Shown here: piece after piece, positions 1-64,000 of the stretch
Layout of the letters: each line of letters starts with the position of its first letter
How positions within the stretch are numbered: the first letter of the stretch is position 1
Source of the DNA: Mesorhizobium silamurunense
GTDB lineage: Bacteria; Pseudomonadota; Alphaproteobacteria; Rhizobiales; Rhizobiaceae
Reading direction: 5' to 3'
Assembly: GCF_014843825.1 (NCBI RefSeq)
Contig: NZ_JHQR01000124.1
Coordinates: 1 to 64,000 of the forward strand
Length of the DNA: 64,000 bases
Notes under the pieces: generated by a model
What the model saw: the letters and a program-made list of their open reading frames with translations, nothing else
Told to the model about the DNA's origin: nothing
Database searches by the model: none
Position numbers and translations under genes: made by a program

Positions 1-2
1 CC

Positions 3-482
3 CCAGCCCTCAACGAGAAGGGCATCGAAAGCCTGACAGTGGTCAACACGCCCATCGAGCGGGCGCGCCTGTATCTGCGGTACCATCCGATGCTCGGCCT
101 GCTCGCGGCATCTGATCCGGAGCGGACTTCACACCGCGCCTTTGGATTGCCGAATATGCAGATCACCGAAGACGAGAGCGCATGGCCGCAAAAGGTTTCG
201 ATGAGCGATGTGAAGTCGATGCGGGTCAACGTGCCGGGCGAAATGCCTGAGCCGATGGACCCGTTTGCGGCGCTCGAATATCTGAACAAAAAAGACAATT
301 ACGATATCACTGAAGCGGACCAGCAAATGATGGCCACCGGCGTGGGCCAGCTCATGGGCCAGTTCCTGCTCGACCGCAACGGCGTCGTTCGCTGGACGTT
401 CTCCGAGGTTTTCGATGGCGGCTTGGGCGCCCACCCGAACTCTGAGGCGATGATGTCGGCAGCGTCGCAAATCGGAAGGTAA
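3..482 (+). CDS. Peroxiredoxin-like (AhpC/TSA fold) protein, C-terminal part
   Basis: The gene enters from the left edge; the frame is open from base 3, so the first in-frame GTG at 39 is probably not the start. The visible 159 residues fit the second half of a thioredoxin-fold redoxin: a segment reading TVVNTP, then SDPERTSHRAFGL (the region after the peroxidatic site in AhpC/TSA proteins), and FLLDRNGVVRWTF, the usual last beta strands before a C-terminal helix. The active-site cysteine would lie outside the window, so peroxidase activity cannot be judged. It points away from the regulator relic that follows. Family assignment is moderate; substrate unknown. Confidence 0.6.
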   Translation, partial: PALNEKGIESLTVVNTPIERARLYLRYHPMLGLLAASDPERTSHRAFGLPNMQITEDESAWPQKVSMSDVKSMRVNVPGEMPEPMDPFAALEYLNKKDNYDITEADQQMMATGVGQLMGQFLLDRNGVVRWTFSEVFDGGLGAHPNSEAMMSAASQIGR

Positions 483-657
483 GGCGCAGCTTCGGTAATG
501 GGGCTAGGCGCAGGATTACGCGAAGTTTGCGGCCGTTGCCTGATAGGGGGCCCCACAATCGGCACCGCTCCCGCCTGCCGATGAACCCCGGAGGGGCCGG
601 GGGCGGTCGTCCAGCCGCCTTGCTACCAGCGCGAGTCGAGCGGCGTCCGCGTGCGGG

Positions 658-1113
658 CTAGCGGCCTCTGTTGCAGCTCTGCGGCGATGCGCGGACCTGC
701 CGCCCTAGGAGATTGTGCTCAACGGTTCTCAGATGCGCCAGCATCGCATTCTTCGCACCTTCCGGATCACGGCGAACCAGGCAATCCAGGATCACTTAGT
801 GCTCGTCGCAATACGCCTGGCGGCGTTCCTCTGAGAACGAGCGCTTCTTCATCTCGAACCAGGGTGACTGGTTGCGAATGGCGCGCATGAGATTGTGGAT
901 CTCTTTAAGGAAGTCGTTGCGGCAGCACGCGAACACCCGGTGATGGAACTCGACGTCCCAATGCTCGAAATCCGGCATCTCGATGGCGTCGCATGCGGTC
1001 TGGTGCGCTTCGCGAACCGCGTTCAGTTCGGTTGCGCTGGCATTGGTTGCGGCAAAGGCCGTGGCTGCCGGGTTCGAGCAACTGCCTGCCTCTTCGGCTG
1101 ACATGAGGCGCAA
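658..1113 (-). pseudogene. GntR-family (FCD domain) regulator, decayed C-terminal remnant
   Basis: The minus strand encodes the ligand-binding FCD domain of a FadR-type GntR regulator: a stretch with FEHWDVEFHHRVFACC (metal/ligand-binding D and H) followed by helices ending RRQAYCDEH. An in-frame TAA at 796-798 interrupts it. The same frame continues with VILDCLVRRDPEGAKNAMLAHL, the usual last FCD helix, to a TAG at 658-660. The N-terminal winged-helix DNA-binding domain is absent: upstream sequence runs straight into the 116-bp tandem repeat. A nonsense mutation plus a missing DNA-binding domain means this is dead. Confidence 0.75.
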
Positions 1114-1293
1114 CTGCGACCTTCAGCGTGGTTGCCGCTAGTGTCCGCTTTCAGCGGTTGGCAGGACTGGGTTCTACTGGCTGCCGGGTTCGAGCAACTG
1201 CCTGCCTCTTCGGCTGACATGAGGCGCAACTGCGACCTTCAGCGTGGTTGCCGCTAGTGTCCGCTTTCAGCGGTTGGCAGGACTGGGTTCTAC
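1062..1293. repeat. Exact 116-bp tandem duplication
   Basis: Bases 1062-1177 and 1178-1293 appear identical over the full 116 bp, directly abutting. The first copy overlaps the upstream end of the FCD remnant, and its coding content ends within the repeat. There is no internal open frame of note. Identity suggests a recent slippage or unequal-crossover event. Confidence 0.9.
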
Positions 1294-1379
1294 AGCGATG
1301 AGGCGCAAAACGGACAGAGGCTGGTGTGTTCGAACCCGTGTCCCAGGCCGATCGTCAAGCATCTAGCGTTCAGCCGGCG

Positions 1380-1859
1380 TCAGTTCGCCCTCTCGTTGCT
1401 CATCGCATAGAGGACGCTCAATTCTTCCCCGATTGCGACGATCAGGGTGGACACGCGGGCTCTCACCCGCCGAGGCAGTCGAATAAGACGCTCGATTAGG
1501 TGCCGACCTTCTGCGCTGGCAATGAAGTCAATGCACTCATCGACCGGCAGATGTGAAACCTCACGGCTACTCTCACCATTCTCCGGGAGGCCTTCGAAAA
1601 AGCGGCTGACGGGGACGCCCAGCGACTTGCCAATCTCGTAGATCATGGACGCACTCACGCGATTCCTTGCATTCTCGTATTTCTGGAGCTGTTGACAGCT
1701 GATACCTATCGATCGGGCAAGCTGCGCCTGCGATACGTCCGACTGCACGCGAACCGTCGCGATCTGCCTGCCGACATGAAGATCGGCGGGGTGAGGGTCG
1801 CGCCCGACCTTGGGCTTTTGCGCTGACGGGAAAGGGCTTGAGCGATTGGGTTTCAACAA
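1380..1859 (-). CDS. XRE-family helix-turn-helix regulator
   Basis: This 159-residue protein has one Cro/C1-type HTH (about residues 29-84): VGRQIATVRVQSDVSQAQLA, then SIGISCQQLQKYENARNRVS, the classic recognition helix plus following turn, then SMIYEIGKSLGVPVSRFFEG. A roughly 70-residue helical C-terminus follows with no known enzymatic motif. Rhizobial homologues of this type are common near mobile elements. The start drawn is a TTG at 1859; the basic, proline-rich first 25 residues may not be translated and a start closer to the HTH is possible. It probably represses itself or a neighbour; no operator was identified. Confidence 0.75.
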   Translation of the reverse strand: MLKPNRSSPFPSAQKPKVGRDPHPADLHVGRQIATVRVQSDVSQAQLARSIGISCQQLQKYENARNRVSASMIYEIGKSLGVPVSRFFEGLPENGESSREVSHLPVDECIDFIASAEGRHLIERLIRLPRRVRARVSTLIVAIGEELSVLYAMSNERAN

Positions 1860-1934
1860 TGCTTTCGATGCTCCAAGAGGTTATTCTCGGATAGAGTTTC
1901 CGTGGCAGGCGGACCTGGTTTTTTGTGTCGATCG

Positions 1935-3188
1935 TCAGCGGAGTTTGCGCGCAGGCGGCACAACGATGGTGCCCGAGTATCCGGAAATTGCGATCGCGGT
2001 GCCAAAGGTCCGAGAGCGGATTGCGAAACCGTCGAGAATATTTCGCGCTACATTGCCGATGGCGGTGACTGGAACCAATCTGCCTGTCCCGGATCCTAGA
2101 GGCTGATCTTCCCCGCCGATCACGACGGGCAGAAGGTCTATACCTTCGAGGCATCCGCTTGCGTTATAGCGGCAGGCGGCGACAATGCTTTGCCAGACTT
2201 CCGGCGGATCCCATTCGTTCTCGTCGGGATGCACGTGGAAGAGGAAATTGCCGAGACCGTAAAAGATCGGCGAGCCATTATAGATTTCCACTGCCTGAAG
2301 CACGGGTGCGCCATGACTGACGAAGAGGTCAGCGCCGGCGTCGACGCACATCCGGGCAAAGGCCTGTACCCAGCGCGGCACGTCCTGCCAACCTGGTTCC
2401 CAATGGTGATGGTGCAGGTAAGCAATGACGAAGTCGCCTTGCGAGGCCGCCTGCCGGATAGCGGACAGATGAATTTCCGCGCTTTGCGGATCTATCTCGA
2501 TCAGGCGACCGAAGTCGGCTGCCTGGGAAAATACGGTCCCGTAGAAATTGATCTCCGTGCCGCCCGCCACTTCCGGCGGATCGTCCGGTTGCGCATAGTT
2601 GGTCAGCTCGAAGTGCGAGCTTTGCAAGTGGCCGCCCAGCCTTGCGAGTCTCCGGAAATGCCCGTCAGGCACCCCAATCTTCCGGGCGGTGGTCAGGCGG
2701 TTGACGCCAGGGCGAGCAGGTCGTGAAGCGGTTCGGTTCGCGGCATACATGTTGGCCGGACCGGGGCCTGCATCGACTGCAAGCAGAGAGACCTGGCGAT
2801 AGCCCAGTTGGCGCCGGCCGAGTTTCGCGGCATGGGTTTCGTCAATCCCGATCCCGGCATGCAGGAAGCCCCGCGCCTCTACCTCCTCCAGGGTGGACTG
2901 GATGCCGCAAGGGCCGAGGTCGAAAGCGTGGTTGTTCGCCAAGGCAAGCGCGTTGAAGCCAATGTCTTGCAACGCATCCAGCACCTCGGGCCTGGAGTAA
3001 CCGAAGTATTTGCCCTTGGTCGGCCAGCCGCCGTGTTGGCCGAGAATCGTCGACTCAAAGTTCGTAAAGACAACGTCACCTTGTTGGAGAAAGCGTTCAA
3101 CCTCAGCGAACCGCTCGAGTTTGACATTACGGATGTCATGCGTGATCAGCGATTGGCCGGTCACGACCGCGCAAAAAGGGTCTTTCAT
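1935..3188 (-). CDS. CapA/PgsA-family metallophosphatase-like protein
   Basis: This 417-residue protein has the CapA architecture (calcineurin-like fold, poly-gamma-glutamate synthesis protein family). Visible motifs are VVFTNFEST near residue 40, LALANNHAFDLG (metal-binding N and H), a histidine cluster LHHHHWEPGW, and LFVSHGAPVLQ. No signal peptide or membrane segment is evident, so it is likely cytosolic, unlike capsule-linked CapA. ATG 3188 is preferred over GTG 3197 because an AAGAG sequence precedes it. It lies just downstream of the amino-acid ABC transporter genes in the same orientation and may be co-transcribed, suggesting a role in metabolism of the imported compound. The specific reaction is unknown. 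Confidence 0.75.
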   Translation of the reverse strand: MKDPFCAVVTGQSLITHDIRNVKLERFAEVERFLQQGDVVFTNFESTILGQHGGWPTKGKYFGYSRPEVLDALQDIGFNALALANNHAFDLGPCGIQSTLEEVEARGFLHAGIGIDETHAAKLGRRQLGYRQVSLLAVDAGPGPANMYAANRTASRPARPGVNRLTTARKIGVPDGHFRRLARLGGHLQSSHFELTNYAQPDDPPEVAGGTEINFYGTVFSQAADFGRLIEIDPQSAEIHLSAIRQAASQGDFVIAYLHHHHWEPGWQDVPRWVQAFARMCVDAGADLFVSHGAPVLQAVEIYNGSPIFYGLGNFLFHVHPDENEWDPPEVWQSIVAACRYNASGCLEGIDLLPVVIGGEDQPLGSGTGRLVPVTAIGNVARNILDGFAIRSRTFGTAIAISGYSGTIVVPPARKLR

Positions 3189-3267
3189 CGAACGCACTCT
3201 TTGGATGTGAAGGGTGTGGCGTCGGCACGCGCCAGGCGCCAGATCGAAGTCGAATCCGCTTCCTCGG

Positions 3268-4116
3268 CTATTTCGATAAGGCTGGGGCGATATCCGCCTT
3301 GAACCACTTCAGGCTGAGCGCCTTGATGGTTCCGTCCTTGGTTGCTGCCTCGATCGCCGCGTTGAACTTGTTGACCAACTCGGTATCGTCCTTGCGCATG
3401 CCCGCGCCTACGCCCGGTCCCCAAAGGCCGCCCTTCAGTTCCGGACCGAAGAACACTGCACTGGAGCCATCAGGCGTCTCCAGGAAGTCGCGCCATGTGA
3501 AATAATCGGCGAGCCCGCCGTCTACGCGCCCAGCCACAAGATCGAGCTTAAGGTTGTCGAGGCTGTCATAGCTGCGAATAGTGACGACATCTCCGAGGAG
3601 TTGCTTCACCACAGCCTCCGAGTTCGATGAACGAAGGACACCAATGGCTTTACCGCTGAGGGTCGATCTGACACGCTCAATAGTTGCCTTCTCCTTGGCT
3701 CCGACGGTCGAGAGGTTGACTTGTTCCTTAGTGTCGCCGGCATCGAGCCCAAGCTGCTTGCGTACGACGAATTGGTTGAAGCCGCTGGCGTAGGGAGTGG
3801 AGAATGCGATCTGTTGCTTACGCTTCTCGGTAATCGCCATGCCGGACATTATGACGTCGTACTTGCCGACGAGCAGCGCCGGAATGATCCCATCCCAATC
3901 CTGTGCGACGAAGCTGCATTTGATCTTCATGCGATTACACAGCTCGAGACCGACATCGACATCGAAACCATAAAGATTGCCATTCGCATCGGTCCCGTCC
4001 CAGGGCGGCGACGCGCCCTCGGTGGCAATCGAAATCGTTCGCTCGGCCTCGGCCCGGGCCGGGAATGCCGCAATCAAGCAAGCGATAGAAACGGCAATAG
4101 CTAAGCGAATGCGCAT
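3268..4116 (-). CDS. Polar amino-acid ABC transporter, periplasmic binding protein
   Basis: A family 3 extracellular solute-binding protein (HisJ/ArgT/OccT type) of 282 residues. It begins with a clear Sec signal peptide (MRIRLAIAVSIACLIAAFPARA). Hallmarks of the two-lobe fold follow: the NLYGFDVDVGLELCNRM strand-helix, WDGIIPALLVGKYDVIMSGMAIT, and YFTWRDFLE late in the protein. ATG 4116 is chosen because AGAGGTG sits just upstream and the signal peptide begins there. It follows the two permease genes on the same strand. The ligand is likely a basic or opine-like amino acid by family, but cannot be read from sequence. Confidence 0.88.
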   Translation of the reverse strand: MRIRLAIAVSIACLIAAFPARAEAERTISIATEGASPPWDGTDANGNLYGFDVDVGLELCNRMKIKCSFVAQDWDGIIPALLVGKYDVIMSGMAITEKRKQQIAFSTPYASGFNQFVVRKQLGLDAGDTKEQVNLSTVGAKEKATIERVRSTLSGKAIGVLRSSNSEAVVKQLLGDVVTIRSYDSLDNLKLDLVAGRVDGGLADYFTWRDFLETPDGSSAVFFGPELKGGLWGPGVGAGMRKDDTELVNKFNAAIEAATKDGTIKALSLKWFKADIAPALSK

Positions 4117-4169
4117 AAGGCACCTCTTTTGATTTGGGATCGGTGGGAAGGCAGCTGTAGGCTGCGGCG

Positions 4170-4919
4170 TCACGGCACGGGTGTCGTGATCTCGTGGTTA
4201 GGCAAGGCCAGGCGGAACCGCACCTTGCCTCGTCGCTTTGGATGATCGTCTGTCGAAAGCCGCCGTTCGAGGAACTGGGTCGCCTTCACAGCGAGCGTCG
4301 TCAGCGCTAGATAGATCGCTCCCGCAACAATAAAGATCTCGTAAGGTGCGAACGTGGACGACACAAGCTGTCGAGCCATGCCGGTTATCTCGAGCAGCGT
4401 TACGGTGCTCGCCAGAGATGAGCCCTTGATCATCCCCACCACCTCGTTCCCGTACGCCGGCAGCGATATCCTGAAAGCGATCGGGAAGATTACAAGGCGG
4501 GCGATCTGGAGGCGTTTCAGGCCCAGCGCTACGGCAGCCTCGACAACACCCTTCGGCACGGACTGGAGACCACGGCATAGGATTTCGGTCGTGTGCGCTG
4601 CACTGTTCAGCGAAAAAGCAAACAAGGCGCACCAGAATGGATCTCGCAAGACTACCCAAAAGGCACTGGCTCTCACTGCTTCGATCTGGCCCAGACCGTA
4701 ATAGAGCAGGAAGAGTTGTACGAGCATGGGCGTTCCGCGAATGACATAGGTGTAGGCCAGCACCGCTAGCGACAGGCTGGGGCGGCCAAACGCGCGGACG
4801 AAGGCCAGCGGAACCGACAACAGAAATCCCGCCGTCAGCGACAGAACCGTCAGGGTCAAGGTGAGGCCAATGCCGGACGGCAGGACCATCATAGCTTCGA
4901 ACATCAAGCTAAGGTTCAT
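4170..4919 (-). CDS. Amino-acid ABC transporter permease (HisM/OccM type)
   Basis: This 249-residue inner-membrane protein has five predicted hydrophobic segments and the HisM-type cytoplasmic coupling loop, with VVEAAVALGLKRLQIARLVIFPIAFRISLPAYGNE around residues 130-165 (EAA motif that docks the ATPase). RGTPMLVQLFLLYYG is the typical second-segment signature. It sits between the HisQ-like partner (4932-5591) and the binding protein (3268-4116), 12 and 53 bp away, so the three form one minus-strand operon. No ATPase gene accompanies them in this window. Confidence 0.88.
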   Translation of the reverse strand: MNLSLMFEAMMVLPSGIGLTLTLTVLSLTAGFLLSVPLAFVRAFGRPSLSLAVLAYTYVIRGTPMLVQLFLLYYGLGQIEAVRASAFWVVLRDPFWCALFAFSLNSAAHTTEILCRGLQSVPKGVVEAAVALGLKRLQIARLVIFPIAFRISLPAYGNEVVGMIKGSSLASTVTLLEITGMARQLVSSTFAPYEIFIVAGAIYLALTTLAVKATQFLERRLSTDDHPKRRGKVRFRLALPNHEITTPVP

Positions 4920-4931
4920 CGCGGCGCCCCT

Positions 4932-5591
4932 CTATCGACCGAGAGCTGGATAGCGCCGCTCCGCCAGCCGGATCGACAGCAGGGTGATCGTCGTTAGCGA
5001 CAGGTAGAGGGCTGACGCCGCAAGATAGAAGGTCAAGGGCGCGCGCAACGATCCGGCGCCGACAAAGGCGACGCGCATGATGTCGGTCAAGCCGACGATC
5101 GAAACCAGCGCGGTATCCTTGAATAGCGATATCCAAAGATTGCCATAGGCGGGCAATGCCAGCCGCAGCATCTGCGGCCCAATGACAAATGCCCACCGCT
5201 GCCAGGCGTTCAACCCAAGCGACTTCGCGGCCTCGGTCTGTCCCGCTGGGACGGCCGCAATCGCCCCACGGAAAACTTCAGTGGCATAACCGCTGAAGAC
5301 CACCGTGAGCGCGATGACCCCAGCGGTAAAAGCATTCACTTCCACATACCTGCCGGCGACCTTGCTGGCGAAGATGGTGCCCCCGAAGTAGATGAGCAGG
5401 ATGATGAGGAGTTCTGGAACACCGCGAACGACTGTCGTGTAGCCCGTCACCGCAGCTTTGAAACGGGAAGCGGGAGAGCTCTTCGACATGGCCAACAAGA
5501 GCCCAATCACCGTACCGAGGGACCCGCTAACGAGACCAAGGCTCACAGTAACCATGAAGGCGGCAGCAAACTGAGCAGTAAAACCGCCCAT
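4932..5591 (-). CDS. Amino-acid ABC transporter permease (HisQ/OccQ type)
   Basis: A polar amino-acid permease of 219 residues with about five membrane spans. The RGVPELLIILLIYFGG motif and the EAA loop (TEAAKSLGLNAWQRWAFV, then LRLALPAYGNLW) identify the HisQ branch. ATG 5591 has GGAAGAG six bases upstream and starts right before the first membrane helix; a GTG at 5627 would add 12 non-hydrophobic residues and is less likely. It is first in the operon with HisM-like and binding-protein genes. It should pair with the 4170-4919 protein to form the channel. Confidence 0.87.
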   Translation of the reverse strand: MGGFTAQFAAAFMVTVSLGLVSGSLGTVIGLLLAMSKSSPASRFKAAVTGYTTVVRGVPELLIILLIYFGGTIFASKVAGRYVEVNAFTAGVIALTVVFSGYATEVFRGAIAAVPAGQTEAAKSLGLNAWQRWAFVIGPQMLRLALPAYGNLWISLFKDTALVSIVGLTDIMRVAFVGAGSLRAPLTFYLAASALYLSLTTITLLSIRLAERRYPALGR

Positions 5592-5922
5592 GGCACTCTT
5601 CCATCGATTTGGGACTTCGCAATTCACGCTACGTCTTTAGCGCATGCCTTCGGCTTATTAACGAAGCCTGCGAAGTCAACTAAGGACAAACTGCATTATA
5701 TTTTGCAGAATTCTCCTTAGCCTATCGACGTTGTCGATCAGTTCAATCTATAATTTTCAATATTTTAGCTATAACGGGTGATTATACACGCCCCCTTCCT
5801 CAGCATTCGGAAAGACTGGGTCTGGTGGAATCGAGGCCTTGTTGCGACAAGAGTTCCGCTGACCGGCTGATTTTGGCCACGTTCGATCAAGAAGGGGAAC
5901 GTGATCCTCGCCACGGTTTCAA
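5592..5922. promoter_or_regulatory. AT-rich intergenic region upstream of the ABC operon
   Basis: No gene is seen. The stretch 5690-5790 is distinctly AT-rich against its neighbours (runs such as TGCATTATATTTTGC and TATAATTTTCAATATTTTAGC) and lies directly upstream of the leftward transporter operon, so it most likely holds its promoter. No clear operator palindrome or terminator stands out. Confidence 0.4.
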
Positions 5923-6141
5923 TCAGAAATCATCGTCAGGCCTGACCAATTCGACGTGGCCGACGCCGAGGGCCTGAGCCAGTTCATAAAGCGTGATCAC
6001 GGTCGGGTTCCTCCACCCACGTTCCAGGCCGCTGAGATACTGCTGGCTGAAGCCGGAACGCGCCTCGACTTCTTCCTGGGTCAGACCCTTCTCTCGACGC
6101 AGGCGGGCGAAGTTTCGGCCGACCAATTTGCGCATATCCAT
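5923..6141 (-). CDS. Small XRE-family HTH protein
   Basis: A 72-residue single-domain Cro/C1 repressor: VGRNFARLRREKGLTQEEV, ARSGFSQQYLSGLERGWRNPT (recognition helix and turn), VITLYELAQALGVGHVELV. There is almost nothing outside the HTH, as in small phage-type or toxin-antitoxin-type regulators. The neighbouring gene 6187-6435 on the same strand encodes a second, different XRE protein, separated by 45 bp; the pair may be co-transcribed. No toxin is adjacent, so an antitoxin role is not supported. Confidence 0.8.
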   Translation of the reverse strand: MDMRKLVGRNFARLRREKGLTQEEVEARSGFSQQYLSGLERGWRNPTVITLYELAQALGVGHVELVRPDDDF

Positions 6142-6186
6142 GCGCTGGAAGATCGCGACTTACATACTCTGAGTCTATCAAATTCT

Positions 6187-6435
6187 CTATTCGTCAAGTT
6201 CAGACTTCGATCCCTGCAGATCATCTGAGGGCCGTTTCAGCAATTCTGCGGCGTCCACGCCCAGCACTTCGGCCAGCCGGTCAACGACATCGATGCTGGC
6301 GTTATACACGTTGCGTTCCAACGAACTGATGTAGGTGCGATCGATCCCTGCCTGATGCGCAAGCTCCTCCTGTGACAGGCCTTTGGCCTGCCGCAAAGCT
6401 CTCAGGTTTCGCGCGAATACCTCCCGGATTTCCAT
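6187..6435 (-). CDS. Small XRE-family HTH protein
   Basis: An 82-residue Cro/C1-type repressor: ARNLRALRQAKGLSQEELAHQAGIDRTYISSLERNVYNASIDVVDRLAEVLGVDAAELL. The 'YISSLERN..NASIDVVDRLA' wording is typical of rhizobial repressors carried on plasmids and ICEs. The short acidic/basic tail (DLQGSKSELDE) is unremarkable. It lies upstream of the 5923-6141 XRE gene on the same strand. The motif GAGTAT occurs twice just upstream of its start (near 6459 and 6475) and once, inverted, in front of the second gene (near 6166), a possible shared operator. Confidence 0.8.
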   Translation of the reverse strand: MEIREVFARNLRALRQAKGLSQEELAHQAGIDRTYISSLERNVYNASIDVVDRLAEVLGVDAAELLKRPSDDLQGSKSELDE

Positions 6436-6805
6436 AAATCCGAGAGCAGCGCCTTGAAGAGTATTTCACCACGGAGTATTCTCGACAAACGACATTCGGA
6501 AAGCCCAGATTCCGTGGTTGGTTTGGACAGGAAGAGCTCCGCTCGGGTTCATGCTTCTCTTCGCGGTCGGCGTCAGCCGCCGCAAGATGGGGCCGGAAAG
6601 GCCAGTGAGCCGGATTTAAAATATGTAAACGGCTGTTCTGAGGAAGACGTGCATCGTCTCGGCACCAGGTCCGAAAAGGCATCCACTCAGAGATTGCGCA
6701 CACTTTGTATCAAAGGCCGTTACAAACAAGAGGTCCCCGCCACCATCTGCCCGCCTGACAATTCGGAGTTGATGAGAGGCGCCTTCAAAAGAGGATCGCA
6801 AAAGG
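6436..6805. promoter_or_regulatory. Divergent intergenic region between XRE and LysR genes
   Basis: I see no convincing gene. It separates the leftward XRE genes from the rightward LysR gene and should contain both promoters. The left part holds the two GAGTAT boxes (about 6459-6464 and 6475-6480). A weak reading frame runs through the region but lacks any recognisable domain and has coding character unlike the neighbours. Confidence 0.35.
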
Positions 6806-7765
6806 ATGGAGTTGCTGCAGAGCGGCCTGAAGCTCCGACAATTGCAGATCTTTCGAGAGGTGCTGCGGGCCGGATCGACGAGGCGAGCAGCTGCCGCACT
6901 GGGGATAAGCCAACCCGCAGTAAGTCAGCAGGTGAAGCAACTTGAAACCGCACTAGGCATCCCACTCTTTGCGAGGTCGACCAACCGCATCGTTCCGTCG
7001 CGAGAAGCCTGGGAACTCCTGCGCAACGTCGAACTGGCTCTGACGTCACTGGATCGACTGGAAGCCTCGATTTTCGCGATGAAGAACGAGGAGCGTCAGC
7101 AGATCGCGATTGCCGCACCTCCGGTCTTCGGGTTCGTCACCTTGCCGAAGGCCGTGGCGACTATCCGTTCGAAAACCGGTTCGAGTGTCCGATCGATTTC
7201 GGGAAACTATCACCAGGTGGGCGAGCACATCCTGTCCGGACGGGCGGATCTTGGCATCTCACGGCTGCCGTTGGACCCGCGCCTGTTTGAGTGGGCGCCA
7301 CTCGGCTCAGCGCGCAACGTATGCATCTTTCATCCAGGACACCGTTTTTCAAAACTGGCGCGAATCGAGGCAAATGACCTGGCGGGCGAAACGATCGTCG
7401 ATATTGATCCCGAATTCGCGTCGCATCAGATGAACTTCAACGCGCTACGCTTTGCCGGATTTGAGCCGGACATACTGGTGGAATATGACTCCAACGGTTA
7501 CGAGGTAGGGTTCGTCTCCGCCGGCCTTGGTGTCTCCATCACCAACGAGCTCATTGCGCGCGAATATTCGGCGTTCCAACTGGAAGCAAAACCAGTAGAA
7601 CCATCTGCGCTTTATCACTACGTGGCCATTTGGCAGAGAGGCAGGGCGTTTTCCGGCACCTTGGAGGTCGCTCTCGAAGCAATCATGTCCGCCTTCGCAA
7701 ACTGTCTTCCGGCAAACCATACAACGAGAGACATGGATCGGCCCGCTTTAGCGGCCCGACGCTAA
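6806..7765 (+). CDS. LysR-family regulator at the end of the trb operon
   Basis: A 319-residue LysR regulator. The N-terminal winged HTH (about residues 9-67: LRQLQIFREVLRAGSTRRAAAALGISQPAVSQQVKQLE) is followed by a periplasmic-binding-like effector domain (from about 90: IAAPPVFGFVTLPKAV; later FVSAGLGVSITNELIA). It converges on the DUF2274 gene, ending three codons into it, and LysR genes of this kind commonly close the trb cluster in rhizobial ICEs. A diverged second copy of its last ~80 codons sits at 33.8-34.04 kb, which marks this gene as part of the ICE backbone rather than the upstream transporter. Target genes are unknown. Confidence 0.85.
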   Translation: MELLQSGLKLRQLQIFREVLRAGSTRRAAAALGISQPAVSQQVKQLETALGIPLFARSTNRIVPSREAWELLRNVELALTSLDRLEASIFAMKNEERQQIAIAAPPVFGFVTLPKAVATIRSKTGSSVRSISGNYHQVGEHILSGRADLGISRLPLDPRLFEWAPLGSARNVCIFHPGHRFSKLARIEANDLAGETIVDIDPEFASHQMNFNALRFAGFEPDILVEYDSNGYEVGFVSAGLGVSITNELIAREYSAFQLEAKPVEPSALYHYVAIWQRGRAFSGTLEVALEAIMSAFANCLPANHTTRDMDRPALAARR

Positions 7766-7986
7766 GCCCTTCGCTCATGCTTGGCTTTAGCAAAGCCGCG
7801 ATCGGTTGCGATGAAGCGTTCAAGCATGGGCACGATCAATCGCGCGGAATCGGTAGACGCCTGCCCGGCTTCGCGTCCAAGGATCTCGGCATATCTGGTA
7901 AGGTCGCGATGCAGCGATGCCGGCAGTTCCACGGTGACTTTGACAGGCTTGTCGTCGGCAATCGGACCGAGTTTCAGTTTGGCCAT
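7762..7986 (-). CDS. DUF2274 protein of the trb operon
   Basis: A 74-residue DUF2274 protein, the small gene regularly found after trbI in alphaproteobacterial conjugation operons. It starts MAKLKLGPIADDKPVKVTVELPASLHRDL and looks like a ribbon-helix-helix-type fold (short strand, then LHRDLTRYAEIL and LIVPMLERFIAT helices). ATG 7986 is chosen over the in-frame ATG at 7998, which itself forms part of the GGAGG ribosome-binding site. It is one base from the trbI stop codon, so translation is probably coupled. Function in transfer has not been defined. Confidence 0.85.
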   Translation of the reverse strand: MAKLKLGPIADDKPVKVTVELPASLHRDLTRYAEILGREAGQASTDSARLIVPMLERFIATDRGFAKAKHERRA

Positions 7987-7987
7987 T

Positions 7988-9130
7988 TCATCCTCCATAG
8001 GGTTCGAGCATGAGATCGCGCGTGACGAGAACGCGCACGGGGAAACCCGGCCGTATCGTCAGCGTCGGCGCTATTTCGAGCTGGCGTTGGACGATCTGTT
8101 GACCGACCTGGCTGACGCTGTCGGAAGCGCCGCTTCGCAGCGACCGCACGATGTCGCTCTCCTGACCAGACGAGCCTGCCTCGGCCCCAATGCTGAGTAT
8201 CGTCGAGAGCGCCGCCGCCTTGAAGAGTTCGCCCCAGTGGTAGTCCACACCATCCTCAACGCCGGCATAGCCCTGAGCGTCCGCGCCTGGCTGGCGCTCC
8301 AGAACGATCGAATGCCCATTGGGGAAGATCAGCCTGCTCCAGACGAGCAGCACGCGGCGCTGCCCAAAACCGACCCCGTTGTCGTATTGACCGATGACGC
8401 GGGTACCTTGCGGGATCAGGAGCGCCCGACCCGTCGGGCTGTCGTAGACATTCTCCGTTACCTGGGCGGTGATCTGGCCGGGTAGATCCGAACGGATACC
8501 GGTGATGAGCGCGGCAGGGATGACAGCTCCGGCCTGAAGTACGTACGGCGATGCCGGGGGCGTGAGACGATCCGGCGCCACCGTCCGACGATCGGCGGCG
8601 GCATTCAGAAAGGCTAGCTGACGATCCTGCGCTGTCTGACCGGTGATGCCGGAACCAGCAAGGTCCGACGTGTCGCTGTTGCCAGGCGCTTCTGTCGTCG
8701 TTGATGCGCCCGCCCCTGTCTGGAAAAAGACGCGCGACGTTCGTGCAGCCTCCTGTTCAGCCAGACGGCGTTGTTCGGCCTCGTCGACCGTGGGGGTCGC
8801 GATGGTTGGCGGCACCACGGGCTGCCCTTTGTTCTGGGCGTCGAGTATCGGCCGCCCGAGATCGCCGGGCAGCGGCGGCCCAAGGATCGGGCCGGTATAA
8901 TCGCGCGGCAGGCTCGCCAGTCCATCGGCGGGCTGGCCATTGGAGGTCGAATAGAGTTCCTCGCCATGCGAGCCGGTATTGCGGGTCTGAAGCGCGTATA
9001 TCAGGGAACCGCCAATGCAGAGCGACGCAACGAAACCGATGCCAGCGAGCACCTTGCGCGACAGGCGGGTGACACGCGGCGGCTCGGCGCGAAGCCGCAT
9101 CGACTGAGCGGCGATTTCGTTCTCGTTCAT
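7988..9130 (-). CDS. trbI: TrbI, type IV secretion outer-membrane bridge protein
   Basis: VirB10/TrbI homologue (380 residues) that would span the envelope in the mating channel. A cytoplasmic N-terminus is followed by a single membrane span (VLAGIGFVASLCIGGSLIYAL), a proline-rich periplasmic linker, and the C-terminal VirB10 domain (VIPAALITGIRSDLPGQITAQVTENVYDS, LIPQGTRVIGQYDNGVGFGQRR, VDYHWGELFKAAALSTILSIGAEAG). ATG 9130 follows a GGAGGG site; an ATG at 9199 would extend upstream into trbG. It overlaps trbG by four bases. Confidence 0.92.
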   Translation of the reverse strand: MNENEIAAQSMRLRAEPPRVTRLSRKVLAGIGFVASLCIGGSLIYALQTRNTGSHGEELYSTSNGQPADGLASLPRDYTGPILGPPLPGDLGRPILDAQNKGQPVVPPTIATPTVDEAEQRRLAEQEAARTSRVFFQTGAGASTTTEAPGNSDTSDLAGSGITGQTAQDRQLAFLNAAADRRTVAPDRLTPPASPYVLQAGAVIPAALITGIRSDLPGQITAQVTENVYDSPTGRALLIPQGTRVIGQYDNGVGFGQRRVLLVWSRLIFPNGHSIVLERQPGADAQGYAGVEDGVDYHWGELFKAAALSTILSIGAEAGSSGQESDIVRSLRSGASDSVSQVGQQIVQRQLEIAPTLTIRPGFPVRVLVTRDLMLEPYGG

Positions 9131-10188
9131 GACCCCTGCCCTCCCCTCTGCCTTGGTGGGTTGGGAACTTTCGATGCTGTGCCGAAGCGTGGCATCCACG
9201 GCAGTCGACCGGTTGCCGCCCCATCACTACGCACGATCCTGACCGTCTGTTGCCGCTTACCGCCGCCAATACGAAGTTCGGCTGCGCCGAAGAGGCGGTC
9301 GACGATCAGGATGTTTGCGTAGACGCGGCTGTTGACGATCTGGGGTTCGCCGTGCGGGCCGATGACGAAGATCGGTGGCATCTCGCCCTGCACGATGCCA
9401 CGCGGAAACTCGACATAGACGCGCCTGCCGTCGTCGTAGACGGCGACGGGCTTCCATGGCGGAGCGTCCCCTCCGAGGCCATAGCGGTAGTTGCGCGCGG
9501 CAACATCCGGGATGATTGGCCTTGACGGAACGACCTGTTCCTTGCCGGTGCGCTGAGCCGGATAAGCCCATGCCACGGCTGGCATGTAAGGCTTCTGATC
9601 CGCACGCAGCTCGATCATATAGCTGCGTCGATCGGTGGTGATGACGAGATTGGTGGAGATGTCCGCGCGTGAGGGCTTGACCAACACATGGACGCGCCGT
9701 GTAACTCCTGACCCACTTTCGGTGTCGCCGATGATCCAGCGCGCGGTATCGCCCGCGGCGATGGGGCCGGTGCCAGTAAGGCTCTCACCCGGCTCGAGCG
9801 CGATATCTGTTATCTGCCCTGGCGCGGCATAGACCTGGTAGAGCGCCCCTTCGCTCCAAGGATATATCTGGATGGCGTTATAATAGCCCTCGCGCCGCGG
9901 CTGGACGCGAGCGGCCGCGTTGGCGTTCTCGACACGCGCCGTCGGCGTATTGCCGGCGGCACCGCCACGCGTCGGGGACCAGCTCGGCGGGACATGCAAC
10001 GGTTTCGGCTTCTCATAAGTCGCGACAGCCGGGACCGTTGGCAAAGGCGGCACGAAGGCATCGTAGGCAATCTGCGGCGGCTTCTGAGACGTGGCACAGC
10101 CTCCGAGCATGGCCCCCGAAACCAAGACCGCTGCGCATGCGTATCCATGAAAGGCAGGAGTGGTCAAAACACGCAATGCCAGCTTCAT
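9127..10188 (-). CDS. trbG: TrbG, VirB9-like type IV secretion protein
   Basis: VirB9/TrbG family protein of 353 residues, part of the outer-membrane core complex. A signal segment ends SGAMLGGCATS, a lipobox-like sequence suggesting lipid attachment at the Cys. The conserved beta domains follow (ALYQVYAAPGQITDIALEPGE; LVITTDRRSYMIELRA; YRYGLGGDAPPWKPVAVYDDGRRVYVEFP; VIGPHGEPQIVNSRVYANILIVDRLFGAAELRIG). The start is the ATG that overlaps the trbF stop (ATGA). A longer open frame upstream is only the antisense-free shadow of trbF. Confidence 0.92.
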   Translation of the reverse strand: MKLALRVLTTPAFHGYACAAVLVSGAMLGGCATSQKPPQIAYDAFVPPLPTVPAVATYEKPKPLHVPPSWSPTRGGAAGNTPTARVENANAAARVQPRREGYYNAIQIYPWSEGALYQVYAAPGQITDIALEPGESLTGTGPIAAGDTARWIIGDTESGSGVTRRVHVLVKPSRADISTNLVITTDRRSYMIELRADQKPYMPAVAWAYPAQRTGKEQVVPSRPIIPDVAARNYRYGLGGDAPPWKPVAVYDDGRRVYVEFPRGIVQGEMPPIFVIGPHGEPQIVNSRVYANILIVDRLFGAAELRIGGGKRQQTVRIVRSDGAATGRLPWMPRFGTASKVPNPPRQRGGQGS

Positions 10189-10874
10189 TGGGTCATCTCC
10201 CGCGACCAGTTGATGGCGTTGACGTAGATGCCGAGCGGATTTGCCCGAAGCCGTTCGGCGTCGTTTGGCGGCTGGACCACGATTGTCAGGATGGCGGTCC
10301 AGTGCTCGGTGGTGGAGAGCTGGCTGTTTTCGTAATGACGCTCGGTCCAGGCGACGCGGAAGGAAGCCGCAGAAGCGCGGATGACCGAGGACACTTCGAC
10401 CGCGACCTGCTGCTTGCCGATCTTGGCGAAGGGTTCGTTGGCGCGGGCATAGTCGTTGAGCGCCGCAGCACCTTGGTCGGTCGTCCATTCATAGGCGCGT
10501 AGCCAGTTCTGGCGCACGATGATCGGATCGGCCGGGATTGATCGGACCTGTTCGACGAAGCGGGCGAGATGCCATGCTATTTGCGGATCGGTCGGCTTGT
10601 AGTCGGTGGTCGCAGGCGCGACCGTCTGCGCCTGCCCGAGAGTATCGACTTGCACGACCCATGGCACGACCGTGCCTCGGCTCGACTGCCAGACGAGGGA
10701 GCCGACAAGGCCAGCCGACAGGATCAGCGATCCGAAGGCCATGATGCGCCAGTTCCTCGCCTGCACGCGGGCCGAACCGATGCGCTCGTCCCAAACCTGC
10801 GCTGCCTTCTGGTAAGGCGTCTCCGGTTGAGGTGTCTTGCCGTAGTGAACGGCAGGTCGTCTGAAGATGTTCAT
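10185..10874 (-). CDS. trbF: TrbF, VirB8-like type IV secretion protein
   Basis: VirB8/TrbF inner-membrane scaffold protein, 229 residues: short cytoplasmic N-terminus, one membrane helix (MAFGSLILSAGLVGSLVW), then the periplasmic NTF2-like domain (VVPWVVQVDTLGQAQTVAP, QIAWHLARFVEQVRSIP, TTEHWTAILTIVVQPP, NPLGIYVNAINWSREM). Four-base overlap with trbG shows translational coupling. Confidence 0.92.
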   Translation of the reverse strand: MNIFRRPAVHYGKTPQPETPYQKAAQVWDERIGSARVQARNWRIMAFGSLILSAGLVGSLVWQSSRGTVVPWVVQVDTLGQAQTVAPATTDYKPTDPQIAWHLARFVEQVRSIPADPIIVRQNWLRAYEWTTDQGAAALNDYARANEPFAKIGKQQVAVEVSSVIRASAASFRVAWTERHYENSQLSTTEHWTAILTIVVQPPNDAERLRANPLGIYVNAINWSREMTQ

Positions 10875-10877
10875 GGA

Positions 10878-12245
10878 TCACTTGCCTTCAGAAAGAGAAA
10901 TGGAGGTTCCGCTGCCGTGGGCCTCGCCGGAGCGCACGGCATGGGCAGTGGTCTGGACGCTGTGGGAAAGGCGCTGGGATCGCTGCATGCGTTTGGCCCA
11001 GGCAGGCGGGCCTTGTGCTGCGCCGCTGGCTTGGCCAGCGCGACCAAACGATGGATCGTTGGCAGGCTCGCCCGCCTCTCCCACAGTCCCTAGTGTCGAT
11101 GAACCACCGGTCGCTTCGACGGCGGAACTGACGCCGGAGGCAAAGCTCGACTTCATTGATTGACTGGCACGCGCCGCAGCACGCTTGAGTGGCGAGGCTG
11201 CGCCGGACATAGCAGCGCCTGCGACGCCACCTAGACCGGAGGCGACGCCACCGGCGCCGGTCTGGCCGGCCGACCCGAGGGCATAAGCGGTCGAAGCGCC
11301 TCCCGCGAGAAATGAGCCGCTCCTAGCCGCTCCTGAGAAGGCGGTGGCTCCTCCACGTGTTGCAAGGCCCGCAGCGCCGCCGGCGAAGAGCGCCGCGCCG
11401 CCAGCGGCGAGGCCCGTGCCAACCGCGGCGCCGGCACCAAGCTGCGGTCCGCCGGAGACCATACCATTGGCAATGCCAGGGCCGAAGATGCCGAGACCGA
11501 GCAGCGATAGCGCCGCCAGCACGATCGCCATGGCTTGATCAATGGTAGGATTCTCGCCACCGAAACCTTGGGTGAATTCGCTGAAGAGCGTCGAGCCGAT
11601 GCCGATCACGACGGCAAGAACAAGCACCTTGATACCGGACGAAATGACGTTGCCGAGCACGCGTTCAGCCATGAAGGCCGTCTTGCCGAAGAGGCCGAAC
11701 GGGATCAGAACGAAGCCTGCCAGCGCCGACAGCTTGAATTCGATCAGCGTGACGAAGAGCTGCACAGCCAGGATGAAGAAGGCAAGCAGAACAAGCGCCC
11801 AGGCGAAAAGCAGGCAAGCGATCTGAATGAAATTTTCGAAGAAAGACACATAGCCCATCAGCCCCGAGATGGCCTCGAGTAACGGTCGTCCAGCGTCGAG
11901 CCCGGTCTGCGCCACCTTGCCAGGCCGGAGCAGGTCCTGGACTGTGAATCCGGTGCCGCTTGCCTTGAGGCCGAGGCCGGAGAAGCTTTCGAAGACGATC
12001 CGGGCAAGACTGTTCCAGTTGGAAATCAGGTAAGCGAAGACGCCCACGAACAGCGTCTTCTTGACGAGCCGCGCGAGGATGTCGTCGTCGGCGCCCCAAC
12101 TCCAGAAGAGGGCCGCGAGCGTCACATCAATGACGATCAGGGTGGTGGCGACGAATGCGACTTCGCCGCCGAGCAAGCCGAAGCCGCTGTCTATGTAACG
12201 CGTAAACGTGCCGAGGAATTGGTCGATAATGCCGGTGCTGCCCAT
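10878..12245 (-). CDS. trbL: TrbL, VirB6-like polytopic membrane protein
   Basis: TrbL/VirB6 family protein, 455 residues. Six or more membrane segments fill residues 15-270 (for example EVAFVATTLIVIDVTLAALFWSW and LLFAWALVLLAFFILAVQLFVTLIEFKL). A long Gly/Ala/Ser-rich tail from about residue 270 to the end is typical of rhizobial TrbL and probably unstructured. The start ATG 12245 lies two bases beyond the trbK stop. It should form part of the inner-membrane channel for DNA transfer. Confidence 0.9.
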   Translation of the reverse strand: MGSTGIIDQFLGTFTRYIDSGFGLLGGEVAFVATTLIVIDVTLAALFWSWGADDDILARLVKKTLFVGVFAYLISNWNSLARIVFESFSGLGLKASGTGFTVQDLLRPGKVAQTGLDAGRPLLEAISGLMGYVSFFENFIQIACLLFAWALVLLAFFILAVQLFVTLIEFKLSALAGFVLIPFGLFGKTAFMAERVLGNVISSGIKVLVLAVVIGIGSTLFSEFTQGFGGENPTIDQAMAIVLAALSLLGLGIFGPGIANGMVSGGPQLGAGAAVGTGLAAGGAALFAGGAAGLATRGGATAFSGAARSGSFLAGGASTAYALGSAGQTGAGGVASGLGGVAGAAMSGAASPLKRAAARASQSMKSSFASGVSSAVEATGGSSTLGTVGEAGEPANDPSFGRAGQASGAAQGPPAWAKRMQRSQRLSHSVQTTAHAVRSGEAHGSGTSISLSEGK

Positions 12246-12247
12246 GC

Positions 12248-12571
12248 CTATCGAGCCCTCGGCGAGTTCGCATCCGGCGACGGCAGGGTGACCGGCTGTG
12301 AAGTCGAGCTCACAAATGGCGCTTTGGAACCAAGGAAACGGTCGCGCTGCTCGGTCCACAGGCGCAGACAGCTGCTGTCGCGCAACGCACCCTCGCCGAG
12401 CACCTGGCAACGGCGAAGACCCTCGCGGAGCGGGCTCTGCGACGTCGCCGGCGCCTCGAGCACTGCTGCGCCCGGCTTGTCCTCCTTCCGGGTCATCTCG
12501 ACAACTGTCGCGGCGACTGCGATTGCGACGAAGATGACGGCGATGATGCGAGCAAGGGTCTTGCCATCCAC
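12248..12571 (-). CDS. trbK: TrbK-alt, putative entry-exclusion protein
   Basis: A 107-residue protein in the trbJ-trbL interval with one N-terminal membrane helix (LARIIAVIFVAIAVAATVVEM) and a short periplasmic domain with the conserved LREGLRRCQVLGEGALRDSSCLRLWTEQRDRFLG region (two Cys). This matches the TrbK-alt entry-exclusion family that blocks redundant transfer into a cell already holding the element. Function assigned from family and position only. Confidence 0.85.
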   Translation of the reverse strand: MDGKTLARIIAVIFVAIAVAATVVEMTRKEDKPGAAVLEAPATSQSPLREGLRRCQVLGEGALRDSSCLRLWTEQRDRFLGSKAPFVSSTSQPVTLPSPDANSPRAR

Positions 12572-12582
12572 TGTCGTGATCC

Positions 12583-13341
12583 TCAGCGGTTGAACATTGA
12601 GGCATTGCCGGCCTGGTAACCGGAGCCGGGGGCGAGGAAGCGGCGGCGCTGCTCGCGACCCTGTTCCGCAGCAGCCGCACGTTCGGCTTCAGTCAGCGCC
12701 TGGGCACGACCGTTGGCGGCGACGACGGCGGTTAGGTCGGTGAGTTGCTGGGCCTGGAGTGCGAGAAGCTGGTTGCCGGCCTGCGTCGCCTGCAGCGCGC
12801 CGGTCGCGGATTGGCTGGCGCCGACCAGCGCCGACATTTGGGAGCGATTGGTCTCGATATTGCCGACGACGCCGGACTGTACGCGCATGGCGTCCTGGAG
12901 GCCGCCAACCGTGTTTTGCCAGCGCGAGCGGGCATCCGTGACGAGTTGCTGATCGGATGCGGAGAGCGAGACGGCGCCGTATTGCTGCTGAAAGATCTTG
13001 TCGACCTCTTGAACGTCGAAGGCGATGTTCTGCGCTTCACCGAGGAGTTGCTGTGTACGCTGTACCGACTGCTGCAATTGCTGGAGGGAGGAAAACGGCA
13101 GGCTTGCGAGGTTACGGCCTTGGTTGATCAGCATCTGCGCTTCATTCTGAAGCGAGGTGATCTGGTTGGTGACCTGCTGGAGCGACCTCGCTGCCGTCAG
13201 CACATTCTGCGCATAGTTCGAGGGATCAAACACGATGAACGCATGCGCCGGAGCAATCACTATAGGCGACACCAAGAGCGGCGGAGCGAGCATTGCCGCG
13301 GCCAGGGCGAAGGCGTGCGAGCGGACGCGAAGGGCAGTCAT
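12583..13341 (-). CDS. trbJ: TrbJ, VirB5-like pilus-associated protein
   Basis: TrbJ homologue of 252 residues. A signal peptide ending APAHA precedes FIVFDPSNYAQNVLTAARSLQQVTNQI, the diagnostic TrbJ start, then long Gln-rich helices that would form a coiled bundle on the mating pilus. It overlaps the trbE stop by four bases and is followed 11 bp later by trbK. Confidence 0.92.
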   Translation of the reverse strand: MTALRVRSHAFALAAAMLAPPLLVSPIVIAPAHAFIVFDPSNYAQNVLTAARSLQQVTNQITSLQNEAQMLINQGRNLASLPFSSLQQLQQSVQRTQQLLGEAQNIAFDVQEVDKIFQQQYGAVSLSASDQQLVTDARSRWQNTVGGLQDAMRVQSGVVGNIETNRSQMSALVGASQSATGALQATQAGNQLLALQAQQLTDLTAVVAANGRAQALTEAERAAAAEQGREQRRRFLAPGSGYQAGNASMFNR

Positions 13342-15789
13342 GATTGAGTCTCCTTTTCACCTTGTGGGATGGGGGCGGGCAGGTGCGGAATAAGGTCAGC
13401 GGCCCAGCCGGCGTTTCGGGCCCGCAGCCAGGCGGCGAGGAAACCGTCGCGACCGTGCTCGGCAACCATGCTGGCGATCAAAGCCTGATCGGTCTTGGAG
13501 GATGCTGCGCAGAGCGCGAGACCGATTTCCGACAGGCCGAGTTCAAACAGACGGTTGCCGCGCCGTGACTGGCAGTAGTAATCGCGTTTGGGCGTCGCGC
13601 GCGCCAGGATCTCAATCTGGCGGTCGTTGAGGCCAAAGCGACGATAGATTGCTGTGATCTGCGGCTCGATTGCGCGTTCGTTCGGCAAGAGCAGCCGGGT
13701 CGGGCAGCTCTCGATGATCGCCGGTGCGATCCCCGAATTGTCGATGTCGGAAAGCGACTGGGTGGCAAAGACCACGCTGGCGTTCTTCTTGCGCAACGTC
13801 TTCAGCCATTCGCGCAGCTGGCCGGCAAAACCTTCGTCGTCGAGGGCGAGCCAGCCCTCATCGATAATCAGCAATGTCGGCCGCCCATCGAGCCGGTCAT
13901 CGATGCGATGAAACAGGTAGGACAAAACAGCAGGTGCTGCTCCGGTCCCAACGAGTCCCTCGATCTCGAATGCCTGCACGGATTTCACGCCAATGTGCTC
14001 GGCTTCTGCGTCAAGCAATCGGCCGTATGGACCACCGATGCAATAAGGTCCCAGAGCCTGCTTCAGATCGTTCGATTGCAGCAGCACATTCAGGCCGGTG
14101 ATGGTACGCTCCTCGACCGGTGCCGAGGCGAGCGATGTCAGTGCGGTCCAGATGTGCTCCTTGACATCCGGGGTGACCGGGATGCCTTCGCGCGCAAGGA
14201 TCGCAAGAACCCAGTCGGCCGCCCAGGCGCGCTCATAGGTGTCCTGTATGCGTGCGAGCGGCTGGAGCGAGACGGAGGCTTCCGTGCCTTCGGTGAGCCC
14301 ACCCCCAAGGTCGTGCCAGTCTCCGCCCATGGCGAGCGCTGCGGCACGGATCGAGCCGCCGAAGTCGAAGGCGAAAACCTGCGAGCGCGCATAGCGGCGA
14401 AACTGCAAGGCCATCAGCGCGAGCAACACCGACTTGCCCGCGCCAGTGGGGCCGACGACGAGGGTGTGGCCGACGTCGCCGACGTGGAGGGACAACCGGA
14501 ACGGGGTCGAGCCTTCGGTCTTGCCGTAAAGCAAGGGAGGGCTACCCAAATGCTCGTCCCGTTCCGGCCCACACGGCAGAGAGGGGGATCATGTGGGCAA
14601 GATTGAGCGTCGAGATCGGCGGCTGGCGGACATTGGCGTAGACATGCCCTGGCAACGAGCCCAGCCACGCGTCGACCGCATTGACGGTTTCGACTATTGC
14701 CGTGAAGTCGCGCCCCTGGATGACTTTTTCGACCAGGCGCAGTTTCTCATCCGCAAGACGCGGGTCGGCATCCCAGACCGCGATGGTCGCGGTGACATAG
14801 GCCATGCCCGAGACGTCAGCGCCGAGTTCCTGTAATGCCAAGTCGGCGTCGGCTGCCTTATTCGCGGCGTCCGTGTCCACAAGCACGGACGCCTCGTTCG
14901 TCATGACCTCCTTCAGGATCGCGGCGATCGACTTGCGTTTGGCAAACCACTGTCGCCGGATTTTGGTCAGCAGCTTCGCAGCGTCAGTCTTGTCGAGCAG
15001 GATTGCGCGCGTCGCCCAGCGATAGGGAAAGGCGAGCCGGTTGAGGTCGTCGAGCAGACCTGGCGTGGTCGCGGTCGGGAACCCAACGATGGTGAGCACG
15101 CGTAGATGCTGGTCGCCAAGGCGCGGCTCGAGCCCACCGGTCAGTGGCTGGTCCGCCAGCAGCGCATCGAGATAGATTGGCGTCTCCGGAACGCGCACCC
15201 TATGGCGCTTCGTGGAGACAGTCGAATGCAGGTAAGTCACCGTCTGGCTGTCATCGAGCCACTGACATTCCGGCATGAAGCCGTCGAGCAGAGAAAGCAC
15301 GCGCTCCGTGCGGTCGACAAAGGCGCGCAGGGTTTCGTGCGCGTCCACGTCCGAATGTTCGCGGCCCTCGTAAAGCCACCTCTCCGCGCGAGCGATATCC
15401 TCGGCCGGCGGCAGATAGACGAACGTGAGGAAGTAAGTCGACACGAAGTGGATCCCCTCCTCCTCGAAGTCGGCTTTGCGCTCGGCATCCACCAAGCCTG
15501 AGGCAGGGTCGGGAAACTGGCTGTCGGGATAGGTCGCCGCCTCATGCCGCTGTGCCTCAACGAAGATGCTCCAACCGGAGCCTAGACGACGGAAGGCGTT
15601 GTTGATGCGGGAGGCCACCGCGACCAGTTCGGCGGCTACCGCGGAATCGAGATCCGGTCCGCGAAACTTTGCGGTACGCTGAAAACTCCCATCCTTGTTG
15701 AGCACTACTCCTTTCGCGACGAGCGCAGCCCAAGGCAGGTAGTCAGCAAGGCGGCTGGCGGTGCGGCGGAATTCGGCAAGGTTCATCAT
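13338..15789 (-). pseudogene. trbE: trbE (VirB4 ATPase), broken by a frameshift
   Basis: VirB4/TrbE is the large ATPase that powers pilus assembly and is normally a single protein of about 815 residues. Here the N-terminal CagE/VirB4 domain (from MMNLAEFRRTASRLADYLPWA) stops at a TAG near 14542. The C-terminal ATPase half (Walker A GPTGAGKS, Walker B LLIIDEGWLAL) continues in another frame. Homologues read AVWAGPERDEH across the junction; here the DNA (about 14562-14569) reads as if five bases between two CCGG copies were lost. Both halves are otherwise well preserved, so the break is recent or a sequencing error. Unless repaired, this T4SS lacks a working VirB4. Confidence 0.85.
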
Positions 15790-15799
15790 CGCCGCGGCC

Positions 15800-16075
15800 T
15801 CAAACCGATAGATGACCGGGGATGCGCAGATGCCGACGGCCGACTTCCACGAACAGCGGATCGCGTTTTGCTGCCCACACCGCCGTGAAATGGCCGAGCG
15901 CCCAGAGGAGAAGACCGACAAGCCAGAGGCGGAGGCCGAGGCCAACCGCGCCTGCCAGCGTGCCGTTCAAAATTGCTATTGAACGCGGCGCGCCTGCGAG
16001 CAGGATGTGCTCGGTCAATGCTCTGTGGACGGGAACGGTGAACCCCGGTACCGCATCGAGCTGCTCGAAGGCCAT
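15800..16075 (-). CDS. trbD: TrbD, VirB3-like protein
   Basis: A 91-residue VirB3/TrbD inner-membrane protein: VPGFTVPVHRALTEHILLAGAPRSIAILNGTLAGAVGLGL with two hydrophobic helices, then the conserved KRDPLFVEVGRRHLRIPGHL tail. It abuts trbC (start overlaps stop) and precedes trbE by 10 bp. Confidence 0.92.
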   Translation of the reverse strand: MAFEQLDAVPGFTVPVHRALTEHILLAGAPRSIAILNGTLAGAVGLGLRLWLVGLLLWALGHFTAVWAAKRDPLFVEVGRRHLRIPGHLSV

Positions 16076-16407
16076 CAGATCAGTGCTCCGCCACCGAATG
16101 AGAAGAACGACAGGAAGAAGCTGGACGCCGCGAAGGCGATCGACAGGCCGAAGACGATCTGGATCAGCCGCCTGAACCCTCCGGAGGTATCGCCAAAGGC
16201 AAGCGTCAGACCGGTCACGATGATGATGATGACGGCAATGATCTTGGAGACCGGGCCTTCGATCGACTGAAGGATCCTCTCCAGCGGCTGCTCCCAGGGC
16301 ATCGACGAGCCGGCTGCATTGGCGGCCGAGGCGCTCATCAGACTAACGGCGAGCGTCGTGGCGGCAGTAGCCGCGTAAGTGTAGTTGCGCGAAAACGTGC
16401 GGATCAT
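16075..16407 (-). CDS. trbC: TrbC, VirB2-like pilin
   Basis: Prepilin of 110 residues: signal peptide with AxA cleavage (SASAANA), then two hydrophobic helices (KIIAVIIIIVTGLTLAFGD and RLIQIVFGLSIAFAASSFFLSFFSFGGG) linked by a short cytoplasmic loop, as in TrbC/VirB2 pilins. The start ATG 16407 has AGGAGA ten bases upstream and overlaps the trbB stop (ATGA). An in-frame upstream extension has no pilin character. Probably cyclised or processed by TraF (50260-50805), as in RP4-type systems; that link is inferred. Confidence 0.92.
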   Translation of the reverse strand: MIRTFSRNYTYAATAATTLAVSLMSASAANAAGSSMPWEQPLERILQSIEGPVSKIIAVIIIIVTGLTLAFGDTSGGFRRLIQIVFGLSIAFAASSFFLSFFSFGGGALI

Positions 16408-17387
16408 AAATTGTCTCCTGTGTCGTTCGGGGTGGCTTGGGAGGTGCGATAGTCGCCGTCGGGGCCAAGCCCTTCGACGCGCGTGAGTTCGGTGAGCCTG
16501 CGCGCGGACCCGCGTCCGGATAGAACAGCGACGAGGTCGATGGTTTCCGCAATCAGCGCGCGCGGGACGGTGACGACGGCTTCCTGGATAAGTTGCTCGA
16601 GACGGCGCAGGGCACCGATCCCGGAGCCGGCATGAATGGTGCCGATGCCACCGGGGTGCCCGGTGCCCCATGCCTTCAGAAGGTCGAGGGCTTCCGAGCC
16701 GCGCACCTCGCCGATGGGAATACGGTCGGGGCGCAGGCGAAGCGAGGAGCGGACCAGATCGGCGAGCGTAGCGACACCATCCTTGGTCCGCATGACGACA
16801 AGGTTGGGCGCGGAGCATTGCAGCTCGCGCGTGTCCTCGATGATGACGACACGATCCGCCCCCTTCGCCACTTCGGCGAGCAGGGCGTTGGTCAACGTCG
16901 TCTTGCCGGTGGAAGTGCCGCCGGCAACGAGAATGTTTGCACGGGCTGCGACAGCGGCAAGCAGAGTCACGGCCTGGTTCGCGGTCATGATGCCCGCCGC
17001 CACGTAGTCGTCCAACGTGAAGACAGCGACGGCAGGTTTGCGGATTGCGAAGGCAGGTGCTGCAACGACTGGCGGCAGCAGCCCTTCGAAACGTTCGCCG
17101 GTTTCCGGTAATTCGGCCGACACGCGCGGAGAACGAGGATGTACCTCCGCCCCGACGTGATGGGCGACCAAGCGCACAATGCGTTCGCCATCGGCGGCCG
17201 ACAGCACCTCCCCCGTATCGGCCAAACCCTCGGCGAGCTGATCAATCCAGATTCGGCCATCCGGGTTCAGCATCACTTCGACGATTGCGGGATCGTCCAG
17301 CAACCGTGTGATGGCGGCTCCGAGCGCTGTGCGCAGCATGCGCGAACTGCGCGCACGCGCTTCTGTGTTGTTGTGCGAAACCGCCAT
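16404..17387 (-). CDS. trbB: TrbB, VirB11-like secretion ATPase
   Basis: Hexameric traffic ATPase of 327 residues, first gene of the trb operon. Walker A GGTSTGKT at residues 156-163, the Asp box ([16 protein letters not shown]), Walker B-like region ([23 protein letters not shown]) and His box ([13 protein letters not shown]) are all intact. In related ICEs the copG gene lies directly upstream; here a copG relic is found 2.2 kb upstream, separated by the fic gene, so the normal promoter context has been changed. Confidence 0.93.
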
Positions 17388-17861
17388 CTGGTCCCCATTT
17401 TGTTTGTCGGGAACTGGTCAGGCGGTCCCCGGTCGGGGATGATTAAAAGAGCCGGATGCTGGATCGCTTCAACAAGTATATCGAGGCGTAGTAGCGTGGC
17501 GTGTAAATACAGGAGAAGGACGGTGCCGCCGTTGCCTTCCTTCGATTCGAGAACGGCTTCGCAGATCGAATCATCGAACCTCAGAAGTGGCGATAGACAG
17601 CATCAGCGACAGGATGATCATCGGCAACGTCGGCGCCGACGTCGTCGGCATGATTGTCATACTCGTCACCCTGATCATCTTCGTCGTCGTCGCCGATCAA
17701 GATCCTGATTGCTCCTTGACGATTCCAAGCTGGCTTTCGCCGCTGCGGGCTTAGCCAGCGATGGCTCTATCCGTCTGTCGGCATGGCCCAAACCGAGACT
17801 CGGGTTCGGGGGCGCAGGCAACAGAGCGCCCCCTGCTCTTTGAATAGCCTATTGCACAATA
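17388..17861. other. Intergenic region between trbB and fic
   Basis: No established gene. It separates the leftward trb operon from the rightward fic gene and must hold the trb promoter. The only frame with a protein-like feature is a 46-codon one at 17614-17754 (listed separately). Confidence 0.5.
17614..17754 (+). CDS. Possible small membrane peptide
   Basis: A 46-codon frame from ATG 17614 (or GTG 17587) would encode a peptide with one strongly hydrophobic segment (VVGMIVILVTLIIFVVV) followed by a short acidic tail. The hydrophobic run is longer than expected by chance, but the ribosome-binding site is poor and I know no homologue. It could be a toxin-like or small regulatory membrane peptide, or chance. 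Confidence 0.2.
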   Translation: MIIGNVGADVVGMIVILVTLIIFVVVADQDPDCSLTIPSWLSPLRA

Positions 17862-17963
17862 CCCTAACAATGGTGCAACATAATAACCTAATAAGTGCGC
17901 GTCATAAAACCCTAATAGGAATGCAGCGCAAACCCCTAATGAGCGCGCGACACAAAAACCTAA
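17862..17963. repeat. 24-bp imperfect tandem repeats in the fic leader
   Basis: Five CCTAA(T) cores occur at exactly 24-bp spacing (17862, 17886, 17910, 17934, 17958). The unit is roughly MCCTAATRNGNGCGCG followed by an A-rich tail. The last copy overlaps the AAGGA ribosome-binding site of fic. The regular phase and position suggest iterated operator sites for a repressor, possibly the AbiEi-like N-terminal domain of the Fic protein itself. Confidence 0.75.
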
Positions 17964-17975
17964 GGACCAGGCAAG

Positions 17976-19532
17976 ATGGCACCGCCCCATGAGAAGTTGG
18001 CCGAGTCGCTCGCCGTGCTTAAGGAACTGCAGGATCAGCAGATCGTCGCCATCCGCTCCAGCGATCTCTCACGCACCCATCGCGAACGGCTCCTCAAAGG
18101 AGGCTTCCTGCAAGAAGTCATGAAGGGCTGGTACATCTCGGCCAATCCCCATCAGCGTAAGGGCGAGACGACAGGCTGGTTCGCCTCATTTTGGGATTTT
18201 TGCGCCAGCTATTTGAATGATCGCTTCGGCAAAGACTGGTGCATCGCCCCCGAACCGTCCCTCTCCTTCCATGCCGGCAATCGTACGGTCCCGGGGCAAT
18301 TGCTGGTGCGATCTCCCGCCGGAGGCAACAAGCCCACCACGCTTTTGCACGGCACCTCGATTTTCGACATGCGAGCCAGCATGCCGGTTGCTCGCGATAT
18401 TGTTGAGACAGACGGCCTTCGTCTCTACGCCTTGCCGGCGGCGCTCGTCGAAGCCTCACCCGCATTCTTCACGCAAAAACCGACCGACGCGCGGACGGCA
18501 TTGGCGATGTTCTCGGATGCCTCTGAAATTCTCACGCGCCTGCTCGAAGGAGGTCACAGCACGATTGCTGGCCGCCTCGCCGGTGCTTTTCGTAACATCG
18601 GCCGCGAGCGCATCGCAGATGACATTGTCCGCGGCATGCAGGCCGCCGGCTACACGGTTCGCGAAACCGACCCATTCGATACACGGGTGCAGTTGTCCCT
18701 GCCGCGCCGCGAGACGTCACCCTATGCCGGACGGATCAGACTGATGTGGCAAGAAATGCGCGGCGCGGCCATTAGGAATTTTCCAGAGGCGCCCGGACGC
18801 CCGAATGACGTCGATGGCTATCTTCAGCACGTCGATGACGTCTATGCCACCGATGCCTATCATTCGCTCTCGATCGAAGGTTACCGGGTCAGCCCCGAAC
18901 TGATGGATCGTGTGCGCAGCGGCACCTGGAACCCCGACGGGAATGCGCAAGACGGCGATCACCGCGACGCGCTCGCGGCGCGCGGTTACTACCAGGCTTT
19001 CGAAGCGGTCAAACAGAGCGTGGCGTCTGTACTTGCCAATCAAAACCCTGGCCGCGTCGTCGATGACGATCATGGAGGGTGGTACCGCGAGCTATTCGCC
19101 CCCAGCGTGACCGTGGGTATCGTCAAACCTGGCGATCTCGCGGGCTACCGCAGCGAGCGCGTGTTCATCCGCAATTCCATGCATGTTCCGCTGCCGCTCA
19201 ATGCCGTGCGGGACACGATGCCTGTCTTTTTTGAGATGCTCGAGGCAGAGGAGCATCCAGCGGTGCGTGTCGTCCTCGGGCATTTCATCTTTGTCTATAT
19301 CCACCCTTACATGGACGGGAATGGTCGCATGGGGAGGTTCTTGATGAATGTCATGATGGCGGCTGGCGGTTATCCCTGGACTGTCATTCCGGTGCAGCTC
19401 CGCGCCCACTACATGGCCGCTCTCGAGCAGGCCAGTGTCCACCAAGACATCGTTCCGTTCAGTCGTTTTCTCGGCGAATTGGCTCGCAAAGGATTGTCGG
19501 GGGAGACAACCGCGACACTCCCGGCCGGTTAA
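17976..19532 (+). CDS. Fic-domain protein with AbiEi-like N-terminal region
   Basis: A 518-residue protein. The C-terminal half is a Fic domain with a complete catalytic motif HPYMDGNGRMGR (His443 the catalytic base), which transfers AMP or another nucleotide part to target hydroxyls. An inhibitory (S/T)xxxE(G/N) motif is present upstream as SLSIEG (Ser297, Glu301, Gly302), so it is a self-inhibited (class II-like) Fic protein. The first ~230 residues resemble AbiEi-type antitoxin winged-helix regions (THRERLLKGGFLQEVMKGWYI), suggesting a DNA-binding, self-regulating arm. AAGGA precedes ATG 17976. It sits between trbB and the copG relic, so it is an insertion into the conjugation module. Whether it acts as toxin or defence is inferred only. 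Confidence 0.8.
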   Translation: MAPPHEKLAESLAVLKELQDQQIVAIRSSDLSRTHRERLLKGGFLQEVMKGWYISANPHQRKGETTGWFASFWDFCASYLNDRFGKDWCIAPEPSLSFHAGNRTVPGQLLVRSPAGGNKPTTLLHGTSIFDMRASMPVARDIVETDGLRLYALPAALVEASPAFFTQKPTDARTALAMFSDASEILTRLLEGGHSTIAGRLAGAFRNIGRERIADDIVRGMQAAGYTVRETDPFDTRVQLSLPRRETSPYAGRIRLMWQEMRGAAIRNFPEAPGRPNDVDGYLQHVDDVYATDAYHSLSIEGYRVSPELMDRVRSGTWNPDGNAQDGDHRDALAARGYYQAFEAVKQSVASVLANQNPGRVVDDDHGGWYRELFAPSVTVGIVKPGDLAGYRSERVFIRNSMHVPLPLNAVRDTMPVFFEMLEAEEHPAVRVVLGHFIFVYIHPYMDGNGRMGRFLMNVMMAAGGYPWTVIPVQLRAHYMAALEQASVHQDIVPFSRFLGELARKGLSGETTATLPAG

Positions 19533-19631
19533 GCGACCGCAACCACAGATACGGCAGGCAAAAACGTCTACCGCTCTGGCAGTTCGCCGTCATGGCGCAA
19601 TGAGCAAGCCGTTGATGCGAACAGGAGGCTA

Positions 19632-19787
19632 CTATCCGGCAGGGGATGGCATTCCGTTATCTTCAGCCGGGTTGATATCCTCGGAAATCTTCTGCCGCAG
19701 CTTCGGCACCCTCGCCAGGCGCCGTCCCAGCGCCGTGACGAAGGCTTCGTAACGTTCGGCGGCCTTGGCACGCGCGGCCTGGGCACA
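19632..19787 (-). pseudogene. Relic of the copG gene that precedes trbB
   Basis: Read leftward, this stretch encodes AQAARAKAAERYEAFVTALG, RRLARVPKLRQKISEDI and NPAEDNGMPSPAG then a stop. It is clearly homologous to the last ~50 residues of the intact CopG-like protein at 55978-56433. DNA similarity continues past the stop to about 19560. The N-terminal ribbon-helix-helix part is gone. Its orientation and place upstream of trbB are what an intact traG-copG-trbB order predicts. Confidence 0.8.
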
Positions 19788-19906
19788 GGAGAAAGGCGGT
19801 CCCGGTTTCGCCTTGCTTCACCTGATGACGACACGGCTGCGCTTGCAGCGCTTCCTTTCCATCTGGTTGGGGAATAGCACTGCGTATTGAGACACGTTAT
19901 GAGCCC

Positions 19907-20005
19907 CATACGCGATTGCGTATATCTAAGGTTTATACGGATTCGCGTATATGCAATTTTTATACGCGCTCGCGTATATTGACGAATTATACGCGAGCGC
20001 GTATA
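19907..20005 (+). promoter_or_regulatory. Four palindromic operators of hipBA
   Basis: Four 18-bp palindromes of the form TATACGCGNNCGCGTATA start at about 19907, 19934, 19961 and 19988, exactly 27 bp apart. The first two carry single mismatches; the last two are perfect or nearly so. They end 20 bp before the hipB ATG, with GGAGG between. By analogy with HipB of E. coli, which binds several palindromes upstream of hipBA, these are the autoregulatory sites; the sequence differs from the E. coli operator. Confidence 0.85.
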
Positions 20006-20024
20006 TAAAACCTGGAGGCTTATC

Positions 20025-20279
20025 ATGACCGACCAGATCGCCCGCAACGAAAAGCAACTCGGTGCCATCCTGCGTCGCGCCCGCAGGCAGGCCGACCTCA
20101 CGCAAGAGACGCTCGGCAACCAGATCCACCTGCGCCAGGCCACGGTGTCCCGTCTTGAAGCCGGCGAACCAGCGGTGCAGCTCAGCACGTTGATGGCCGC
20201 TCTCTCGGCCCTCGGCCTTGAGCTCGTGGTTCGTCCACGCAGCAAAGGCAGCGCCGCTGAGATCGAGGACCTGTTCTGA
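20025..20279 (+). CDS. hipB: HipB-like antitoxin, XRE family
   Basis: An 84-residue HTH protein: IARNEKQLGAILRRARRQADLTQETLGNQIHLRQATVSRLEAGEPAVQLSTLMAALSALGLELVVRPR, the standard HipB layout ending in a short beta strand (LELVVRPR). The stop overlaps the hipA start (TGATG), so antitoxin and toxin are translationally coupled. It should neutralise HipA and repress the operon through the upstream palindromes. Confidence 0.9.
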   Translation: MTDQIARNEKQLGAILRRARRQADLTQETLGNQIHLRQATVSRLEAGEPAVQLSTLMAALSALGLELVVRPRSKGSAAEIEDLF

Positions 20280-21589
20280 TGGCACGCCGGCCGGCTCACA
20301 CGCCACTGAATGTCTTCCTGAACGGGCGCCTGGTGGGCGTGCTGCGCAGGGAATCAACAGGCGCCGTAGACTTCCAATACGCCCGCCAATGGCTGGACTG
20401 GCGTGGCACTTTCCCGGTCTCGCTCTCGCTTCCCTTGCGGGAGGACCGCTATATCGGCGCGCCTGTGATCAACGTCTTCGACAACCTGCTTCCTGACAGT
20501 GACGCCATCCGCAAGCGCGTTGCCGAACGCGTCGGTGCGGCTGGTACTGACGCCTACAGCATGCTCGCCGCCCTCGGCCATGACTGCGTCGGCGCGCTGC
20601 AGTTCCTGCCCGACGGCGTCGATCCCGGCAATCCTGGCAGCAGCGACGGCAAGCAAGTCAGCAAAAAGGACATCGCCGGAATAATCGAAAACCTTGCTGC
20701 CGCTCCTCTCGGCCTCGGCAAGGATGAGGATTTCCGCATCTCGATTGCAGGGGCCCAGGAAAAGACGGCGCTGCTACGCAAGGACGGGCGCTGGTTCAAG
20801 CCGGTCGGCACGGCGGCGACCACCCACATCCTGAAACCGCAGATCGGCAGGTTGCCGAATGGCATCGACCTCTGCAATAGCGTTGAGAACGAGTATCTGT
20901 GCCTTAAGCTGCTCGAGGCGTTCGGCGTTCCTGCCGCCAAGACAGAGATATCTGATTTCGGGGAGCGCCGAACGCTTATCGTCGAGCGCTTCGACCGGCT
21001 GTGGGCTCGCGACGGCCGCCTCCTGCGCCTGCCGCAGGAGGATGTCTGTCAAGCGCTGTCGGTGCCGCCGACGCGCAAATATCAGTCCGATGGCGGTCCC
21101 GGCATCGCTGAGATCGTCGAGCTTCTGAAGGGCAGCGACACGCCTGAAGAAGATATCGGTACCTTCTTGCGCGCCTGCGTTTTGTTCTGGCTGATTGGCG
21201 CGACCGACGGCCACGCCAAGAACTTCAGTATCTTCCTCGGTCCTGGCGGGCGGTTCCGCATGACCCCCCTCTACGACGTACTGAGCGCGCAGCCGAGCCT
21301 TGATGCCGGACAGATCCCCCGCAAGAAATTCAAGTTGGCAATGTCAGTCGGCAAGAGCCGGCACTATTCGGTGCATGAGATCATGCCTCGCCATTTCACG
21401 CAGACCGCTGACATCGCTGGGGTGGGTACGCCTGTCATGCGCCGAATTTTCGAAGACATTGCTGGAAACGCGGAGAAACAGGCTGAGACCGTGATCTCCT
21501 CATTACCGCATGGCTTTCCCGGACAGGTTGTCGACTCCGTCAGGTTGGCTATGGGCAAGCGTGCGATGCTTCTCGCTGATGCAAATTGA
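20279..21589 (+). CDS. hipA: HipA-like serine/threonine kinase toxin
   Basis: A 436-residue HipA kinase. HipA N-terminal subdomain at residues 8-110 (VFLNGRLVGVLRRE...FPVSLSLPLR), the P-loop-like SIAGAQEKTAL (Ser155, equivalent of the autophosphorylated Ser150 of E. coli), the catalytic ATDGHAKNF (Asp310, Asn315) and the metal-binding TPLYDVLSA (Asp333). All catalytic residues are present, so the toxin is probably active. Known HipA proteins phosphorylate glutamyl- or tryptophanyl-tRNA synthetase or other targets; the target here is unknown. Followed by a strong hairpin at 21732-21771. Confidence 0.92.
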   Translation: MARRPAHTPLNVFLNGRLVGVLRRESTGAVDFQYARQWLDWRGTFPVSLSLPLREDRYIGAPVINVFDNLLPDSDAIRKRVAERVGAAGTDAYSMLAALGHDCVGALQFLPDGVDPGNPGSSDGKQVSKKDIAGIIENLAAAPLGLGKDEDFRISIAGAQEKTALLRKDGRWFKPVGTAATTHILKPQIGRLPNGIDLCNSVENEYLCLKLLEAFGVPAAKTEISDFGERRTLIVERFDRLWARDGRLLRLPQEDVCQALSVPPTRKYQSDGGPGIAEIVELLKGSDTPEEDIGTFLRACVLFWLIGATDGHAKNFSIFLGPGGRFRMTPLYDVLSAQPSLDAGQIPRKKFKLAMSVGKSRHYSVHEIMPRHFTQTADIAGVGTPVMRRIFEDIAGNAEKQAETVISSLPHGFPGQVVDSVRLAMGKRAMLLADAN

Positions 21590-21731
21590 CTAAGAATGCG
21601 GTGACACCTGACAAGCGGCACCGCTAAAGCTTACGAATTCGTAAGTCGCTGGTTCAGTCGAGGCCAGCTCAAGATGACCATCGGCAGCACACGTCCCTAT
21701 TCTGCTGCTCGGCGGATCCACCCGTCGAATC

Positions 21732-21771
21732 AATGGCCCGCTGCCCCTTTGTCACCCGGCAGCGGGCCATT
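21732..21771 (+). terminator. Strong hairpin downstream of hipA
   Basis: Perfect 14-bp inverted repeat (AATGGCCCGCTGCC and its complement) with a 12-base loop, 140 bp after the hipA stop. There is only a short T-rich tail (TTATG), so it may terminate or stabilise the transcript. Confidence 0.55.
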
Positions 21772-21914
21772 ATGCACCGACGCTCGGGCCGAGTCTCATA
21801 GAGGAAGCGATTCCGCCAGGCACGCCGTAGGTTCTTATTCGTCGCTAGCCCCTAGCCATGGCGCCCGCGCCGGCCAACCCCAGAAGCGCGCGGGCATTCC
21901 GCGGAGGTCAACCC

Positions 21915-21944
21915 AAGGCCCCGGATCCTGCGATCCGAGGCCTT
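21915..21944 (-). terminator. Hairpin downstream of the livJ-like gene
   Basis: AAGGCC-c-CGGATC / GATCCG-a-GGCCTT stem with a CTGC loop, 13 bp beyond the leftward stop codon at 21957. Placement suggests the end of the minus-strand operon; no long U tract follows. Confidence 0.6.
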
Positions 21945-21956
21945 CCTGGGAGGGCG

Positions 21957-23219
21957 TCATTGGTTCAGTTTCGCCTGCAATGCGTCGACGTCGTCCGTGG
22001 TCATCTCGCCGTCGGTCGTCACCTTGCCTTCGACGATCTTCCACAAACGGAACGGACCGGTGATGTCGCCGTATTTGTCGAAGGAGACCGGGCCGATGAC
22101 GCCTTCATAGCGGATCGGCTTGCCGTCTTTGATGAGGGCGAGCGCCTTGGCGAATTCGTCCTTGCCGGCATAGATCGGCGTGCCGGCCGGATCGACCGCC
22201 TTGTAGATCGCGTCCCTGATCTTGGCTGGATCCTCGGAACCGGCGATGGCTATCGCGAGCCCGACGATGGCGCCGGCATCGTAGGAGCGATCGGCCGCCG
22301 GGTTCGATGGCTCGATGCCGGAGAACGCCTTGTAGTTCTTGTTGAAATAGTCAGTCGATGCGGTCGGGCTGGTGCCGGAGGATGTGCCGTAGGCATCCTT
22401 CAGATAGTCGGCGCCAACGGAGTCGATGAAGTCGGGGCTGTTCATGCCGTCATTGAGCAGGAATTTCTGAACGCCGCCCTGCGAAATCCAGGTGCGGGCA
22501 ATCGTGGCGCCATCGACAGGGGTGCTGACGAGATAAAGCCCGTCGGGCTCGCCGGCCATCGCCGCCGTCACTTCCGAGGCGTAGCTCGACTGCTTCTCGT
22601 TGTAGGGCGTGTCCGAAACGATGGTGCCGCCCAGCGCCTTATAGGCGCGCGAGAATTCCGCCACCATGTTGACGCCGAAGTCGTTGTTGACGTGGATCAC
22701 CGACAGCTTCTTGAAACCCTTGTCGATGGCGTATTTGGCGGCGGCCACACCCTGCAGCGCATCCGAGGTGATGGTGCGGAAGAAGATGCCGTTGGTCTTG
22801 CCATCGCGGCCCAGCGCCGTCAGCGTCGGCGAGGATGATGCGGGCGAGACCTGGACGACCTTCGCAGGTGCTGTGACCGAAGTCAGGATCGGGATCGACA
22901 CCGAGGAAATAATGCCGCCGATGATCGCCGGCACCTTCTTGACCTGGACGAGTTGGGTCGCGGCGTCGACCGCGACATTGCCCTGGCTTTGGCTGTCGCG
23001 GGTGTCGGTGGCGAGGTCGCAGCCGCGCACGCCGCCGGCGGCGTTTATGTCGCGGAAGGCCATCTCAACCGATTTCGCACCCGCCTGGCCATATTCACCG
23101 GCCGGACCGGTCAGCTCCATGACGAGGCCGACGGTGATCTTGCAGTCGGCTGCGTGCGCGGTGCCCGCCGCCATCAGCAGGCCTAGCGCGGTCGTGATCT
23201 GGAATATTGTCTTGCGCAT
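21957..23219 (-). CDS. LivJ-type branched-chain/amide ABC substrate-binding protein
   Basis: A 420-residue periplasmic binding protein (Peripla_BP_6 family). Signal peptide MRKTIFQITTALGLLMAAGTAHA, then ITVGLVMELTGPAGEYGQAGAKSVEMAFRDINAAGG, the standard LivJ opening, with TQLVQVKKVPAIIGGIISS and a C-terminal FDKYGDI strand. Last gene of the leftward operon starting with the GntR regulator. The membrane and ATPase parts (livGFHM) are encoded on the divergent side at 26.5-29.9 kb, so the transporter is complete across the two operons. The ligand is unknown; the family covers branched-chain amino acids, amides and aromatic acids. Confidence 0.9.
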   Translation of the reverse strand: MRKTIFQITTALGLLMAAGTAHAADCKITVGLVMELTGPAGEYGQAGAKSVEMAFRDINAAGGVRGCDLATDTRDSQSQGNVAVDAATQLVQVKKVPAIIGGIISSVSIPILTSVTAPAKVVQVSPASSSPTLTALGRDGKTNGIFFRTITSDALQGVAAAKYAIDKGFKKLSVIHVNNDFGVNMVAEFSRAYKALGGTIVSDTPYNEKQSSYASEVTAAMAGEPDGLYLVSTPVDGATIARTWISQGGVQKFLLNDGMNSPDFIDSVGADYLKDAYGTSSGTSPTASTDYFNKNYKAFSGIEPSNPAADRSYDAGAIVGLAIAIAGSEDPAKIRDAIYKAVDPAGTPIYAGKDEFAKALALIKDGKPIRYEGVIGPVSFDKYGDITGPFRLWKIVEGKVTTDGEMTTDDVDALQAKLNQ

Positions 23220-23266
23220 TGTTGTTCCCCTTTGGTTGCTCGACTCTTGTTTTCAACTTTGCCTGT

Positions 23267-23695
23267 TCAGCCTCCCGGTATCTGCAGCCAGGTCTCATGC
23301 AGATGCCGCCATTCGACGCCGTTGGGCGCCGATGAATTGGGCGTGAAGACGGCGCTCGATCGCCGCAGGCTCGCCTGGCCGGCGCGCCGCTGCGCCTCGA
23401 CATAGGTCAGCACGATGACATTGCCGGCCTGCCATCCCGGCCGGATATCCTCGATCGAGATGGCGAAGTCGCCGTCGAAGCTGCCGCGGCTCGCCCTGAC
23501 ATAGCCAAGCACCGCATCGCGATCGAGCAGCTGGCCACTCGGCACCACCATGAAGAAGTCCTCGCCCATGACACGTTCGAAGCGGCTGAAATCGGCCTTG
23601 TCGGCGCGCCTCTTGTCGAACCAGTCGACGAAGAAGCGGTGCAGGTCGACCACCTCGGCGCTGGCGCGGGCAAGCAGAGAAGCGTCCTTGGCCAT
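23267..23695 (-). CDS. NTF2-like (DUF4440-type) small protein
   Basis: A 142-residue protein whose pattern fits the NTF2-like alpha+beta cone fold: N-terminal helices (EVVDLHRFFVDWFDKRRADKADFSRFERVM), then EDFFMVVPSGQLLDRDAVLGYVRA and beta strands ending EWRHLHETWLQIPGG. Such proteins bind small molecules or act as isomerase/dehydratase-like enzymes. No catalytic set can be assigned. It starts one base past the end of the aldo/keto reductase gene and precedes livJ, so it belongs to the catabolic operon. Confidence 0.65.
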   Translation of the reverse strand: MAKDASLLARASAEVVDLHRFFVDWFDKRRADKADFSRFERVMGEDFFMVVPSGQLLDRDAVLGYVRASRGSFDGDFAISIEDIRPGWQAGNVIVLTYVEAQRRAGQASLRRSSAVFTPNSSAPNGVEWRHLHETWLQIPGG

Positions 23696-23697
23696 GC

Positions 23698-24750
23698 TCA
23701 CACCCGGCCAGCGTTCAAATTGTAGTGCATGATCGAGCCGTGGCGGCCATGGCGGTCGCGCTCCAACATGTAGACGTCGCCTTCGAGACCGGGGCTCTCG
23801 GCAATCACGGCGCCGATCTCGGCGTGGTCCTGCGCCGACAGCGCGACGTCCATGATGCGCGCATTGGCAAGCGCATGCGCCTGGTTGCGGGCGCCGACAA
23901 TGACGGCGGCCACCTGCGGCTGATCCAGCACCCAGGCGCTTGCGATGGTGGCGACGTCGACGCCGCGGCGGTCGGCGATCGCCTTCAGGGCGGCGAGCAA
24001 CGACTGGAAAAGCTTCCAGCCGCCGAAATCGTCGATGATCAGCTTGTACTTGACCAGCGAGCGGTTCTCGAACGGCGCGGAAGGCTCGGCCGCGCCCAGC
24101 CATCTCTCGCTGAGGAAGCCGCCTGCCACCGATCCATAGCAGAGGAAATGCAGGCCGTGCTTTTCGGCCAGGGTAGCGAGGCTTCTTGCCGGGCGCTGGT
24201 CGAGGACCGAATATTGCAGCTGCTGGCTGACGACGGGAACGCCGGCGGCCAGGATTTCGCCAAGACGCTCGGTGTCGAAATTGGTGGTGCCGACATTGCG
24301 CACCTTGCCTTCCAGCCGCATGTCGTTGAGCCAGCCCATTGCGTCGACATAGCGGGGCTGCGAATAGTCCCACCAGTGGAACTGGACGAGGTCGAGCCGC
24401 TCGGTCTTCAGTCGTCGCAGCGACTGGTCGACGATGCCCCTGATGTAGTCGCGGCTGATGCCGGCAAGTCGTTCGAGGTCTGGCACCAGCTTGGTGTGCA
24501 CCTTCATCCTGGCGGCGACGTCGAGGCCGCGTTCGTTGGCGAGCCGCAGCTGGGCGGCCCCGATCATCTCCTCGACGCCGGTGTAGATATCGGCGCAGTC
24601 ATAAGAGAAGATGCCGGCGTCGAAGGTGGCGATCAGGTCAGTCACCGCCTGCTGCCGGTCGATCGCGCCATGACCGCCGGCGAGCTGCCAGCCGCCGCGG
24701 ATAACCCGGGAGATCGTGTAGCCGGGGCTGAGCTCGAACGTTTTGGCCAT
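23698..24750 (-). CDS. Aldo/keto reductase
   Basis: A 350-residue NAD(P)H-dependent aldo/keto reductase with a TIM barrel: GGWQLAGGHGAID near the start, the catalytic Asp-Tyr pair in FSYDCADIYTGVE, the Lys in MKVHTKLVPDLE, the His-containing LVQFHWWDYS, and NVGTTNF. All four catalytic residue types are in the expected order. It overlaps the upstream TIGR04076 gene by one base and is part of the GntR-led operon. It probably reduces or oxidises an intermediate of the compound imported by the Liv system; the substrate is unknown. Confidence 0.87.
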   Translation of the reverse strand: MAKTFELSPGYTISRVIRGGWQLAGGHGAIDRQQAVTDLIATFDAGIFSYDCADIYTGVEEMIGAAQLRLANERGLDVAARMKVHTKLVPDLERLAGISRDYIRGIVDQSLRRLKTERLDLVQFHWWDYSQPRYVDAMGWLNDMRLEGKVRNVGTTNFDTERLGEILAAGVPVVSQQLQYSVLDQRPARSLATLAEKHGLHFLCYGSVAGGFLSERWLGAAEPSAPFENRSLVKYKLIIDDFGGWKLFQSLLAALKAIADRRGVDVATIASAWVLDQPQVAAVIVGARNQAHALANARIMDVALSAQDHAEIGAVIAESPGLEGDVYMLERDRHGRHGSIMHYNLNAGRV

Positions 24751-25109
24751 TATCTGTCCCCGCTCTCAGGCGGCAGCGGTACAGCCGTGGTCTCGGCATG
24801 GCTGAAGCGCCGCTTGCCTGTCCTCAAGATCCGCAGCCGGCTGGCGCAGTTCGGGTCCGGGCAGGCGATCTCGGCATCCGACGTCATCCAGTCGTTCTTG
24901 TGCGTCGGGCGCTGCTTTGCCGCGAGCAACGGCAGGACCGCGGCTATGGAATAGATCGAAAAGCCCTGCCCCGCCGGCATGGACAGCATCTCGCCCTTGA
25001 GCTCGAAATAGTCGCCTGCCTTGGCGCCGCAATAGATCGGCTTGCCTTCGGGAATCACGGCCTCGACGCGGAGGTCGAAGAGGTCAAAACTGTCGTCGCG
25101 CTCGGCCAT
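24750..25109 (-). CDS. TIGR04076-family small protein
   Basis: A 119-residue protein with the TIGR04076 layout: a first strand LFDLRVEAVI, then IYCGAKAGDYFELKGEMLSMPAGQGFSIYSIAAVLPLLAAKQR and a Cys pair in ACPDPNC near the end. The family is small, of unknown function, and often found with oxidoreductases. It sits between the DUF3830 gene (adjacent, no gap) and the aldo/keto reductase (1-bp overlap), strongly implying a shared pathway. Confidence 0.7.
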   Translation of the reverse strand: MAERDDSFDLFDLRVEAVIPEGKPIYCGAKAGDYFELKGEMLSMPAGQGFSIYSIAAVLPLLAAKQRPTHKNDWMTSDAEIACPDPNCASRLRILRTGKRRFSHAETTAVPLPPESGDR

Positions 25110-25598
25110 TCACGCCTCCACCCGTGTAAAGGTGACGTCGCAGGCGCCGTTGCGGCGAATGATGCCGCATCCGGCCGCAAACTGTTCGCGCTGATCCGGC
25201 AGCACCTGGGCAACCACGCTTCCGGCAAGCCACCCGATCGGAAACAGCAACCGCGCGCCCTGTCCGTAGAACAGGCCGATGTCGAAGATGGCATTCGGGT
25301 TGCCGCCCCACATGCGCGGCGGCACGTAGGAGAGCACGACGTCGCCGGGCTGCGGGGTCAAGGTTGCGTTCTCGGCAGGCAGTGGCTGGGCATAGGCCTG
25401 GTTCTCCAAATGCGGCGTTGGCACCGGACAGGAAATTTCAGGACCAGTCCACATGGCATGGATGCCAGCAATGACGCGCGGCTCCTCCAGATAGGCCCAT
25501 AGGAAGGCGGCGTTCGCGGGCGCCTTGTGCGGCAGCAGAAGCGCCGTTGCCGACAGACCGGAACGCGGCTCGGTGATTTTTATGGCACGGCTCGTCAT
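25110..25598 (-). CDS. DUF3830 protein (cyclophilin-like fold)
   Basis: A 162-residue protein fitting DUF3830: SATALLLPHKAPANAAFLWAYLEEP, HAMWTGPEISCPVP, ENATLTPQPGDVVLSYVPPRMWGG and FDIGLFYGQGARLLFPIGWLAG. The family has a cyclophilin-like barrel and is found in catabolic operons; its reaction is not established. ATG 25598 overlaps the end of the GntR gene region and is favoured by coupling; an upstream in-frame extension is the GntR gene read in another frame. Confidence 0.72.
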   Translation of the reverse strand: MTSRAIKITEPRSGLSATALLLPHKAPANAAFLWAYLEEPRVIAGIHAMWTGPEISCPVPTPHLENQAYAQPLPAENATLTPQPGDVVLSYVPPRMWGGNPNAIFDIGLFYGQGARLLFPIGWLAGSVVAQVLPDQREQFAAGCGIIRRNGACDVTFTRVEA

Positions 25599-25599
25599 G

Positions 25600-26328
25600 T
25601 CACTCCGTCCTGGCCGTCGATTGCAGCTTGTCGCGCAGGAAGGCGAAAGGCCGGCTGATATCGGCCACCAGCGCCTCGCGCGCAGCCTGCGCGTCTTGTG
25701 TGGCGAGCGCCGCGACGATGCTGCGGTGATAATGGGCAGTGTCCACCTCGCCAGCTTCGGAAAAGGCATAGATGGCGACGCGGATGCACGGACCGGATTG
25801 CAGCCAGAGGCTTTCGATCATCGGGATCAGCACTGCGGAACCGCAGGCACGGTAGATTTCGAAATGGAAGCTCTGGTTGAGCGTCACCTCGCGGTCGACG
25901 TCCTTCTTGTGCTTCAGCGCGCGGATCTCGTCCCATTCGCGCAACAGACCTTCGACCGTCGCAATCTGGCGCGGCCCCATGCGCGAAGCCGCAAGCGAAA
26001 TCGCCTCGCCCTCGATGAGGATGCGGGCGCGCAAGAGGTCGTCGATGCGCGCAAGCGTGATCGGCGGCACGCGCACCGAGCGGTTGGGGAGCGCCTCCAG
26101 CGCCTTTTCGGTGATCAACCGTCCCAGCGCCTCGCGCACGGGCATCGTCGAGGTAACCAGCGCATCGGCAAGGCCACGTATGGTCAGCACCTGGCTCGGT
26201 TCGAACAGACCGCCGATCAAAGCCCGGCGCAATTCGGAATAGACGCGATCCTGCACGGTCTCGCGGCCGACCGGCGCTAGCTGCGCGGCGAAGACCTCGT
26301 TGTTCCGCTCCGCTGCTGCCTTCTGCAT
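25600..26328 (-). CDS. GntR-family regulator (FCD/FadR type)
   Basis: A 242-residue regulator: winged HTH at about residues 22-90 (VQDRVYSELRRALIGGLFEPSQVLTIRGLADALVTSTMPVREALGRL) and an FCD ligand domain with the metal/ligand-binding D and H positions (LNQSFHFEIYRACGSAVLIPMIESLW; DTAHYHRSIVAAL). It heads the leftward operon and diverges from livG. A GTGATCA / TGTGATCACA pair in the 138-bp gap is the likely operator, so it probably senses the substrate or an intermediate and controls both operons. Confidence 0.88.
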   Translation of the reverse strand: MQKAAAERNNEVFAAQLAPVGRETVQDRVYSELRRALIGGLFEPSQVLTIRGLADALVTSTMPVREALGRLITEKALEALPNRSVRVPPITLARIDDLLRARILIEGEAISLAASRMGPRQIATVEGLLREWDEIRALKHKKDVDREVTLNQSFHFEIYRACGSAVLIPMIESLWLQSGPCIRVAIYAFSEAGEVDTAHYHRSIVAALATQDAQAAREALVADISRPFAFLRDKLQSTARTE

Positions 26329-26417
26329 GGCGTTCCCACTCCGGCCCTTTTGACGATGGCCCTTTTGGACGAGCCTGCCTCTTTTTTGGCTTGCGGAGAA
26401 AATTAAAGCCGAATAGC

Positions 26418-26441
26418 GTGATCAAAGCAAGTGTGATCACA
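26418..26441. promoter_or_regulatory. Probable GntR operator between the divergent operons
   Basis: GTGATCA (26418-26424) and the perfect palindrome TGTGATCACA (26432-26441) lie 26 bp upstream of livG and about 90 bp upstream of gntR. Short GTnnnnAC-like palindromes are typical of FadR-type regulators. Placement is compatible with control of both promoters. Confidence 0.5.
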
Positions 26442-26466
26442 TATCAAAAATCAGGAAGCGGCGGCA

Positions 26467-27294
26467 ATGATCGCTTCCGGCTCGAGGCAATTGATGGGAG
26501 CGACGCAGAAACGGCATGGAGCGGAGGCCCAAGTGCCGGTCCTGGCGGCGAAGAATCTCGTCAGGCGCTTTGGCGGCCTCGTCGCCGTCAACAACGTCTC
26601 GTTAGAGGTACGTCCAGGTGAGATCCTTGGCCTGATCGGCCCGAACGGCGCCGGCAAGACGACGATGTTCGACCTGCTTGCCGGCAGCATCCTGCCGACC
26701 AGTGGTGAGATCTATCTCGGCGGCGTGCCCGTCTCCGGCGAAGTAGCCCACCGCCGCATCGGCCGCGGCCTCGGCCGTACGTTCCAGATTCCCCGTCCGT
26801 TGCCAAATCTGACGCTGATCGAAAATGTCATGCTCGCAGCCCAGGGGCAGACCGGCGAGCGGCTGCTCGCCAATTTCCTGATGCCATGGCGCGTCGCAGG
26901 CGAAGAGAAGGAGGCCGCGACGAAGGCTGTCGAATTGCTGGAGCTGGTATCGCTTGGCCGGCTCGCGCATGAGCCGGCGCGGGTGCTATCCGGCGGGCAA
27001 CGCAAGCTGCTCGAGCTCGCCCGCGTGATGATGGCCGATCCAGCAATAATCCTGCTCGACGAGCCGGCCGCCGGCGTCAATGCCACGCTGCTCGAGGTCA
27101 TTATCGAGCGCATCCGCGGCATCAATGGAAGCGGCATCACTTTCCTTTTGATCGAGCACAACATCGACATGGTGACGCGGCTCTGCCACCGCGTGCTGGT
27201 GATGGCGAATGGCGAACTTCTGTGCGAGGGCACGGCCGACGAGGTTGCGCGCGATCCGCGCGTCATCGAGGCCTATCTCGGAGGCGCGGTATGA
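26467..27294 (+). CDS. livG: Branched-chain-type ABC transporter ATPase (LivG-like)
   Basis: A 275-residue ABC ATPase of the LivG type. Walker A GPNGAGKTT (residues 58-66), Q-loop region GRTFQIPRPLPNLT, signature LSGGQRKLLELARV, Walker B IILLDEPAAGV and the switch His in FLLIEHNID. A GGAAG site precedes ATG 26467; a second ATG nine codons in is also possible. It overlaps livF by four bases and starts the rightward operon livGFHM-oxidoreductase. With LivF it would drive import of the compound bound by the 21957-23219 protein. Confidence 0.92.
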   Translation: MIASGSRQLMGATQKRHGAEAQVPVLAAKNLVRRFGGLVAVNNVSLEVRPGEILGLIGPNGAGKTTMFDLLAGSILPTSGEIYLGGVPVSGEVAHRRIGRGLGRTFQIPRPLPNLTLIENVMLAAQGQTGERLLANFLMPWRVAGEEKEAATKAVELLELVSLGRLAHEPARVLSGGQRKLLELARVMMADPAIILLDEPAAGVNATLLEVIIERIRGINGSGITFLLIEHNIDMVTRLCHRVLVMANGELLCEGTADEVARDPRVIEAYLGGAV

Positions 27295-28058
27295 GCGAAC
27301 CCGTGCTGGCCGTCCGCGATCTCGAAGCCGGCTACGAGCCCGGCGTGCCGATCGTGCGCGGCGCCTCGATCACCGTCAACAAAGGCGAGATCGTCGTCGT
27401 GCTCGGGCCGAACGGCGCCGGCAAGTCGAGCCTGATCAAGGCGGTCGCCGGCCTCGTCCCGATCAGCCGCGGCGCGGTGCTGTTCGACGGCAAGGACATC
27501 ACGGCCGCTCCCGCCCACACCATGGTCCATCGTGGATTGGCCTTCGTGCCGCAAACCGAGAATGTCTTTCCGCTGATGTCGGTAGAAGACAATCTCAAGG
27601 TTGCGTGCGGCATCCTGAAGTCACGTGAGTCCCCCGCGCGCATCGCCGAGATTTACGCGACCTTCCCCGACCTCGAGCGGCAGCGAAAAACAGCGGCCGG
27701 CAACCTCTCCGGCGGACAGCGGCAGATGCTGGCGGTCGCGCGGGCGCTGATCGTCCATCCGAAGGTGCTGGTTCTGGACGAGCCGTCGGCAGGCCTGTCG
27801 CCGAAATTCGTCGCCATGGTGTTCGAGATGCTTTCGGCCATCCGCAAGTCCGGCGTCACGATCCTGCTGGTCGAACAGAACGCCAAGGCGGCCCTTGCCA
27901 TAGGCGACCGCGCCTACGTGCTGGTCGAAGGCAAGGAGCGGCACGAGGGCGTCGCCGCCGAATTGTGGAATGATCCCGTAGTCGCGGAGCTCTATCTCGG
28001 CCAACGCCCAAAAAGCGCCGGCAAGGCCGTCCCCTTCGGCAAGGGGAGCGCCGCATGA
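27291..28058 (+). CDS. livF: Branched-chain-type ABC transporter ATPase (LivF-like)
   Basis: A 255-residue LivF-type ATPase: Walker A GPNGAGKSS (39-47), FVPQTENVFPLMSVEDNLKV (the usual LivF Q-loop context), signature LSGGQRQMLAVARAL, Walker B VLVLDEPSAGL, and ILLVEQNAKAAL. Overlaps livG and livH by four bases each (ATGA). Confidence 0.93.
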   Translation: MSEPVLAVRDLEAGYEPGVPIVRGASITVNKGEIVVVLGPNGAGKSSLIKAVAGLVPISRGAVLFDGKDITAAPAHTMVHRGLAFVPQTENVFPLMSVEDNLKVACGILKSRESPARIAEIYATFPDLERQRKTAAGNLSGGQRQMLAVARALIVHPKVLVLDEPSAGLSPKFVAMVFEMLSAIRKSGVTILLVEQNAKAALAIGDRAYVLVEGKERHEGVAAELWNDPVVAELYLGQRPKSAGKAVPFGKGSAA

Positions 28059-28963
28059 ACCTGCAATTTGTTGTGGACGGGCTGCTGACGGGGTCGATGA
28101 TCGGCTTGGGCGCCATCGGCGTGACGCTGACCTATTCGATACTTCGCTTCTCGAATTTCGCGCATGGCGACTTCATGGCCTGGGGCACTTACGCGACACT
28201 CGCAGTCGTGGGCGCCATCAGCGCGATGTTCGGCAAGGTCTCGCCGATCGGGTCGCTGTCCTTCGGCTGGCCGCTGATCGTCGCGCTCGTCGTCGGCATG
28301 GCGTTCACAGGCCTGCTTGCGCTGCTGCTCGACATGGTGCTTTTCGCGCGGCTGCGCAGGCAGGGCCAGGCGATCATCGTGGTGATGGCGAGCTTCGGAG
28401 CCTCCATGGCGCTGAGGAGCCTGCTTGAGTTCATCTTCACATCGCGTCCGACCTATTTCAGCCGGGCGATCCAGATCGCCATGCCGTTAGGCTTCGGCGT
28501 CCGCATAACGCCGGACCAGATCGCGCTGCTTCTGCTGGCCGCCGTTCTGGTGGTCAGCGTCCATCTGATAATGACGCGCACGCAGACGGGCCGCGCCATG
28601 CAGGCGCTCAGCCAGAATGCAGCACTTGCCCGCGTCATCGGCATCGACGTCGCAAAAGTCGTGCGCGTCACCTGGATCATCGGCGGGGCGCTGGCCTGCG
28701 TGGCGGGCGTCATGATCGGCATCCTGATCCAGATCCGCCCCTTCATGGGCTTCGACATGCTGCTGCCGATGTTCGCCGCAGCCATCCTCGGAGGCATAGG
28801 CAGCGTGCCGGGCGCTGTCCTTGGCGGACTGATCATCGGCCTGGCCGAAGCCAGCGCGGTGCAGCTGATCGGCGCCGAATGGCGCGCCGCCGTTTCCTTC
28901 ATCATCCTGATGGTGGTCTTGTTTGTGCGCCCCATCGGCCTCTTCGGGTTTCGCGAACGATGA
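28055..28963 (+). CDS. livH: Branched-chain-type ABC permease (LivH-like)
   Basis: A 302-residue polytopic permease with about eight hydrophobic segments. It contains LTYSILRFSNFAHGDFMAWGTY, the LivH signature, and the coupling-loop sequence GRAMQALSQNAALARVIGIDVAKV with GGIGSVPGAVLGGLIIGLAE near the end. Four-base overlaps with livF and livM show a compact operon. Confidence 0.92.
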   Translation: MNLQFVVDGLLTGSMIGLGAIGVTLTYSILRFSNFAHGDFMAWGTYATLAVVGAISAMFGKVSPIGSLSFGWPLIVALVVGMAFTGLLALLLDMVLFARLRRQGQAIIVVMASFGASMALRSLLEFIFTSRPTYFSRAIQIAMPLGFGVRITPDQIALLLLAAVLVVSVHLIMTRTQTGRAMQALSQNAALARVIGIDVAKVVRVTWIIGGALACVAGVMIGILIQIRPFMGFDMLLPMFAAAILGGIGSVPGAVLGGLIIGLAEASAVQLIGAEWRAAVSFIILMVVLFVRPIGLFGFRER

Positions 28964-29940
28964 TCGATCTCGTCGGCTACGGCGCCTTCTTCCTGACCAC
29001 GGCGCTGATTTTTTCGCTGATCACGCTGGGGCTGAACCTGCAATGGGGGCTGACGGGGCTGTTCAATGTCGGGCTCGCCGGCTTCGTCGCGATCGGCGCC
29101 TATACGTCGGCGCTGCTCACCACGCCCGACGATCCGGCGCGGCTCGGAGGTCTCGACCTGCCGATCCTCATCGGCTGGCTGGGGGCGATGGTCGTTGGCG
29201 GCCTTGCCGCAGCACTCACCGGCATCGCCACGCTGCGGCTGAGATCAGACTATCTCGCAATCACCACTTTCGGCGTCGCGGTGGTCGTTCAGCTTGTCGC
29301 ACTCAATGCGCAGAAGCTGACTGGCGGCCCTTTCGGCATCGGCTTCATTCCGCGCCCCTTCGGCGGCCTCGCCGAAACGCCGCTGCTGTTCAACCTGTCG
29401 AACCTTGCCATCGTCTCTGCGGTGACCCTGGCGGCCTACCTGGCGCTCGAACATCTCTCGCGCAGTCCATGGGGCCGCGTCCTGAAGGCGCTCCGCGAGG
29501 ACGAACGCGCCGCGATTTCGCTTGGCAAGAGCGCCCGCTTCTATCGCGTCCAGGCCTTTGCGGTGGGCGGCGCCATCATGGCGCTTGCCGGAGCGCTGCA
29601 GGCCCATTTCATCGGCTTCATCGCGCCTGACAATTACCTGCCGATGCTGACCTTCCAGGTGTGGGTCATGCTGATCGTCGGTGGTTCCGGCAGCAACACC
29701 GGCGCTGTTGCCGGCAGCGTGCTGGTCTGGGCGATCTGGGCCGGCTCGGGCGCTCTCACCAGCGTATTGTTCTCGCCGGAGCAGCAGGCGCGAGCCGCGG
29801 CCCCACAGATCGTGGCCATTGGCGTGATGCTGTGCGTCATCCTGCTGGTCAGGCCGAGCGGACTGTTCGGCGACAGGCCGCGCCGCGTCCGCACAACCAG
29901 GCCCAGTGGCACGACAGCGCCCGAGAGCAGCGGCTCATGA
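28960..29940 (+). CDS. livM: Branched-chain-type ABC permease (LivM-like)
   Basis: A 326-residue permease with about eight to ten hydrophobic segments and the LivM signature LNLQWGLTGLFNVGLAGFVAIGAYTSAL plus the EAA-like loop GRVLKALREDERAAISLGKSARFYRVQAF. A basic, disordered tail (RRVRTTRPSG) ends the protein. It overlaps the oxidoreductase gene by four bases. Confidence 0.92.
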   Translation: MIDLVGYGAFFLTTALIFSLITLGLNLQWGLTGLFNVGLAGFVAIGAYTSALLTTPDDPARLGGLDLPILIGWLGAMVVGGLAAALTGIATLRLRSDYLAITTFGVAVVVQLVALNAQKLTGGPFGIGFIPRPFGGLAETPLLFNLSNLAIVSAVTLAAYLALEHLSRSPWGRVLKALREDERAAISLGKSARFYRVQAFAVGGAIMALAGALQAHFIGFIAPDNYLPMLTFQVWVMLIVGGSGSNTGAVAGSVLVWAIWAGSGALTSVLFSPEQQARAAAPQIVAIGVMLCVILLVRPSGLFGDRPRRVRTTRPSGTTAPESSGS

Positions 29941-31250
29941 GCCGAGAAGCCGTGCAGGAACTGCAAAGCCTTTCTCTCTGGCACGCCGTTGCTCGTGGCC
30001 GGCGCGATCGGGCGCCGCTCGAAGGCCGCCTCGACGTCGACCTGGCGATCGTCGGCGGCGGCTTTGCCGGCCTCTCGACCGCGCTTCACGCCGCCGGCAG
30101 AGGCATCTGCGTCGCCGTGCTCGAGGCCGAGATCATCGCCTGGGGGGCGACCGGCCGCAATGCCGGCTTCGTCGTGCCGAACTTCGCCAAGATGGACCCG
30201 TCCGACATCATCGCGCATCTCGGGCCGGAGCGCGGCGAGCGCCTGATCGACTTCGCCTCCGGCAGCGCCGAGCTGGTGTTCGATCTCATCAAGCGGCACA
30301 AGATCGATTGCGACCCGGTGCAGAAAGGCTGGATCCAGCCGGCGCATTCGACCGCCGCCTTCGAAAAGGTGAAGACCCGCGCCGGTCAATGGGCAATGCG
30401 TGGCAGGCCGGCGGTCACGCTCGACAGACGGTCCGTCCAGGAGCTCACCGGCGTGCGCGGCTATGTCGGCGGCTGGATTGACCGCTCCGGCGGCGTGCTC
30501 GATCCGGTCGCGTATGCCCGTGGCCTTGCCGATGCAGCCGAAAACGCAGGCGCCCACATCTTCGAGCACAGCCGCGTCAGCGTCATCGAGCGGGGCGCGC
30601 AGGGCTGGATGTTGACAACGCCGTCGGGATCGGTGCACGCGGGAAAGGTTCTGATCGCCACCAACGCCTATGGCGCAGAACTCGATCCGGTTCTCAAGAG
30701 AACCTACTTCCCGCTCAGGATCTTCCAGATAGCGACGGCACCGCTGCCAGGCGCAATACGCAGCCGGCTGCTGCCCGGCGGGCAAGGTGTCGGCGACACG
30801 AGACGCAACCTCTTGACCTTCCGCTTCGACAGCGAAAACAGGCTGATCAGCGGCGGCATGCATATCTTCGGCGCGGGCGCCGACACTCGGATGCCGCGTG
30901 CAATCTGGCGGCGGCTCGCCACCCATCTCGAACTGCCCGACATCCCGCCGCTGCAATATGCTTGGTCCGGAATGGCGGCTATCGAGCCGGACTACCTGCC
31001 GCGCCTCGTCGATCTCGGACCGGGGCTGATCGCGGGCTTTGCCTGCAACGGCCGCGGCATCGCCATGACGACAGCGATGGGCAAGGTGCTCGCCGACTGG
31101 GCGGGCGGAAAGGTTCCCGGAGACCTTCCGCTTCCCATCACCAGGCCGTGGCCGATTCCGTTCCACGGCGTGGTCCGCTACGCGCCGAACTTCATGCTCT
31201 CCTGGGGCATCTTGCGCGATCGGCTGGACCGGGCGGGTAATCCCACGTGA
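29937..31250 (+). CDS. FAD-dependent oxidoreductase (DAO family)
   Basis: A 437-residue D-amino-acid-oxidase-type flavoprotein. Dinucleotide motif LAIVGGGFAGLSTALHAA (GxGxxG at about 40-45), then WGATGRNAGFVVPNF, the FAD-contact segment typical of glycine/sarcosine and gamma-glutamylputrescine oxidase relatives, and the C-terminal PRLVDLGPGLIAGFACNGRGIAMTTAMG. It is the last gene of the liv operon, which points to oxidation of an imported amine or amino acid. The exact substrate is not readable from sequence. Confidence 0.87.
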   Translation: MSREAVQELQSLSLWHAVARGRRDRAPLEGRLDVDLAIVGGGFAGLSTALHAAGRGICVAVLEAEIIAWGATGRNAGFVVPNFAKMDPSDIIAHLGPERGERLIDFASGSAELVFDLIKRHKIDCDPVQKGWIQPAHSTAAFEKVKTRAGQWAMRGRPAVTLDRRSVQELTGVRGYVGGWIDRSGGVLDPVAYARGLADAAENAGAHIFEHSRVSVIERGAQGWMLTTPSGSVHAGKVLIATNAYGAELDPVLKRTYFPLRIFQIATAPLPGAIRSRLLPGGQGVGDTRRNLLTFRFDSENRLISGGMHIFGAGADTRMPRAIWRRLATHLELPDIPPLQYAWSGMAAIEPDYLPRLVDLGPGLIAGFACNGRGIAMTTAMGKVLADWAGGKVPGDLPLPITRPWPIPFHGVVRYAPNFMLSWGILRDRLDRAGNPT

Positions 31251-31508
31251 CGTAACACGCCCGGCGCAACTGGGCACAACATCCGTGTCGACATCGATCA
31301 ATTTGTGCCGGGCAACGCCAGCACCAGGCAATGGCGGCTACCCTCTACGACCCATGTCCCCCATAGTATGCAGGGATCAGTCGGACACCTCGGGTCAGGA
31401 ACGCACCGGGAGACCTTAACCCTCATGTTGCTCGCGGCTGCATGGATTGGGTCACACGTGATCCCTCAGTTGCAGCGCCCCTAGTTCCAGGCCCGACCCA
31501 CTCAGGCA

Positions 31509-31924
31509 CTATCGCGCGGCACTGTTTTCGACGATCGACAGGCGATCTTCCCAGCTGTCCGCGGCTTCCGTGGCGCCGTCCAGGATGTCCTTCCTGACAG
31601 GCGCCGCCGCGCTGAAAATCGATCTTCTGCAGCTTTACGTAAGCTTCGACTTCAGTATCGACGCTGTCCTTCACCATGCCGGCATCGCCGTCCCGAAATT
31701 CCTCGGCGGCTTTGCGAATGGCCGCCATGACATCTTTGGGAATGTCGCTGCGGCTCAGCCTGCCAGCATCCCAGCACGGTCTGGCCGGAGACCAGCCAGG
31801 CATCGCCAGCCGCCAGCACATGGGGTACGTCATCGACGAAATCGGACCGGCGGATGGCCTCCATGGCGAGCGCCGTGGCGATGACCTCGGGAGCGGCATG
31901 AAACAAGTCAATGATGCTGTGCAT
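31509..31924 (-). pseudogene. Decayed gene, possibly TRAP solute-binding protein C-terminus
   Basis: Three consecutive frames on the minus strand join into one protein-like sequence: MHSIIDLFHAAPEVIATALA... (frame 1), then SDIPKDVMAAIRKAAEEFRD... (frame 2), then SAAAPVRKDILDGATEAADSWEDRLSIVENSAAR (frame 3) to a TAG at 31509. The middle part resembles C-termini of TRAP-type dicarboxylate binding proteins. At least two frameshifts and no N-terminal half mean it is non-functional. The family call is weak. Confidence 0.4.
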
Positions 31925-32187
31925 ATGCAAGTTTTTTCTGTCGTGAAACGGCAAGTTTTTATGCGAAAGTCGCAGATTTCGCAATGAAATCATCACTTTG
32001 AATTGTGTTCCTATAGGTCTCTGCGCGAGGGATCGTGACCCGCACGGGCCGAGATTCTGTGTAGCCTCAGCGGAACAGAAGCTGGGGCGAAGCCTGGAGC
32101 CTGACCTAAATTGGGTGACTGCAGGAGCACCGGCCCCCTTCCCACGACCAGCCTCCAAGGCGATGTCTTGAAAGATCGAACGGAAAA

Positions 32188-32576
32188 ATGATGAACGGTG
32201 CCGAGAGCCTGGTCAGAGCCTTGCTGGCCTGCGGGGTGAACACATGCTTCGCCAATCCGGGAACCAGCGAAATGCACTTTGTCGCGGCGCTGGACCGGAT
32301 TGCCGGGATGCGCCGCGTGCTTGGCCTGTTCGAAGGCGTGGTGACGGGCGCTGCGGACGGCTATGGCAGAACGGCAAGCCGGCCGCCACGTTGCTGCATT
32401 GCGGCCCGGGCCTGGCAAACGGTCTCGTCAATCTTCACAATGCACGCCGCGCGAATACGCCGATCGTCAACCTGGTCGGTGATCAGGCGACCTATCACCG
32501 CCCGCTGGACGCACCGCTGACAGCCGATACCGAAGGCTGGTCAGGACCGGTTTCGCAAAGAATGCTCGCCTGCTAA
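32188..32576 (+). pseudogene. Thiamine-diphosphate enzyme (acetolactate-synthase-like), truncated N-terminus
   Basis: The first frame encodes [37 protein letters not shown] and [21 protein letters not shown], the ThDP-binding N-terminal domain with the catalytic Glu. A frameshift near 32375 moves the rest ([39 protein letters not shown]) into another frame. The gene then ends abruptly against the convergent LysR gene. About 120 of an expected ~520 residues remain. Confidence 0.8.
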
Positions 32577-33490
32577 GCGGGTCGCGGAGTCTGGCTTGCC
32601 GCCGCCATGTTCTTGGCAAGCCCTACCAGACGCAGGACTGCACGCTTTGGGTTCGATCCGAGCCAGATACCCCTGACTGAGCTGACGCTGTTTTCACCGT
32701 CGAGCGGTCTCCACAGCGCGTTATCGGTGGAGATCGTCCGGGCATAGCTTTCCGCGGCTAACGTCATTCCGTGTCCTAACTGCACATTGAAAAGGACCGT
32801 CGCGTGGTTAGCGCGACACGTTTGAACGGCCGGACCTCCGTCTGCCGCAATGCGTTCGAGCAAGCACAGATCCAAGGGCGGTCCGTCCAGCCCGGCCGGG
32901 ACGAGTAGGCACATATCTGCAAGGTCGGACCATGTGAGCACCGCCTTCTCGATGAATGAATGAGCGGCCGGCAAGAGCACGACAAGACGTTCCTGCCAAA
33001 ACACCGCACTGTTGCAGGATTTGGGGGCGCCAATATCGTGTGTAAACACGATGTCGAAACGCCGGCGGCGTATGGCCGCCAGGCGCTGCCTGGCTGGAAC
33101 ATCCTCAATGATCAGCCTGACGTCGGGATAGAGTTTGCTGAACCGGTCAATGAGGCGCTTGAGGAACTCGCCACCTGTCACCCAGCACAACCCAATCCTG
33201 AGCGTCTTTGCATCCTTGTTATCGCGGACCCGTTCGGCAAAGGCATCCAGCAGGCCTTCGTAGTGAGCCCGCACAACTTCGATCCAGGCGCGGCCGGTCT
33301 CGGTCAAGCGAACGCCGCGCACGGTGCGCTCGAACAGTTGCATCTCCAAAACCTGTTCGAGCTTGACAACATTGCGACTGACCGAGGACTCCTGGACCCT
33401 CAGCGCTCTTGCCGCCTGACGCAGGCTGCCATGATCCATGGCCGCGAAGGCGTAGGTGAGCAATTGGAGGGCGTTGCCGTTGCGCGTCAT
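32573..33490 (-). CDS. LysR-family transcriptional regulator
   Basis: A 305-residue LysR regulator: N-terminal winged HTH ([42 protein letters not shown]), then effector-binding domain ([45 protein letters not shown]). It is intact although its neighbours on both sides are relics. Its 3' end abuts the truncated ThDP-enzyme remnant on the opposite strand. Not closely similar to the LysR at 6806-7765. Target genes unknown. Confidence 0.85.
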
Positions 33491-33799
33491 ATCGCCTGAG
33501 GTTTGTGGATATCGTCGCGGATGATGCCTTCTTCACCGCAATGCGATCGGAGCGTCATGGGAAAGTAGTCGCGCCCGACGCAATCCATCGAAGTGTCGAG
33601 CTCGATGCGGAAACGCCACTAATTTAAGAGCGACCTAATGTTTCAGCCTGGTTCGAGTCTTTGGTGAGGCACTGGTAGGCTCGGATAATACGAACGGCTT
33701 TCATTCGATTGCCGTTTTTTTACTAAAGTGACATCTTCTACCAATCCTGAGTTATTTGTGAGTTGTCCAGCAACCTATGGTTCTGCACAACAAGGAGGG

Positions 33800-34067
33800 G
33801 CGGGCCGCGTCTCGATCACCAACGAGATAATCGCGCGTGAATATTCAGCGTTCGAGCTGGAAGCTAAGCCGGTAGAACCCTCCGCGCTCTACCACTACGT
33901 CGCCATCTGGCAGAAGGGCAGGACGTTTTCGAGCACCTTGGAGGTCTCTCTCGAGGCAATCTTGTCGGCCTTCGCAAACTGTCTCCCGGCAAACGAAACA
34001 ACGCGAGACATGGATCGGCCCAATTTAGCGGCCCGACGCTAAGCCCTTCGCTCATGCTTGGCTTTAG
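33800..34067 (+). pseudogene. Relic of a second trb-end junction: LysR tail plus DUF2274 3' end
   Basis: From about 33805 to 34042 the plus strand encodes a LysR C-terminus (VSITNEIIAREYSAFELEAK, then PVEPSALYHYVAIWQKGRTF) closely similar but not identical to residues ~240-319 of the 6806-7765 LysR. The similarity runs on through the convergent 3' end of DUF2274 and stops abruptly at 34067, where 7.79 kb reads CAAAGCC and this copy reads TGTAAGG. It is a piece of another ICE backbone, not a recent copy. Confidence 0.85.
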
Positions 34068-34680
34068 TGTAAGGCATCGTCTTTGCCCCCGGATTTCCTG
34101 GAACAGGCGCTCCGGCTCCGGGGCCACATCCAGCTCGCGGCGCAGAAGTTCGCGGCAGAGATGGAGCTGACGACGCGCCGAGGCTTGCCGCCCCTGCCGC
34201 GCGTAGAGCGACCGGTGAATCTTTTCCTGCAGTGGATCAAGCAACAGGAGCCGCAGCGCCACCTCGATTGCACGATCGACGCATCCAGAAGCAGCATAGT
34301 GACCGAGCAGGCTAGACATCGCCACTACTGCACGCTCGCAGATGTGCTGCCGCTCCGTCAGGAGCCAATCTCGAAGGCCGGGGCTTTACGGCTAAAGGCT
34401 TCCAGGAACTCGCCGCCCTGCAGCGCCACGGCTGCTTCCAGAGCTTCCCTGGTATCCTCCGAACGAGACGCTCGAACTCGATCACGTCGATGGCACGTGA
34501 TCGGACAAAAGCGTCACTGCATCGACCGACCCGGTAACTAGATCTTCGCCTGCAGACTCGAGAGCCGTGCGCAGGACCGCGAAAGTCTGCCGCAGGCTGC
34601 CGCGCTGCTGCGCCTCCTTCCTGCCGCGACCGAGCGAAAACGCGCGTACTTGCGGTCCGGGACTGTTTTCCATGGCCGAT
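34068..34680 (-). pseudogene. BTAD-domain regulator, decayed
   Basis: Read leftward, several frames add up to a bacterial transcriptional activator domain: LRQTFAVLRTALESAGEDLV near 34.6 kb, then fragments with VIEFERLV, and SLLGHYAASGCVDRAIEVAL, RLLLLDPLQEKIHRSLY and RQLHLCRELLRRELDVAPEP near 34.1-34.3 kb. Frameshifts separate the pieces and both ends are cut, the left one by the LysR/DUF2274 relic. Confidence 0.7.
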
Positions 34681-34775
34681 ACAGAGGTGGTGACGGCGCA
34701 GCTTCAGATTGCAGGCTATGAGGACATTGATTTCGAGCGCATCGACGCGAAGGTCCTGGTCGGCAGAGCGTCAAT
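34671..34775 (+). pseudogene. Short relic of a methyltransferase-like gene
   Basis: The plus strand encodes MADTEVVTAQLQIAGYEDID then FERIDAKVLVGR, wording I associate with the C-terminal part of a SAM-dependent methyltransferase, then loses similarity. Only about 33 residues remain and nothing upstream continues it. Weak call. Confidence 0.35.
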
Positions 34776-35002
34776 GCCGAAGACGACCGCCATACCAAGC
34801 GACTTCGCTGCGCCCGATCTTTGATCAGCGTTCATCCCAGCGTCACCACATGCGAATGCGACGTGTTGCCGACGGGCAACGGCTTGCTGGAATGTCGGTC
34901 AAGTGGGCTACAGACCAAATCCCTTCATCCCTGACCAAGCGCCATGCTGCGCCGCTGGTTAACCTGCGGCTGATGTGACGGAATCCCGGTCGGGGGGTGC
35001 CC

Positions 35003-35520
35003 ATGCCGAAAGTGCCGCTTCGCCGCGTCGTGCTGCTTGCCGGCGCAAGTGCGGCTGCGTTGACTGCCGTTTCTCCCGCCGTCCGGGCGCAGACCGCTTT
35101 CTGGACCGGGGCTTAGTCGCCCACCTGGTACAACTTTGGCAACTGGAGCACCGGCGCGGTGCCGAACGGGACAGATAACGTCATCCTCGATACCGTCACA
35201 CCCAATGCGACTGTGGTGGATGCCGGCCTCGCCGCGCACATTTCTTCAAAGTTGGCAACTCTGGCACAGGCGCGCTCAACATCCAGAACGGCGGCACGCT
35301 GACAAGCTCGCAAAGTCAGATCGGCGGCTCCACCGTTGGCACCGGCACCGCAACCGTGACCGGTGCCGGCTCCACGTGGACCAATTCCAACGGCTTTTTT
35401 GTCGGGGAATTCGACACGGGCACGCTCACGGTCGAGAAAGGCGGTACGGTGAACTCGAACGGCGGCTCCCTGGGCGCCACTGTCGGTGACGGCGCCGGCT
35501 CTGAGGGCACGGCGATTAGC
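35003..35520 (+). pseudogene. Autotransporter passenger, truncated and interrupted
   Basis: A signal-peptide-like start (MPKVPLRRVVLLAGASAAALTAVSPAVRAQ) leads into TAFWTGA, a TAG stop at about 35113, then SPTWYNFGNWSTGAVPNGTDNVILDT. After a frameshift near 35240, NIQNGG, TSSQSQIGGSTVGTGTATVTG and GSTWTNSNGFFVGEFDTGTL follow, the beta-helix repeats of rhizobial autotransporters. It ends near 35520; the bulk of passenger and beta barrel is missing. Confidence 0.75.
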
Positions 35521-35713
35521 CTCTGTCCTGCCGGCGGCGTTGTAGCGCGACATACGCGAGATATGTCTTTGCCGCGGCGTCGCATGCTCGGCGCGATGGC
35601 CCATTTGTGCGAAGCATGGTCACGGCCAGCCTCTTGGACAGGCCATATTTCTCGGCGAACCATTCCGGTCCATAGGGTTGGTCAGATACGTCTGCTACAT
35701 CATCAAACTGCAT
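35516..35713 (-). CDS. Small hypothetical protein
   Basis: A 65-residue frame starting at ATG 35713, preceded by AGGAG at ideal spacing. The sequence contains YGPEWFAEKYGLSKRLAVTMLR followed by RACDAAAKTYLAYVALQRRR, a helix-rich layout that could be a small DNA-binding or regulatory protein, loosely like DUF3606-type proteins, but I do not recognise it. It sits just inside the broken autotransporter relic on the opposite strand. The good ribosome-binding site argues that it is real. Confidence 0.5.
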   Translation of the reverse strand: MQFDDVADVSDQPYGPEWFAEKYGLSKRLAVTMLRTNGPSRRACDAAAKTYLAYVALQRRRQDRG

Positions 35714-36061
35714 GTGATCTCCTGTGGCGAGTGCCCGCCGCTGTTCGATGACAGCAGGCACCCGCACACCACCGATGAAGGGACTCGCTCGGTGGCTGCA
35801 AGCAAATGCGCTGCCAAGGTGTTGGTTGCGCGTCTCAGCCAATTGCCTTGGCTGCCGGGACTTCAGTCTGAACAAGGCGTTGAACTGCGTCAGAGGCGCT
35901 CGGCCGGATATTTCAGGTTCTGCTCATCCCGCCGGAAAGGTGGCCGGCGCCGCTCGTGAGCATTGCCTGAAGACGCCGGCCGCGACGGTTCCGTTAGGCC
36001 CGCCGCATGGTGTTTGATGTCACTGCGAGATGGTGTGATCGCGTAGATGCTTGAGGTTTCT
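35714..36061. other. Intergenic region
   Basis: No gene seen. Short open frames on the plus strand lack domain-like content. It probably holds the promoter for the leftward 65-residue gene near 35730-35800. Confidence 0.4.
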
Positions 36062-36352
36062 CTAGGGCGAAGCTGGACTAGAATCCAAATGTCGCCTGAT
36101 TTCCTCCGGCGCTACGCCATCGTTGAACAGAACCAAAATCTGCTCCGCCAAACGCTCACGCGCTTCCTCGTCGCCAGAGATGCCCATCTCTTTCGCGTAG
36201 GCTTCCAAGAGTTTTCCGAGCGCAGCCAGTTGTTCGGGGTCGGCTATGCCCCAGAGAGTCCTCATCTCCGCATTTCCCTTGTTTGCGTAGGGCGAAAGCG
36301 TGATGAGCTCTTCCAAGCATCCGTAGCCATTTAGATCGGACGACAGGTGCAT
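36062..36352 (-). CDS. Hypothetical protein, rhizobial type
   Basis: A 96-residue, mostly helical, acidic protein: MRTLWGIADPEQLAALGKLLEAYAKEMGISGDEEARERLAEQILVLF, then EEIRRHLDSS. The second half reads as a conserved small rhizobial hypothetical protein, with helix-forming heptads and no enzymatic residues. The start may be ATG 36352 or an internal ATG near 36264; neither has an ideal ribosome-binding site. Function unknown. Confidence 0.55.
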   Translation of the reverse strand: MHLSSDLNGYGCLEELITLSPYANKGNAEMRTLWGIADPEQLAALGKLLEAYAKEMGISGDEEARERLAEQILVLFNDGVAPEEIRRHLDSSPASP

Positions 36353-36474
36353 TGTACGCCGTTTACAGCTTGGCGCTATGCAAAATGATGTACCTTGGGG
36401 TTCAGCTTGATCATTGAACCTAACTCAGGAATATAATCCTCCCCAGGGCGGCGACCTTATTCCCGGAGATCGCC

Positions 36475-36756
36475 ATGACAATGAAATTTCCATTCACAGA
36501 GGATACGCTCGGCAAAAAGCTCGAGGCCGGTACTGGCATTTCGGTTGACTGCCTGACTTGCAAGCGCAATGCGGTGCTGGACGTCGCCGCGCTGGTCAAG
36601 CACTTAGGCCCGGATCATGGGGCGATGCATTGGGACCTGATCAAGGTGATCTATTGCCACGAATGCCGCAGCGCCGGCCGAGAGGATCGCAACCTGCAGT
36701 TCACGAACCATGCGGCGACGCCGAACAAGCACAAGGGCTGGACGCCCTGTGCCTGA
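36475..36756 (+). CDS. Small zinc-ribbon-like hypothetical protein
   Basis: A 93-residue protein with two Cys pairs, CLTC (residues 25-28) and CHEC (62-65), separated by a helix, a layout that suggests a zinc ribbon. GGAG stands nine bases before the ATG. It stands alone with no operon partner. No homologue recognised; may be a small DNA- or protein-binding accessory factor. Confidence 0.6.
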   Translation: MTMKFPFTEDTLGKKLEAGTGISVDCLTCKRNAVLDVAALVKHLGPDHGAMHWDLIKVIYCHECRSAGREDRNLQFTNHAATPNKHKGWTPCA

Positions 36757-36809
36757 CACGGGAGCGGCCCGGCAGGCTGGCAAGGTAGGCTAGCGAACGC
36801 CGGGCCTAA

Positions 36810-36844
36810 CCGGTGGGAATCTCTCGGGGGCGAGAGAGCACCGG
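36810..36844 (+). terminator. Two-part hairpin after the zinc-ribbon gene
   Basis: CCGGTG ... CACCGG forms the outer stem and CTCTCG GGGG CGAGAG the inner stem, with a small bulge between. It lies 54 bp after the stop at 36756. Could terminate that gene or be part of a small structured RNA; no U tract. Confidence 0.4.
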
Positions 36845-37049
36845 CTGACGATGAATATACGCCCCTGCTGCAATGATCGGCACACATCCATAAGGACGAA
36901 GCGGATAGGTACCTAATCCAGCAACGCATACAGTGCCAACCCAGCTATGATCGCGCTGGCGAGCATCAGAGCGGTGATGGCGGCGATGTAGAGAGGGACC
37001 AAAGCTAGCTTAAGGTGCCAATGAGGCCTGGAAATTGAACGAGGCTAGA

Positions 37050-37093
37050 GCAATTCCAGGAACGGTGCGTAGCGGTTTTCCGTCCGGAATTGC
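37050..37093. repeat. Rhizobial intergenic palindromic repeat (RIME-like)
   Basis: GCAATTCC (37050-37057) and GGAATTGC (37086-37093) frame GTGCGTAGCGGTTTTCCGTC. The wording AGCAATTCCAGGAA...CGGTTTTCCGTCCGGAATTGCG matches a dispersed intergenic repeat I recognise from many rhizobial genomes. Confidence 0.6.
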
Positions 37094-37127
37094 GCAAAAA
37101 CAAATGCTTAGAACGGATCAGCGAACC

Positions 37128-37253
37128 ATGATCGGCACCCCCTTTCCAGTTGGCGCCGGTCCCCGCCGTTTCGTTCTCGCCACGGCGAGCGTCGCGCTAA
37201 TCGGATGGGTGCTCATCGTCATGCCCCATAACGTTGGCTGGTGCTGGCTCTGA
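37128..37253 (+). CDS. Possible small membrane peptide
   Basis: A 41-codon frame from ATG 37128 encodes one hydrophobic helix (RRFVLATASVALIGWVLIVM) with a short aromatic tail. It follows the intergenic repeat. No clear ribosome-binding site; may be chance. Confidence 0.25.
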   Translation: MIGTPFPVGAGPRRFVLATASVALIGWVLIVMPHNVGWCWL

Positions 37254-37266
37254 GAGAGGTGGGTTC

Positions 37267-37313
37267 TGGTCGGAGTGGCAGGATTTGAACCTGCAACCCC
37301 ATCGTCCCGAACG
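37267..37313 (-). other. 3' fragment of tRNA-Pro (CGG), probable attachment site
   Basis: Read leftward: CGTTCGGGACG (anticodon loop with CGG), a T arm GCAGGTTCAAATCCTGC, the acceptor strand CACTCCG and ACCA. The matching 5' half (it should begin CGGAGTG) is absent upstream, so this is not an intact tRNA but a 3' copy of the kind left when an element integrates into a tRNA gene. It lies 69 bp from the stop codon of the tyrosine integrase. Confidence 0.75.
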
Positions 37314-37381
37314 AGCGGGTTGGCCGGCAAGAGCCCGGATTTCCGCCACTTCCTATGATGCCAGACAGCCTTTGTTCACGT

Positions 37382-38692
37382 TTATTTCCGGCGATTCTGT
37401 GGGGTAACTGTGGGGTAGTCGGAAACGTTCTCCTTCTGTGCCACGAGCATCCTGACTGTGTTTTTGGGCACGTTTCGCGAACGTGACTTGGAGACGATCG
37501 CCCGGGTGGCTTCGGCCTGAAAATCGGGGTGATGGTGCCCATAGGTCTCAATCAGCATTTCGACTGTCATACCGAGAAATCCGGCGGCCGCCCACCGGTC
37601 GGTACCCTGCTGCATCAGCCAGGTCGCGGCTGTGTGACGGAAGACGTGCGGTGTGATGTCAGTGCGGAACACGCGCCGCATGCTACCGTCAGGTGCTGCC
37701 ACGTCGTCATACCAGCCGAGCCCGGCCGCCTCGACCACCGAGCGGAAGGCTTTCTTGATCGACTGCACTGGTTTGCCGTTCCACTCTACGACGTAGTCGT
37801 GCGCGATCATGCGGCCGATGCTTGCGCTTTTCCCGCGGCCCTTGGTCTTGATCTGCAACGGCGTTGCCGCCCAGCGACGTACATGTGCAAGCAGCCGGTC
37901 AGGCAACCTGACCGGTGGTTGGCGCTTGTTCGTCTCGTGGCGGCGGGCGGCGCGGCGGTAGAAAATGCCATATTCGAGGTCGACATATCCGGCGCCCTCT
38001 GTTGGCCGGATGGCCGCTCCGCAGACCGCGGCCGACCGGGTGCCGGTGTATAGAGCAACCAGCATGAATCGCGCGACGTGACGTGCGGTGCGGCGATCGC
38101 TTGGCTTACCCTTCCATGACTGTCGCATGCGCCATGCGGCGCGAAGTAGGGCGGCTGCTTCGTCGCGTGTCAACCAACGGTCGCGCGGTACAGGCTTCGC
38201 TGGCAGCACGATTGCAGGTGCAGACGTTATATAGCCTTCACGGTGATAGTTGTTCAGGGCCGCGCGCAGATCCTCCAACTGACGTCTGGCAGCGGGGCCA
38301 TTGCCGTGCACCTTCGCGTAGTCGCGACAGACCTTGCCATTGATGTCGCCGATTTTCGCGTTGCCGAACCACCTTAGCGCAACGATCAGCCGCTTGGCGG
38401 TTTCCGTTGGCTGGGCGTGTGAGGGCGCGACGTCAGTAAGATAAACGCTAACGGCGTCGGCTACCGGGACGGTGGCCGGATCGCGGCCGCGCTCGCGGGC
38501 CGGCCGGTATTTTTCGATGATGTGTTGGGCGAGCCGTCTCTCAGCGCGTTCGCGGTCGCCAGTGCTACCGCAAGCGCTGATGAAGGTTGCGCCATCGCGG
38601 ATGAACCATCCAGCTCCGTTGCGCAGGCTGCCGTCCGTCCTTCTGCTTTCGGCGCACCAGACGAGGCGCGCCCCTTTCGGCGTCCGCGGCAT
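37382..38692 (-). CDS. Tyrosine-recombinase integrase
   Basis: A 436-residue phage-type integrase. Core-binding SAM-like domain at about 75-155, catalytic domain from about 170. Catalytic residues: Arg219 in LYTGTRSAAVCG, His349-x-x-Arg352 in HVFRHTAATWL, and the nucleophile Tyr384 in ETYGHHHP. The usual second His/Trp before the Tyr reads Met in FLGMTVEML, a tolerated variant in some integrases. The 3' end faces the tRNA-Pro fragment at 37267-37313, which is the expected arrangement for integration into a tRNA 3' end. Its start overlaps a small HTH-like gene (38461-38883). Confidence 0.9.
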   Translation of the reverse strand: MPRTPKGARLVWCAESRRTDGSLRNGAGWFIRDGATFISACGSTGDRERAERRLAQHIIEKYRPARERGRDPATVPVADAVSVYLTDVAPSHAQPTETAKRLIVALRWFGNAKIGDINGKVCRDYAKVHGNGPAARRQLEDLRAALNNYHREGYITSAPAIVLPAKPVPRDRWLTRDEAAALLRAAWRMRQSWKGKPSDRRTARHVARFMLVALYTGTRSAAVCGAAIRPTEGAGYVDLEYGIFYRRAARRHETNKRQPPVRLPDRLLAHVRRWAATPLQIKTKGRGKSASIGRMIAHDYVVEWNGKPVQSIKKAFRSVVEAAGLGWYDDVAAPDGSMRRVFRTDITPHVFRHTAATWLMQQGTDRWAAAGFLGMTVEMLIETYGHHHPDFQAEATRAIVSKSRSRNVPKNTVRMLVAQKENVSDYPTVTPQNRRK

Positions 38693-38883
38693 AGCTCTCT
38701 CATCTTAGCGATTGCTGCCAAAGTCACGTATTCCTTGCCCGCGATCAGCTCTGTCTGAAGGCGGCCAGCATCTCGTTCTTTTCGCAACCCTGCCGCGCCC
38801 ATAGAGCCGTTCGGGAACGCGATCTCGGCAGCAACGTTGAGGCGGAGCGGCATATTGTCGTCCGACTGCTTTGGAATGCTCAT
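38461..38883 (-). CDS. Small protein upstream of the integrase, excisionase-like
   Basis: The first ~65 residues (MPLRLNVAAEIAFPNGSMGAAGLRKERDAGRLQTELIAGKEYVTLAAIAKMRELC) have the look of a short winged-HTH/excisionase-type domain that is conserved next to rhizobial integrases of this kind. The last ~65 residues overlap the integrase start in another frame and are low-complexity Ala/Ser, so the functional part is probably the first half. No separate excisionase is seen near this integrase, which makes a directionality-factor role plausible. Confidence 0.55.
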   Translation of the reverse strand: MSIPKQSDDNMPLRLNVAAEIAFPNGSMGAAGLRKERDAGRLQTELIAGKEYVTLAAIAKMRELCRGRRKGRASSGAPKAEGRTAACATELDGSSAMAQPSSALAVALATANALRDGSPNTSSKNTGRPASAAAIRPPSR

Positions 38884-39261
38884 TGCATGCCTCTCTTTTG
38901 ACGCCGGAGAACAAACTCGGTGTCATCGCTGGCACTATCCCGAGGTTCATTCTCACCACCAGGTGCTTTTGCGCTTGAAAAGTACGCACCTAAGAGCCGT
39001 ATGTGAACGGCACTAGACCTCTTATGCGGTGATTAGGACACTCTGGCGTAAATAACGGCGTGTATAGGGCAGGAAGAACTTATGAAAATCCCGCTGCCGT
39101 TCGAACCTGCAATCTATCGACGCGCCGCCTCGTCGGAATCGGCGCAAATCACGGGCCGCACTGCCGGAAAATTCGTTGCAAAGGATTCTTCGTGCGTCGA
39201 AATCGCGCTCCGCACTACCGTTTGAGGGTCACGGCGAGCGACTGCTCCGTCGCAGGAACCT
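38884..39261. other. Intergenic region
   Basis: Nothing gene-like is seen. Holds the promoter of the integrase cassette. The reading frame across 39060-39449 on the plus strand is antisense to the vapC remnant and not protein-like. Confidence 0.45.
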
Positions 39262-39655
39262 TAGGCGGCTTCGATATCGGTCTTCGGGAAATCGGCTCCC
39301 TTGAACATCAGCGGCTGGGCGAAATGGCGGGCACATGCATAGGCAAAACAGTCACCGATTCAGTCGCGCGGGATGACGACCCTTGCCGTAGCGATCAAAT
39401 GCCTCGAGCGCGATCCTGGCTGTCTCCGGCGGCACGGCAACCACCTTGATCTCCATCAGCGCGAGATAGCGGTCCAGCGCCTCGCCAGCGCGGACGATGG
39501 ACAACCCTAGCATCCGCGCAACCGCAATGGCCGCCTCCCACACAGCCAAAGGAGAGGTAAGCCGTGTCTTAGACTGCCATGCGCGCCAGAAGCTCGCGCG
39601 CATCGTCTTCCTCGGTCAGAAGCGCCGTCAGGGCCGAGGCATCAATGAACATCAT
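39262..39655 (-). pseudogene. vapC: VapC (PIN-domain) toxin, frameshifted
   Basis: Three frames together give a full VapC: MMFIDASALTALLTEEDDAR ELLARMA, then after a shift near 39575 KTRLTSPLAVWEAAIAVARM...RIALEAFDRYGKGRHPARLN, then after a second shift near 39375 GDCFAYACARHFAQPLMFKG ADFPKTDIEAA and a stop at 39262. The PIN acidic residues (FIDAS; GDCFAYA) survive, but two frameshifts make the toxin inactive. Confidence 0.85.
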
Positions 39656-39897
39656 CCGTCCTCGTACAAGCTGTCACGGAACGCCTTATCAGCCGGTCGG
39701 CCCTTTGCCGGGTTGCCATCTGCGCGCAATTTACGAGCGAAATCGATTCCAAGCTCGACCAGGTGCGGCACGCCCCTCTCGCGCTCAAGCTCATGGACAA
39801 GTGCGGTGTGCACAGCTTCGGTCAGACCAGTCTTTCTCAGCGCCGCCACTTTGCGGGCTAGGGCATCGGTCTCCGGATTCTTGATATGGAAAGCCAT
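39652..39897 (-). CDS. vapB: VapB-family antitoxin
   Basis: An 81-residue antitoxin: MAFHIKNPETDALARKVAALRKTGLTEAVHTALVHELERERG with a C-terminal toxin-binding segment (PADKAFRDSLYEDG), a common rhizobial VapB form. Start ATG 39897 is chosen because similarity begins there. It overlaps the vapC remnant by four bases. The antitoxin is intact although its toxin is dead, so it is a residual half of a module. Confidence 0.85.
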   Translation of the reverse strand: MAFHIKNPETDALARKVAALRKTGLTEAVHTALVHELERERGVPHLVELGIDFARKLRADGNPAKGRPADKAFRDSLYEDG

Positions 39898-40040
39898 GCT
39901 GTCATCTATCCTACCTGGTGTATCCATATGTTGCACTTTCGATACAAAACGAACTGTCGGGTTTCCGCGCCTCGCGCTATTCGCGATGCTGCAAGTCCCT
40001 GAGATAGCGCAACGAAAAAACCAGCCGGCGGCGGACCTCA

Positions 40041-40225
40041 GTCGGCAGCATGGTTTGCAGCGAGTTCGGCGCGCTGGGCGCGCTTCGAGAGCCGCACGAA
40101 ATCCTAGGTCCAAAGCACGGTGCGGGGGACGGCCGTTTTTGGTGATGATGAGCGGCTCGCGATACGGCGGCGTGGTAGACGCCAAAATTCTTCGACGCTT
40201 GAGCGGCGGAGACGGTCAATGTCAT
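40041..40225 (-). pseudogene. Phd/YefM-type antitoxin remnant
   Basis: The minus strand starts MTLTVSAAQASKNFGVYH, the usual Phd beginning, shifts frame to REPLIITKNGRP, then continues in pieces (FVRLSKRAQRAELAANHA). At least two frameshifts and a premature end. No toxin partner remains next to it. Confidence 0.7.
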
Positions 40226-40741
40226 GGCGCAGTCTCCTTTATTCCGGAGCATACCGAAGTCTTGGCCATACCGCGATCGTCGCAACTACTCGCGGCAGCG
40301 CGGCCGGCGCTTGGGGAGTAGTCGAGAGACTCGAACGGCCGATTTACCCGAAGCCACGTTGCGCCGTGCGGAGGCGCTGGACGCTCTGGATTCTGTTCTG
40401 CCCTTCGTCTCCGTTGGAAGCGCTCCGTTCGCTGGGGCGGCGGACGGCGACCACGGCGTACAAATAGGTCTGGTGGCGGTCCGCTACGCACTATTTCCGG
40501 ACCATTGCAGTCGGGCGACTGAATAGGCGGTCGCCTGGCTGTCTCGCCTCCTTCGCCGTCCGCCTTCTTGGCGCGGAGCGGTCCCTACCTCGGTGATGCC
40601 TCTGCCGGAAGCGGTACGATCGAACGGCCCTTTTCCGGTCTTACGGCTGTCCTGCCATAAAAGTGAGAGTGTGGATTGGCTTTTCCACGACGGGTCGAAA
40701 GCTGGGGAGAGTCCTCCGGCGCCTGTCGCGGAGAAATCACG
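40226..40741. promoter_or_regulatory. Leader region of the ardC operon
   Basis: No gene seen; short frames lack protein character. It should hold the promoter for the ardC-toprim genes; a GGAG site precedes the ATG by nine bases. Confidence 0.4.
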
Positions 40742-41701
40742 ATGTCCAATCACTATCACCGACGCGGAGCCACTGCCGGCCGGACGAACCTCTATGACGA
40801 GATAACCGACAAGATCATCTTGGAGTTGGAGGCGGGTCGGCTTCCCTGGGTTCAGCCATGGGGGAGCGCGGCGGCCAAGGCGCCGCTTTCGCTGCCCCGG
40901 AACGCCAGCACCGGCAGAGCATATAGCGGCATCAATGTGCTCATCCTCTGGGGCGCTGTCGTCGAGCAGGGTTATACGGCCCAAAGCTGGCTGACTTTCC
41001 GCCAAGCCCTCGCGCTCGGCGGAAACGTTCGGAAGGGCGCGCACGGCACAAGCGTCGTGTACGCCGATCGCTTTGTTCCTGACGATGAGAAGAAACGCGC
41101 CAGAGATACTGGTGAAGATGCCCGGCCGGTTCCATTCCTCAAGAAGTTCACCGTGTTCAATGCCGAGCAATGTGAAGGTTTGCCGGAAGACATCGCAGTG
41201 TCCCCGCTACCGGACCCGGCCCTGATCGAGCCACGCGTCGAGGCCCTGATCAAGGCCACAGGCATCGAATTCCGCATCGGTGGCGATCGAGCCTATTACT
41301 TGCCAAACCAGGACCGGGTTCAAGTACCGCCGCCTCAAGCCTTCTTCGAGCCTATCAACTGGCACCGCACGGCGCTGCATGAACTTGGCCATGCCACTGG
41401 CCATCCCTCACGTCTTGCTCGCGACTTTTCCGGCTCCTTTGGGACCAGAAAGTATGCGTTCGAGGAACTGGTGGCAGAGATCAGCGCCGCCTTCTCGTGC
41501 GCTGCTCTGGGTATCGTTCCGACCGTGCGGCATGCCGACTACATCGGATCCTGGCTGGAGGTGCTGCGGGAGGACAACCGCGCTGTCGTGCGCGCCGCCA
41601 GCCTGGCCGGCAAGTCGGCCGACTGGCTCCTCGGCCATCTGCCAGAAGAAGTCGCGCTGCCCATCCATGTGGATGCCGATCAGAACAGGAGGGCAGCCTG
41701 A
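40742..41701 (+). CDS. ardC: ArdC-like antirestriction protein
   Basis: A 319-residue protein of the ArdC family. The N-terminal single-stranded-DNA-binding ArcN domain (about 12-140: LYDEITDKIILELEAGRLPWVQPW ... YSGINVLILWG) is followed by a zinc metallopeptidase-like domain with His213-Glu-Leu-Gly-His217. Such proteins protect incoming conjugative DNA in the recipient. ATG 40742 is preferred over an in-frame ATG 66 bases upstream because GGAG precedes it and homology begins there. Overlaps the next gene (TGATG). Confidence 0.9.
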   Translation: MSNHYHRRGATAGRTNLYDEITDKIILELEAGRLPWVQPWGSAAAKAPLSLPRNASTGRAYSGINVLILWGAVVEQGYTAQSWLTFRQALALGGNVRKGAHGTSVVYADRFVPDDEKKRARDTGEDARPVPFLKKFTVFNAEQCEGLPEDIAVSPLPDPALIEPRVEALIKATGIEFRIGGDRAYYLPNQDRVQVPPPQAFFEPINWHRTALHELGHATGHPSRLARDFSGSFGTRKYAFEELVAEISAAFSCAALGIVPTVRHADYIGSWLEVLREDNRAVVRAASLAGKSADWLLGHLPEEVALPIHVDADQNRRAA

Positions 41702-42762
41702 TGTCGCGGCGCGATATCTGCGAACTGGCATCCTGTCTCGGTCGACAGGCCGAGGCAGTGTGCCGACGCTATCTGTCCAATGGTCGTCGCGTGGGGCGGT
41801 ATTGGGTGGTTGGCGATGCTCGCAATACCTCGGGGCGCTCCATGTTTGTCCGCCTGAAGGGACCGGATTTCGGCAAGGGCGCGGCAGGCAAGTGGACCGA
41901 CGCCGCCACTGGCGAGCACGGTGACCTGCTCGACGTCATTCGGGAATCTCTTGGCTTGATCGACTTCAGGGACGTTGCCGATGAGGCGCGCAGCTTTTTG
42001 TCCACGCCTCCACTAACGCCCGATCCAGCCGAACGCAAAAGGCGAGCACCTGGCGCTGGAGCAGGCTCTGCCAAAGCGGCGACACGGCTGGTTGCCATGT
42101 CGCGGCCCATCTCCCGGACACTTGTCGAGACGTATTTGCGAGCACGCGGTATAACAGCCTTCCACGAAACCGGCAGCCTTCGCTTTCATCCGCGCTGCTA
42201 CTATCGGCCCGACGAGGACGGCCCGAGCGAAACCTGGCCTGCGATGATCGCGGCCGTTACCGATCTCAACGGTAAACTCACGGGCGCGCACCGCACCTGG
42301 CTCGATCCGGACGGTTTCAGTGAGACCTGTCTCGGCCGAGCTCCAATCGACACGCCTAGGCGAGCCATGGGCCAACTGTTGGGGCACGCGGTCCGCTTCG
42401 GCGTCGGCTGCGACGTGATGGCCGCCGGCGAAGGCATCGAGACCATGCTTTCGCAACGCTCGGTGCTGCCCACCATGCCGGTAATCGCAGCCCTGTCCGC
42501 GGCACATCTGTCAGCCATCCTTTTTCCTGACAGGCTGCGGCGTCTTTACATCGCCCGCGACAACGATCCTGCGGGGGATAGGGCAATGGTGACCCTCATG
42601 GAACGCGCCAGTTCGGCCGGGATCGAGGCGATCGTGCTGACGCCGCAACTCGGCGACTTCAACGAGGATCTGCGTCTGCTCGGTCTCGATGCCCTGAGGA
42701 CAACCTTGCGGGTTCAGATCGCACCGCAGGACGTCCCCCGCTTCATGGCCCTCGCGGCCTGA
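41701..42762 (+). CDS. Toprim-domain (primase/helicase-like) protein
   Basis: A 353-residue protein with an N-terminal zinc-finger-less primase-like region (CRRYLSNGRRVGRYWVVGD, GKWTDAATGEHGDLLDVIRES) and a C-terminal Toprim domain (VMAAGEGIETMLSQRS, LRRLYIARDNDPAGDRA with the D-x-D metal site). It is the type of replication-associated protein that follows ArdC in rhizobial ICEs. May prime replication of the transferred strand; not shown here. Start overlaps the ardC stop. Confidence 0.87.
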   Translation: MSRRDICELASCLGRQAEAVCRRYLSNGRRVGRYWVVGDARNTSGRSMFVRLKGPDFGKGAAGKWTDAATGEHGDLLDVIRESLGLIDFRDVADEARSFLSTPPLTPDPAERKRRAPGAGAGSAKAATRLVAMSRPISRTLVETYLRARGITAFHETGSLRFHPRCYYRPDEDGPSETWPAMIAAVTDLNGKLTGAHRTWLDPDGFSETCLGRAPIDTPRRAMGQLLGHAVRFGVGCDVMAAGEGIETMLSQRSVLPTMPVIAALSAAHLSAILFPDRLRRLYIARDNDPAGDRAMVTLMERASSAGIEAIVLTPQLGDFNEDLRLLGLDALRTTLRVQIAPQDVPRFMALAA

Positions 42763-42893
42763 CGGGAGGAGAGAGCGACAAGCGGCATGCCGTTGTCCTT
42801 GCGCACATGGCGTTTGCTTCGTCGGGAAAGGACCGGCCCACGGCCTTCCAGAGGGCGATCGGGCGACAGCCGGTCGGGACTTGCAATGGCTTT

Positions 42894-42991
42894 GCCCGGC
42901 TATTTTCCGGCGGCCCTTCCCACCCCACGCGACGCGCCGCGTGGGGGTCCCCGGCTTCGTGCCTTTCCATCGCGAAGCAAAATAGCCGGGC
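42894..42991. repeat. Nested inverted repeats between toprim and DUF2493 genes
   Basis: Outer arms GCCCGGCTATTTT (42894-42906) and AAAATAGCCGGGC (42979-42991) are a perfect 13-bp inverted repeat 72 bp apart. Inside them CCCCACGC (42923-42930) and GCGTGGGG (42939-42946) form a second hairpin with an 8-base loop. The surrounding 353-bp gap (42763-43115) has no gene. Possibilities are an untranslated structured leader of the DUF2493 gene, a replication-type origin or a protein-binding site. Confidence 0.6.
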
Positions 42992-43115
42992 CTCGCCATC
43001 CTCCACTCCCGTTCCGGCCCTGCGCTGACGCTTCGGATGCAAGTCCGGACCGCCTGTCGCCTTCGTCGCCATGAAGGCCGCGATGGGCGCGACCGATCCG
43101 CCGAAGGAAGCCGCC

Positions 43116-44051
43116 ATGAGCAACCAGCACGACACCGACTTCGAACTGCAACGCGCGTCATCGCCAATGGATCACGTCCTCCAGGAACTCCAGCTCTACG
43201 GTTACCGTCCGTTCGAAGACGAACCAGATCCGCGACCGCTTCCGGAGGGCCACGTCATCGCAGCCAGCATCGCCGACATTTTCGACGCCCTGGTAGTGGC
43301 GCTGTCCGACACGCGCCTCGAGCCCGACCTGGAGGAACTGCTTTGGGGCACAGTAAACCTCTTCCATCGCGCAGCCGATCGGATCGAACGCGAACTCGAT
43401 GACAACGAACTATCCCAGCGGCGCCTGCAGCGCGAACAGGACGGCTCCGAGGTCAAATCCGTGGAGCTGGAGCTCCTTACCGCGCAGGGGCAGACGTTCA
43501 TCGAACGCCGCAACGCCTTCGAACTGATGCGCGACCAGGCCGCAGAGCACTTCGAGCGCCACACCCACTCGATCTGGCGTCCGCGTACCGGCTCCATGGC
43601 CAACCACCGCAACCTGACTGCCGCGATGATCGACAGCCGCGATTTCCTCGCCGCCAAGAAGCACGCCGACAATCAGGTCTTCCTGCCACCTGGCCCGAAG
43701 GTGGCCTTCACTGGCGGCCTCGACTTCAACGACTACCCTGTGATCTGGGCCAAGCTCGACCAGGCCCACGCCAAGCATCCGGACATGGTGCTGTTGCACG
43801 GCGGCTCGCCGAAGGGCGCTGAGTTGATCGCCGCGAAATGGGCCGACAATCGCAAGGTGCCTCAGATCGCCTTCAAACCCGACTGGACGAAGCACGCCAA
43901 GGCCGCACCATTCAAACGCAATGACGCGATGCTCGGCGCAATGCCGATTGGCGTCATCGTCTTTCCCGGCACCGGCATCCAGGACAATCTCGCAGACAAG
44001 GCCCGCAGGCTCGGTATCCCGGTTTATCGATTTGGGTCGAGTGGGGCGTGA
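43116..44051 (+). CDS. DUF2493 (YspA-like) domain protein
   Basis: A 311-residue protein. The C-terminal third is the DUF2493/YspA cpYpsA-related fold: KVAFTGGLDFNDYPVIWAKL, DMVLLHGGSPKGAELIAAKWA, VIVFPGTGIQDNLADKARRLGI, a Rossmann-like nucleotide-sugar-type domain proposed to bind a nucleotide ligand. The N-terminal ~180 residues are helical and have no known fold. It is a regular ICE backbone gene after the Toprim gene. GGAAG precedes ATG 43116. Confidence 0.85.
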   Translation: MSNQHDTDFELQRASSPMDHVLQELQLYGYRPFEDEPDPRPLPEGHVIAASIADIFDALVVALSDTRLEPDLEELLWGTVNLFHRAADRIERELDDNELSQRRLQREQDGSEVKSVELELLTAQGQTFIERRNAFELMRDQAAEHFERHTHSIWRPRTGSMANHRNLTAAMIDSRDFLAAKKHADNQVFLPPGPKVAFTGGLDFNDYPVIWAKLDQAHAKHPDMVLLHGGSPKGAELIAAKWADNRKVPQIAFKPDWTKHAKAAPFKRNDAMLGAMPIGVIVFPGTGIQDNLADKARRLGIPVYRFGSSGA

Positions 44052-44375
44052 GCGCCGCCCACTTTACTTTAGGATGCAGACTGACACACCAACCTCTGCA
44101 TATGATGCGGAGGGTAAGGCTGCAAATCTCGCGGGTGCTGCCGATCCAGGGCGGCGACGGTCTTGCCGGCATAGAGGTCCGGGAAGGACACAACAGGCAC
44201 CTCGGCATAGCCGAATAGCTCTTCTACTCGGTCGCAAACCGCCCGTGTTTCGGGAGAGTAGAGGCAACACGAATGACAGGCGTCACCTCGATCTTGATCT
44301 GCACGCCGTCGGAAGCAACCGGCACCTTTGTAACGGCGCCTTCGCTGTGCAGCGGCACGATCTAGTGGTCTGCGC
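44052..44375 (-). pseudogene. AbiEii nucleotidyltransferase toxin, 3' piece
   Basis: Read leftward, GAVTKVPVASDGVQIKIEVT then (after a frameshift) CLYSPETRAVCDRVEELFGY and VPVVSFPDLYAGKTVAALDR QHPRDL make up the second half of an AbiEii/AbiGii nucleotidyltransferase. The first half is at 46690-46904. The gene is split by an IS630 element and a GNAT gene. The end runs into the DUF2493 gene, so the last part is also lost. Confidence 0.75.
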
Positions 44376-44389
44376 CTGACGGAAGAGTC

Positions 44390-45507
44390 CGATCTGGGAT
44401 TCCGCTTGGCTAGCGTGCATGCGAGGCTGTGGCATGCGCACTGGCATTTCCATCACTCTTACCCCCTCCGACCGGCAGCGCCTTGAGGCTGTCGCCAGCA
44501 ACCGGAACACGGCTCAGAAACACGTCTGGCGGGCAGTTATCGTGCTGCTGAGCGCCGATGGCGTCTGCACCACCGAGATCATGCGCCGGACCGGCACCTC
44601 TAAGACCTGCGTCTGGCGCTGGCAGGAGCGCTTCATGCAGGAAGGTGTCGACGGCCTGCTGCGCGACAAGACTCGCCCCTCCCGGATCAAGCCGCTTGGC
44701 CCTGATATGGCCGAGCGGGTAGTCAACCTGACGCTTTCTGACCCACCGGTCGAGGCAACCCACTGGACTGCCGCCATGATGGCTAGGGAGAGTGGCATCA
44801 GCGCCAGTGCCGTACGGCGCATTTGGCGAGCCCATGGTCTCCAGCCGCATCGCTATCGCCAGTTCAAGCTCTCCAACGATCCCAAGTTTGGCGAGAAGCT
44901 CAGAGACGTGGTCGGGCTCTACGTCGATCCACCCGCTCATGCCATCGTTCTCTCTGTTGATGAGAAGAGCCAGATCCAGGCGCTCGACCGCACCCAACCC
45001 TGACTGCCGCTCAAGAAGGGCCGCCTCGGGACCATGACGCACGACTACAAGCGCCATGGCACCACCACGCTGTTTGCCGCCCTGAACGTGCTCGATGGCA
45101 CCGTCATTGGGCGCAACATGCAGCGTCACCGGCATCAGGAGTTCATCCGCTTCCTGAACACCATTGAAGCCCAGGTGCCAGTGGATAAAGCCGTGCACGT
45201 CATCCTCGACAACTATGCGGCTCACAAGCACCCGAAGGTCCGCGCCTGGCTCGACCGCCACAAGCGCTTCACCTTCCACTTTATCCCGACATCCTGCTCG
45301 TGGCTCAATGCCGTTGAAGGCTTCTTCGCCAAGCTGACCCGCCAGCGGCTCAAGCGCGGCGTCTTCCGTTCGGTGGTCGATCTTCAGGAGGCCATCAACC
45401 GGTACGTCGCTGAAACCAATGCGCGTCCCAAGCCTTTCACCTGGACGGCTGATCCGGATGAAATCATCGCTGCCGTTAGGCGTGGGCACCAAGCGTTAGA
45501 TTCCATC
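44390..45507 (+). mobile_element. IS630-family insertion sequence
   Basis: About 1.1 kb with one transposase gene. Ends share an imperfect inverted similarity (GGGATTC-CGCTTGG on the left; GGAATCTAACGCTTGG read from the right). Exact terminal repeats and the TA target duplication could not be fixed. The right end lies within a few bases of the GNAT stop codon. Confidence 0.75.
44434..45507 (+). pseudogene. IS630 transposase with an internal stop
   Basis: The N-terminal HTH region (DRQRLEAVASNRNTAQKHVWRAVIVLL, MRRTGTSKTCVWRWQERF) is followed by the DDE domain: [28 protein letters not shown] and [17 protein letters not shown], with D-D-E residues in place. A TGA at 45001-45003 stands where a Gly codon is expected (DRTQP-stop-LPLKKGR), and the frame is the same on both sides. 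It may be inactive or rely on readthrough. Confidence 0.85.
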
Positions 45508-45508
45508 C

Positions 45509-46474
45509 CTAGCGCCAGTCGTCGAGCACGAAGACGCCGGCGCGACTGTAACCCGGCTCATTGGGCCTGTGCATCGTGACCCCTTGGATTTCGGTTCGAA
45601 AGCCACGCCCGACCAAGTGCTGGTACGCCTCGTGGCGGGCCATGTTCACCCCGGCCAGCAGCTTGGGCATCCCCTCCGCTACGGCAAGCGCCTCGCAGGC
45701 ATGCAGCAAGCTGTCGAAGGTCTCCCCAGCCGCCGATCCTGGACGCACGGTCCCGAATTTGATGAAGCAAGCACCGTCGCCTGCTTCGCTGCGCGGCCCA
45801 TGGTGGCACACGGCGAAACCGTCCAAGCCCGCACCCGCCATATCGCCGAGCAGGACCGTCTCCCCAAGCTCCTGCGCCTCTACGGCCTGGATTTCCGCCC
45901 CCAGGTCGAGCCCGTCGTAAAGGGCGCCGGTCAGGTTACGGCAGGACTTCAGGCATTCCACTCTCTGCTCCTCTGTCAGATCGGAATACCGCGACCAACG
46001 CACCGGCTCGGTCTGGTTGTGACGGACCGGCGCCGACATGATGGCCGTGAGGAAACGAGCCCAGTAGCCGTACTTCTGGTACAGGCCCACGTGCTTGGCG
46101 CTCTGGGCGAAGGTGAACAGGCCTGCATGCCGCGTGCCCCATTCATCGAAGCTCGCCGTGACGGCCTCGACGAGCCGCGCGCCGATGCCCCGGTCCCAAA
46201 GGTCGGGGCGGATCGTCAACGGTCCGAAGAAGCCGACGCTGCCCCAGCGGGTTGCGAAGTTGGAGCCCACCAGTTCACCGCCCACCTCCGCGGCGAAGGC
46301 GGCGACGTAGGGCGCCTGCCAGCGGCCGCGTACGTAGTCGCGGTCGGACCAGAACGTCTCTGGTTCGGGTGCTCCCAAGAAGGTGCCAAAGGCCAGCCGG
46401 AAAATTCTTTCGGCTTCCGGCAGATCGGTCTCGGCCAGCGCGCGGATGGCTACGCTCGGTGCAGCCGTTCCCAT
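45509..46474 (-). CDS. GNAT-family N-acetyltransferase
   Basis: A 321-residue GNAT protein: [22 protein letters not shown] at the start, acetyl-CoA-binding core [24 protein letters not shown] (motif A, R/Q-x-x-G-x-G/A), then [11 protein letters not shown]. The second half (about 165-321) looks like a second, degenerate GNAT-type or SCP2-like domain, so it may be a two-domain enzyme. It sits between IS630 and the abiEii 5' piece and is cargo within the insertion. Substrate unknown. Confidence 0.82.
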
Positions 46475-46689
46475 ATCGCCCTCCCTGGTTCGCTAAGGTA
46501 TGCAGCGCCCGATGCGCTGCCCAAGGGCGCTGCGGTCGGGCTGTATTCTACTCTTCTCCAGAGGAATAGTCACATCGCATGGGAGATGTCGGCCACCGGA
46601 TCGGTCCTCTGGCGTTTGGTACCATCCGTCAGGCTTCTGCCACTAGGTGCGGCTACGCGGCACATTCTCCCCTATCCGAGTAGCAACCC

Positions 46690-46904
46690 CGTCGCATGGC
46701 AGCGTCGATATTGGCGAGAGAAGTCGCACGGTCCTCGACCGGCAGATAGGTCAGATCGATATCGACCGACAGGCGCGGAAGGTCTCTGACCAAGAGATTG
46801 ATGGCGGTACCACCCTTCAATGCGAATACAGCCTCCTCAGCGACGAGTGGCAGAACTCGAACGAGGAGGGTGACTTGCGCCCGGTAAGCCTCAGACACCG
46901 GCAT
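46690..46904 (-). pseudogene. AbiEii nucleotidyltransferase toxin, 5' piece
   Basis: The sequence MPVSEAYRAQVTLLVRVLPL...FALKGGTAINLLVRDLPRLSVDIDLTY is the AbiEii N-terminal nucleotidyltransferase segment (GGTAINL and DIDLTY match the GGTAL/DxDL active-site pattern). It runs to about 46690 and then loses similarity, cut by the inserted cassette. Its other part is at 44052-44375. Confidence 0.82.
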
Positions 46905-47045
46905 CGAGTGTCTCCGGCACGGTGATCTGATATTTGCTTTCCAGCCGACCGCCGACGACGATCTGACGCTTGCCGCGACCAAGCTCGATACGCTTAATGG
47001 CGGATAAATCACGAGCGTAGCGCACTACCTCATCGTCAAAACAAT
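46891..47045 (-). pseudogene. AbiEi antitoxin, C-terminal remnant
   Basis: Read leftward, VVRYARDLSAIKRIELGRGK RQIVVGGRLESKYQITVPE TLDAGV ends at a TGA that overlaps the abiEii start, the usual abiEi-abiEii coupling. The upstream half of the antitoxin (winged helix) is missing. Confidence 0.7.
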
Positions 47046-47580
47046 AGCAGGCACCCGACGAGCAGCGCGCGATGGCAGAGACGCCTTAGAACGCGTGCGT
47101 TGGAACAATGACTGAGGCGGCAAGCGCGGAGCCGCTGCCGGATACCTCATCATGAGGTTGGAGCCTGTCACAGCTTGGCGCAGGCTGGCCCGGCGATGCG
47201 AACTCACGGAATTGGATGCAGGGAAGAGCGGCACGATCGGCTGAGTACCCGCTTGCCGATCAGCGGTGAGGCTGCAATGGGTAGCCATCGCGACTCATCT
47301 GATCCCGGCCATCACACCCACGCACCCAAGCGGTCTCATCGATGGGTGTATCTGGCCGAAGGACGGCTTCGCCTCGATCGCCTTCGACGCAACGGCGCAT
47401 CACGACTTTCTTCCCCTGACGGCTGCGCCGTCATTCCTCGCGAAGCAACAAAGTCGTCCCGCGCCGTCCTCCGCTGGCGCTTCGGCCCAAGGGTGCGCCG
47501 GCGATCGCCTCCGGCCTGTCGATCACCATCGAGACCGCAATGGTGCGGGCTCGAGACAGATAGGATCAAGGAGAACTACA
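47046..47580. other. Intergenic region before DUF736
   Basis: No gene seen. A few hundred bases with scattered stops in all frames; likely the promoter and leader of the DUF736 gene, with an AAGGAG site just before its ATG. Confidence 0.45.
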
Positions 47581-47907
47581 ATGGCTACTATCGGCACCTT
47601 CAAGAAGTCCGGCAACAACGAGTTCACTGGCGAAATCGTCACGCTCAGCGTCCAGGCCCGCGGCGTCCGCATCGTCCCCGAAAACCGCGCCAGCGGTGAA
47701 AACGGTCCCAGCCACCGGGTCTTCGTCGGCCGAGCAGAGATCGGCGCCGCCTGGGCCAAGCAGTCCAATGAGGGCCGCAACTATCTGGGCCTCAAGCTCG
47801 ACGATCCGAGCTTCACCGCCCCGATCTTCGCAAACCTCTTCGACGACGAAGACGGTGAGGGCTACAGCCTGATCTGGTCCCGCTCGAGCCGCCGCAACGC
47901 GGAATAG
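47581..47907 (+). CDS. DUF736 protein (first copy)
   Basis: A 108-residue DUF736 protein: MATIGTFKKSGNNEFTGEIVTLSVQARGVRIVPEN, then HRVFVGRAEIGAAWAKQSNEGRNYLGLKLDDPSFTAPIFANLF and EGYSLIWSRSSRR. The family is a small beta-rich single-stranded-DNA-binding-like group that is constant in rhizobial ICEs; its job is unknown. AAGGAG lies before the ATG. A second, diverged DUF736 is at 50875-51210. Confidence 0.9.
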   Translation: MATIGTFKKSGNNEFTGEIVTLSVQARGVRIVPENRASGENGPSHRVFVGRAEIGAAWAKQSNEGRNYLGLKLDDPSFTAPIFANLFDDEDGEGYSLIWSRSSRRNAE

Positions 47908-47920
47908 GAGGCAAACGATA

Positions 47921-47949
47921 GGTTCCGCCCGGGCCAACCGGGCGGAACC
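47921..47949 (+). terminator. Perfect hairpin after DUF736
   Basis: GGTTCCGCCCGG and its exact complement flank a five-base loop (GCCAA), 14 bp after the DUF736 stop. A strong GC stem without a long U tract, probably a terminator or attenuator. Confidence 0.65.
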
Positions 47950-47996
47950 TCAAGTGACCAACCGGAGTGGTACCCGCACGGCGCGATGTCAGCACA

Positions 47997-48388
47997 GCAT
48001 CGCGTGATGCTCTTCAAGACTCCTCCAAGACTCCTCCGGCGCCGAGGTAACATCTTTAAGGTCGCATCTTGAGGAAGTGCAAATCATGATCGAGCCGTTC
48101 GACGACACCGCTCCCACGGGGGACGAACTCACAGACTATGATCGCAGCCACGCTAAGCTCTACATGCGCTTGTTCGACGCCGATGCCGACGGCGCTGATT
48201 GGCGTGAGGTGGTCAAAATTCTCTTCGGGATCGACCCGGCAAAGGAGCCGCACCGCGCTCGACATGTCCACGACACCCACTTGGTGCGGGCGCGCTGGAT
48301 GACGCGCACTGGCTACCGCCACCTTCTGCGCCAAACTGACACCTAGCGAATATTTCCAGGGTGATGCTGAAAGAGCATCACGCGATGC
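47997..48388. repeat. Inverted pair of an 18-bp motif around the QseM-like gene
   Basis: GCATCGCGTGATGCTCTT (47997-48014) and its exact complement AAGAGCATCACGCGATGC (48371-48388) lie just upstream of the QseM-like gene and just upstream of fseA. Each is itself a near-palindrome (GCATC-N4-GATGC). The second follows another hairpin (GTGATGCT/AGCATCAC, 48361-48381). Good candidates for binding sites of one regulator acting on both genes. Confidence 0.7.
48086..48346 (+). CDS. QseM-like DUF2285 small protein
   Basis: An 86-residue single-domain DUF2285 protein: YDRSHAKLYMRLFDADADGADWREVVKILFGIDPAKEPHRARHV ... RARWMTRTGYRHLL. In ICEMlSym of M. loti R7A a small DUF2285 protein, QseM, is an antiactivator that binds the TraR-AHL complex and the excision activator FseA. 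This gene lies directly before the fseA homologue, so the same role is likely, but the orthology is inferred from domain and position. ATG 48086 follows GAGGAA; a GTG at 48077 is less likely. Confidence 0.7.
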   Translation: MIEPFDDTAPTGDELTDYDRSHAKLYMRLFDADADGADWREVVKILFGIDPAKEPHRARHVHDTHLVRARWMTRTGYRHLLRQTDT

Positions 48389-48467
48389 GTTTTAAGGGCC
48401 TTCCGCCAGTCACCAGAGTCGGGAATCGATTCGTGCACAACTTGCAGTTTTAGCGAGGAGCTGCACG

Positions 48468-49233
48468 ATGAAGCCCGACACGTCGCTTTGGCGAGACAAC
48501 AGCCGCTACGAGTTCTTCGACGACCTGCCAATCGAAGGCCTCGCCTGGGAATGTCTGCGCCGCTCAGACTCTTATCAGCGGCATTATCTGGCACTTGTGC
48601 GTGAGGGAACTGAGAGGGATCCCTGCCCAACCGAAGCACAGAAACGCTGGGGGTTGCGATTTCGCGGCCCGACCCGATTTGTCCGCATTGACGCAAGACG
48701 TTCTGTGGTCACCTCTTGCCAACCCCGCGGTGGTGACCCTCATGGCGTCGCCAGATTTCCTGTCACGCGAAACTTCCACAGCGCCCGTTGAGCTTGGCAA
48801 ACATCACGAGAGCCCACAGGGATTTCATGCCATCCGCGATAGTGGGATCGCGACACAGCTTCTCCTCCTTCCCGGAAGCGCTGCGAGCCGTTCGCTCACG
48901 GCCTTGATCCCGCTCGATTCCCAAACGCTCGGACGGGTCGAGGCTCTGGTCCGGTTCTGGCGCTCCTGTCACAGGCGACCCGTGCCGCCGGATACACGAA
49001 TGACGATTCAGCAGAGGCGTCGCCTGCGCCTGATGATGCGGGCCGCCGACGGTCGCAAGAACGGCGCCAGCTACCGTGAAATCGCGACTGCTTTCTACGG
49101 GGCAGGACGTGTTGCCTCCAACCCGTGGAAAACCTCGTCCCTTCGCGACACCGTGATCGGTCTCGTCAAGGGCGGCGGAGCCATGATTTCCGGCGGTTAT
49201 CTGCAACTCTTGCGCCACCGCAAGCGGCCCTAG
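48468..49233 (+). CDS. fseA: FseA-type excision activator with +1 programmed frameshift
   Basis: Two overlapping frames make one protein. The first (48468-48791, GAGGAG ribosome site) carries a DUF6499 domain (WRDNSRYEFFDDLPIEGLAWECLRRSDSYQRHYLALVREG). The second, in the +1 frame, holds a DUF2285 domain ending YREIATAFYGAG...GGYLQLLRHRKRP at 49233. At 48657-48665 the codons CGA UUU CGC allow tRNA-Phe to slip +1 from UUU (48660-48662) to UUC (48661-48663), joining RWGLRF to AARPDLSAL. This is the slippage reported for msi172-msi171 in M. loti R7A, whose fused product FseA activates rdfS. The full protein would be about 254 residues; the unshifted product is 107. Intact on both sides, so programmed, not decayed. 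Confidence 0.87.
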
Positions 49234-49360
49234 CGCCCGGGGTGGCAATATCAGGCCCCCAATCTTTCCCATCCCCCACGAAGCCGCCTTTCCGCCACCG
49301 TGATCGCCGTCCGCCGCTAAGCGCCAGCGGTTCACCAGAGCTCCACGGAGGCCCGATAAG

Positions 49361-49642
49361 ATGCGACCTGATCTAGCCGTTTTGCCGCCGCGCTTTCTGC
49401 GCACCAAGGAAGCCGCCGAGTTCCTCAGTCTGTCTTCTCGCACGCTCGAAAAACACCGCACTTACGGCACGGGTCCCGCCTACCGCAAACTTGGCGGCCG
49501 CGTCGTCTATGCCGTTGACGACCTCCAGGCCTGGGCTCAGCGCGGCGCGGTGACTTCGACTTCTGACCCTCGTGGCGCTGTGCTTCCCGCCAAGCGCCAT
49601 CCGCCGGCGGCTTTCACTCCGAGCGGACGCTACGGGCGCTGA
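49361..49642 (+). CDS. rdfS: RdfS-like excisionase (recombination directionality factor)
   Basis: A 93-residue protein with an AlpA/MerR-like winged HTH: PPRFLRTKEAAEFLSLSSRTLEKHRTYGTGPAYRKLGGRVVYAVDDLQAWAQRG. The rest is a basic tail. In M. loti R7A rdfS lies upstream of traF in one operon, and the order here (this gene, DUF2840, traF) fits. GGAGG precedes the ATG by 10 bases. It is 128 bp downstream of fseA, its presumed activator. It should bend attachment-site DNA to favour excision by an integrase. Confidence 0.8.
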   Translation: MRPDLAVLPPRFLRTKEAAEFLSLSSRTLEKHRTYGTGPAYRKLGGRVVYAVDDLQAWAQRGAVTSTSDPRGAVLPAKRHPPAAFTPSGRYGR

Positions 49643-49744
49643 GCTGCGCTCAATCTGTGCAAAGAGCGCCGCGGATCCAACACACCGGCGCCAATCATCA
49701 ATCACGCATCGCGGTCGCTTTCCGCAAGACCAGGAGACAGGCCA

Positions 49745-50263
49745 ATGGGCACTGTCGTTGATTTCCGTTCAGGCCGATCGGCGCCAGACGCTATTGCCGG
49801 CGAAGGCTTAACTGATGTCGAGCTGACCTGGGTCGAGAAAAAGATCGAGTACTGGATCCGCTTCGGTTCGGTCGCTCGGGAGAAGGTACTCGATCGGCGC
49901 CGGCGCATCGTCTCGTTTCGTCCCGGTGACGTCTTCACCTTCGTCCGATGGGCAGCGAACGACTACGACACGATCATCTGCCGCGTCGATATCGTGCGCG
50001 CGGTCGCCGAGGGCGAAGCCCATCAGACGCTGCCGTTCGTGCGGCCCGGCGGTGACATTCTGCTCACGGCTCAAGGCTGGCCCAAGGTCGAGCGCGTGCT
50101 GCAGACGATCGATGGCATCGAGCAACTCGGCATCGCTCCGGGAGCCGTCTCGCCCGATCACTGGCGGCACGTCCACAACCGAATGACTGTTGGGCAGGAG
50201 CCTCGCACCTATACGCTGGATCTCCACCGGGCCTACCTCCTGCGTCGGCGGGTCCAGCCATGA
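49745..50263 (+). CDS. DUF2840 protein
   Basis: A 172-residue DUF2840 protein with LTDVELTWVEKKIEYWIRFG, RIVSFRPGDVFTFVRWAANDYDTIICRVDIVRAV and QTLPFVRPGGDILLTAQGWPKVERVL. Constant neighbour of traF in rhizobial ICEs; function unknown, cytosolic. AGGAGA lies before the ATG and it overlaps traF by four bases. Confidence 0.85.
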   Translation: MGTVVDFRSGRSAPDAIAGEGLTDVELTWVEKKIEYWIRFGSVAREKVLDRRRRIVSFRPGDVFTFVRWAANDYDTIICRVDIVRAVAEGEAHQTLPFVRPGGDILLTAQGWPKVERVLQTIDGIEQLGIAPGAVSPDHWRHVHNRMTVGQEPRTYTLDLHRAYLLRRRVQP

Positions 50264-50805
50264 TGCGGCCACCGATTGTCCTCGTGACGGCACTGGCGAC
50301 CATGGGAGCGCTCTGTCCGGTTCTCAAGCATGTCCCGCCGAAGTTCATCTGGAACGCGTCGGCCAGCGCACCGATCGGTCTCTATCGGATCGATGCCAGG
50401 GGCCCGTTTGGAGCCGATGACCTCGTCGCCGTCCAGCCGCCTGATACGCTTAAAACGTTCTTGGCTGACCGCGGCTACCTGCCGAAGGGCGTGCTGCTCA
50501 TAAAGCATATCCTCGCAGTCTCCGGTCACACCGTTTGCCGGAACAAGTTCACGATTTCGGTCGATGGCAGTGACGTGGGCGTTGCGCTTGAACACGATCG
50601 CGCCGGCCGCGGCCTGCCGAGCTGGCAGGGCTGTCTACGCATCCCGGTCGGTGCCGTTTTCCTCATGAACCGCCAGGTCCGCGACAGCCTCGATGGCCGC
50701 TACTTCGGCCTCGTCTCCACCGATCACGTAATTGGCCGCGCGGTCCCGCTGTGGACCGACGAGCAGGGCGACGGCCGCTTCCAATGGCGCGCTTCAGCGC
50801 CGTGA
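50260..50805 (+). CDS. traF: TraF, conjugal pilin/signal peptidase (S26 family)
   Basis: An S26-type serine protease of 181 residues. N-terminal hydrophobic segment (IVLVTALATMGALCPV), nucleophile Ser36 in SASAPIGLYRID, and general base Lys82 in GVLLIKHILAVSG; the RP4 TraF pattern TxSMPxGxY/K is conserved. In RP4 it cleaves and cyclises the TrbC pilin, so its target here is probably the 16075-16407 pilin. In the rdfS operon, overlapping DUF2840. Confidence 0.9.
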   Translation: MMRPPIVLVTALATMGALCPVLKHVPPKFIWNASASAPIGLYRIDARGPFGADDLVAVQPPDTLKTFLADRGYLPKGVLLIKHILAVSGHTVCRNKFTISVDGSDVGVALEHDRAGRGLPSWQGCLRIPVGAVFLMNRQVRDSLDGRYFGLVSTDHVIGRAVPLWTDEQGDGRFQWRASAP

Positions 50806-50874
50806 GCGCGCCACCGGCGGCACCCTTTGTGCCGTCCAATCGTCACCGGGCACATCAAAGACAGGAGAAAGCAC

Positions 50875-51210
50875 ATGCCACAGATCGGAGAATTCATCCG
50901 CCACCAGACCGGGTATTCGGGGCGAATTCGCACGCTCAGCCTCAACCTTGAGGTCGCAATTGTCGCAGCAGAAGCGAGTGATGCAGACAATGCGCCCGAC
51001 TATCGTGTGCATGCTGGTGGCGAAGATGGCATCGAAATTGGCGCCGGTTGGAAACACTCCAGCGAGAAGGCCGGCGAGTTCGTATCGCTGCAGCTAGACG
51101 ACCCGACTTTCGCGCAGCCAATCCGCGCTTATCTGTTTCAGAACGGCGACGACAAGAAGTCCTGGTCTTTGCAATGGTCTCGTCAGCGCGACCGCGCCGA
51201 GAAGGACTAA
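50875..51210 (+). CDS. DUF736 protein (second copy)
   Basis: A 111-residue DUF736 protein: MPQIGEFIRHQTGYSGRIRTLSLNLEVAIVAAEAS, EIGAGWKHSSEKAGEFVSLQLDDPTFAQPIRAYLFQN and SWSLQWSRQRDR. Overall similar layout but clearly diverged from the 47581-47907 copy, so not a recent duplication. AGGAGA before ATG 50875; three bases separate its stop from the transglycosylase start. Confidence 0.87.
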   Translation: MPQIGEFIRHQTGYSGRIRTLSLNLEVAIVAAEASDADNAPDYRVHAGGEDGIEIGAGWKHSSEKAGEFVSLQLDDPTFAQPIRAYLFQNGDDKKSWSLQWSRQRDRAEKD

Positions 51211-51213
51211 GCG

Positions 51214-51978
51214 ATGTCGGCGCGCCATCGGCCGACGAGCCAAGCGGGAACTTATGCGTTGCCTCGCGCGATCTGGCGCTCGGCTCTCATTCTGTTTGGC
51301 GCGCTTTGCATCACTTGCGTGGTTCCCGCCGCTGCGCCGGCGCACAGCCCGCCTGCCGTCATGCCGTCGGCGCGCAATCGTTACGAGGCTCACATCGCGG
51401 AAGCGGCGAAGCGCTTCCGCCTTCCGCCGACCTGGATCCGCGCCGTCCTTAGCACCGAGAGTGCAGGCGACCAACGCGCCACATCGCGCAAGGGCGCCAT
51501 GGGGCTGATGCAGATCGTACCCAACACCTGGTCCGACCTGCGCGTTCGGTACCGACTCGGCGCCGATCCCTACGAGCCGCACGACAATATCATCGCGGGC
51601 TCAGCCTATATCCGCGAGTTGGTTGATCGCTACGGATCGCCCGGCTGGATTGCCGCCTATAATGCTGGCCCTCGGCGTTACGAAGCGTCGCTGCAAGGCA
51701 GGCGGCTGCCTCGGGAGACGCTTGCCTATGTCGCGAGCATTGCATCCGCCATCGGCAGCGCTGGTACGACGAACGCTACCAGACCGGCAGTCTCCGCCTC
51801 ACCTGACTGGAAGCACGCACCGCTGTTCGCCAAACAGACGAATGGCAGACGGACCGACAGTTTGATGCAGCCCGGGCGCCCGCGTGGCGGTACCTCTTTG
51901 GCGGGAGTTGCCCACAGCAAGGCGCCCCCGGCTTCTGGCCTGTTCATGCACGAAGCGCGCGACAGGTCTGCGCCATGA
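51214..51978 (+). CDS. Conjugative lytic transglycosylase (SLT, VirB1-like)
   Basis: A 254-residue protein: membrane/signal segment (IWRSALILFGALCITCVVPAAAPAHS), then SLT domain from about residue 55 (IAEAAKRFRLPPTWIRAVLSTESAGD) with catalytic Glu82, the GAMGLMQIVPNTW motif and AYNAGP. The C-terminal ~90 residues are low-complexity. It would open peptidoglycan for the mating channel. It ends 244 bp before the relaxase, with the presumed oriT between. Confidence 0.9.
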   Translation: MSARHRPTSQAGTYALPRAIWRSALILFGALCITCVVPAAAPAHSPPAVMPSARNRYEAHIAEAAKRFRLPPTWIRAVLSTESAGDQRATSRKGAMGLMQIVPNTWSDLRVRYRLGADPYEPHDNIIAGSAYIRELVDRYGSPGWIAAYNAGPRRYEASLQGRRLPRETLAYVASIASAIGSAGTTNATRPAVSASPDWKHAPLFAKQTNGRRTDSLMQPGRPRGGTSLAGVAHSKAPPASGLFMHEARDRSAP

Positions 51979-52080
51979 GCCGCTTCAGCGTCCTTCGCGT
52001 CAATTCGTACTGCAGCGTGCCGTGGCGAGCGGAGCGGACAGGCGCAGGCGGCACGACCGAGCGGTGGCAGGATAAAAGGG

Positions 52081-52210
52081 CGCACATTGCGCGCCGGTCG
52101 GACAATACGATTTGCCAGGTTTTCAGGCCCGCGCCGCACATTGCGGCCCCTATGGGCAATGTGCGCCGAACGCCAGAAGTCTTGTGTTCGCGTCCTCTTT
52201 TCCACATTGC
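52081..52210. other. Candidate oriT region
   Basis: Between the transglycosylase and relaxase genes, four copies of (G/C)CACATTGC occur at 52082, 52136, 52156 (inverted) and 52202. The middle two form a hairpin CGCACATTGC / GCAATGTGCG with an 11-base loop (52135-52165). Origin-of-transfer sites of this ICE family lie directly upstream of rlxS. The nick site cannot be placed from sequence. Confidence 0.6.
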
Positions 52211-52221
52211 GGGACAACGCC

Positions 52222-53961
52222 ATGGCCGATGAGCGCGCGTTTCGCATTCGGCCAGGCCGCATCCGCTCGACCCGCGCCCAGCAGGCACGGCCCTTCATCG
52301 CGCAGGCGCTAGCGGCGGCGAAAAAAGCTGGCGGTGGCGTCTCGCGCTCGGGAAAAGTCGTTTCCGGCAACCGCTCCCGGTTTGGTCACGGTCAGCGCGC
52401 CAGCATCCAGGCCAATCGCCTTATCACCTCGCGATCGCGCGGTGCGGTCCTAAAGGCTCGCGTTGTCCGTCGTACCGCGAGCGCTGCCTCATTCGCCACG
52501 CATCTCAATTATCTGCGCCGGGAGGGCGTGACCCGGGACGGAGAGAAGGCAGGGTTGTTCGGGCCGCAGACGGGGGATGCCGACGGCGCGGCCTTCGCGG
52601 CGCGCGCCAAGGATGATCGGCACCATTTCCGTTTCATCGTCTCTCCCGACGACGCCCTCGATATGGCGGACCTCAAATCTTTTACACGCGATCTGGTTGG
52701 GCGGATGGAAAAGGACCTCGGCACGCGGCTCGACTGGGTCGCGGCCGATCACTGGAACACCGAGCATCCGCACGTTCATCTGATCGTGCGCGGCGTGCGC
52801 GACGACGGCCAGGACCTGGTCATCTCGCGCGACTACATCAAGGAAGGAATGCGCGACCGGGCTCGCGACCTGATCACGCAGGAACTGGGTCCGCGCACAG
52901 ATCTCGACATCCGCCGCTCGCTCGAAAGCCAGATCCAGTCCGAACGCTGGACCCAGCTCGATCGCCAGTTACTTCGCGACAGCCGCGACACCGGCGTCAT
53001 CGATTTAGCCCCACGCCCTCATAGCCATCCCGACGAATATCATGCGCTCAAGATCGGTCGTCTGCGAAAGCTTGAAGCGCTGGGTCTCGCCGACCAGGTC
53101 GGCCCGGGCCAATGGGTCCTCGACGACCAGGCCGAAGCGACGTTGCGCGAGCTGGGCGAGCGCGGCGACATCATAAAGCGCATGCATCGCGCATTGACCG
53201 AGCGAGGCATCGAGCGGGGTTCGGCCAGTTATGTGTTGGCCGCCGAAAGTCTCGACACACCCATTATCGGCCGGCTGGTCGATCGCGGGCTCGACGACGA
53301 GCTAAGCGGAACGGCCTACGCGGTTGTCGACGGCATTGACGGACGTACCCATCACATCAGACTTTCCGCTCTGGATGCCGCCGGCGACGGCCCGCCGGGA
53401 TCGATCGTCGAACTGCGCAGATTCGATGATGAGCGCGGCCAACGTCAGGTCACGCTTGCGGTGCGCTCCGATCTCGCTGTAGACGAACAGGTTGCGGCAC
53501 CGGGTGCGACCTGGCTCGACCGCCAGGCAATCGCTGGCGAGCCTGCCGCACTGGCCGAGGGTGGCTTCGGCGCCGAAGTCCGCGATGCCTTAAACCGCCG
53601 GGCTGAACATCTGCTCAATCAAGGGCTCGCAGAGCGGCAAGGCAACAGGATCGTCTTCACCGCCAACCTGATCGATACGCTGCGCCGCCGCGAACTGGAG
53701 ATGATTGGCGACAAGCTCGCGGCCGACAGCGGACGGCCCTTCAACCGTGCCGCCAGCGGCGACTACGTCGCCGGCGCCTATCGCCAGCGCTTGTCGCTAG
53801 CGTCCGGTCGTTTCGCCATGATCGACGACGGCCTTGGCTTCCAGCTGGTTCCCTGGATGCCCTCCCTCGAAAAGCATCTCGGCCAGCACGTCTGCGGCGT
53901 CGCTCGTGGTGACGGCGGCGTCGACTGGAGCTTTGCTCGCAAACGCGGGCTCGGTCTCTGA
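52222..53961 (+). CDS. rlxS: RlxS-type relaxase (DUF3363, HUH family)
   Basis: A 579-residue relaxase/VirD2-like endonuclease that nicks oriT. A basic N-terminus with AASFATHLNYLRREGVTRDGEKAGLFG (early Tyr), then the histidine triad HPHVHL (His182, His184, His186) in a WNTEHPHVHLIVRG context, and the long DUF3363 C-terminal region (DPGATWLDRQAIAGEP, LEMIGDKLA). The Tyr that attacks DNA is probably within residues 90-110. It is the largest mobilisation protein of this element and is intact. ATG 52222 follows the oriT candidate. Confidence 0.92.
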   Translation: MADERAFRIRPGRIRSTRAQQARPFIAQALAAAKKAGGGVSRSGKVVSGNRSRFGHGQRASIQANRLITSRSRGAVLKARVVRRTASAASFATHLNYLRREGVTRDGEKAGLFGPQTGDADGAAFAARAKDDRHHFRFIVSPDDALDMADLKSFTRDLVGRMEKDLGTRLDWVAADHWNTEHPHVHLIVRGVRDDGQDLVISRDYIKEGMRDRARDLITQELGPRTDLDIRRSLESQIQSERWTQLDRQLLRDSRDTGVIDLAPRPHSHPDEYHALKIGRLRKLEALGLADQVGPGQWVLDDQAEATLRELGERGDIIKRMHRALTERGIERGSASYVLAAESLDTPIIGRLVDRGLDDELSGTAYAVVDGIDGRTHHIRLSALDAAGDGPPGSIVELRRFDDERGQRQVTLAVRSDLAVDEQVAAPGATWLDRQAIAGEPAALAEGGFGAEVRDALNRRAEHLLNQGLAERQGNRIVFTANLIDTLRRRELEMIGDKLAADSGRPFNRAASGDYVAGAYRQRLSLASGRFAMIDDGLGFQLVPWMPSLEKHLGQHVCGVARGDGGVDWSFARKRGLGL

Positions 53962-53986
53962 CAGCTTTAAAGAAAGGACCATCTCC

Positions 53987-55972
53987 ATGTCCGCCACGAA
54001 AATCCTCTGGGGCCAGATCCTCACTGTCTTCCTGATCGTCCTGTTGACGACCTGGACGGCGACGCAATGGACCGCATGGCGGCTTGGCTTCCAGGCCCAA
54101 CTCGGACCGACCTGGTTCGAAGTCGGCGGCTTGCCCGTCTACTATCCTCCCGCGCTTTTCTGGTGGTGGTACTTCTACGATGCCTACGCCCCGGCTGTCT
54201 TCGTGGAAGGCGGACTGATCGCCGTGTCCGGGGGCTTCCTTTCGATGATCGTTGCAATCGGCATGTCGGTTTGGCGGGCCCGTGAGGTCAAGAACGTCTA
54301 CACCTATGGTTCGGCGCGATGGGCCGACAAGAAGGAGGTCGAGGCTGCCGGCCTGCTCGGCGCCGACGGGGTGGTGCTCGGGCGCTATGAGCGCCACTAC
54401 CTTCGCCACGATGGGCCGGAGCATGTGCTGTGCTTCGCCCCGACCCGGTCCGGCAAGGGCGTCGGCCTGGTGGTGCCTTCGTTACTGACCTGGCCGGGCT
54501 CGGCGATTGTCCACGATATTAAGGGCGAGAATTGGCAAATCACAGCCGGGTTCCGTGCTCTGCACGGACGTGTCCTGCTCTTTGATCCCACGAATTCGAA
54601 ATCGTCCGCCTACAATCCCTTGCTGGAAGTCCGTCGCGGCGAATGGGAAGTCCGCGACGTGCAGAACATCGCCGACATTCTGGTCGATCCGGAAGGAAGC
54701 CTCGAGAAGCGCAACCATTGGGAAAAGACCAGCCACGCGCTGCTGGTCGGCGCGATCCTTCACGTCCTCTATGCCGAGACAGACAAGACGCTGGCCGGTG
54801 TCGCCGCCTTCCTCTCCGATCCGAAACGACCGATTGAGTCCACGCTGGCAGCAATGATGAAGACCGCCCATCTCGGCGAGGTAGGCCCGCACCCCGTCAT
54901 CGCCAGTGCGGCGCGTGAACTGCTCAACAAATCCGACAACGAACGATCGGGCGTGCTCTCCACCGCGATGTCCTTCCTCGGCCTCTATCGCGACCCCGTC
55001 GTGGCCGAGGTGACGAGGCGCTGCGATTGGCGGATCAGCGACATCGTGGGCGCCAAGCAACCAGCGACGCTCTACCTGGTCGTGCCGCCCTCGGACATCA
55101 ATCGGACCAAGCCGCTCATTCGCCTTATCCTCAACCAGATTGGGCGTCGCCTGACCGAGGACCTTCAGGCCAAGAGTCATCAGCATCGGCTTCTGCTCAT
55201 GCTCGACGAGTTTCCTGCGCTCGGCCGCCTCGACTTCTTCGAAACTGCATTGGCATTCATGGCCGGCTATGGGCTGAAGAGCTTCCTGATCGCGCAGTCG
55301 CTTAACCAGATCGAGAAGGCCTACGGCCCGAACAACTCCATCCTCGACAATTGTCATGTGCGGGTGAGCTTCGCCACGAATGATGAAAGGACCGCCAAAC
55401 GTGTGTCTGACGCGCTCGGCACTGCAACCGAGATGCGGGCGATGAAGAACTATGCTGGCCACCGGCTTTCGCCCTGGCTCGGACATTTGATGGTGTCGCG
55501 GCAAGAGACCGCCCGCCAGTTGCTGACGCCTGGCGAGATCATGCAGCTTCCGCCGACCGACGAGATCGTCATGGTGGCGGGGGCACCGCCGATCAGGGCG
55601 AAGAAGGCACGCTACTACGAAGATGCCTGCTTGCGCGATCGCGTCCTGCCGCCACCCGAACTGAGCCGATCCGAACAGGCCCATCCTGACGACTGGAGCC
55701 ACCTGCCCGCGCTGGTTCGCACTGAGATCGCCGAAACTCCCGGCACGTCTAGGCAGGACGATGGAGATCCAACCGAGTCGGAGCAACGCCAACAACCCGA
55801 ACTGAACCGCGTGCGGCCGGTCGAGAAAACGGCTCCGATCGAAAATGAGTTCGAATTCGACGCGGCCGACGAGGCTGATGACGATGCAGTCCGCAATCGA
55901 CGCATGGCGCGGCTCATGCAGGGCGTGGCACGGCAGGTCTCGCTCGACCCCGATGACGGCATGGAGTTGTAG
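53987..55972 (+). CDS. traG: TraG/VirD4 coupling protein
   Basis: A 661-residue type IV coupling ATPase. Two to three N-terminal membrane segments (residues 8-28 and 50-98), Walker A PTRSGKG (residues 152-158), Walker B LLLMLDEFPALG, and the KNAG-like region GHRLSPWLGH. A long acidic C-terminal tail (DDGDP...DAADEADDD) is typical of TraG. It links the relaxase-bound DNA to the trb channel. The ATG used is 53987; 26 bp follow the relaxase stop. Confidence 0.93.
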   Translation: MSATKILWGQILTVFLIVLLTTWTATQWTAWRLGFQAQLGPTWFEVGGLPVYYPPALFWWWYFYDAYAPAVFVEGGLIAVSGGFLSMIVAIGMSVWRAREVKNVYTYGSARWADKKEVEAAGLLGADGVVLGRYERHYLRHDGPEHVLCFAPTRSGKGVGLVVPSLLTWPGSAIVHDIKGENWQITAGFRALHGRVLLFDPTNSKSSAYNPLLEVRRGEWEVRDVQNIADILVDPEGSLEKRNHWEKTSHALLVGAILHVLYAETDKTLAGVAAFLSDPKRPIESTLAAMMKTAHLGEVGPHPVIASAARELLNKSDNERSGVLSTAMSFLGLYRDPVVAEVTRRCDWRISDIVGAKQPATLYLVVPPSDINRTKPLIRLILNQIGRRLTEDLQAKSHQHRLLLMLDEFPALGRLDFFETALAFMAGYGLKSFLIAQSLNQIEKAYGPNNSILDNCHVRVSFATNDERTAKRVSDALGTATEMRAMKNYAGHRLSPWLGHLMVSRQETARQLLTPGEIMQLPPTDEIVMVAGAPPIRAKKARYYEDACLRDRVLPPPELSRSEQAHPDDWSHLPALVRTEIAETPGTSRQDDGDPTESEQRQQPELNRVRPVEKTAPIENEFEFDAADEADDDAVRNRRMARLMQGVARQVSLDPDDGMEL

Positions 55973-55977
55973 CCGCC

Positions 55978-56433
55978 ATGATTAGCCGCAAGAAGAAAGC
56001 ACAAATCTCCGTCTATCTCGATGAGGCGATCATGAAGATGCTCGCCGACTATGCGGCCCGGCGCGACCAGCCCCAATCCATGATCGCAGAGGCCGCGATC
56101 GCCTCGTTCCTGTCGCCGGATGCCGACGAACGTCGCGAGGCTGCTATCGCCAAACGCCTCGATCAGGTTGATCGCCGCCTCGCCCGGCAGGAGCGCGATA
56201 TCGGCATCACGGTCGAAACCCTGGCGGTGTTCGTGCGGTTCTGGCTCGCGACCTCGCCAGCTTTGCCGGAACCTGCGGCCCAGGCGGCTCGCGCCAAGGC
56301 GGCCGAACGCTATGAGGCTTTCGTCGCGGCCTTGGGCAGGCGTTTGGCCAAGGGGCCGAAACTGCGGCAGGAGATATCGGAGGATATCGATCCAGTTGAC
56401 GACAAGGGAATGCCGTCCCCAGCCGGAATGTAG
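55978..56433 (+). CDS. CopG-like ribbon-helix-helix protein after TraG
   Basis: A 151-residue protein: an RHH motif (KKKAQISVYLDEAIMKMLADYAARRDQPQSMIAEAAIASFL), then a helical hairpin and the C-terminal AAERYEAFVAALGRRLAKGPKLRQEISEDIDP. In related ICEs it is followed by trbB, but here the next 215 bp are unassigned and the right-hand operon begins on the opposite strand. A relic of its homologue is at 19632-19787 in front of trbB. Confidence 0.87.
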   Translation: MISRKKKAQISVYLDEAIMKMLADYAARRDQPQSMIAEAAIASFLSPDADERREAAIAKRLDQVDRRLARQERDIGITVETLAVFVRFWLATSPALPEPAAQAARAKAAERYEAFVAALGRRLAKGPKLRQEISEDIDPVDDKGMPSPAGM

Positions 56434-56648
56434 GCACTTGTTCGCGCCAGCTGCTCATCGGCCTGATGGCGAGCTCCCTGGTGCTAGACATCTTCGGCCT
56501 GCCGTTTGCCCGCCAGTGGGTGCCTAACCGGCCGGGAGTGTCGGCCGAGGACGACGCGCAAGCTCGGCGGTCCGGCAGCGCAGAAGCACAAAACGCTTTC
56601 GAGAGTTTTCAAACTGGACACGACCGCCGCGCTGCCATGGCTACCGCC

Positions 56649-58439
56649 CTATGGCGCCAGGAAGGATGGGCTTGTCGTCGCGTGCACCGGCTCGGAACGA
56701 GCGCAGCCGTCACGCCTGATGCCGCCATGATCGATCAGGCGGGCTATCACGGCGCGCCGTGCGTGATACGGCGTCAGTGTGTGGTCGGCATTCGGCAGCG
56801 AGACCCTGGTCACGCCGCGAATGCTGCCGAGCCGCTCTTCCTCCGACCCAAAATGGCGGGCGATCTCCTTCAGGCTCAGGTCGCCTTCCGAGGTCACCAG
56901 GAGAACCCGCACGCCCCGGCCGCAAAGGTCGCGCATCCAGCGTTCCACCCGCCGCTGTCCCAATAGAGCGGCCGGATGCAGCATCGACACCGTGGACTTG
57001 ATCGCCTCGAGCCCGCGCCGGACGATCAGCCGGACCTGGCGCGAAGCGATCCCGCGCCATGTCGGGACGTCCGGCTCGCGGCTCTCCTGCATGGCGGCGG
57101 CGTTGTGCCCGAGCACGGCCTTGGAAGCCTCGTAATTCTTCCAGACCGCCATCTCCAGCGCGTAGGAACTGTTCCAGGCGAAGCAGAGCGGGTTGATCAT
57201 GGTCAGCGTCCGCACCCGCCGATCAGCCCGTGCGGCGTGAAAAGCCTGGAATGCGCCGGCGCAGGTGCCGACCAAGCCGACAGCGGGGTAGCCGGCTCGT
57301 TCCATCCAGTCGATCGCACGGCTGACATCATGGCGCGTACGCCCGTCATAGAGGAACAGGCGTCCTTCCTCGGTCTGATCGCTGAGACCAAGTCCGGGCA
57401 GGTCGATGCGCAGCGACGCTGCGCCTTCCGCCGCCAGATCCCGCCCCGCTTCAACCGTGCCGCGCGCCCAGCCGACATGCGGCACGCCACCTGCATTGAG
57501 GAAGATCACCGGCTCGGCCGCGGCCTGACGTCCGCGCGGCTGGCAAAGCACGCCGCAGATCATCGGCTCCGGTCCGATCAGGACCGGCTTTTCCGTGTAG
57601 TGCGGACCGTCCAGAATCTCTGACGCATCGTGCGGCATGGCCTTTCCTGCGACCGCTTCGCCGGCATGGTCGGTCATCCAGGCCGCGCAACGATCGAGAG
57701 CGGCGGCCGGAATCCGGTTGGCTGTCGGGTCGCACATCAAGAGAGGATAACCATCGAATTCGGCCGTGGTGATATCCGCAGCGCCCGCCCCTCGCCCATG
57801 AATTTCGTCAGCGGCAAGCGGCTTGCCGTTTGTAAGCACCAGCATCGGCCGAGATGGAAGGCTTGCCGCGGCATGCCGCCAGTCGAGCGCCGAAAGATCG
57901 GCCAGCGTCTCATGCGAAATCCGGAAGCCGGCGGCCTCGCGCCCCTCGGTGAAAAGCCCTTCGCCCGCCGAACGGCTGGCCAGCGGCGCGTCGATCATGC
58001 GCGACATGGCCGTGATCTCGCGGACATAGGCCTTGCCGGAGGACGGCGGCGCGAGCAACACGAAACCGGCCACGTCGTCGCGTCCGGCCGCCGCCAGCGG
58101 CGCCAGCAGAGCACCAAGCCGAAAGCCGACCAAAATGACGTCCGCCACGCCGCAATCCCGCTTCAGCCGATCGATCGCAGCGCCTATGCTCTCCGTCCAC
58201 GATCGCACCTGACCTGGCGTTGAATGATCCCCGGCGGCATTGCCACAGCCGGGATAGTCGAACTGCAGCGTCGGCAGATCGTTTTCGGCCAACTTGTCAG
58301 CCAGCAGCTTTAGAAAACGCCGGCTGCACAGGTCCTCGTGGCCATGCGCCCCGGCGATGACGACGCCCCGGCCGCGCCGCCCGGTGCCCTTGCCTTCATG
58401 AAGCCAGCCGATCGTGCGGGCGAAGACTATCCCCTTCAT
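56649..58439 (-). CDS. Double alpha/beta-hydrolase-fold protein, exosortase-associated-hydrolase-like
   Basis: A 596-residue protein of two alpha/beta-hydrolase domains. Domain 1 (about 1-265) has the turn [23 protein letters not shown] and a nucleophile-elbow sequence GFRLG (residues 105-109) with Arg in place of Ser. Domain 2 (about 285-595) has [25 protein letters not shown] and GTCAG (391-395) with Cys. The elbow R and the RLGA wording recall exosortase-system-associated hydrolases. The start codon ATG 58439 overlaps the stop of the GH2-like gene, so it is translated as part of the same minus-strand operon. Activity may be esterase/transferase-like or lost; not determinable here. Confidence 0.75.
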
Positions 58440-60973
58440 GCCATGCTCCCGGCGGGCTGCAACGCTCGCATGATCTCTGCCCCGATTTCTGCATTGTCCG
58501 CTTGCGGCGCATCGTAGGCCACGTCGCGATCGCCATTCAGCGCCGTCACGATGCCGGCCGGCGTGGCCGAGGCCGGCCCATCCAGGCCAATTTCCTTCGC
58601 CGCACCCGGCATCAGGTGGAAGCCGTTCTCGCGCGGGAGAAACAGCCCGTCCTTGACGGCGACGTGATAAGCGGCGCGCCTGCAGGCGAGCCGCAGGCGC
58701 CAACCGTCTTCTGCGCGCAGCAACCGTGCCGACAGGCCGACATCGCGTCGCGCGATCATGGCGCCGGGAAGCACATGAAAGGCTTCAGCCAGGATCTCGC
58801 CGTCACCACCTTCAAGCCTTGCCACCGTTACCTCATGGCCCGCCGGGCCGAAGCGATAGGCATAAGACAGGTCGAAGAAGGCGCCGAGCAGCGAGAACGC
58901 CGACAGGGACTGCGCCCCGCGCGCCTGCACGGTGACCGGCTGGCGCGCCGTGACCACCGGGGTGACGCCATCGCGCAGGCAGGCAAGCGACAGCGTCGCC
59001 TCGACGGCCTTTGCCCCGTCATTGACGAGATGGACGCCCAGCCCGTTGACGCCCTCGTCGCTCAGCGTCAGCCTGAGCGGCGCGAAGGCGCGCCTCAGCG
59101 CATGCCAGACCGATTTCGGCCGTCCAGTGGAATCGACGATGCCCCACCCTGCGCCCGGGCGCAGATCCTTCCAGAAAAACAGCAGCGCACCCGCGGTCGG
59201 CGAGGCTGGTCTGCGCCATTCGTCGATCGTGCGCTCAACCACCTCCGCCGTAACCGCGCGTGAGAGGTCGAGGTAGCGCGCCGGATCTTCCATGCGCAGC
59301 CGGCGTGCATCGAGGCCGAACAGTGCCTCGAGATAATGCTCGCGCACGTCCTCGAAATCCCACGACGCACCTGCATCGCGCGGCACGCCGGCCTTCCAGC
59401 GCGGATCGTGGCCGGGCGGAACGGGCAGATGCCCATCCAGCGTCGCCTGCTCCGGCACGTTGGCGAAGGCGAGGCACTCGCTGGCGAAACGCACTTCCGC
59501 GCGGCGCGCATCCTCCATCGGCCGGCAATAGGCGCCGACGCCATAATAATGCGTCGGGCCGCCGTCTGCGGCGAAGGGCAAACTGCCGCCAGAGGGCGAC
59601 GAGGACACCAGCGCGAGATCGGGCAGGATCGCCTGCGCGGCTGGACGCACGACCGCGTCGAACCAGGGTGTTGGATCCATCGCCGCCGGCACGCCGAGCA
59701 TCGCAGCCTGCTGCGCCACCTCGCTGCCGCCGCACAGCACCGCCAGCGACGGCGAATGCCGAAGCCGCTTCAACAGGTTTTCCACCTCGCGCGATAGCGC
59801 GGCCCGCCAGGCATCGCTTTTCGCCGGATAGTCGAAATTGGCGAGCATCAGGTCCTGCCAGACGAGAATGCCCATCTCGTCGCACAACTCGTGGAAAGCA
59901 TCGCCCTCGTAGGCGAAGGTGCCGCCGACCCGCAGCATGTTGATGCCGGCTCGGCGTACGAGGTCGAGGTCGGGCTCGATTTCGGCCCGCCCGCATGGCA
60001 GCCGCACAGGATCGGAGGGCGTCCAGACCGCGCCGCAGCAGAACACCGGCACGCCGTTGACGACCAGGCGGAAATCGCGTCCGTCGGCGCCGCGATCGAT
60101 CTCGATGCGCCGGAACCCGACCCGGCCCAACCGGCTGCGCACCGCGCCGAGTGTCGCCATCACTTCGTGCAACACCGGCTCGCCATGACTGTTCGGCCAC
60201 CATGGGGCGACATCGGCAATGTCCAATTCTGCCGTCAGCCGGGTGGGTGTCTCGACCTTGAGGCGCGCGCGCACTCCAGCGCAACTGACATGTGCCGTTT
60301 GGGCATCGTCGAAGGGTTCAGCGAGGGTGATCGCAACGGCAAGATGCCCGGTCGTACCATCGAGCTCGGTGCGCATGTCGGTATCGAGGATGCGCTGCCC
60401 GCCATTTTCGCGGATCAACTTGACGGGACGCCACGGCCCGACGACATCGAAGTTCGGACACCAGCCCGGCATGTGGCCAATCAGGGTCGTGCGCACCAGC
60501 CGCAGGCGCTGATCGTCGATCATGCGAGGACGCCAGCGGGCGCGTGGACCGGTCGCCGTTTCCAGATGGCGGTCGAGACTGCGAAAGACGATGGCAAGCC
60601 GCTCGCCACCTGAAAGGATTACCGCGGCTTCATGGCGCTCGAACATCGAGGTCGAGGTGAGCAGCAGCCGGTCGTCAAGCCAGACCTCGGCGATAGTCGC
60701 CAGACCCTCGAACACCAGCCGCACCGGACCGGTCGCATCGAGCCTGCGGCTGTACCAGACATCGCGGTCGTGCAGCGGGGTTGGCTGCTTGCGGTCCCAG
60801 CGGCCATGCTTTTCCAGCGTGCCGGCCGCCGTGCCGGGACAGGCCGCGTCCAGCCATTCGGCGCTTGCGTCGATATCATCCGGCGAAGCCCAGGCGCCGG
60901 CCGCCGAGACGGCCATCCGCCAACCCCGGTCCAGCAATCCGGCTGTGCCGACGGTCGACACCGTGGCGTCCAT
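58436..60973 (-). CDS. GH2 (beta-mannosidase-like) glycosidase-family protein
   Basis: An 845-residue protein with the GH2 layout: N-terminal sugar-binding jelly roll ([39 protein letters not shown]), immunoglobulin-like linker domains, and a TIM barrel ([46 protein letters not shown]). The acid/base Glu418 occurs in LCGGSE (normally WNGNNE) and the nucleophile Glu499 in FASECLAF (normally SEFGFQ), so the catalytic Asn is changed to Ser. ATG 60973 is chosen for an AGGTG site; 18 bases upstream is a TTG. Likely cytosolic; a weakened or altered glycosidase. Confidence 0.78.
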
Positions 60974-61007
60974 TCGCACACCTATGCTCAAATGCGCCTC
61001 GGCCGCC

Positions 61008-62010
61008 CTAGGCCGCCTTGGAGGCGACGCCCGCCATGCGGGCGTCCAGCACGTCCATCACCGTTTCGTAGGCCTGTGCCATCGGCGTGATTGCCTCGGC
61101 CAAACCGTCGAAACGCTGCCGCGCCATCGCGCGGGCGAGCTTGAACTGCATGACCTTGGCGCCGTCGGCAATGTCGCCGGCGGCTTGCGCCGCTTCCGCC
61201 AGGCAGGTTTCGCCGTGCTGCCCCAGCCATTCGAGATGGCTGCCGAGGAGTTCGAAATTTGCGCCGACCTGCCGCAGCGTGTTGAAGGCATAGGTATGGA
61301 AATAGTCAGGCGAGCGCGTCGCCAGCGTTTCAGCGTGTCGCCCGAACGCGGCCGCATAGGCGCTAAGCGGATTGCGCTTCGGCCGCCGCTTCAGGTGAAG
61401 CGCGAGCAGCGCCGCCGCCGCCCCGACCGCGTCACGGGCCGGGCGCGTGGCGTCGAGCTTCACGAATTCCGCGTAAGGAAACAGCGGCAGGGCGCCGGCC
61501 GGCCGACACACCATCCCGTTGGCCGAAGATGCCGTCGTAATCATCCCCCTCGAGCGCGAAGTAGCCGTCATTGTGGAAGTAGCGCATCTGCCGCCCGTCG
61601 GGATCGAGCGCATTGATGCCGACCGTGGTCTTGGAATGGCCGCTGCGATAGGTGATGCTTTTGGTGTCGGGCAGGTAGAAGGCGTCGACCTCTACCAGCG
61701 GCAGCCGGCCGAGTTCGACTTGCGCCAGCACATGCGTCTCCAGCCGATCGAAGATCGCCAGTTCCTGGATGTCCAGCCCCGCCAGCCTCTGCAGGTCGGC
61801 GGTCGGGAACTTGAAGAACGTGAACTGATCGCCCTCGAAATCCTGCGCCACGGTGAAGCCGAGCGCCGCGACCGGATCGTGGCCGGTCGCGTGCAGGACC
61901 TCGATCAGGAGATCGACATAGCAGTTGGTCTGCGGCCAGCGCCTTTGCGGATCGTGCAGCCAGTGCGGCCGGTAGCTGGCCGGATCGAGGCCGGCGATAG
62001 CTCTCAGCAT
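61008..62010 (-). pseudogene. DUF1839 protein gene with a frameshift
   Basis: The N-terminal half (MLRAIAGLDPASYRPHWLHDPQRRWPQTNCYVDL ... YFHNDGYFALEGDDYDGIFG) reads in one frame, and from about 61505-61525 the rest (RPAGALPLFPYAEFVKLDATRP ... [13 protein letters not shown]) in another. Together they make a normal-length DUF1839 protein of about 330 residues. Both halves are well preserved. DUF1839 genes commonly neighbour amino acid:[carrier protein] ligase genes. Treat as pseudogene unless the sequence is corrected. Confidence 0.8.
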
Positions 62011-62011
62011 G

Positions 62012-62935
62012 TCACACGCTCCACAGCACGTCGCGGACCGCCGCCGGCCAGGCGTCCGCGTCCGGACCGTGATGGCGGAACAGCGCCAGCGCCACGCGCT
62101 CCAGGCCGAAGCCGACGCAGGCCGAATGACAGAACTCCCCGTCAGCGAACTTCAGGCCCCAGGTCTGGCCGAAATGGTCCTGGTGATAATTGAAGCTCAA
62201 ACAGGCGGTCGGCTTCTCGATGCTGGTCACCGGGATCAGCAGCTCGAATTTCAGGCCCTGGTCGCGCTGGTTGTTGGCCATCATCTTGCCGCCGCGGCCG
62301 AAGAACGGATCGTTGGCAAGATCGACCTCGCAGGGCAGATCGAGCGACTCGATCATCGCCCTGCCGCGCTTCAGCCAGCTTTCGCGGAACGAGCGCACCT
62401 GCTCGGCCGTGCCGATCTTGACGAACTCGCGCATGCGGAAGAGCTGCATGCGCGCGGGGTCTTTCGACGGCTCGTGGCGGAAGCAGTAGGAGGAGAGTTC
62501 GAAAAGCAGGCCCTGCGCCGGCACCGGGCCGCGCGCGGCGATGGTAGGATAGAGCGGGTAGCAGGCGGCCGGCGTCAGCGCGATATCGGTCGCCTTCTGC
62601 AGTTCCGTCCAGTCCCCGCCATCCGCCATCATGCCGAGCAGCTGCGCATGCTCCCGCTCGCCTCCCATGAAGGAATGCACACAGCCGGCAAGCTGCGGAA
62701 AGCTCTTCATGTAGCCGCTCTTCTCCAGCGTCGCGCGGCTCATGCCCGGCGGAAAATGGATGCGGGTAGCCTTGTCGGGCGCGCCGAGCCGGGTGACGAG
62801 ACGCTCGAACCGCTCGATCACTTCCTCGAATGCGCCTGAGCGGCCATAAAGGCCGTCGATGCCGGATTCGAACAGGATGCCGTTCTCGAACAGGCTGTCG
62901 AGCAGCGACTTGGAGTCGAATGTCTTGGCGTCCAT
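62012..62935 (-). CDS. Amino acid:[carrier protein] ligase (class II aaRS-like)
   Basis: A 307-residue homologue of the class II synthetase-like enzymes such as Bradyrhizobium Bll0957, which activate Gly/Ala with ATP and load them on a carrier protein, not a tRNA. Cys125 (AACYPLYP), Glu170 (RMREFV) and Cys273 (CHSACVGFG) have the 45- and 103-residue spacing of the three zinc ligands I recall in Bll0957, and motif 2/3-like segments ([21 protein letters not shown]) are present. There is no anticodon-binding domain. It starts two bases after the ACAD stop and ends next to DUF1839. The carrier protein itself is outside the window. Confidence 0.85.
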
Positions 62936-62936
62936 C

Positions 62937-64000
62937 TCAGTCCCCCAGGCCGGTGTCGAAGCGGCTCATCAGCATGAGCGTCGCTGTATTGGAAAGGATG
63001 CGGTCGTTGGAGATCATCACCGGCGCCGAGGTCACATCGCGCAAGTGCCGGCCGACGCTGAACGGCGTGCCGTTCTTGTAGCCAAGGATGCCGTTGACCA
63101 GCATGGCCAGACGCACCACGGCGCCGGCCTTCTCGCTGGCCGCGACCTTCAGCGCGTTGATCTCGGCGGCGAAGCCAATCGAAGACAGCGCGTCGTCGTC
63201 GCCCTTGGCCGCTTCGAAGCGGTGGATGGCGGCCGTCAGGTGCCCTTTCATCTCCTGCAAAAGGGCTGCCGCCTCGGCCAGCCTCAGCGCGCCCGGAGGC
63301 ATGGCGTCGGGCTGCTTGCGCGCCGCCGCCTTGACGAAGGCCTGCGCCCGATTGAAGGCGTCGGCGGCGATGCCAAACCAGGTCGCCGCCCAGAAGATGT
63401 GCGAGTTGGCCAGCATCGACTGCGCCGCGATCTCGGAAAACGGCTTCGGGAATATCTGTCTCGCGTCACCCGTGGCGACGAGATGAAAGCCGTCGGAGCA
63501 GGTGCCGCGCATGCCGAGCGTGTCCCACACCGACGTGCGTTCCAGCGTGCGGTTGCCATCGGCCGGTATCACCACCATCACCTGATCGGAGCTGGCCGCA
63601 TCGGGCGCGCGCCGCGCCGTGGCGAGGATGGCGTCGGCATAGTTGCCGTAGGAGATGACGGTGGCTTCCTTGGTTAGCGCGAAGCGACCGCCGGCGACCT
63701 CGACCGCGCAGATCGAATTGCGCAAATTGCCGCCGATGCCGGCCTCCGTCGTCGCGGAAGCCATCAGAAGCTGCTCGTCGGCGATGCGCCGCATATAGGC
63801 GCGGTGCCAGTCGCTGGCACCGCCGTGCGTGACGAAGCTCGACGTCTTGATCTGGTGCATGGCATAGATCATGGCGCTCGAGCCGCAGGCCTGGCCGAGT
63901 TGGACGATGAGGTCGGCGATCTGCATCGAGCCGAGCCCCTCGCCGCCATGCTCGATCGGGATCGCCACGCCGAGCAGGCGCTCGCGCTTCAGCGCCTCGA
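62937..64000 (-). CDS. Acyl-CoA dehydrogenase family protein, N-terminus off the window
   Basis: The C-terminal ~354 residues of an ACAD-fold flavoprotein: [34 protein letters not shown] (N-terminal helical domain), [17 protein letters not shown] (FAD-binding beta domain), [17 protein letters not shown], and a four-helix C-terminal bundle. The start is beyond base 64000, so size is unknown. Placed directly before the amino acid:[carrier protein] ligase gene, it may dehydrogenate an aminoacyl group on a carrier protein, as ACAD-type enzymes do in some natural-product pathways; this is inference. Confidence 0.85.

Follow-up and report, generated by a model that had tools for sequence, protein, structure and literature searches.

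With a probability of roughly 0.93, the gene at 48468-49233 is an fseA-type regulator gene, located in the module of a conjugative element in a genome of the Mesorhizobium group and expressed via +1 programmed ribosomal frameshifting. The window, i.e. the whole stretch of DNA that was analysed, is 64 kb long with a GC content of 63%, and it belongs to contig C88 within a 7.04-Mb genome, whose genus grouping in the genome search takes in M. japonicum. The phenomenon is already known, and the copy in the window is one more FseA-type +1 frameshift gene of the kind described in the portions of PMC10359603 consulted; the present analysis adds the placement of this copy in its branch, a survey of the site with its exceptions, and a bias among synonymous codons at the three positions ahead of UUU.

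Gene, frames and probable shift site

The gene comprises the following features.

48455-48460, + strand: Shine-Dalgarno-like GAGGAG ahead of the ATG, read directly from the sequence
48468-48791, + strand: 0-frame ORF, msi172-like, DUF6499; 107 aa without a shift
48648-48663, + strand: predicted frameshift site UGG GGG UUG CGA UUU C
48660-48663, + strand: UUUC, on which tRNA-Phe is proposed, by analogy with the family, to slip from UUU onto UUC
48664-49233, + strand: +1-frame part of FseA, msi171-like, DUF2285 predicted DNA-binding domain (PF10074, E 6e-37)

Both frames and the site between them are seen directly. The 0 frame runs from the ATG at 48468 to a stop at 48789-48791 (107 aa, as read from the sequence), and the +1 frame overlaps it and ends with the stop at 49231-49233. 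The initial annotation placed CGA UUU CGC at 48657-48665 with the junction RWGLRF-AARPD, which is exact to the base: the triplets lie in the 0 frame, at an offset of 189 from the ATG that is divisible by 3. The longer string UGG GGG UUG CGA UUU C (48648-48663) falls within the frame overlap, and here the features of an FseA-type site were all found, i.e. TGG-GGN four codons before UUU, a C directly after it and an open +1 frame. Joining the frames after TTT, with base 48663 skipped, gives a product of 254 aa in which RWGLRF is followed by AARPDLSAL. On this joined product, PF20109 (DUF6499) matches residues 8-65 (E 2e-18) and PF10074 (DUF2285) matches residues 146-249 (E 1.6e-36), which bears out the earlier claim of two intact frames with DUF6499 first and DUF2285 second. 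The helix AWECLRRS of FseA is of the AWEFLRRN type, and its A26, W27, E28, L30, R31 and R32 are invariant in 12 aligned sequences.

By analogy with studied relatives, slippage at this site would be of low efficiency. The majority of ribosomes would keep the 0 frame and produce the 107-aa DUF6499 fragment, and in a minority the P-site tRNA-Phe would leave UUU for the overlapping UUC and enter the DUF2285 frame, giving the 254-aa FseA. This protein would in turn bind a repeat ahead of the adjoining rdfS-like gene and activate it, so that excision and transfer are switched on, and the lone-DUF2285 protein encoded upstream would counteract FseA as an antiactivator.

The 254-aa joined product is collinear with single-ORF relatives, and three of these (L094, L095 and L097) continue through the junction without a gap in the alignment (RWGLRLLEDPALDA vs RWGLRFAARPDLSA). 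The window has a single TGGGGN7TTTC motif, and one or more copies turned up in 33 of 100 shuffles; being this common by chance in 64 kb, the motif is no proof of a shift by itself. We rejected the motif alone as proof for this reason and because two single-ORF relatives, described below, carry such a string without a break. A GCG-AUUU-CGC hairpin, noted by eye at the site, was dropped since many relatives have CCC instead of CGC past UUU. The exact 16-mer TGGGGGTTGCGATTTC is also present in two contigs of a viral collection (L208 and L209).

Recurrence of the site and the frame of constraint

The comparative set consisted of 205 loci plus the window: 4 loci came from its own genome, 14 from one scan of named genome contigs, 4 from M. 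japonicum and 83 from PF20109 searches of 199 order, 146 genus and 398 phylum genomes (groups that overlap), and 100 further stretches were picked among the PF20109 matches listed, mostly the better-scoring ones, with many weaker ones left out. Profile searches gave 206 matches to the N-terminal domain, with the C-terminal domain downstream in 200 and absent in 6, and 184 of the 200 N-C pairs were distinct in sequence. The offset between the domains was +1 in 171 of these distinct loci, 0 in 12 and +2 in a single one (L081), which also has the site. An in-frame TGG-N9-TTT[CT] inside the overlap was found in 166/171 of the +1-broken loci; this is the informative count, as TTT in 166/166 is a product of the filter. 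Elsewhere in 98 representative genes, TTT accounts for 182 of 685 Phe codons (27%). Recurrence in 166/171 loci, unlike the motif alone, therefore counts as proof that the site is real.

The base after TTT is C in 156 of the 166 loci, in agreement with the conservation of UUU-C proposed beforehand, and T in the other 10 (L067, L069, L154, L124, L042, L084, L089, L129, L141 and L191, which read UUU UUU, UUU UGC, UUU UGU or UUU UCC). Because U follows UUU in these ten homologues, the site rule is better written UUU-Y, and re-pairing on UUU instead of UUC may be enough for them. TTT-T is displaced by one codon, nearer or farther, in L119 and L147. In L021 and L180 the site is present and the +1 frame is interrupted further on by a stop; these are possibly decayed copies. 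Homologues with the same break and no site, which the initial annotation had named as evidence against a programmed shift, are nearly absent; the exception is one locus of the 171 (L040), where TGT replaces TTT.

Constraint on the two frames was compared as mean pairwise BLOSUM62 in 98 representatives of <80% identity. Over codons -14 to -1 the score was 1.54 in the 0 frame vs 0.51 in the +1 frame, and past UUU the order was reversed, with -0.39 vs 1.30 over codons +2 to +15 (where stops took up 3.0% vs 0.0% of cells) and -0.44 vs 0.86 over codons +16 to +30. At UUU, the 0 frame thus gives way to the +1 frame as the one under protein-level constraint. Residues of the +1 frame are kept past this point, with P at +4 in 87/98 and W at +15 in 85/98. 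Across homologues, the 0-frame tail past TTT is anywhere between 1 and 265 codons long, and because of this the unshifted product is to be seen as a DUF6499 fragment with an unconserved end. Together, the site, the frames and the conservation in 166/171 loci support, as far as sequence can, the +1 reading from UUU to UUC.

Single-ORF members make up 12/184 in our set, compared with about 39% implied by the accessible part of PMC10359603; they are under-represented here because low-scoring PF20109 matches were mostly left out. In 10 of these 12 relatives, no TTT is found four codons past a WG tryptophan. The near-identical L114 and L115 (GC 41%) carry TGG GGC TTA CAG TTT C in the reading frame of an unbroken gene; as evidence of a shift, the string thus looks necessary but is not sufficient.

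Codon choice ahead of UUU and alternative readings

Synonymous codon choice in the 98 representatives is strongly biased just before UUU. Gly at -3 is encoded by GGG in 70/97 cases, compared with 13.6% in the remainder of these genes; for Leu at -2, the codon is TTG in 48/86 (12.8% elsewhere) and TTA in 12/86 (1.5% elsewhere); and Arg at -1, which is 48657-48659 in the window, is CGA in 60/66 (9.1% elsewhere in the same genes), all of these being counts that draw on related, hence non-independent, sequences. At a 60% identity cut (54 sequences), CGA still encodes 29 of 32 Arg residues at -1, compared with 9.9% elsewhere. In 18 genes of the window, CGA was used for 39/520 Arg codons and TTT for 41/215 Phe codons.

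Slippage to the +1 frame is favoured by weak pairing of the codon in the E site. We tentatively propose, at a little under even odds, that the cis signal is wider than the published UUU plus WG, that selection at the RNA level acts on the run UGG GGG UUR CGA UUU Y, and that CGA, in the E site with UUU in the P site, stimulates +1 slippage in the branch of the window, with CUU, CAG and UUG replacing it in other branches. The UGGGGG stretch was pointed out, and stalling suggested, in the consulted part of PMC10359603, and the excerpt of a review (PMC5009743) notes that the fourth codon ahead of UUU is a conserved Trp codon and that Gly is encoded directly after it. Among these partial texts, a scope outside which the original 2015 report lies, no description of CGA at the fseA shift site was found, and a literature search brought up no paper on this subject besides the PMC5009743 review. 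A codon-level description of the site, with synonymous bias at -3, -2 and -1 and the UUU-U variant, is open to simple reporters.

The codon bias also bears on an alternative that we do not favour and regard as improbable, in which the ATG gives rise to a DUF6499 protein, DUF2285 is translated separately from an internal start of its own, and the two act as a two-part regulator. Start-type codons do occur in the +1 frame of the window (48595, 48601, 48679, 48688, 48730, 48733 and 48742), and in 75/98 representatives an ATG, GTG or TTG lies in the interval bounded by the upstream stop of the +1 frame and codon +15. However, the same interval is without ATG in 67/98 and without any of the three in 23/98, and the conserved P (+4) and W (+15) precede the first +1-frame ATG of the window (48742), with TTG and GTG also found in that frame. 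The synonymous bias at UUU and at the codons ahead of it likewise argues against two separate proteins. Annotation is in part on the side of two genes: among 40 listed of 71 matched plasmid records, both DUF6499 and DUF2285 are named as genes in 22, only DUF2285 in 2 and nothing in 15, and 1 is unannotated, in a table that omits pseudogenes, so that some of the 40 may carry a pseudogene label. Moreover, the consulted part of PMC9601964 treats rihF1a and rihF1b of Azorhizobium caulinodans as two genes, each with a start and a stop codon of its own, states that frameshifting is absent there, and reports that neither gene complements alone. Failure of rihF1a or rihF1b alone to complement (PMC9601964, in part) would fit a fused product too. 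The start-type codons in the +1 frame, together with L114 and L115, slightly temper the frameshift reading.

An inactivating mutation or a sequencing error, which would make the locus a pseudogene and would account for the lack of a single frame that reads the whole gene, was rejected as extremely improbable, since 171 distinct loci have the same break at the same offset, protein constraint persists on either side of it, and the scanned neighbouring genes of the module give full-length or near full-length domain matches. The locus is thus very probably one gene, and not a pseudogene, as proposed in the initial annotation, and fseA-type loci should be read as one regulator gene rather than as two fragments or a pseudogene.

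The surrounding module and known FseA systems

The gene is accompanied by the following features, and in studied relatives this module decides when the conjugative element leaves the chromosome.

48077-48346, + strand: qseM-like ORF, lone DUF2285, candidate antiactivator (PF10074, E 5.7e-9; no PF20109)
49243-49271, + strand: TGGCAA-N17-TTCCCA, an inverted repeat ahead of the rdfS-like gene, 5/6 pairs complementary
49361-49642, + strand: rdfS-like excisionase, HTH_17 (PF12728, E 4.6e-10; TIGR01764, E 0.0019, below cut-off)
49745-50263, + strand: DUF2840 gene (PF11000, E 7.4e-70)
50260-50805, + strand: traF-like signal peptidase (PF10502, E 4.2e-22; TIGR02771, E 1.9e-23, below cut-off)
50869-51210, + strand: DUF736 gene (PF05284, E 1.1e-36)
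51214-51978, + strand: SLT-domain (transglycosylase) gene (PF01464, E 1.7e-22)
52087-53961, + strand: relaxase of the DUF3363 type, rlxS-like (PF11843, E 4.8e-92; PF03432, E 3.9e-7)
53834-55972, + strand: coupling protein TraG/VirD4 (PF02534, E 1.3e-99; NF010450, 1238 bits)

In at least 105 of 166 loci, the window included, a qseM-like match on the same strand precedes fseA by 19-197 bp (median 132), and in at least 16/166, which include L204 of M. japonicum, one lies on the opposite strand just downstream of fseA; in 45/166 loci, short ones searched with one query, such a match was absent. An rdfS-like gene follows within 500 bp of fseA in at least 106/166 loci. The qseM-like and rdfS-like counts are lower bounds, given the limited length of the loci and the use of a single query.

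The repeat, with arms at 49243-49248 and 49266-49271, is tentatively taken as a candidate FseA box. When arms were anchored without regard to complementarity (101/106 sequences, 48 distinct pairs), the inner three bases paired better within sequences than after swapping (1.688 vs a swapped mean of 1.347 and a maximum of 1.646 in 5000 swaps, which ignore relatedness). A general scan for arms was barely above shuffles (6.58 vs 6.22 of 8), none of the arm pairs was among the top 25 mutual-information pairs, and in the close relatives L005 and L006 only 4/6 arm positions pair. The published FseA box consists of two inverted hexamers with a spacer of 15-16, according to the consulted part of PMC10359603, compared with 17 in the window repeat, so the two are likened by layout and not by letters.

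Two DUF736 genes, at 47605-47907 (+) and 50869-51210 (+), bracket the stretch of qseM-like, fseA, rdfS-like, DUF2840 and traF genes. At 46653-47012 (-), a 119-aa ORF has a match confined to the initial part of the AbiEii family and is probably an AbiEii remnant. Genes of the trb type (TrbI, CagX, TrbE-like and secretion-ATPase matches) are found at 7988-17387 (-), ∼35 kb from the relaxase and traG (52087-55972 +), with other genes in between, among them those for Fic and HipA proteins and a tyrosine recombinase (37382-38692). The TrbE-like ATPase at 13338-15945 (-) appears split, with CagE_TrbE_VirB in one ORF and the TraG P-loop in the next, which is a possible break. No traR-like (LuxR) match was found among the window ORFs scanned with Pfam, a subset of all ORFs.

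Several known systems can be set beside this gene. The frameshift of msi172-msi171 was reportedly described in a 2015 PNAS paper. With this pair of ICEMlSym-R7A, the window copy shares overlapping frames with DUF6499 before DUF2285, the +1 shift, rdfS as the putative target (PMC10359603, in part) and the conserved Trp codon four before UUU with its Gly codon (PMC5009743, in part). The link to msi172-msi171 made in the initial annotation therefore stands for the FseA-like character (PF20109 plus PF10074, +1 site) and not for closest counterpart: the copy in the window is 27.6% identical to the M. japonicum counterpart L204, compared with 59% for L003 and 48% for L002 of its own genome. L204 differs in its site, UGG GGG CUC CUU UUU CGC, and in its layout, being preceded by luxR-type (GerE) and AHL-synthase (autoinducer-synthase) genes and followed by a convergent lone-DUF2285 ORF, whereas the window copy has a same-strand qseM-like ORF before it and the rdfS-like gene directly after. 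The arrangement in R7A is that of L204, according to the part of PMC5882170 consulted. The FseA-like pair of L003 (contig C178) has the +1 offset and the site UUG UUU CGC; that of L002 (contig C323), also with the +1 offset, has UGG AGC CUC CUU UUU CGC and is located behind autoinducer-synthase and LuxR-type genes. The plasmid record NC_002682 (M. japonicum MAFF 303099) also contains an FseA-like gene. The nearest relative of the window copy is L005 from M. tamadayense (96%), among 14 relatives in named genome contigs.

The DUF2285 domain also occurs outside FseA. Its region in FseA matches RovC (6xz5_A) weakly, at residues 189-247 (E 6.1e-5), and the target system of RovC differs, being type VI secretion as given by the Pfam name. 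By composition only, the FseA domain (residues 146-249) is basic (K+R 19, D+E 6), whereas the qseM-like ORF has K+R 13 and D+E 16 and resembles QseM as a lone DUF2285 ORF (48077-48346) with more acidic than basic residues. In the consulted part of PMC10359603, 4709 unique FseA homologues are reported, about 61% with the +1 site and frequently misannotated. From this homologue set, as far as that part describes it, we found no essential difference; the window copy is like it in the AWEFLRRN-like motif, the DUF6499-DUF2285 order, the +1 site and the WGL encoded by a UGGGGG-type sequence.
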